A DNA stretch of 24,275 bases from a bacterium (GTDB taxonomy: Bacteria > Planctomycetota > UBA11346): contig JAIFKN010000121.1 of assembly GCA_020049615.1 (NCBI GenBank), forward strand, positions 1 through 24,275, read 5' to 3'. Below the pieces are notes generated by a model. It was not told the DNA's origin, searched no databases, and saw only the letters and a list, made by a program, of their open reading frames with translations. A program made the position numbers and the translations under genes. This document shows, in pieces, positions 1 through 24,275 of the stretch; within the stretch, counting starts at the first letter, position 1; each line of letters opens with the position of its first letter.

Positions 1-39
1 CCCGCCAATCGACCAGACCAGTCCTGTCAAACCGATCAT
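1..39 (-). CDS. 5' end of a gene leaving the window (13 residues visible)
   Basis: An ATG at 39-37 overlaps the TGA stop (38-36) of the upstream membrane-protein gene as ATGA. It opens a reading frame that stays open to the window edge (MIGLTGLVWSIGG). The 4-nt overlap is a classic translational-coupling arrangement, so this is probably the next gene of the same operon. Thirteen hydrophobic residues do not allow a function to be named; a second membrane subunit is possible. Confidence 0.5.
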   Translation of the reverse strand, partial: MIGLTGLVWSIGG

Positions 40-1205
40 GAGCAAACCGCTGCGACGCCGCGCACGGCAATGAACGGTATGACGGCTGCGATCACGCCTC
101 CGTTGTCCGGATACGCTTCCAGCAAACGCAGCGAACTGAGAGCCACCGCCAAGGCGATGACGATGGCCAGACCAATACCCAGCGGCGACGAGCCCAACAT
201 GACGGCGAGCATGGCAAGTGCGCCGACGGCCAAGCCCTGAAAAACCAACGGTACCGCATAGGACAGGACGCTCCAACGCAGGTCGCTGATCGGCAGCGCC
301 GTCAGCAGTTCATTGCGTGCAGCACGGAAGTCCGTCATGTGATGCACCAGGCCATTTACCGCCAAACCGGCAAGCCCGGCGACCAGGACAAGGCCCGGTG
401 GACGTTCCAACGGTTGCCAGCCTGCCAGCCACCAGCCGCCGCTGACGGCCAACCCTACGGCAACGAGCAACCGGAGCAGCGCCTCGGCCGGACGTTCGTG
501 CAGTATGTGCAACAGTACGCCTGCCCAGCCGCGACCTATCCGCCCTGTCGACATGGGAAAGGACGGTGGGATGCGAAGCGCCAGCACAGGCAGCGCAATG
601 CCAAGCAGAACGAGGACGCAGGCCGCGACCAGGGGATTCGGGACGGCGGAGGTGAATACACTGACGACGCCCAGACCGAGGATGCTCCAGCCCGGCCAGG
701 AGCGCCCAATCATGATTGCCCAAGTGATGGAGATGATCCCGCCCAACAGGGCGACTCCCCGCAGCAACGCCTCTGGGCCAGCACCGGAGGTCAATGCCCA
801 GCCAAGTCCAGCCAGGGCCAGGACAATGATCGGGGAACTGACGCACGTTGCCCATCCAAGCCCCGCCAGAAGCAGCATGTGAGCTCCACCGGGCAAAGCG
901 CGCAGTTCTGACATGCCTGGCACGCAACTGCGGGCGCAGCCCGCCAGCAGAACCGTCGCCAAGCCAACGGGCAGCCCGGACATCGGGCCGCCTGCACCGA
1001 TGCACACCGCGTGGACAGCATCGATGGTCCACCAGGCCAGCGACACCAGCGCCAGGCCGCAGACCAGCAGAAGCACCGTCATGGTTGCATGTAACCGCGC
1101 GAGCCTGCCCTGTGCCGTTTGCCGCATGGAGCGCAGGCCCAGCCGCATGACTACATGTGCCGCAGGCAACGTGGCGCAGGCACCAGGGCTTTTCGTAGGG
1201 GTCAT
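36..1205 (-). CDS. Polytopic membrane protein, possibly ABC-2-type permease
   Basis: This 389-residue protein has roughly ten hydrophobic segments alternating with short charged loops, so it is an integral inner-membrane protein. The segment around residues 290-315 (NELLTALPISDLRWSVLSY) resembles the E-L-L-x-x-L-P-(V/I)-S motif seen in ABC-2-type exporter permeases. That is the only family hint, and no ATPase gene is visible. The start at 1205 has a GAGG 13 nt upstream; a later ATG at residue 20 is possible. It begins 27 nt after the stop of the SMP-30 gene, so it may be cotranscribed with it, and its own stop overlaps the next start as ATGA. Its base composition looks slightly less GC-rich than its neighbours. 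Confidence 0.65.
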   Translation of the reverse strand: MTPTKSPGACATLPAAHVVMRLGLRSMRQTAQGRLARLHATMTVLLLVCGLALVSLAWWTIDAVHAVCIGAGGPMSGLPVGLATVLLAGCARSCVPGMSELRALPGGAHMLLLAGLGWATCVSSPIIVLALAGLGWALTSGAGPEALLRGVALLGGIISITWAIMIGRSWPGWSILGLGVVSVFTSAVPNPLVAACVLVLLGIALPVLALRIPPSFPMSTGRIGRGWAGVLLHILHERPAEALLRLLVAVGLAVSGGWWLAGWQPLERPPGLVLVAGLAGLAVNGLVHHMTDFRAARNELLTALPISDLRWSVLSYAVPLVFQGLAVGALAMLAVMLGSSPLGIGLAIVIALAVALSSLRLLEAYPDNGGVIAAVIPFIAVRGVAAVCS

Positions 1206-1232
1206 GCAATTCGCGCGACCTCAGCCGCCCGG

Positions 1233-2201
1233 CTACTTCGCCGGACGCAGGGCCAAACGGAAGACGCTGCCGCGGGCGGTGACGAACAGCGAGCGGCCAT
1301 CCGCGCCGCCGAAGGCGCAGTTGGCGGCCAGCGGATCGGCCTCGCCCTTGGCGTTCACGTTCGGCATGGGGATAGTGCCGATGCGCCGGGCGTCCGGGGC
1401 GAGGACGACGATGCCCTCGCTGGAGGCGACGAAGACGCGGCCCTGGGCATCGACCTTGATCCCATCCGGTAGCCCGATGACGCCTCCGAACTGCTGCGGG
1501 TTCTCCAGCGTTCCGGCGGCGGTGACGTCGTAGCGCATGATGCGGTGCGACACGTCGCAGGCGATGTACATCCGCTTGCCATCCGGGGTCAGGGCCAGGC
1601 CGTTGGGCTTGTTCAGGCCCTGCAGCACGCGCGTGACCGTGCCGTCGGCATCGATGCGGTAGACGCCGAGGATCCCGCCCATGTTGGGGGTCCGGGTGCC
1701 AAGGAACCAGTCGGCATCGGTGAACCAGATGCGTCCGGCGGCATCGACGATGACGTCGTTGGGCGAGTTGTAGGGCACGCCCTCGTAGGTGGCGGTCAGC
1801 ACGGTGGTGGTGCCGTCGGGCGCGGTGCGCGTCACCTGGCGCGACCACATCTCGCAGGCGAGCAGGTTGCCCGCCTTGTCGAAGGCCAGGCCGTTGGCCG
1901 AGATCATGCCGCGGCCGGTCCAGCCCTTCGGGCGGTACGGCTCCGCCTTGGCGGTCCGCGCATCCCAGCGGTAGAGCTTGTCGTCGTTGAAATCGACGAA
2001 GAGCAGGTAGCCGTCCGGGTGCCACAGCGGCCCCTCGGTGAAGTTGCCCTTGCAGCCGGTGGCGATGCGTTCCGGCTGGCGCGAGGCGAAGACGTCGTCG
2101 AGGGTCTCCTCGGCCGCCACCGGGGCGAGCAGGGCGAGGAGCGCGGCGAGACGCACGGTCCAGGACGGGCGGGCGGAGCGGTTGGCCATGGCTGTTCTCA
2201 T
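1233..2201 (-). CDS. Exported SMP-30/gluconolactonase-like protein
   Basis: This 322-residue protein starts with a signal peptide (positive MANRSARPSW segment, hydrophobic LAALLALLAPVAA core). It then forms a six-bladed SMP-30/gluconolactonase/LRE-type propeller. Blade signatures are visible: TEGPLWHPDGYLLFVD with the metal-binding Glu, SPNDVIVDAAGRIWFTD, KPNGLALTPDGKRMYIACD and LPDGIKVDAQGRVFVASSEG. Family members hydrolyse sugar lactones using a divalent metal; the export signal suggests a periplasmic role. I chose ATG 2201 because a longer frame back to 2306 would place the shared operator inside the gene. ATG 2189, which has a weak GAGAA before it, is equally possible. It lies divergent to the PQQ-like gene. 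The actual substrate is not readable from sequence. Confidence 0.82.
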   Translation of the reverse strand: MRTAMANRSARPSWTVRLAALLALLAPVAAEETLDDVFASRQPERIATGCKGNFTEGPLWHPDGYLLFVDFNDDKLYRWDARTAKAEPYRPKGWTGRGMISANGLAFDKAGNLLACEMWSRQVTRTAPDGTTTVLTATYEGVPYNSPNDVIVDAAGRIWFTDADWFLGTRTPNMGGILGVYRIDADGTVTRVLQGLNKPNGLALTPDGKRMYIACDVSHRIMRYDVTAAGTLENPQQFGGVIGLPDGIKVDAQGRVFVASSEGIVVLAPDARRIGTIPMPNVNAKGEADPLAANCAFGGADGRSLFVTARGSVFRLALRPAK

Positions 2202-2247
2202 GGGCCGTACGATGCCGTCCGGCCGGCGGGTGCCACGCCGGCCGCTG

Positions 2248-2261
2248 GTCATCCGGATGAC
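2248..2261. promoter_or_regulatory. Shared operator, copy 1 (GTCAT-CCGG-ATGAC)
   Basis: This is a perfect 14-bp palindrome between the divergent SMP-30 gene (start 2201, 46 bp away) and PQQ-like gene (start 2348, 86 bp away). Both arms match five other copies in the window exactly or nearly so, while the four central bases vary. It could act on either or both genes. The rest of 2202-2347 shows no clear -35/-10 boxes. Confidence 0.75.
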
Positions 2262-2347
2262 TGCGCCTGCCCCGTCGCACTGCGGGCCGCAGGCCGTATT
2301 CTGCACACGGCTGGCAACTGCCGGCCCGTCCGTGAAAGGACCGCCCG

Positions 2348-4105
2348 ATGCCCCGCCTGCTCCCCATCCTGGCCTTCGCCCTGTGCTCCGCCCTGCCGGC
2401 CGCCGACTGGCCGCAGAACCTGGGACCGTCGCGCGACGGCCTGCTGCCGGCCACGCCGCTGCGCACCGGCTGGCACGGCGCCAAGGCCCCGCTGGCCTGG
2501 CGCGCGCCCAGCGGGCTCGGCTCGGCCCCGCCCATCGCCGTCGGCGGGAAGGTCTACACCTTCGGCGCCTTCCGTCCCGCCACCACCGCCGAGCAGCTCG
2601 ACGATCCCGAGGCCGTGCCGACCTTGCCGGAGCTGAAGAAGCAGAGCACGGTCACCGGCCAGCAGCTCGCCGAGCGGTTCGGCGACGGGGTGCGCAACTT
2701 CATCGTCCTGTGGAACGTGCCGGGCATGGCGGAGAAGGAGAAGCTGGCCCAGATGGCCGAGCCGCACTTCTACATCGCGGCCCTGTGGGCGCAGTGCTTT
2801 GATGCCGCCACCGGCAAGCGCCTGTGGGCCGCCCGGCTGAGCGACTACAGCCCGATCTGCGATGCCCAGCCCTACTGGCCGCAGGCCTCGCCGCTGTTCG
2901 TCGACGGCAAGGTGTTCTTCCACGGTCCCAGCGGCGACCTCTTCCTGGTCGACGCGGCCAGCGGGAAGACGGTCTGGGAGCGCAGCCTGGTCAAGGACGG
3001 CGTGATGGGCGAGTTCGGCAAGCAGTCCAACGCCGGCGGCGGGATGCGCTGGAAGGACACCATCATCATCAGCCTCAGCCATCCGCCGGTCTACCACCAC
3101 AAGCTGATGGCGGTGCGCATCGCCGACGGCACCACCGCCTGGACCAGCGCCTTCGAGGCGCAGACCTTCCGCGCCCAGTTCGGCCGCTTCGGCTTCGCCG
3201 AGATCGCGGGCAAGCCGACCGTGCTGCTGTCCCTCGGCGAGGGCACCGCCGGAGTCGACCCCGACGACGGCGCGGTGCGCTGGCAGAGCGGCGTGCCGAT
3301 CGCCAGCAAGGCCCTCTACGAGCAGCGCTACGCCGAGCTGGCTTCGCGCTGGGCCGGCGACGAGGCGGTGACCAAGGCGATGCGCAACAAGGTCGACTCG
3401 CTCGACGCCTGGAAGAAGTCGCTCTACGCGCCGTACCAGGCCTACGCCCCGGTGACCTGGAACGGCCATGTCATCGATGCGTTGATGAGCGGCCATGACG
3501 ACTTCGTCTCGCAGATGTGGTGCGAGCGGATCGTGGACGGCAAGCCGACCCTGGCCTGGCAGACCCTCGACACGGTGCCGGAATGCCATTCCGACAAGTC
3601 GAACATGCTGGCCAAGGACGGCCGGCTGTACGTCTTCGACCAGAACTCCTACGCACCGCGCGGCCTGCTGCCGGCCGGCGACGGCGGCCGCCTGCCCGAG
3701 GCCCGCCCGTTCCGGGCCAAGGGCATCGGCCAGTTCCAGTGCTTCGACATCGCCAGCGGCAAGCGCCTGTGGCACAGCGACGCCTTCCGCACCCATACCG
3801 CCACCGACCACGACGACACCGACCACTACAAGATGATCCTGGTCGGCGACCAGCTCATCGTCACCGGCAACGACGGACTGTGGATCGCCCGCCTCGGCGA
3901 CAGCGGCGTCGAGATCCTCGCCAGCGCCAGCCTCGGCAACGCGCACCAGCTGTGGCTCGACAACGTGCTCGCCGAGCCGGTGCTGGCCGACCAGCGTCTG
4001 TTCATCCGCCAGTCGGAGGGCAGGGCGAAGAATGGCCTGAACGCCATGTTCCCCGGCACCGGCAACCTCTACTGCTTCGATCTGCGCCCGGCCGCCGGGA
4101 AGTGA
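2348..4105 (+). CDS. Exported PQQ-like beta-propeller protein
   Basis: This 585-residue protein has a signal peptide (MPRLLPILAFALCSALPAA) followed by WPQNLGPSRDG, an opening common in secreted planctomycete and verrucomicrobial PQQ-like (BamB-fold) proteins. Repeating blade motifs of the A-x-(S/T)-G-K-x-x-W type occur at GKRLWAARL, SGKTVWERSL, DGTTAWTSAF, DGAVRWQSGV and SGKRLWHSDA. The fold may bind PQQ in a dehydrogenase or act as a scaffold; no cytochrome domain is present, so enzymatic function is unproven. The start is supported by AAAGGA 8 nt upstream. It is the only plus-strand gene in the first 15.6 kb. It faces the second SMP-30 gene with only 12 bp between the stop codons and no visible terminator. 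Confidence 0.8.
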   Translation: MPRLLPILAFALCSALPAADWPQNLGPSRDGLLPATPLRTGWHGAKAPLAWRAPSGLGSAPPIAVGGKVYTFGAFRPATTAEQLDDPEAVPTLPELKKQSTVTGQQLAERFGDGVRNFIVLWNVPGMAEKEKLAQMAEPHFYIAALWAQCFDAATGKRLWAARLSDYSPICDAQPYWPQASPLFVDGKVFFHGPSGDLFLVDAASGKTVWERSLVKDGVMGEFGKQSNAGGGMRWKDTIIISLSHPPVYHHKLMAVRIADGTTAWTSAFEAQTFRAQFGRFGFAEIAGKPTVLLSLGEGTAGVDPDDGAVRWQSGVPIASKALYEQRYAELASRWAGDEAVTKAMRNKVDSLDAWKKSLYAPYQAYAPVTWNGHVIDALMSGHDDFVSQMWCERIVDGKPTLAWQTLDTVPECHSDKSNMLAKDGRLYVFDQNSYAPRGLLPAGDGGRLPEARPFRAKGIGQFQCFDIASGKRLWHSDAFRTHTATDHDDTDHYKMILVGDQLIVTGNDGLWIARLGDSGVEILASASLGNAHQLWLDNVLAEPVLADQRLFIRQSEGRAKNGLNAMFPGTGNLYCFDLRPAAGK

Positions 4106-4117
4106 GCTGACGGCGGT

Positions 4118-4999
4118 TCAGCCCGCGCAGAGCGTCCGCGGCCGGGCCAGCGGACGGTCCAGGGCGACGCACAGGATGCGCCCCGACCACTCCGGCCGCC
4201 GACTGGCCGGCATCGGTGCGTGGTCGCGCGCGGTGGTGATGAGCAGGCAGTCGCCGGCCTCGCCGCCCAGCTCCACCGCCGTCGGCAGGCTGACCGGCAG
4301 GTCGAGCCGCTGAAGGATACTACCGCTGTGCGCATCGAGGCGCAGCACGCAGGCGCCGCCGAACACCGCCACCCACAGGCCGCCCTCGCGGTCGACGACC
4401 AGGCCGTCCGGCATGCCCTCGGCCAGGGTGGACAGCACGCTGCGGCCGTTCACCGCGCCAGATGCGGAATCCCAGGCGAAGCCGTCGATGCGGCGCAGGG
4501 TGGAGTCCGCGAACAGCATGCGCCCCTGCCACCAATCCAGGCCGTTGGCGATGCTGACGCGATCGACCACCGTGCTGATCGCGCCCCCGGCCTCCAGGCG
4601 GTGGAGCGCGCCGCCCTCCCAGGCGTAGTCGCAGCGCAGGGTGCCGAACCACAGGCGACCGGCCGGATCGACCGCGCCGTCGTTGATCCGGCTCACGGAG
4701 GGATCGCCGGGGGCGGTGGCGAACGGGCGCCACGAACCGTCGGATGTGTCCAGCCGGCCCAGGCGCAGCCCGCCGGCGACGATCAGGATGCGCGGATCGG
4801 CGGTGCAGGCGAGGCAGCCGACCGGGGCCGGCACCGGCCAGGCCAGCAGCGTGCCATCCGCTTCGCGGGCGTGCACCAGGCCGGCGGGGATGTCGACCCA
4901 GTACCAGCGCCGCGTGCGCCCGTCCCAGCGCGGATGCTCGAACAGGGCGCCGCTGGTGTCAGGCCATGGGACGGGATCTCCGCCGTGGACCGTGGTCAC
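4118..4999 (-). CDS. SMP-30/gluconolactonase family protein, GTG start
   Basis: This 293-residue cytosolic-looking protein has no signal peptide and shows the canonical SMP-30 blade pattern. The Glu near residue 21 in FEHPRWD is the expected first metal ligand. DGAVDPAGRLWFGTL, SIANGLDWWQGRMLFADS (Asn ligand) and GMPDGLVVDREGGLWVAVFG (Asp ligand) follow in order. Such enzymes open aldonolactones in oxidative sugar pathways. The GTG start overlaps the TGA of the upstream glycoside hydrolase as GTGA, and a GAGG sits 10 nt before it. The two genes are therefore translationally coupled, which favours a joint role: the exported hydrolase releases a sugar and the lactonase acts after its oxidation. 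The specific sugar is unknown. Confidence 0.85.
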   Translation of the reverse strand: MTTVHGGDPVPWPDTSGALFEHPRWDGRTRRWYWVDIPAGLVHAREADGTLLAWPVPAPVGCLACTADPRILIVAGGLRLGRLDTSDGSWRPFATAPGDPSVSRINDGAVDPAGRLWFGTLRCDYAWEGGALHRLEAGGAISTVVDRVSIANGLDWWQGRMLFADSTLRRIDGFAWDSASGAVNGRSVLSTLAEGMPDGLVVDREGGLWVAVFGGACVLRLDAHSGSILQRLDLPVSLPTAVELGGEAGDCLLITTARDHAPMPASRRPEWSGRILCVALDRPLARPRTLCAG

Positions 5000-7764
5000 T
5001 CGAAGACGACCTCGTAGTACAGCGCGGCATCGCGTCCGGTGTCGAGGGCGATGGCCCCGGCCGTGACCGGCAGGGTGCGGCCGCTGCGCCGGCCGTCGTG
5101 GTCGAGGATGTGCACCGCGGCGACGCGCCGCGCCAGGGTGACCACCGCCTGCACCGGTTCGAGCAGCAGCGGGGCGGTGCCGTTGGCCAGCACCGTGTCG
5201 TCGGGGCGGAAGAGGCGGAAGCCGGTGTTGCTCTGCCGCGCGACGACGCTGATGATCGCGCCCTTGGCGGCGGCCAGGTCGGCATCGCGTTCCAGGCTGG
5301 AGATGAGCAGCGAGGCGTAGGGCGAGGCGATGCGGATGCCGATGCCACCGAGGCGCTGCTCGGTGCCGCCGGGATGGCCGATCACGCCCTTGGTGCCGGC
5401 GGTGTCGATGGTGACCAGGCCGCCGCCGGCGGTGCTCCAGGCCAGCTGACCGGTGGTCGAGCGGTAGACCCCCGCCTGCCGCATCGATGACAGGTCGGGG
5501 ACCACCGGCGCCGCGCCCCGCTCGGCGAACTCGACCAGGACGCGGCCGACCGCCAGGGCCTCGACCGGGGTGGTGCCGCCGAAGCTCTTGGTGTCGCCGC
5601 TGCTCTCCAGCGTCTCGCTGAAGGGGAACTCGCCGCTGCGCAGGTTGTCCTCGCCGACGATGCGCCGGGCCACCACCGCACCGGGCTGCACGTCGCCGCG
5701 CAGCACCATGCGCGCAACCGTGGGATGCTGCCCGAACATGGTCGGAGTCTCGGTGCAGAAGCGGTCCCAGCGGTTGCGGCCGCCGGTCACCGGGATGAGG
5801 CCGGCGACCTTGTGCTCGGACTGGAACTGGTACGAGCCGTCCCAGCCCTGCAGACCCATGCCGTACGCGGCGACCACCGGCACCATGCCGGCCTCGTTGA
5901 GGCTGGGAAACAGCTGCGTCCACTCCGAGAGCACGAATGGCCGGTCGGCGACCTGCTGCATGCCGCCGGCGCCGAACACGCCGCTGCCCGGCCGCGCCAG
6001 CATGTCGAAGCGCACGCCGGTGTTGTAGTCGTGGCGGTCGATGAAGCCGACGCGGTGGTCGGAGCGCAGGTTGAGGAAGTGCGGCAGCATGGCCGGCGCC
6101 TGCCACGGCGAGCCGAGCAGCGGCCCCTCGTAGCCGGTGCCGCGGATGGCCTTGGCGAAGCGGGCGTAGAAGGCGTCCTGCTCGGCGTGCAGGAAGGCGG
6201 CGCCGTCGAGCAGGCGCTGGCGCGTGCCGCCGGTGGTCTTGGGCAGGTTGTCGTTGCCGAGGAACCACGGATTGAGCTGCACCGCGACCGCCACGGCGAG
6301 GTCGTCGTCGGCCTTCGCCGCCGTGCCCCAGGCCGCCTTCCACGCCGCCGCGTCGGCATAGCGGGTGCGCAGCCAGGCGGCGAAGCGCTCGCGCAGCTTG
6401 CGGCCGTAGGTCGGGCATTTCGCCGCCGCCGCCTCGACCGGGAACCACAGGATGTCGTCCTCGTTCTGCAACTCGACGAAGTTCAGCGCCGGATCCTTGG
6501 CGTAGGCCAGCCCGGTCTCCGGGTTGACGTGCTGCAGCAGCTTGACCACCATCTCGATCATCACGTCCTGCACGTCCGGGGCGATGTTGATCAGGGCGTA
6601 GGAGCTGCCGCCGAAGGCCTTGGCGATCTCGTCGTAGGCCCACAGGCGCGGCGCGTCCTCAGGGCGCAGCTTCAGCTTGAATGAGTGCGACCAGCCGAAG
6701 TAGATGCCGCGCTGCTTGAGTGCAGCGGTGAAGTGGTCGAGGCGGGCCAGCTTGGCGGCGTCGAAGCGCAGCGCGCTCTCGGGGCTGCCGATGCCCTCCC
6801 AGTCGTCGTTGGTGAACTTGTGCATGCGCACGGCGTTGATGCCGTAGCGCGCCAGGCGGGCGGCGGTGGCGTCGGCCTCCTCCGGCTTGGGGGCGTTGAG
6901 GCCATAGGAGATGTTGGTGCCCCAGAAGACGATCGGCTTGCCGTCGGCGGTGATGAAGCGGTCACCCTGCATGCGGATGCCGCCGCGGGCGCCGGCGGGA
7001 CGCTCCAGCCAGCCCTCCAGGCCGATGACCGACGGCCCGTCGCCGCCCTTGGCCGCCAGCGGGAACCACGACGCACCCGCCGGCGTCTCGATGTAGCGCT
7101 GCAGGTCGGCCTCGCTGGCGTGCACCACGGCCGGGCCGGGGAAGGCCAGGGTGGCGGCGAGCGCGGTGGTGCCGGCGGGCACGGCGTCCCGGACGATGAG
7201 CAGGCGCAGCACGCCGAACTCCGGTTCGACCGTCACCGGCGTGGCGAAGCGCAGGGTGATCTCGCCGGCGGCGCTATGCAGGATCAGGGCCGCGATGCCG
7301 GGGATGGCGCTGGTGCGCTTGACCGGCAGGGCGAGTTCGCGCCGCTGGCCATCGGCGCCGACCAGGGTGATGCGGCCGTCGAGCAGGTCCTTGCCGGGCG
7401 TGATCGCCAGGCAGGCGAGGGTGGCCGGCACGGTGGCCTCGGCGCCCAGGGCGACGCGCAGGGCGATCGTGCCATCGGCGTTGCCGGCCGCGGTCACCTG
7501 GCTGGTGGCAGTGCCGGCGCCCAGCTTCAGGGTGCAGCGCGCGTCGAGCCCCTGGCCCTCGACCGCCTTGTGGGCGATCTCGGTCCAGCCCCAGTTCGGA
7601 CCCCAGGCCGTCAGCGCGAGGCTGTACAGGCAGCGGTCCTGCGCGAGCAGGAAGAGCTTGCCGGCATCGACCGGCGAACGGGTCAGCCGCCAGGCCGGCG
7701 CATCGGCGGCGACCAGCAGTGCGGCGGTGAGCAGACAGAGGGTGATGCGATTGACTGACGGCAT
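4996..7764 (-). CDS. Exported clan GH-A glycoside hydrolase (GH5-like)
   Basis: This 922-residue protein has a signal peptide (MPSVNRITLCLLTAALLVAADA). About 240 residues of probable beta-sandwich follow, then a TIM barrel opening near residue 267 with FITADGKPIVFWGTNISYG. Glu435 in ELQNEDD fits the clan GH-A acid/base (Asn-Glu pair), and Glu614 in VLSEWTQ fits the nucleophile. The 179-residue separation is plausible for the clan. A C-terminal region of about 240 residues again looks all-beta. I cannot assign a CAZy family or substrate. The start at 7764 was preferred over 7827 because it gives a clean signal peptide, has GAGG 9 nt upstream, and leaves the operator at 7823-7836 outside the gene. 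It is the first gene of a pair with the SMP-30 gene. Confidence 0.8.
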   Translation of the reverse strand: MPSVNRITLCLLTAALLVAADAPAWRLTRSPVDAGKLFLLAQDRCLYSLALTAWGPNWGWTEIAHKAVEGQGLDARCTLKLGAGTATSQVTAAGNADGTIALRVALGAEATVPATLACLAITPGKDLLDGRITLVGADGQRRELALPVKRTSAIPGIAALILHSAAGEITLRFATPVTVEPEFGVLRLLIVRDAVPAGTTALAATLAFPGPAVVHASEADLQRYIETPAGASWFPLAAKGGDGPSVIGLEGWLERPAGARGGIRMQGDRFITADGKPIVFWGTNISYGLNAPKPEEADATAARLARYGINAVRMHKFTNDDWEGIGSPESALRFDAAKLARLDHFTAALKQRGIYFGWSHSFKLKLRPEDAPRLWAYDEIAKAFGGSSYALINIAPDVQDVMIEMVVKLLQHVNPETGLAYAKDPALNFVELQNEDDILWFPVEAAAAKCPTYGRKLRERFAAWLRTRYADAAAWKAAWGTAAKADDDLAVAVAVQLNPWFLGNDNLPKTTGGTRQRLLDGAAFLHAEQDAFYARFAKAIRGTGYEGPLLGSPWQAPAMLPHFLNLRSDHRVGFIDRHDYNTGVRFDMLARPGSGVFGAGGMQQVADRPFVLSEWTQLFPSLNEAGMVPVVAAYGMGLQGWDGSYQFQSEHKVAGLIPVTGGRNRWDRFCTETPTMFGQHPTVARMVLRGDVQPGAVVARRIVGEDNLRSGEFPFSETLESSGDTKSFGGTTPVEALAVGRVLVEFAERGAAPVVPDLSSMRQAGVYRSTTGQLAWSTAGGGLVTIDTAGTKGVIGHPGGTEQRLGGIGIRIASPYASLLISSLERDADLAAAKGAIISVVARQSNTGFRLFRPDDTVLANGTAPLLLEPVQAVVTLARRVAAVHILDHDGRRSGRTLPVTAGAIALDTGRDAALYYEVVFE

Positions 7765-7822
7765 GATGACGGACCTCGTGCCAGGAGCGGCCTGTGGATG
7801 TCGACGTGACCAGCGACCGGCA

Positions 7823-7836
7823 GTCATGCCGATGAC
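7823..7836 (-). promoter_or_regulatory. Shared operator, copy 2 (GTCAT-GCCG-ATGAC)
   Basis: This copy has exact inverted 5-bp arms. It lies 59 bp upstream of the glycoside hydrolase start and just after the stop of the upstream pseudopilin gene (7843), in the 78-bp gap between them. It is identical in all 14 positions to the copy at 12195-12208. Confidence 0.78.
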
Positions 7837-7842
7837 CAGGCC

Positions 7843-8574
7843 TCAGGGATTGGAGAAGATGATCAGCCCGCTGGCGCTGTCGGCGGTCGGATTGCCGCTG
7901 TACTGCACATGGCCGTCGAAGAACAGGATGTTGCAGCCCTTCTTGTGCCAGGGCACCCAGTTGTAGACGCCTGGGGCGGCGGCGGCGACGGCGGCGGCCA
8001 CCGTCGTCGGCAGGCATTCCGCCGGATTGCCCCAGCCGGCGAAGTAGCGGGCCTTGTCGGCCTCCATCATCAGGACCATCTGCGACTGCCGTTTGACCTG
8101 CGACAGGCCGAGCCTCGCCTCGGGGCTGGCCCAGGTGGCGGCACCGGTGATGCCGGGGGTGGCCTGGGTGTTCATGCCGTAGGACGGCTCGTCGCGGGTG
8201 GCGCGGTCGCGCGGATCGCTGGCGCACAGCAGGGTCTTCTCGCGACCGATGTTGTGGGTGTCGAAGGGATCGGCGGCCTCGCTGATCGCCGGCAGGTACT
8301 GGCCGAGGAAGGGGCCGCCCCACCACGACACCGGAAAGGCGAAGTTCCACTCCGCCGGGGTCATGCTGCCGGGCAGGTAGTGCATCGGCAGGGCGCCGTC
8401 GTGATCGGTGGCATAGAGGTGGACCATCACCCCGAGCTGCTTGAGGTTGTTGCCGCAGGACATCTTGCGCGCCGACTCGCGCACCAGGGTGATGGCGGGC
8501 AGGAGCATGCCGGCGAGCACGGCGATGATCGAGATGACGACCAGCAGCTCGATCAGGGTAAAGGCCTTCCTCAT
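7843..8574 (-). CDS. Type II secretion-like pseudopilin with H-x9-DG motif
   Basis: This 243-residue protein begins [21 protein letters not shown], a class III prepilin signal with cleavage expected before Phe5 and the conserved Glu at mature position 5. Ala instead of the usual Gly precedes the cleavage site. The C-terminal segment [19 protein letters not shown] contains the H-x9-DG motif that defines a large PVC-group pseudopilin family. The function of these proteins is poorly known. No other type II secretion genes are near. The ATG overlaps the TGA of the 130-residue gene upstream (ATGA), with GGAAG before it. I chose this start because any earlier one would bury the prepilin signal. It is presumably expressed from the operator-bearing promoter at 9009. 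Confidence 0.88.
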
Positions 8575-8963
8575 GGCTGATTCTTCCGCTTGTAGGTGTC
8601 GAGCATGGCCTCGGCCTCCGGGCTGCGGTAGCGGTGGCACTGCTTGGCCGGCGGCTGGCGTTTCAGCGTCGGATGCACGGGAGGCGCTGCCGCGCCAGAC
8701 GCCATCGGGAACAGCCACGGCCGCCGCTGGGTGTCGGCGAAGGCGGGATCATCGCACTGCCAGGCCGGCAGCAGCCCGTCGGGCGGAGTCGGCGGCGCAT
8801 CGATCGGACCGGCCACATAGGTGATCAGCTCGGGGTCGTAGCCGGCCTCGGCGAGAAAGGCGTGCGGGTACGCCGACAGGCCGTCGTCGGCCGGACGCAG
8901 CAGCAGCACGACCGCCAGGGTGGCGGCCAGGCAGATGCCAAGGAGGATGATCGCTCTGCGCAT
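8571..8963 (-). CDS. Small membrane-anchored protein of unknown function
   Basis: This 130-residue protein has an N-terminal hydrophobic stretch ([19 protein letters not shown], residues 4-22) that can be a signal anchor or signal peptide. A polar, Pro-rich body follows ([21 protein letters not shown]). I recognise no domain. Its stop overlaps the start of the H-x9-DG pseudopilin as ATGA, so the two are coupled and probably work together at the envelope. The operator copy at 9009-9022 lies 46 bp upstream of its ATG. The Shine-Dalgarno is weak (GGA about 12 nt upstream). Two Cys in the body (CDD and QCHR) could form a disulfide. Confidence 0.7.
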
Positions 8964-9008
8964 GGTGATGTTCTATCCAACCATAGCGGCGGTGGACCGC
9001 CGGTCCAA

Positions 9009-9022
9009 GTCATACTGATGAC
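9009..9022 (-). promoter_or_regulatory. Shared operator, copy 3 (GTCAT-ACTG-ATGAC)
   Basis: Both 5-bp arms are perfect and the centre differs from the other copies. It overlaps the stop codon of the symporter gene (9010-9012) and precedes the 130-residue gene by 46 bp. Downstream in the gene direction, TTGGAC and TATGGT are separated by 17 bp, a weak sigma-70-like promoter candidate. That would place the operator just upstream of the -35 box. Confidence 0.75.
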
Positions 9023-11064
9023 GACGGTCCGGGCCGCTCGGCCGGGCCGGCCTCGGCGGCGACCATGCCATTGTCGCGCTCGTCCGGCTTGGTCGTCGAC
9101 AGGTCGCGCAGGAGCCGCCGCATGTCGCGGACCGCTCCCCAGGTGAACCAGGGCAGCGTCACCAGGCAGACCGCCAACGGCAGGATGACCGCCCAGAAGA
9201 AGTGCCAGTTCCACCAGCTGTTGGCTGACCAGCGCTCGACGCAGGCGTTCCAGCCGATGGCGCACACCGCTCCGACCGGCGACAGCAGGCCGAAGAAGAA
9301 CACGCCATAGGCGATGATCCGGTCATTGCGCGTGAAGTGCGGGCTGTTGATCCCGGCCAGGATGGCGAGGGACCAGCGTCTGCCCGGCCCAGCTGGCCGC
9401 GCCTCCTGGTCGCGATGCAGCATGCGCTCGAGGTCGAAGCGGCTCCGGCGGCTGGTCAGCAGCGACACGACCACGAACAGGGTCAGCGACAGGAGCATGA
9501 TCGAAGCCGACAGGATCTGGCCGTTCACCGGAATGCGCTGCGGATGGCTGACGAACAGATCGTGCAGCGCACCCGGTGCGAACGACCGCGCCCCCCACTC
9601 CGCCAGGCGCGGCCAGGCCTGCTGCACGCCCGCCGCGCCAAGGGAAAGGATGGAGCCGACCAGCAGGGCCGTCCATGCGCCAGCCCTGGTCGCACGCCGC
9701 CAATACAGGCCACCCCACACCACGACGCCCATGCCGGCGAGATAGATGCCCGAGAGCAGCGCCGTCACCATGGTCAGGAAGTCGGCGATGCGGAACACGC
9801 AGGAGAACCAGACCGCGAAGATGGCCAGGGCGAACGCGGCCAGGCGCAGCACCCGGATGTGCGTCCGGGCTTCAAGCCGCCCGCCCCGCATGGGCAGGAC
9901 CACGTCCTGGATGAAGCCGGTGCTGAAGTTGAACAGCCCGCTCGACAGCCCGGCGATGGTGCCCATCAGCATGATGGCGCAGAGCGCCCCCTTGACCCCC
10001 ATCGGCAGCAGCGCCCCCAGGGCGGTCGGCAGGGCCAGCTGCGTGCGCAGCTGGCTGTCGCTGTCCGGGATGGTCGCCGCAAGATGGGCCTGCACCGTCG
10101 CAGCCTGGCCGGCGAACTCCGGGTTGTGCAGCAGCACGAAGGCCCCGATGCCCACCACCGAGCCCATGGCCACACTGCCCAGGCCGCGCCAGATGCCGAG
10201 GATGGTCGCCATCTGGCCTTCATGGGCCGACCGGGCGGAGGCGGCGAAGGCAGCGTTCCAGGTGTTGCCGCGCCAGAAGTAGACCGTCATCGCCCAGCCG
10301 ATCAGGACGTAGATGTAGCCGAAGTCCTGCTGCTTGGCGACATCGAAGGGGTCGACAAACGAGGCCCCGGCCTGGCCCGAGGTGAAGGCCACCGCCATCT
10401 GGTCGTAGCTGAAGATGGCGAGCACGGCGAAGGCGACGACGAGGTAGAGCAGGCTGGAGATGAGACCCTCCAGGCAGTCGACCACCATCACCGAGAGATG
10501 GCCGCCGGACATGGCGAAGAACAACGCCAGCGACATCAGCACGACCATGACCGGGAGGAAGGTCGGCAGGACCAGGCCGAGCACTTCGCATTCCGCGGGC
10601 AGGCCGAGAAAGTGGACGAAGAACCTGGCGGCAACCCCGGGAGCGAGCCCGAAGGTGAACAGGCCGCTGAACACATTGAGGATGGTGGCGTAGACGCGCA
10701 CCCCGCGGCTGTAGCGCATCTCGAGGAACTGGTGGAAGGTCAGGGCCCTGGTCTCGCGGAAGCGGTAGGTGACGAGACCGCTCAGCGCGAGCAGGAAAAA
10801 GCTGAAGCCGACGAAGGACGACCACAGGTTGAGCGAGAACCCCGTCCGGCTGAACACCTCCATCGACGCCACCAGGGCCATGGCGGTAACCCCCATCTCC
10901 ATCTGCGCGGTGCAGATCAGGTACCTGCCGGCGCTGCGGCTGGCGGCGAGGAAGTCCGCGACGCTGCGGTTGAAGCGGCGCATGTACAGGGCGGCGCCGG
11001 TGGCCAGCAGCAGCGGCACCACCACCACGATGATGTCCAGGGACGAATAGTCGGCGAGCGCCAT
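9010..11064 (-). CDS. Sodium:solute symporter (SSS family)
   Basis: This 684-residue polytopic protein has the SSS (SLC5-like) layout. The N-terminal DIIVVVVPLLLATGAALYMRR helix is followed by about a dozen further helices. Family-like features include FHQFLEMRYSRGVRVYATILNVFSG, GGHLSVMVVDCLEGLISS, and GTIAGLSSGLFNFSTGFIQDVV, near the helix that usually contributes sodium-site Ser/Thr residues. It is longer than typical (about 500-550) because of a C-terminal extension with at least two extra helices and a polar tail. It imports a small solute with Na+; sugar or sugar acid is likely from context. The upstream dehydrogenase stop lies 9 bp before its ATG, and the TGAGGA that includes this stop supplies the ribosome-binding site. 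Confidence 0.88.
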   Translation of the reverse strand: MALADYSSLDIIVVVVPLLLATGAALYMRRFNRSVADFLAASRSAGRYLICTAQMEMGVTAMALVASMEVFSRTGFSLNLWSSFVGFSFFLLALSGLVTYRFRETRALTFHQFLEMRYSRGVRVYATILNVFSGLFTFGLAPGVAARFFVHFLGLPAECEVLGLVLPTFLPVMVVLMSLALFFAMSGGHLSVMVVDCLEGLISSLLYLVVAFAVLAIFSYDQMAVAFTSGQAGASFVDPFDVAKQQDFGYIYVLIGWAMTVYFWRGNTWNAAFAASARSAHEGQMATILGIWRGLGSVAMGSVVGIGAFVLLHNPEFAGQAATVQAHLAATIPDSDSQLRTQLALPTALGALLPMGVKGALCAIMLMGTIAGLSSGLFNFSTGFIQDVVLPMRGGRLEARTHIRVLRLAAFALAIFAVWFSCVFRIADFLTMVTALLSGIYLAGMGVVVWGGLYWRRATRAGAWTALLVGSILSLGAAGVQQAWPRLAEWGARSFAPGALHDLFVSHPQRIPVNGQILSASIMLLSLTLFVVVSLLTSRRSRFDLERMLHRDQEARPAGPGRRWSLAILAGINSPHFTRNDRIIAYGVFFFGLLSPVGAVCAIGWNACVERWSANSWWNWHFFWAVILPLAVCLVTLPWFTWGAVRDMRRLLRDLSTTKPDERDNGMVAAEAGPAERPGPSSSV

Positions 11065-11073
11065 GGGGAATCC

Positions 11074-12135
11074 TCAGGGGACGATGATCGGCTTGACCGG
11101 GGCCTGCGGACCGCGACAGGCGGCGAAGGCCGTCCCGATATCGCTCAGCGGCCGGACCCACTCGTCCCTGACCAGCCCCTCGATCGAGGCGCGGCCGGTG
11201 ACCAGCAGGCCGGCGGCGAGGTGCCATTCGGCGCTGGTGTAGGCGTAGACGGTCTTCAGCACGACATGCCGGACGCACCACTCGAGCGGATTGATCGTCG
11301 TCGGCGTCCAGCGCACGGCGACCAGGACCACCGTGCCGCCATGGCGCACCGCGTCGCAGGCGGTGTCGAGGGTCTGCGCCGAGCCCGCGCACTCGACGAT
11401 CAGGTCCGGCCCGCCGCCGGTGGCCTCCAGCAGCTGCTCGACCGTGTCGCCCGCCGCCGGATCGATCAGGTCGGTCGCACCATGCTGGCGCGCCAGTTCG
11501 CGGCGCGTGGCGATGGGATCGACCACGAGGATGCGCGCCACGCCGGCGGCGCGCAGGCACTGCACGGTGAACAGGCCGATCGGCCCGGCGCCGAGGACGG
11601 CGGCGGTCGAGCCCAGCGCCGGAGCGCCGGCCTGCACGGCATGCACGGCCACCGCGAGCGGCTCGCAGCAGGCGACCTGGTGGTCGCTGAGCACCTGGGG
11701 CGGTTTGCCGGGTACCCACCACTTCATCAGCTTGAGGCTGGCGAATCCGCCCTGCTCGGTGGTGCCCGGCATGCCCACCCGCGCCTGCCAGCGCGGCGTG
11801 TAGCGCGCCCCGCTGCGCCCGCCGCGGCTGCCGGCGGGGGGATGCAGCGGCATGCCGCAACCGCCCGGCGGGGCCGGGACGCCGCCGCCCGGCATGATCC
11901 GCTCGCCGACTTTCCAGCGGCCGGCCGCCTCGCTGCCCACCGCCGCCACCACCCCGGTGTATTCATGGCCGAGGACCACGCCGGGATCGGCCTCGCCGTG
12001 GAAGACGCGGTGCAGATCGCTGCCGCAGATGCCGCAGGCGGTGATGCGGACGAGGATATCATCCGGACCTGGGACCGGATCCGGGGCGTCGACGACCTCG
12101 AGCGAACCGGGCGAACGATAGACGGCGCAGCGCAT
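11074..12135 (-). CDS. Zinc-type (MDR) alcohol/polyol dehydrogenase
   Basis: This 353-residue medium-chain dehydrogenase has catalytic zinc ligands readable as Cys37 (GICGSD), His57-Glu58 (GHEYTGVV) and Glu158 (CCEPLAVAVH). The Rossmann motif is GAGPIG (182-187). An acidic residue ending the second strand (LVVDP) suggests NAD rather than NADP. The usual four-cysteine structural-zinc lobe is absent: the equivalent stretch (residues about 83-125) has a single Cys93 and is rich in Gly, Pro and Arg. It likely oxidises a sugar, polyol or sugar acid imported by the coupled symporter, and lactonases downstream would fit. The start has GGAGG 8 nt upstream. It is first in a two-gene operon behind operator copy 4. 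Confidence 0.86.
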   Translation of the reverse strand: MRCAVYRSPGSLEVVDAPDPVPGPDDILVRITACGICGSDLHRVFHGEADPGVVLGHEYTGVVAAVGSEAAGRWKVGERIMPGGGVPAPPGGCGMPLHPPAGSRGGRSGARYTPRWQARVGMPGTTEQGGFASLKLMKWWVPGKPPQVLSDHQVACCEPLAVAVHAVQAGAPALGSTAAVLGAGPIGLFTVQCLRAAGVARILVVDPIATRRELARQHGATDLIDPAAGDTVEQLLEATGGGPDLIVECAGSAQTLDTACDAVRHGGTVVLVAVRWTPTTINPLEWCVRHVVLKTVYAYTSAEWHLAAGLLVTGRASIEGLVRDEWVRPLSDIGTAFAACRGPQAPVKPIIVP

Positions 12136-12194
12136 GGGTGTGGCCTCCGTTCGCGATCATGGGCGCCGGCCCGTCCGCGAGTCGGCGCATCCGA

Positions 12195-12208
12195 GTCATG
12201 CCGATGAC
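12195..12208 (-). promoter_or_regulatory. Shared operator, copy 4 (GTCAT-GCCG-ATGAC)
   Basis: This copy is identical to copy 2. It lies 60 bp upstream of the dehydrogenase start and 14 bp beyond the stop of the second pseudopilin gene. No other repeated element is seen in the 86-bp gap. Confidence 0.78.
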
Positions 12209-12221
12209 CGCCGGCGGGCGA

Positions 12222-12992
12222 TCAGTAGGGATTCGCGACGACCGAACCGCTCGCCAGGTCGCCGGTCAGATCGCCCGAACCACCGACCCGGCCATCGACG
12301 AACAGCAGGTTGGTCGAGCCGCGGTGGGCCACGCGCCACGACCAGAACCACGGCGCCACCCCCCACGAAGGCACGTCGCCGGGGCGGCAAGGCGACATCG
12401 CCCGGAACGATCCGCCCAGGGCCAGGGCCGGATCCCCGGCGGACTCGCCGACCAGCGGCACCTGGCTCGTCCGCGACACCGCCTGCAGGCGTCGACGTTC
12501 CGTCCACTGGCCAGGAGCGAGGATGCGGGCGTAGAAGAAGTCGTTGAGCCCGTAGCTCAGGTTGGGATCGAAGGGGACGTGCTGGCGGTATTCCGGGCAG
12601 GTCCACAGGCCGCCGATCTGGCGCCCGCTGGTGCCGGGGCCCCAGCTGATGCCGCCGTAGACGTGGTAGCCGCCCTGCATGATGACGTCGGTGACATAGC
12701 CGTCGCACCAATAGACGTGCTCGCCCCAGGCGTAGCGTCCCGGATCCGCCGCCGTCCACGCATCGGGGATGCCGGCGGCCGGCGAGACCTCACCGGGCGG
12801 CAGGATGCCGCGATGCTCCTGCGTGTAGGCGAGCAGGGCGACGCCGATCTGGCGCAGCTGCGACCTGCAGACCGTGCTGCGCACCGCGCTGCGCACCTGC
12901 CCGATGGCCGGCAGGAGCAGGCTGGCGAGCACGGCGACGATGGCGATGGCGACCAGGACTTCGACGAGGCTGAAGGCGCGGTGGTGCTGCAT
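12222..12992 (-). CDS. Second pseudopilin with H-x9-DG motif
   Basis: This 256-residue protein begins [23 protein letters not shown], a class III prepilin signal with Glu at mature position 5 and, again, Ala before the cleavage site. The C-terminal [14 protein letters not shown] gives an exact H-x9-DG. It is only distantly similar to the first pseudopilin outside the N-terminal helix and the C-terminal motif, so this is not a recent duplication. It contains aromatic- and Gly-rich segments such as [21 protein letters not shown] lies 7 nt before the ATG. It appears monocistronic and has its own operator copy at 13040. No prepilin peptidase or assembly ATPase gene is in the window. Confidence 0.87.
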
Positions 12993-13039
12993 ATGGCGAT
13001 CCTAGCGCACGACGCCGGTTCCGACGAGGTTCCGTCGGG

Positions 13040-13053
13040 GTCATGCCGATGCC
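13040..13053 (-). promoter_or_regulatory. Shared operator, copy 5 (one arm mismatch)
   Basis: GTCAT-GCCG-ATGCC matches copies 2 and 4 at 13 of 14 positions. It is 48 bp upstream of the second pseudopilin start and directly after the stop of the upstream lipoprotein gene (13062). Confidence 0.68.
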
Positions 13054-13061
13054 TGGCCGGC

Positions 13062-13406
13062 TCAGGGCGCCAGGTCGACGACCACCGTCGCCACCGCCGC
13101 GTCACCGCGGATCGGGAAGTCCTGGTGCCAGGGTCCGCCGTCGGGATCCCGCGGCAGGTCGGCGCCGTCGAGGACGAAGGCGACGCGCAGTGATGCGGGC
13201 GCGGGGTCCTGGTCGGAGCGGCCGCGCACGGTCATCGCCGTGCCGTCGAGGCCCTCGCCGATGATCGCCAGGCCGGTGATGACCAGGCCATGCGCCGGTG
13301 GCGGCGGCGGTGGCGGGGCGGGCGGCTGGGACGCTCCGGAGCCGGCGGCGGCGCCGCAACCGGCAAGCAGGACAACGGTGACGCACAGGACGATGCGGGG
13401 ATGCAT
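13062..13406 (-). CDS. Small lipoprotein of unknown function
   Basis: This 114-residue protein has a lipoprotein signal (MHPRIVLCVTVVLLAGC, lipidated Cys17). A Gly/Ala linker and a run of eight prolines follow, then a domain of about 75 residues with alternating hydrophobic positions (LVITGLAIIGEGLDGTAMTV ... VVVDLAP), probably a beta-sandwich. No family is recognised. The start lies 8 bp after the stop of the 729-residue exported protein, so the pair is probably one operon. The Shine-Dalgarno is weak (GTGAG). The proline run would let the domain stand off the membrane. Confidence 0.72.
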   Translation of the reverse strand: MHPRIVLCVTVVLLAGCGAAAGSGASQPPAPPPPPPPAHGLVITGLAIIGEGLDGTAMTVRGRSDQDPAPASLRVAFVLDGADLPRDPDGGPWHQDFPIRGDAAVATVVVDLAP

Positions 13407-13414
13407 GGGGTGGC

Positions 13415-15604
13415 TCACTGCGGCTGCGGCCGGGACACGGCGATGGAGCGGACGACGGGATGGCCAAGGGCGTCGCGCGCCTGCAACTCGACGGCGGTGG
13501 CGCCGGCCGGCACCGGCACGCGCGCGGTCCAGGTGCCGTCGACGGCAGGGCGCACCGGGGTGTCGCCGACCGACAGGCTGATCGTGCCGGGCGGCATGGT
13601 GCCGGACAGTTCGACCGCGAAGGCCGGGGCCGGCGCCAGCGCGGCGAGGGTGAAGTCCTCGCTGCGATCGGCGTCGAGCACGACCTGGCGGCTGGTGCCG
13701 ACGAAGCCGCTGGCGCTCACCTGCACCGTCCAGGTGCCGGGCACGCCGTCGATGCGATAGCTGCCATCGGCCAGCGACAGCACGCTGCGCACGCCGTCGC
13801 CGATGCGCGCACCTGCGATCGGCGCGCCGTTGGCCCGCTGGATGCGGCCGGCGATGGTGCGCCCCGTCGGGGCGGCACCCCACCACTGCGGGATGCGGTC
13901 GGGCTGCAGACTGGCGCCCAGGGCCTCGAACTGGGCCTTGGCCAGGTAGCCGATGCGCGGCTGGAAGTCGGCCAGGCGCCCGCGCTGGTGGTTCTCGCCG
14001 ACGATGCGGCGGTCGAAGGAGGCGCTCGCCCAGCTGGTGTCCCAGCCGAGGAAGTGCTCGTGCGGGGTCAGGGCGAAGCTCCAGTCCGGGGCCACGCTCA
14101 GCCAGCGCAGGGTCACCGCCTGGGTGGCGACGCAGCCGCTGGCATCGCCCCAGTCGACCCAGGTCACGCCGTTGGCGGCGGTGGCGTTCGCCGGCCGGTC
14201 GGCGGCCCGGCTGTAGACGATGATGTAGCGGTTCTGGGCATCGACCGTGATCTCGTCGTCCATGCGCGAGGCCAGCGCGGCGCCGGCGAAGCCGTCCTCC
14301 TGCGGATAGGCCGGGTCGTAGCTGGTGATCGACCAGTAGCGGGCCTGGGCGCGCGGCATCGGGCTCTCGCCGGACCGGGTACGCGGCGTCGTCGGCATGC
14401 GCCCGGTGACCACCGCGACCTGGCCGTTGGCGATGGCGATGCCGCGGGTGAAGTAACTGATGTGGCTGCAGGTGGTGGCGCTCTGCTCGAGGTTGTTGGG
14501 TGCCGCCGCCGCTTCACCGCGCTTGGTCACGTGCTGGTCGACGCCGCGCGCCCATTCCGGGCCGAAGCCGAGACTCGAGCCGACCCCGACCAGGATGGAG
14601 CGCATGATGCCGAACTTCTTGTCCCAGCCCCAGTGCGCACCCTCGCCGTCGATGGCCCGCGGCACGCCGACGCCCAGCCAGTCGGGTGTCGCCGGCGTCC
14701 AGGTCGGGATCATCGGCATGGTGCGGTTGACGCGGTTGATCCAGTCCCGGCCGCAGCCGATCCAGTAGCGCCGGCCATCGGGCAGGCGCCAGTGCAGGCG
14801 CGGCTTGGCCACGCCGCCGAGCGGACCAGCGGCGGCATCCGGCGCGTAGTAGCGCACCCACAGCTGGCCCTGGTCGAAGGGACCGCGCTTGTGGCCACCG
14901 TCCTCGGTGCCCCACGGCCCCTGGTAGTTCAAGGCCGAGCCGAAGCGGCGGTTGCCCGGGGCGCGGTAGAACGGCGGCTGGAAGGCCGGTTCGATGGCGG
15001 CGGGATTGCCGACCACCATCGGCATCTCGACATGGAACGAACGGTTGGCGGCATTGCGGTCGGCGCCGGGCCGGAACGGGTTGACGTGTCCAGGCAGCGG
15101 ATCGATGTCGACGTCGGCGAGCGGCACCTCGGGAGCGCCAGCCCAGCCGGCGTAGCGGATGACGTCGGGATCGAACGGCGGGGTGACCTGGATGCTGAAG
15201 TAGCGGCAATGCGGGAATTCGCCGTCGATCACCAGGGTCGAGCCGAACGGCGCGTACACCGCGCCCGGCATCAGGTAGGTGACATGCGGATCGGGGAAGT
15301 AGGCGCGGGTGGCGGCGAGATCGATCGGCCGGGCCGGGCGCACACCCCACTCCACCTCGGGATCGACGTCCTCGGGCCGCATCAGGCGGAAGCCGTTGTA
15401 ATCGGCGGTGTTCAGCCCAGGCGGCAGCACACTGGCCGGCAGGGTGGCCGGCACCTTGCCATCCAGCCAATCGATGATGTAGGCCTCGAGCCGCTGTGAC
15501 AGCTCGACCGCGGCGGCGGTGCAGGCGGCGCGGTCGGCGAACGGCGGATAATCGCTGCCGCACAGGCAGGTGGCGAGGAGGACGAGCAGCAGGTTGCGGT
15601 GCAT
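13415..15604 (-). CDS. Large exported protein with C-terminal carboxypeptidase-regulatory-like domain
   Basis: This 729-residue protein has a signal peptide (MHRNLLLVLLATCLCGS). The body of about 570 residues contains RYFSIQV (near 133) and ARYWSITSYD (near 422). These resemble the strand motif of DUF1214/DUF1254-type proteins, but the match is too short for assignment. Residues 582-655 (TIAGRIQRANGAPIAGARI ... DGSYRIDGVPGTWTVQVSA) fit a CarboxypepD_reg-like beta-sandwich. Residues 660-725 look like a further Ig-like domain. AAGGAT sits 5 nt before the ATG. It is led by a putative ECF promoter (15623-15654) with operator copy 6 beyond it, so it appears to answer to both control systems. It may be a cell-surface or periplasmic enzyme; the activity is unknown. 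Confidence 0.78.
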   Translation of the reverse strand: MHRNLLLVLLATCLCGSDYPPFADRAACTAAAVELSQRLEAYIIDWLDGKVPATLPASVLPPGLNTADYNGFRLMRPEDVDPEVEWGVRPARPIDLAATRAYFPDPHVTYLMPGAVYAPFGSTLVIDGEFPHCRYFSIQVTPPFDPDVIRYAGWAGAPEVPLADVDIDPLPGHVNPFRPGADRNAANRSFHVEMPMVVGNPAAIEPAFQPPFYRAPGNRRFGSALNYQGPWGTEDGGHKRGPFDQGQLWVRYYAPDAAAGPLGGVAKPRLHWRLPDGRRYWIGCGRDWINRVNRTMPMIPTWTPATPDWLGVGVPRAIDGEGAHWGWDKKFGIMRSILVGVGSSLGFGPEWARGVDQHVTKRGEAAAAPNNLEQSATTCSHISYFTRGIAIANGQVAVVTGRMPTTPRTRSGESPMPRAQARYWSITSYDPAYPQEDGFAGAALASRMDDEITVDAQNRYIIVYSRAADRPANATAANGVTWVDWGDASGCVATQAVTLRWLSVAPDWSFALTPHEHFLGWDTSWASASFDRRIVGENHQRGRLADFQPRIGYLAKAQFEALGASLQPDRIPQWWGAAPTGRTIAGRIQRANGAPIAGARIGDGVRSVLSLADGSYRIDGVPGTWTVQVSASGFVGTSRQVVLDADRSEDFTLAALAPAPAFAVELSGTMPPGTISLSVGDTPVRPAVDGTWTARVPVPAGATAVELQARDALGHPVVRSIAVSRPQPQ

Positions 15605-15622
15605 GGCGGATCCTTGGCGGGT

Positions 15623-15654
15623 CCTGGTACCCGGGATTGGACGCGCGGGTTACA
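15623..15654 (-). promoter_or_regulatory. Putative ECF sigma promoter for the 729-residue protein
   Basis: Read on the minus strand, TGTAAC (15654-15649) is followed by exactly 18 bp and then GTACCAGG (15630-15623), 18 bp before the ATG. The same layout and spacing occur at 17371-17402 and 19239-19270. The AAC in the upstream box is typical of ECF -35 elements. Confidence 0.68.
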
Positions 15655-15687
15655 ACCAGGTCCGCGCAGCGCGAAGGCCGGCTCTCG

Positions 15688-15701
15688 ATCATACGCATGA
15701 C
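15688..15701. promoter_or_regulatory. Shared operator, copy 6 (ATCAT-ACGC-ATGAC)
   Basis: This copy has one deviation in the outermost arm position. It lies 84 bp upstream of the 729-residue gene and 91 bp upstream of the divergent lipoprotein gene, and 33 bp beyond the ECF -35 box. The start distances therefore differ from the other copies, so it may act at a different promoter or in an activating position. Confidence 0.62.
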
Positions 15702-15715
15702 AGGTCAGCGACCTG
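15701..15715. repeat. Short inverted repeat abutting the operator
   Basis: CAGGTC-AGC-GACCTG is a perfect 6-bp inverted repeat with a 3-bp spacer. It starts on the last base of operator copy 6. It could be a second regulator-binding site in this divergent promoter region. It is found only here. Confidence 0.45.
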
Positions 15716-15719
15716 TGCC

Positions 15720-15784
15720 CCGGTTGCCCACCCCGGTAACATCGCGCCGGTTGCCACCCCCACCGACCACCCCGGCAACCGGAG
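15720..15784 (+). promoter_or_regulatory. Alternative hairpins overlapping the lipoprotein ribosome-binding site
   Basis: CCGGTTGCC occurs twice (15720-15728 and 15747-15755). Its exact reverse complement GGCAACCGG occurs once (15774-15782), overlapping the GGAG ribosome-binding site at 15781-15784. In a transcript, either left arm could pair with the right arm and hide the ribosome-binding site. This would be an untranslated leader hairpin just before the ATG at 15792. No known riboswitch class is recognised. Confidence 0.45.
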
Positions 15785-15791
15785 CCGCGAC

Positions 15792-16454
15792 ATGACCATC
15801 CGCACCTGCGCCCTCGGACTGCTCCTGACCATCGGGACCGCGACCGCAATGCTGGGTTGCAGCCGAGGATCCCGCCCGGCGGATGACGCTGCGGCACCAC
15901 CGGCGCCAGCTGCCCCCAGCGCGGCGACACCCGGGGATGCCGTGACGGCACCATCGGCGCCAGCTGCCGCCAGTACGGCGACACCCGGCTGGAACCATGC
16001 GGATGGCGCTGCCGTGGCGGCAGAACTGGCTCAGAAGATCCTCTCGGATCCCTGGCTGGACCAATTCATCCGCACCAAGCAGCGAAATCCGAAGCTGATG
16101 GTGTCACGCATCATGGTCAGGGCTGAACGGGATGTGATCAACACCGTCACCATCGGCGAGATCCTGGAGCGGCAGCTCCTCGCCTGCGGAAGGATCGATA
16201 TCATCGCTGGCCGTTCTCACGAGACGGTCCGGGCCTCATCGAATGATGCGGCAGGATCGCAGGCGGAGATGGATGCCCTGCTGACTGGAAGCATCACCCA
16301 GATGCCGACCGCTCCCGACCGCCCCCTGCCGCCTACGTACACGGCGACGATCAAGGGCCTGGACTGCGTGACCAGGCAGATGCTGTTCAGCGTCGAGGTC
16401 CAGCACACCACGGGGGGTACGCCGGCCAAGCCAGCCGATGCGATGAAGCGCTAG
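15792..16454 (+). CDS. LpoB-like lipoprotein (PBP-activator family fold)
   Basis: This 220-residue protein has a lipoprotein signal (MTIRTCALGLLLTIGTATAMLGC, Cys23) and a Pro/Ala/Thr-rich linker containing two 18-residue repeats. A folded domain runs from about residue 75. The order DPWLDQF, then KLMVSRIMVRAERDVINTVTIGEILERQLLACGRIDII, resembles the LpoB/PEX23 domain (strand, N-(R/T)-x-x-x-x-(I/T)-x-x-x-x-x-x-L pattern, helix, then a G-(R/K)-(V/I) turn). In Enterobacteria LpoB activates a penicillin-binding protein from the outer membrane; elsewhere the fold is common and its roles vary. The start is set by GGAG 7 nt upstream. Expression may be affected by the hairpins before it. Moderate certainty for the family. 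Confidence 0.65.
   Translation: MTIRTCALGLLLTIGTATAMLGCSRGSRPADDAAAPPAPAAPSAATPGDAVTAPSAPAAASTATPGWNHADGAAVAAELAQKILSDPWLDQFIRTKQRNPKLMVSRIMVRAERDVINTVTIGEILERQLLACGRIDIIAGRSHETVRASSNDAAGSQAEMDALLTGSITQMPTAPDRPLPPTYTATIKGLDCVTRQMLFSVEVQHTTGGTPAKPADAMKR
15881..15988 (+). repeat. Two 54-bp tandem repeats in the lipoprotein linker
   Basis: Units 15881-15934 and 15935-15988 match at most positions with a constant 54-bp offset. They encode 18-residue Pro/Ala/Thr-rich linker units ending in ATPG. A third, truncated start (GGATGGCGCTGCCG) follows near 16001. The array lengthens the tether between the lipid anchor and the folded domain. Confidence 0.7.
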
Positions 16455-16523
16455 CGCGATGTGATGGCCGGGAAGCATATCAGCCTGTGGCGCCCTTCGC
16501 ACCGATCTGCGGTCCGGCTGACG

Positions 16524-17375
16524 ATGCGCCTCGTCCCGCTCCTGTGCTGCGCCGTCCTGCCGGCCGCCGAATCCGGCGGCCCGTTGGCGCTGCTCGGTCC
16601 GCTGTGGCCGCGGTTGCGCGAGTCGCTGCCCACGGTGGTCGCTGGCGCGCACCTCGGCGCCGAGAGCGACGACGGCGCGCAGGCCGAGGGTTCGCTCTAT
16701 GCCCTCGGCATGACCCATCCCGATCCGGAGTGGTCCTATGGTCTCGGGTTGGCCTGGTCCGGCCGCGACCTGCCGGACCGCGATGGACTGCCCGACCGGT
16801 TCCATGACGCCCGCGCCCTCGCCGGGGTGTGGCGGCGGCTCGGCCCCGAGCGCCACGTCGTCATCGTCGCCGCCCCCGGGCTGTCGTGGGCCGACGGCGA
16901 GGGTTTCGCCGCGCCCAGCCTCGGCGGCCTGCTCGCGGTCGTGGACCGTGGCGGAACAGACGTGCTGTGGGCGGTGGGCCTGGCCGGCATACATGCCGGC
17001 GGCGACGTGATCGTGCTGCCCTATGCCGCAGCCCTGTGGCATCCCGGCGAATGGCGCGTCATCCTCAGCCCGGTGTACCTCGCCGGCGAGCGGCTGCTCG
17101 GCGCGCATGCCGCGGTCGGCGTGCAGGCGACCGTCGCCGGCAACGCCGCCCCGGTGCACACCGCTGCCGGCACCCGCATCCTGACCCTGTGGGAGATCCG
17201 CACCGGCGCCTACGTGCGCTGGACGCCCGCGACCGGTCCGGCCTGGACCCTGGGCGCCGGCTACGCCCCGCTGCGCCGGCTCGACAGCTCGGACGGACTG
17301 CTGGGCAAGGATCGGAGCAGCGCAGATCTCGGCGCGGCCCCCTACCTGTCGGCGGACATCACCTGGTCCTGGTAA
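16524..17375 (+). CDS. Exported protein, probable outer-membrane beta-barrel
   Basis: This 283-residue protein starts with a signal peptide (MRLVPLLCCAVLPAAE). The body has many amphipathic strands separated by polar or Gly-rich turns (WSYGLGLAWSG, ILSPVYLAGERLLG, GAYVRWTPA) and ends in ITWSW. A C-terminal aromatic is typical of proteins inserted by the BAM machinery. No family is named with confidence. I chose ATG 16524 because the frame's earlier GTG/ATG pair (16461/16464) would add a 20-residue polar segment before the signal. No strong Shine-Dalgarno precedes either start. It follows the LpoB-like gene closely and its stop overlaps the -35 box of the sigma-operon promoter. Confidence 0.62.
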   Translation: MRLVPLLCCAVLPAAESGGPLALLGPLWPRLRESLPTVVAGAHLGAESDDGAQAEGSLYALGMTHPDPEWSYGLGLAWSGRDLPDRDGLPDRFHDARALAGVWRRLGPERHVVIVAAPGLSWADGEGFAAPSLGGLLAVVDRGGTDVLWAVGLAGIHAGGDVIVLPYAAALWHPGEWRVILSPVYLAGERLLGAHAAVGVQATVAGNAAPVHTAAGTRILTLWEIRTGAYVRWTPATGPAWTLGAGYAPLRRLDSSDGLLGKDRSSADLGAAPYLSADITWSW

Positions 17376-17402
17376 CAAGCCGGCCTCGGCCCGGGTACAT
17401 GG
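17371..17402 (+). promoter_or_regulatory. Putative ECF sigma promoter for the sigma operon
   Basis: GGTAAC (17371-17376), exactly 18 bp, then GTACATGG (17395-17402), six bp before the ATG at 17409. The layout matches 19239-19270 and the minus-strand site 15654-15623. The -35 box overlaps the stop codon of the preceding gene. The very short distance to the ATG suggests a short or absent leader. Confidence 0.68.
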
Positions 17403-17408
17403 CACATC

Positions 17409-18341
17409 ATGCGCGTCTCCATCCTCCTCGTCCTCACCATCTGCCTCGCCAGCGCCCTCGATGTCACCGGCCTGCCGGCGGGCACCCGTTGGATCGTCCA
17501 GGCCGATGTGCGGGCAGTGGTCGGCGGCGGCCTCGGCCCATGGCTCGGCCGGCTCGCCGCGCGCGAGGACCTGCAGCCGAAGGTCGCCCTGCTCACCAGC
17601 CTCACCGGCCTCGACCCGTTCAAGGACCTCGCGACCGTCACCCTGGCCGGTCCCGATGGCCGGCAGAGCGAAGCCGTGGTGCTGCTCACCGGACGTTTCG
17701 ACCGCGCCAAGCTGGAACTGGTCGCCAAGGCCTCGCCCGGACATCGCGCCGACCGCGTGCGCGCCCACACTGTCCACCGCTGGGTCGACGCCGAGCGCAC
17801 CAAGGAGTCGTTCGCCTGCCTGGTCGCCGGCGACGCCGTCCTGGTATTCACCGCCACGCAGCCGGCGATGGAGGCGGTCCTCGCCTGCCTCGACCAGCAG
17901 GCGCCGACGGTCGACGCCGCGCGCTTCGCCGTCGGCGGTCCAGTGCCGCCGGCCCCGGTGGTGCTCGCCGCCGAGGGCTTCGACGCCTGGCCCGGCCTGC
18001 AACCCGAGGCAGCCCTGCTACGCAACCTCAAGGCCGGTGCGATCGGCATCGGCGAGCGGGGCGACCTCCTGACCATGCAGATGCGCATGCTGGCGGCCGG
18101 CGAACGCACGGCGACCGACGTCGGCAGCGTCATCGACGGCTTCCTCTCGCTGTCGCGCCTGGACCAGAAGACGCGCGAGGACCCCGCCTGGCACGCCATG
18201 GTGCAGAGCGCCAGGCTGGTCCGCCAGGGCGCCGTGCTCACCCTCGACACCTCGACCCCGCGGGTCGAGTTCGAACGCTCGTGCGAGCGCTGGATCGCCC
18301 TCGAAGCGGCGCGCCAGGCGGCGCCACTGGCCAGGCCATGA
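17409..18341 (+). CDS. Exported protein of unknown function, first gene of ECF sigma operon
   Basis: This 310-residue protein has a signal peptide (MRVSILLVLTICLASAL). The next segment, GLPAGTRWIVQADVRAVV ... TGLDPFKDLATVTLAGPDG ... VVLLTGRFDRAKLE, resembles a group of uncharacterised PVC exported proteins that I recall next to ECF sigma genes; that memory could not be checked here. No catalytic motif is seen. Its stop overlaps the sigma factor start as ATGA, so the two are coupled. No strong Shine-Dalgarno is present. As an exported partner of a sigma/anti-sigma pair it may be an envelope-stress sensor or effector; this is inference. Confidence 0.7.
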   Translation: MRVSILLVLTICLASALDVTGLPAGTRWIVQADVRAVVGGGLGPWLGRLAAREDLQPKVALLTSLTGLDPFKDLATVTLAGPDGRQSEAVVLLTGRFDRAKLELVAKASPGHRADRVRAHTVHRWVDAERTKESFACLVAGDAVLVFTATQPAMEAVLACLDQQAPTVDAARFAVGGPVPPAPVVLAAEGFDAWPGLQPEAALLRNLKAGAIGIGERGDLLTMQMRMLAAGERTATDVGSVIDGFLSLSRLDQKTREDPAWHAMVQSARLVRQGAVLTLDTSTPRVEFERSCERWIALEAARQAAPLARP

Positions 18342-18883
18342 TCGCGGCGATGGAGGCGCTGCTGCCGGCCGAGGACGAACGGGCGCTGATGCAGGTGGTG
18401 CAGGGTGGCGACGAGGCCGCCTTCACCCGCCTGGTCGAACGCCTGGCACCGCGCCTGTGGCGGCACCTCGTCGCCAACGGCATGAGCGGCGCCGACGCCG
18501 ATGATCTGGTGCAGGAGACCTTCCTGCGCGTCCACCGCAAACGCGGCAGCTACGATGCGCGCTGGGCGCCGACGACGTGGATCTGGACCATTGCGCGCCG
18601 CCTCGGCGCCAATCTCGCCCGCCGCCGCCGGCCGCAGCCGCTGCCCGAGGACATCCCCGCCGCGCCCCCGGCCTTGTCTGGCACGGTGTGGGAGACCGCG
18701 CGGATGCTGCTCGACGACCGCGCCTATCAGGTGCTGTGGCTGCGCTACGGCGACAGCCTCGAGCATGAGGAGATCGCCGAGCTCGTTGACGCCACACCCG
18801 GCAATGTCCGTGTCATCCTGCACCGCGCCCGCTTGTTGCTGTCCCAGCACCTCGCGCCTGACGGAGCGCTCCGCCATGTCTGA
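18338..18883 (+). CDS. ECF-type RNA polymerase sigma factor
   Basis: This 181-residue protein (an internal ATG at 18350 would give 177) has sigma region 2 at DEAAFTRLVERLAPRLWRHL and DADDLVQETFLRVHR, with TTWIWTIARR as region 2.4. Region 4 is LDDRAYQVLWLRYGDSLEHEEIAELV followed by the recognition-helix part ATPGNVRVILHRARLLL. Regions 1.1 and 3 are absent, as expected for ECF sigmas. It probably directs RNA polymerase to TGTAAC-N18-GTAC sites, one of which leads its own operon. Its start overlaps the stop of the exported-protein gene as ATGA. Its stop lies 8 bp inside the next gene, the probable anti-sigma factor. Confidence 0.92.
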   Translation: MIAAMEALLPAEDERALMQVVQGGDEAAFTRLVERLAPRLWRHLVANGMSGADADDLVQETFLRVHRKRGSYDARWAPTTWIWTIARRLGANLARRRRPQPLPEDIPAAPPALSGTVWETARMLLDDRAYQVLWLRYGDSLEHEEIAELVDATPGNVRVILHRARLLLSQHLAPDGALRHV

Positions 18884-19232
18884 TGCCCTCGAAGAACTGC
18901 TGCGCCGCGATGCCGCACGGCTGCAGCCACCGGACGACCTCGTGCCGCGCGTGGGGGGGCGCCTGGTGCGCCGCCGGCGCATCCGCACTGCACTGCTGCT
19001 GTTCCCGGCCATGGCCGCCAGCCTGGTCGCGGCCCTGTGGCTGGCGACGGCAGAGCACCTCCCGACCCCGGCCGCGGCGCCGATGGCGCTCGCACCCGCC
19101 GTGACGTCACCCACCGCACCGCTCGCGCCGACGCTCACCTTCGCCAGCGAGGCCGCAGCCCTGGCCAAGGATGCGCGCGGCGTCGGACGCTTCTTCATCG
19201 GCTGCCTGCCGGTCACCGTCGCCGCACGCTGA
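18876..19232 (+). CDS. Putative anti-sigma factor, single-pass membrane protein
   Basis: This 118-residue protein has a charged N-terminal cytoplasmic segment of about 37 residues (SDALEELLRRDAARL ... RLVRRRRIR). One transmembrane helix follows (TALLLFPAMAASLVAALWLA), then an Ala/Pro/Thr-rich linker and a short outer tail. Its start overlaps the ECF sigma gene by 8 bp with GGAG upstream. Position, topology and size fit a short anti-sigma factor that holds the sigma at the membrane. No zinc-binding HxxxCxxC motif is present, so it is not a ZAS-type. The function is inferred from context. Confidence 0.65.
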   Translation: MSDALEELLRRDAARLQPPDDLVPRVGGRLVRRRRIRTALLLFPAMAASLVAALWLATAEHLPTPAAAPMALAPAVTSPTAPLAPTLTFASEAAALAKDARGVGRFFIGCLPVTVAAR

Positions 19233-19238
19233 ACGCGC

Positions 19239-19270
19239 TGTAACCGGACGACCGTGCGCCGTGTACATGG
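19239..19270 (+). promoter_or_regulatory. Putative ECF sigma promoter for the barrel gene
   Basis: TGTAAC (19239-19244), 18 bp, then GTACATGG (19263-19270), located 20 bp before the ATG at 19291. It shares the 8-bp downstream box exactly with 17395-17402. It lies immediately after the anti-sigma gene. Confidence 0.7.
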
Positions 19271-19290
19271 GGCGATCCCAGGAGATCGCC

Positions 19291-19962
19291 ATGCGTCACG
19301 CCCTCAACCTCCTCCTCGCCAGCGCCTGCGCCGCACCGGTTTGCGCCCTGAGCCTCGATGACCTCGGGCGCGATGCCCCCCGCGCGACCGATGCGCCGCA
19401 GCACCACCTGCGCATCTCCTACGGCACCCTGCCGAAGCAGGCCGACACCACCACCGACGTCGAGGGCTACGCCTCGCAGTCGGGCACGGTCGATTGGGAG
19501 CAGGCGAACCGTTTCACCGCGTCCTACACCTACCAGCCGCGGGCCGATGGCTTGGTCGGGTTCGGGCTCGGCGTCGGCTACGTGAACGACCGCTGGTCGG
19601 TGGAGGACGGTGGCTGGGAGACCAGCCTGAGTGTCAACGGCCTCCAGGTGGAGCCGCAGCTGGTCATCCGCCCGACGCGCTGGCTGGCCCTGGAGCTTGG
19701 TGCTCAGCTCGGAATCGGCGTGGCGAGGTTGTCCTCGACGATCGACGGCACGGTCGGCTACGGCGTCGACGGCGTCTCGACCTGGTATGGCGCCGTGGCG
19801 CGTCCCGTATTCCTGATCGGTTCAGGCTTCGAGATCTTCGCCGAAGCAGGCTGGCTGTCCTCGACCGCGTCGACCAAGGGCCAGGTCATCGGCCTTGATG
19901 TCCGCGTCGACAGCACCGCAGCCGGCGGCTATGGGGCCTTCGGCATCGGCGCGGCGTTCTGA
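19291..19962 (+). CDS. Outer-membrane beta-barrel protein, likely ECF target
   Basis: This 223-residue protein has a signal peptide (MRHALNLLLASACAAPVCAL). Alternating amphipathic strands follow (FTASYTYQPR, VGFGLGVGYV, LALELGAQLGIGVARL, FEIFAEAGWL), and the end GAFGIGAAF supplies the terminal Phe expected of BAM substrates. The length fits an eight-strand barrel. The ATG is well set by GGAG 7 nt upstream. A predicted ECF promoter directly precedes it, so it is a probable regulon member. Its last 34 bp overlap the 3' end of the convergent DUF3987 gene. Confidence 0.75.
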   Translation: MRHALNLLLASACAAPVCALSLDDLGRDAPRATDAPQHHLRISYGTLPKQADTTTDVEGYASQSGTVDWEQANRFTASYTYQPRADGLVGFGLGVGYVNDRWSVEDGGWETSLSVNGLQVEPQLVIRPTRWLALELGAQLGIGVARLSSTIDGTVGYGVDGVSTWYGAVARPVFLIGSGFEIFAEAGWLSSTASTKGQVIGLDVRVDSTAAGGYGAFGIGAAF

Positions 19963-22364
19963 TCGATCAGATCAGTGATCGGGTGCGCTTTGTGCGCCGA
20001 TGGGGATCGTCGATTCTGGCGAGCATAGGCATCGCCCCGATCAATGGCGTGCTGCCGGCCAGTCTTCACAGCTTCGGCTCGTACTTCATAGCGCATCGCC
20101 GGGCGCCCTCCGCGCTGGCCGATCACCTCTGGCAATCTCCTGACCAGGCCATGTGCCGCCAGCAGGTCGAGCGCCGGGACGATGTCCTCGGGCCGCGCCA
20201 CCCGCTGCGTGCGGTGGTCGCGGTAACACTCGCCGGCGGTGAAGGTCGGCTCGCCCTTCTTCTGCACCCAGCGCAGGATCTTGCGCGCAAGGGCACCGTC
20301 CGGGTCGCCGGCCTCGCCGACCACCGCCTGGGTGTGGCCGAGCAGGAACTCGGACCAGGCACAGGCGGCGCGCATGCAGCTCTCCGACACGGCATCGGCC
20401 TGCGGGTCGACCAGGGCCTGGAAGGCGAGGGCGATGCGCGCGATGGCGCCGGGGAGCTTGCCGGCATAGGCGCGCAGATGGCGCAGGTCGCCGGTATCCG
20501 GTGCTAGGCGCGGCTCGATGGCGGCGCGTAGGGCGAGATGACATGCGAAGGCCCCCGAATCGAGGGGCAGAATGCGGGTGGCGACCCCGCAGCGCATCGG
20601 GCCGTCGGGGCCGATCACCACCTTGCCCGGCCAGGGCAGGTCGAGCAGTCGGACCAGGGCGTCCTGCCACCACTGGACCGCGAAGGGATCGCAGGCCGGC
20701 GGCTGCAGTTCGCGGCGGCCGACCCAGGTGCGCGGGGCGATGAAGCTGAACCGGGCGACTAGGCCACGACCCACGGCGGCAGGATCGGCCAGCACCTGTT
20801 CGACCACATGCGGCTGCACCATCAGGGCACAGACGATGGCGGGATGCTCCAGCGGCTGGTCGCGGCCGACGCGGTGCGCCGGGCAGTAGTCGCCGGCGTG
20901 GCCCGACAGGAAGAGGCCGAGGTTGGCCTTACCGTCGCCGTAGCGGCCGAGCAGCACATCGACCACATCGCCCTCGGCGGCAATGGCGCCGAGCTTCTCG
21001 CCGTTGCGCACCAGCAGGCCTCGGGCGGCCTCGGGCGTGGCGTCGGCGGTGACCAGTTCCGGCGGTTGCAGGTCGGGCATGGCGGCGAGGTCCACCGCCA
21101 GGTTGGCAGCCTGGTCGGCGAGGCGCTCGGGGTCGGCCGGCTCGCGCCCGCGTACGGGCTTGGCGAGCGTAGCGCGCAGGCCCGACAGGCGGGCCTCGGC
21201 CTGATGGCGTTCCTCCTGGTAGCGGGCCAGGGCCGGGCCGAGGTGGTCGCGCTGCGCCTTCTGCCAGGCGTAGACCGGAGCGGCCATCGCGGCGAGCAGC
21301 GCCGTCTTGCGCTCGCTCGGCTCGGCGACGATGGCGACCCAGACCGGGGCCGGCTCGCGCCAGCCGGGCATCGGCTCGACCTCCAGGACGCGCGCCGCGC
21401 CGAGGCTGGCCAGGCTGACGGCGAGGGGCGCGACCATCTCGACCGGCATCTGCAAGGCCTGCGAGGTGCCGCGGATCAGGTTGCGCAGGTCGGGCAGTTC
21501 GTCAGGGATCGCGATGTCGAGGTCCAGGCTAGGCGGCTCGCGCGTGGCGGTCAGCGGGCGCATTTCGGGCCAGGGATCCGGCGCCGAGCGAACCTCGACC
21601 TGGGACATCACCCAATCGACGATGCCGCGTCGCTCGGATGCGGGGACATCGCGAGTGCAGCGCTCGGCCTCGGCATCCACCCCGGTGCGGATGGCCGCCC
21701 GGTCGGCGCCACGATCGCGCAGCTGGACGGCGGTGTGGAGTAGGTGCCGGTGGCGGTCGGTGGCGATGGGCGCGTTCACGACGAGGTCCTCCTCGGGGAT
21801 GAGCGGCACCTCGCCGCTGGCGATGTGGATGTCTGGGTCGTGCGACAGGAAACAGAGGCCGACGAGATCCTTCCGCGCCGGATCGGCACGCAGGTGGTGG
21901 AGCCGTTGCAGGTAGGCCGACGCGGCAGACCAGCCACTGCGGAAGTCCTGCGGATCAGGCAGGCGCACCAGCGCCTTCACCCCGGCGCCGCTGGGACTGA
22001 GGAAGGCCGCCGCGATGTGCGGGTCGGCCACCAGGCAGCGCTTCGCCTCGACGGCATCGGCCGGGGTGCCGAGGTCATCGAGGTCCAGGCAGCAGTAGCC
22101 GGTCAGGCTGGCGATCTTGTCATCCAGCGGCACGGCCTTGGCGCGGGTGTGCATATCGGCGGCGAAGACCACCGCCGGCAGCCGCGCCTTGAGCTGGTTG
22201 CGTTCGGCCTTCGAGGTCGCGGCGCGGATGCGCTCGACCAACCGCTCCACCACCGGGGCCGGCTGGCGGATCTCGGCCAGCACGGTGCCGATGGTGGGAT
22301 GGTCCTTGGGCTTGTCGGCGGTGACATTGGCGAACCGGGCGATGCGCAGGTCGGTCCAGTTCAT
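19929..22364 (-). CDS. DUF3987 protein with BT4734-like N-terminal domain (mobile-element type)
   Basis: This 811-residue protein has an N-terminal BT4734/VirE-N-like domain (about 45-200: YCCLDLDDLG, AAFLSPSGAGVKALVRL, CFLSHDPDIHI). A DUF3987 region follows (about 285-720) with the degenerate P-loop-like EPSERKTALL near residue 345. Such proteins sit in phages, plasmids and genomic islands and are thought to take part in element replication, by relation to primase-helicases. No classical GxxGxGK(S/T) Walker A is seen. The C-terminal segment (EPTFTAGECYRDHRTQRVARP, then LDLLAAHGLVRRLP) looks like a winged helix. It starts 2 bp after the stop of the excisionase-like gene. Its 3' end runs 34 bp into the convergent barrel gene. 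Confidence 0.82.
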   Translation of the reverse strand: MNWTDLRIARFANVTADKPKDHPTIGTVLAEIRQPAPVVERLVERIRAATSKAERNQLKARLPAVVFAADMHTRAKAVPLDDKIASLTGYCCLDLDDLGTPADAVEAKRCLVADPHIAAAFLSPSGAGVKALVRLPDPQDFRSGWSAASAYLQRLHHLRADPARKDLVGLCFLSHDPDIHIASGEVPLIPEEDLVVNAPIATDRHRHLLHTAVQLRDRGADRAAIRTGVDAEAERCTRDVPASERRGIVDWVMSQVEVRSAPDPWPEMRPLTATREPPSLDLDIAIPDELPDLRNLIRGTSQALQMPVEMVAPLAVSLASLGAARVLEVEPMPGWREPAPVWVAIVAEPSERKTALLAAMAAPVYAWQKAQRDHLGPALARYQEERHQAEARLSGLRATLAKPVRGREPADPERLADQAANLAVDLAAMPDLQPPELVTADATPEAARGLLVRNGEKLGAIAAEGDVVDVLLGRYGDGKANLGLFLSGHAGDYCPAHRVGRDQPLEHPAIVCALMVQPHVVEQVLADPAAVGRGLVARFSFIAPRTWVGRRELQPPACDPFAVQWWQDALVRLLDLPWPGKVVIGPDGPMRCGVATRILPLDSGAFACHLALRAAIEPRLAPDTGDLRHLRAYAGKLPGAIARIALAFQALVDPQADAVSESCMRAACAWSEFLLGHTQAVVGEAGDPDGALARKILRWVQKKGEPTFTAGECYRDHRTQRVARPEDIVPALDLLAAHGLVRRLPEVIGQRGGRPAMRYEVRAEAVKTGRQHAIDRGDAYARQNRRSPSAHKAHPITDLIDQNAAPMPKAP
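19960..19980. repeat. Nested GATC palindromes at the end of the barrel gene
   Basis: TGATCGATCA (19960-19969) is a perfect 10-bp palindrome that includes the barrel gene's stop. It is followed by ATCAGTGATCGG, giving five GATC/ATCA-type words in about 20 bp. There is no T-run, so it is not an obvious terminator. It lies at the border between host-like genes and mobile-type genes. Confidence 0.35.
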
Positions 22365-22366
22365 GG

Positions 22367-22594
22367 TCAGGCCTCCACCGCGGCAGGGGTGCCGACCATG
22401 CGGCTGGTGATGAACGCCTCGATGTCAGTGCGGCGGTAGCGCACCAGGCGGCCGACCTTCACCCACGGCAACGGGTAGCGCCGGGTGCAGCGCCACACCT
22501 CCAGGGTGTTGACGGTGACGCCGAGGATGGCGGCGGCCTCGGTCGGGGTGAGCAGTTCGGTGGCAACGCTGCGGGGGATGGCGAGAGCAGGCAT
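22367..22594 (-). CDS. Excisionase/AlpA-type helix-turn-helix protein
   Basis: This 75-residue protein consists of a MerR-like HTH_17 domain: LLTPTEAAAILGVTVNTLEVW (helix-turn-helix), then PWVKVGRLVRYRRTDIEAFI (wing and helix). Such proteins are phage or island excisionases or AlpA-type activators. The start was chosen at 22594, where AAGGGA precedes it, because the upstream in-frame extension has no domain character. It is the first gene of a pair with DUF3987, an arrangement common in small integrative elements. It may bind DNA near the recombination or promoter region; no site is proven. Confidence 0.85.
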   Translation of the reverse strand: MPALAIPRSVATELLTPTEAAAILGVTVNTLEVWRCTRRYPLPWVKVGRLVRYRRTDIEAFITSRMVGTPAAVEA

Positions 22595-22678
22595 GGGTTC
22601 CCTTCGTCCGGCCCCGGCATGGGGCGCGTGAGAAGGGCAAACCTCGGCAGGGAAGCGGCAGGGGCGAAAACGCCGATG

Positions 22679-22699
22679 CAGGTGCGGGATTCGCACCTG
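22679..22699. repeat. Perfect hairpin upstream of the excisionase-like gene
   Basis: CAGGTGCG, a five-base loop GGATT, then CGCACCTG. It lies in the 166-bp gap between the 300-residue gene and the excisionase-like gene, 85 bp before the latter's ATG. It lacks a T-run. It could be an operator for the helix-turn-helix protein or an RNA stem. Nothing else is recognisable in this gap. Confidence 0.45.
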
Positions 22700-22760
22700 A
22701 CAAAGCGATGGAGAAACGAGTGTGATCAGCGCCGCAGAGTGAAACCGGATAGACCCGGAA

Positions 22761-23663
22761 TCACGCCTGGCGCTCGGGCTTCACCGACCACTGCGCGCCC
22801 AGGCGGCGCACACTGGCGAAGCTCCAGCGGCCCTTGAGCTGGTCGCGGACGGTATGCGGGCTGACCTTCTGGCGCTGGAAGCGCTCAATGTCGCCGGCGA
22901 TGAGATCGGCCCAGTCTTCCAGGCGCGGCGGTCGGCCCAGGCGGTCAGGGAGCAGCAGTTCCTTGTGGGAATCCAGATACTTGTCCACCGCCTCGCGCAC
23001 GCGGGCTGGACGACCGCCCTTGGCCTTGGGCTGGGTCTTCGGCTCGGGACCGGGTGCAGGCTGCACGGGAGCCGGCGGCTTCGTCAGGTTGGCGAGCACG
23101 GCGCTGAGGGCGGCGGCGATGGCCTCGGGGTTGTTGATGTTCACCGGCACCGGCGTGGTCATCGGTACGGTGGGCACCTCGTCGGGCGTGAAGGAGCTGA
23201 GCCCTCCACCGCCCATGGTGAGCGCCGGCCGCGCACGGGTGGCGAAGTCGCGGGCGTAGCGGCGCAGGCCGGGATCGTCGCCAGCGATGTCAGCGAGAGC
23301 CTGCTGGCCATCGGCATGCAGGCGCCACTCCAGATCGCCGTCAAGAGCGACGCTGAAGGCACGGCCCTCCTGCCCACGGTTGGTCAATTCCTGGCAGATC
23401 TGCACCAGCACCTGGCGCTGCCCGCCGGCACCGGAGAAGGCAAACTCGATGCGGTAGCTCTGCCCGCCTTCAGCCAGCACGACACGCCCGCTGGCGCGGA
23501 CCTCGACCAGGCCACGTCGCACCAGGGCCTCCATGGCGCGGGCCTCGATGGCGGTTAACGCGTCGCGGTCGAGCGCCGCCCAACGCGGCGGGATGCGAGC
23601 AAGCAGGGCAAGGATGGTCTCCTCCTGTAGGTCATTGGCGGCGGTGGGTTCCGTGGGTTTCAT
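22761..23663 (-). CDS. Unrecognised protein of the mobile-type region
   Basis: This 300-residue protein starts at MKPTEPTAANDLQEETILALL. Longer frames back to 23963 run through the repeat region and look non-coding. The N-terminal third contains helical and strand segments (LLARIPPRWAALDRDALTAIEARAM, then VVLAEGGQSYRIEFAFSGAG). A Pro-rich linker (PPAPVQPAPGPEPKTQPKAKGG) follows, then a basic helical C-terminus (GRPARVREAVDKYLDS ... SPHTVRDQLKGRWSFASVRRLG) that could bind DNA. No family is recognised. No convincing Shine-Dalgarno precedes the ATG, so the start is uncertain. It reads in the same direction as the excisionase-like and DUF3987 genes. Confidence 0.6.
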   Translation of the reverse strand: MKPTEPTAANDLQEETILALLARIPPRWAALDRDALTAIEARAMEALVRRGLVEVRASGRVVLAEGGQSYRIEFAFSGAGGQRQVLVQICQELTNRGQEGRAFSVALDGDLEWRLHADGQQALADIAGDDPGLRRYARDFATRARPALTMGGGGLSSFTPDEVPTVPMTTPVPVNINNPEAIAAALSAVLANLTKPPAPVQPAPGPEPKTQPKAKGGRPARVREAVDKYLDSHKELLLPDRLGRPPRLEDWADLIAGDIERFQRQKVSPHTVRDQLKGRWSFASVRRLGAQWSVKPERQA

Positions 23664-23702
23664 GCGGGCATTCGGACAGGTGATGCAAACTGAGATGATT
23701 GT

Positions 23703-23894
23703 GGCGGCTGTTCCCATAGGCGTAGCCTGCAGGCAGGCGTGGGAAGGAACCGCGACTGCGAGCGGACACCATGCCCAAACTGTGCCCGTGCCGGCGGCTG
23801 TTCCCGTGGGCCTGACGACGGAGCAACCCCGGGAAGGAACCGCACGGGTCCTCCCGACACGAAACGACGGTGAATGCCCACGGGAACAGTCGCC
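23703..23894. repeat. Palindromic repeat cluster, 90-bp period plus an inverted copy
   Basis: GGCGGCTGTTCCC(A/G)T(A/G)GG begins at 23703 and again at 23793. GGGAAGGAACCGC begins at 23741 and 23831. All four positions keep a 90-bp offset. Within a unit the two boxes are imperfect inverted repeats (GCGG..TTCCC against GGGAA..CCGC), so each can fold into a hairpin. A third copy of the first box lies inverted at 23877-23894 (CCCACGGGAACAGTCGCC). The cluster fills most of the gene-free stretch 23664-24035. No repeat number or spacer pattern fits CRISPR. Confidence 0.65.
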
Positions 23895-24035
23895 ATGGGA
23901 GACAGACTTTCTTTCCCCTGTCCGGCCCTGCGCGCACCACGCGCTGCACCCAGCCGGGTCCAAGATCCGCGCGACGGTAGCCCCGGGGTAGCCCCGGGCA
24001 CATGAGGGGCGCTGGGGCGGCTGCGTCAGAAAACA

Positions 24036-24065
24036 GAAAAACCACGGCTTTCACCGTGGTTTTTC
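24036..24065 (-). terminator. Stem-loop terminator after the tRNA-Asn remnant
   Basis: GAAAAACCACGG (24036-24047), a six-base loop, then the exact reverse complement CCGTGGTTTTTC (24054-24065). The stem is 12 bp, and the A and T runs on the two sides make it usable in either direction. It begins three bases past the tRNA CCA end when read on the minus strand, so it is probably the original tRNA terminator. Confidence 0.85.
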
Positions 24066-24067
24066 GC

Positions 24068-24112
24068 TGGCTCCCCGGGGAGGATTCGAGCCTCCGACCA
24101 ATTGATTAACAG
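24068..24112 (-). tRNA. 3' half of a tRNA-Asn gene (anticodon GTT), likely attachment site
   Basis: Read on the minus strand: anticodon loop CTGTTAA (24112-24106, anticodon GTT at 24110-24108), then TCAAT (39-43), variable loop TGGTC, T-stem GGAGG with loop CTCGAAT and CCTCC, acceptor strand CCGGGGA, discriminator G and encoded CCA (ending at 24068). The bases before the anticodon loop (CCGAC) cannot pair with TCAAT, and no D-arm or 5' acceptor strand (expected TCCCCGG) exists up to the window edge. It is therefore a non-functional half gene starting at the anticodon loop, a known crossover position for tyrosine integrases. Confidence 0.82.
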
Positions 24113-24275
24113 GTCGGTATGGACCCATTTGTAAGTTGAGATTTGGCAACGGCTTATGAATCCAAGTTCTTGAGGGTCAGAAGGTTGAAGCGTACCACCC
24201 TGTCTCGTCGTAACTCAAGTCGTTTCATCAATCCGGGTCAATCCGCAATCAATCCTGAGCCCTGTTTTGGAGTTG
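24113..24275. other. AT-richer flank, no assignable gene
   Basis: The composition drops sharply from the roughly 70 % GC of the rest of the window to about half GC. No convincing gene is seen. A short open frame on the minus strand from 24274 to a TGA at 24217-24215 could be the tail of a gene beyond the edge, and a 24-codon frame starts near 24229. Neither can be identified. This fits foreign DNA joined at the tRNA remnant. Confidence 0.55.
24228..24255. repeat. Three TCAATCC direct repeats at helical spacing
   Basis: TCAATCC occurs at 24228-24234, 24238-24244 and 24249-24255, with start-to-start distances of 10 and 11 bp. Short direct repeats phased by one helical turn near an attachment site resemble arm-type sites for an integrase or an excisionase-type protein. 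The role is inferred only. Confidence 0.5.

Follow-up and report, generated by a model that had tools for sequence, protein, structure and literature searches.

Six copies of a 14-bp palindrome, GTCAT-N4-ATGAC, are very probably the operators of one homodimeric regulator that co-controls a single local catabolic cluster. As the same site stands before six neighbouring units, one control protein probably governs all of them, and the functional coherence of the genes also counts for a single regulator. The operator set is solid but local, and the type of system is already known. The initial annotation of this DNA had proposed a dimer-type operator before each of six transcription units, and this proposal is borne out by the palindrome itself, its excess over chance, its unrelated flanks and its placement. 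The region analysed, hereafter the window, is the whole contig, with a length of 24,275 bases and a GC content of 70.6%.

The palindrome and its excess over chance

A scan of the window recovered all the copies at the positions claimed for them, four exact (2248..2261, 7823..7836, 9009..9022 and 12195..12208) and two with one mismatch (13040..13053 and 15688..15701). With a matrix built from the six sites, these copies score, in the same order, 22.95, 21.21, 21.18, 21.21, 17.22 and 20.25 bits, that is, 17.2–22.95 bits, and the next-best position in the window, which lies within a gene, scores 12.28 bits; because the matrix derives from the same six sites, the gap down to 12.28 bits is the sole informative part of this comparison. 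The centre of the site had been regarded as free. Its bases do vary from copy to copy, but the eighth base, read in the direction of the gene, is G in all six.

When palindromes with 5-bp arms, gaps of 0–12 and at least three occurrences in the window were ranked, GTCAT-N4-ATGAC reached a ratio of observed to expected copies of 1063 (4 versus 0.0038 by base composition), and the runner-up reached 32. Its −log10 Poisson value of 7.76 compares with 5.71 for the maximum of the best of all palindromes in 60 dinucleotide shuffles, a control that allows for the search over palindromes. With up to two mismatches permitted, 16 matches were counted in the window, compared with a mean of 6.33 in 100 shuffles, the largest of which gave 14. 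Moreover, the background in real genomes, estimated from 23 genomes of class-mates (~93.8 Mb, with 134 exact matches in all), amounts to ~0.035 expected matches per 24,275 bases. Four exact copies are thus set against ~0.004–0.035 expected. Short motifs may cluster accidentally in DNA of 70.6% GC, but the Poisson probability of at least four copies at 0.035 expected is ~6e-8, and the shuffle control for the look-elsewhere effect also speaks against chance, the likelihood of which is negligible.

A further explanation holds that the copies are not operators, and that they represent a dispersed short repeat or some other non-regulatory sequence preference of intergenic gaps. Such repeats do occur, as exemplified by several copies in genome G076 that sit in repeat-rich GTCATTCG-like stretches. 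In the window, however, the flanks of the copies are identical at 30% and 34% of positions, versus 29% expected; they are unrelated, and the copies are thus not part of a longer repeat. In addition, the centres differ, each gap holds one copy, each copy stands before a unit of the cluster, and no match above 12.3 bits exists in the window beyond the six, which together render a repeat very unlikely.

Placement of the sites and the genes of the cluster

All six sites had been described as intergenic and as lying 46–84 bp before a minus-strand start. Five are wholly intergenic, whereas the copy at 9009 runs into the symporter ORF (9010-11064), with 13 of its 14 bases within the 3' end of that ORF and the symporter stop codon inside the site. 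As this site spans the last codons of the symporter and its stop, it has a double role. The distances, with the gene starts adopted here, are 45–83 bp. Six transcription units, inferred from within-unit gaps of at most 9 bp or from gene overlaps, make up one contiguous cluster in which each unit is headed by one operator copy; the minus-strand genes of the cluster number 12, counting ORF 36-1205 and small genes.

The site at 2248 lies 58 bp (45 bp with an alternative ATG) upstream of a minus-strand gene (1233..2189) for an SMP-30/gluconolactonase-like protein that carries an N-terminal hydrophobic segment (PF08450, 2.7e-44; solved gluconolactonase relatives). The unit may also include ORF 36-1205, a less certain member of uncertain extent, the start of which is put at 713 by a codon-usage gene caller. 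A PQQ/BamB-like beta-propeller protein (Pfam PF13360, 8.9e-17) had been tied to the same site as well, a link that needs qualification: its gene (2348..4105) has the opposite, plus-strand orientation and starts 86 bp off, on the other side of a divergent gap. The site at 7823 lies 58 bp upstream of the minus-strand gene (4996..7764) for a glycoside-hydrolase-like protein of 922 aa, which shares its unit with the gene for a second SMP-30 lactonase, regucalcin-like (4118..4999, minus strand; PF08450, 2.9e-54; regucalcin 3g4e, E 4.1e-30). The 922-aa protein has no Pfam family and no sequence match in the PDB, and its assignment relies on fold matches of a predicted model of low confidence (mean pLDDT 59.7), for which Foldseek returned enzymes of GH36, GH5 and GH2 at low TM-scores.

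The site at 9009 precedes by 45 bp the gene of a 130-aa membrane-anchored protein without a Pfam family (8571..8963, minus strand), the first in a unit with a DUF1559 pseudopilin bearing the H-X9-DG motif (7843..8574, minus strand; PF07596, 1.1e-13; PF07963; TIGR04294). The site at 12195 is found 59 bp upstream of the gene of a zinc-dependent dehydrogenase of the sorbitol/threonine dehydrogenase type (11074..12135, minus strand; PF00107, 3.8e-26; 4ej6, 1pl6 and others), whose unit also contains the gene of the sodium:solute symporter (SSS; 9010..11064, minus strand; PF00474, 7.3e-06; TIGR00813, 4.2e-17, below its cut-off). A second DUF1559 pseudopilin gene (12222..12992, minus strand; PF07963, 2.6e-07; PF07596, 1.7e-07) forms the unit 47 bp downstream of the site at 13040. 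The last site, at 15688, lies 83 bp upstream of the gene (13415..15604, minus strand) for a secreted protein of 729 aa with a C-terminal CarboxypepD_reg domain, and of its unit-mate, a small protein gene (13062..13406, minus strand; no Pfam family). The 729-aa protein is a member of a widespread uncharacterised family, and the fold matches of its model are 6ans and VPA0735. This site also faces an LpoB-like gene on the plus strand, ~90 bp away from a start chosen by the analyst.

Taken together, these genes suggest a cluster through which a sugar is released, imported, oxidised and delactonised. The glycoside-hydrolase-like protein would free the sugar and the SSS symporter would import it; the zinc dehydrogenase would oxidise it, and the two SMP-30 lactonases would open the lactone. 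The two DUF1559 pseudopilins may act together with this sugar pathway.

Promoter geometry and candidate regulators

Downstream of the operators, at a distance of 34–36 bp, a −10-like hexamer is present at five of the six sites, with none there at 7823. These hexamers, all on the minus strand, are CATCGT (2209..2214, offset 34 from the operator end; weak) at the 2248 site, TAGAAC (8970..8975, offset 34) at 9009, CATGAT (12156..12161, offset 34) at 12195, TAGGAT (12999..13004, offset 36) at 13040, and TGTAAC (15649..15654, offset 34; weak) at 15688. They were spotted by eye prior to the shuffle test, in which the joint optimum on the gene-ward side, at offset 34–35, was equalled by 1, 24 and 11 of 1000 dinucleotide shuffles with a jitter of 1, 0 and 2, respectively. 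The optimum stays put on leaving out any single site, and the opposite side of the sites gave no −10 signal (359, 60 and 63 of 1000 shuffles at the same jitters). The highest-scoring single hexamer falls at offset 34–36 for only two of the six sites (2248 and 13040): a better-scoring TATGGT exists for the 9009 site at 8980-8985 (offset 24), with TTGGAC 17 bp upstream, and TCCAAT at offset 47 outscores TGTAAC at offset 34 for the 15688 site. A consensus promoter scan of positions 1-16500 returned 0 promoters.

The −10-like hexamers place the centre of the site near −53 in five of the six cases, and the alternative hexamer at 9009 places it near −42. The fixed offset hints at an activator located just upstream of a weak −35 element, an indication that is suggestive only. 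In the mechanism that we propose, one homodimeric regulator would bind all six sites and control the six units, possibly together with the divergent PQQ-like gene. Each unit would start at a weak promoter with its −10 element ~34–36 bp downstream of the site, and the dimer would sit just upstream of the −35 region, with its centre near −53, as an activator.

The gene for this regulator is probably off the contig, with a predicted place past the left end or next to a further copy of the site. Its absence from the window had been noted before, and family searches recognised no fitting type on the contig; the DNA-binding proteins recognised there are an excisionase-like HTH_17 protein and an ECF sigma factor, beside several ORFs without a family. 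Rfam and tRNA scans of the window were empty, a plasmid-origin search gave no match, and a search for viral relatives with the DUF3987 protein found none.

The 5-4-5 geometry of the site is compatible with a CRP/FNR-type dimer, short of proof. With respect to the CRP and FNR consensus sequences, the CRP core is GTGAT-N4-ATCAC, and the present motif equals this core with the third base swapped and the geometry retained. Productive CRP sites are usually centred near −41.5 or −61.5, unlike the centre near −53 estimated here. Moreover, the targets are sugar genes rather than genes of CO metabolism or respiration, and no gene of this family was recognised on the contig, so a CRP/FNR-family protein of altered specificity is an unlikely, albeit not far-fetched, identity for the regulator. 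The geometry and the proximity of GTCAT-N4-ATGAC to a CooA-type half-site speak for it: the CooA consensus, in the accessible part of PMC545781, is TGTCGGCnnGCCGACA, and the boxes of CooA and of CRP/FNR proteins have in common with the present sites two short arms, a centre of 4–6 bp and the GTC...GAC character of the arms. The CooA arms given there are TGTCGGC/GCCGACA and the targets are those of CO, whereas the sites described here have the arms GTCAT/ATGAC, sugar targets and a probable centre near −53.

A classical local repressor that responds to sugar (GntR, TetR, LacI, ROK or similar), encoded just off the contig and released by a sugar or lactone, has also been considered as the regulator. 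The sugar-catabolic targets and the single palindrome near the start of each unit agree with such a protein, as do neighbouring sugar clusters in class-mates that contain LacI-like (G012) and AraC-like (G009) genes, the N-termini of which were judged by eye. However, the constant offset to the −10-like element suits an activator better, and a repressor is therefore a realistic but somewhat doubtful candidate. Within this group, LacI is disfavoured. Sites of the LacI family, as described in the accessible part of PMC4052901, are even palindromes of 16–22 nt, mostly with a central CG, and the regulons presented there resemble the present cluster in their short palindromes 30–140 bp upstream of starts, their sugar genes and the presence of one site per operon. 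In contrast, the conserved core here is 14 bp, the central pair is CG in two of six copies and different in the other four, and no regulator gene was recognised in the cluster within the contig; the core length and the central pair do not fit a LacI-family operator.

The GTCA-N6-TGAC inverted repeat is, in addition, common to the present sites and to the site yGTCA-N6-TGACr of FlrA/FleQ-type sigma54 enhancer-binding proteins; in the part of PMC4641369 that is accessible, this repeat is proposed for DVU2894 of Desulfovibrio, the site of which is likened to that of FlrA. The pseudopilin targets would fit a protein of this type. Nevertheless, the best sigma54 promoter scores beside the six sites, 10–11, do not rise above those of random segments (null mean 10.5, 95th percentile 12.05), the sites lie in a proximal position, just 45–83 bp from the start, and the cluster is one for sugar, all of which make an enhancer-binding protein of this kind highly improbable.

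Relatives, and a possible role for the pseudopilins

Relatives of the cluster are distant. The closest known symporters share 69, 63 and 60% identity with that of the cluster, and the 60% one comes from a record named Planctomycetota bacterium, and in a contig search of genomes the closest genome by symporter was the planctomycetotal MAG SKYG3 (L001/G001), at 60%. When 392 genomes of the phylum were compared, the best match of the 729-aa protein, at 45%, belonged to a class-mate of SKYG3. The DNA thus most likely comes from a planctomycetotal lineage that is remote from the genomes compared. Two exact matches to the motif were found in SKYG3, both within ORFs. At least one exact match exists in 380 of the 392 phylum genomes, the background being roughly one per Mb.

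Positions relative to genes were tallied in 11 genomes, in which 101 of 108 exact matches fall within genes. Eight of the 23 class genomes (G001, G002, G003, G004, G007, G008, G009 and G012) contribute 50 of 56 matches within genes to this tally, the other 15 entering the match count only, and the high-count genomes G210, G145 and G078 contribute 51 of 52. G098, with 11 matches, was left out, and G076, with 19, was set aside, as several of the 10 examined there lie in repeat-rich stretches resembling GTCATTCG. Gene positions in relatives came from a small codon-usage caller that was checked by eye on the window; its coding fraction goes down to 0.72 in G004, and some non-genic matches may therefore be missed genes. 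Three of the seven non-genic matches are at most 150 bp from a start. The genes that begin there encode an unknown protein of 133 aa, a CHAD protein and a protein of the flagellar rod/hook, and none of them is a sugar gene.

In the class-mates, the pattern has 134 matches versus 20 for a reversed control, so that this simple control gives too low an estimate of the background from coding sequence. Since the matches examined are almost all coding, the excess over the reversed control is probably due to codon usage, and the motif looks like coding background in relatives. Five stretches upstream of related genes (L001, L173, L190 and L191) likewise held no convincing copy. Conservation of the sites is thus not seen at the class level, either in the tally of genic matches (101 of 108) or in the five orthologous upstream stretches, and this is an outcome that the initial annotation had itself named as a refutation. 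The 'regulon' of the initial annotation accordingly stands just as a local co-controlled cluster, because the matches in relatives are mostly genic. Given the distance of the nearest genomes (60% for the symporter, 45% for the 729-aa protein), absence at the class level leaves a genus-private set of sites unrefuted.

To our knowledge, hardly any operator motifs have been described in Planctomycetota, and none was recognised in the titles and abstracts that literature searches listed. In the present cluster, two pseudopilin units carry the same operator as the units for the hydrolase, symporter, dehydrogenase and lactonase. Genes of the DUF1559 type are numerous in the phylum, with 74 in R. baltica that are listed without a known function in the accessible part of PMC2754498. 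One tentative reading, which we consider rather unlikely as yet, is that a regulator of undescribed specificity places DUF1559/H-X9-DG pseudopilins in a substrate-specific programme of sugar capture. Through the motif, which links two such pseudopilins to a cluster for sugar oxidation, the function of the DUF1559 family becomes testable, and the palindrome can serve as a bait for finding the regulator. If this reading is true, the large pseudopilin families of planctomycetes would gain a role in carbohydrate uptake, one that could be assigned member by member by means of their operators.

Motif matches in compared genomes

Exact matches to the operator GTCAT-N4-ATGAC numbered 19 in the 2.0 Mb of G076, a compared Planctomycetota genome, and most of those listed read GTCATTCGAATGAC. 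Because several of the 10 matches inspected lie within runs of GTCATTCG-like repeats, the G076 copies, for example on its stretches L091, L094 and L096-L098, were rejected as instances of this operator and are regarded as a dispersed repeat. In G007, from the class nearest to the window, a single GTCATGGATATGAC at L183:1501 stands 38 bp upstream of a flagellar rod/hook protein gene and recalls the FlrA-like repeat yGTCA-N6-TGACr, the proposed site of a sigma54 enhancer-binding protein.

Pseudopilin and symporter genes in relatives

In G009, of the same class as G007, two paralogous units (L190:1918-4594 and L191:822-3489) each carry a pseudopilin gene directly adjoining an SSS symporter gene, and the genes beside them look like glycoside hydrolases, a label that reflects our reading of their N-termini. 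Relatives of the window's pseudopilins occur on the examined stretch in 16 of 80 symporter loci, a raw count without a control.

Other genes of the window

Within 19929-23690, the minus strand encodes a DUF3987/BT4734-like primase-helicase, an excisionase-like HTH_17 protein and a third ORF without a match in Pfam, NCBIfam or PHROGs; an integrated element may end in this region. Viral contigs scanned with the DUF3987 protein yielded no relative. On the plus strand, 18338-19232 holds an ECF sigma factor gene (PF04542, PF08281) and, after it, an ORF of 118 aa whose product, at a guess, may be the anti-sigma factor of that protein.

The 729-aa protein (13415-15604) belongs to a widespread, uncharacterised family of secreted proteins whose C-terminal domains vary among members, and its predicted fold is similar to those of 6ans and the Vibrio protein VPA0735.
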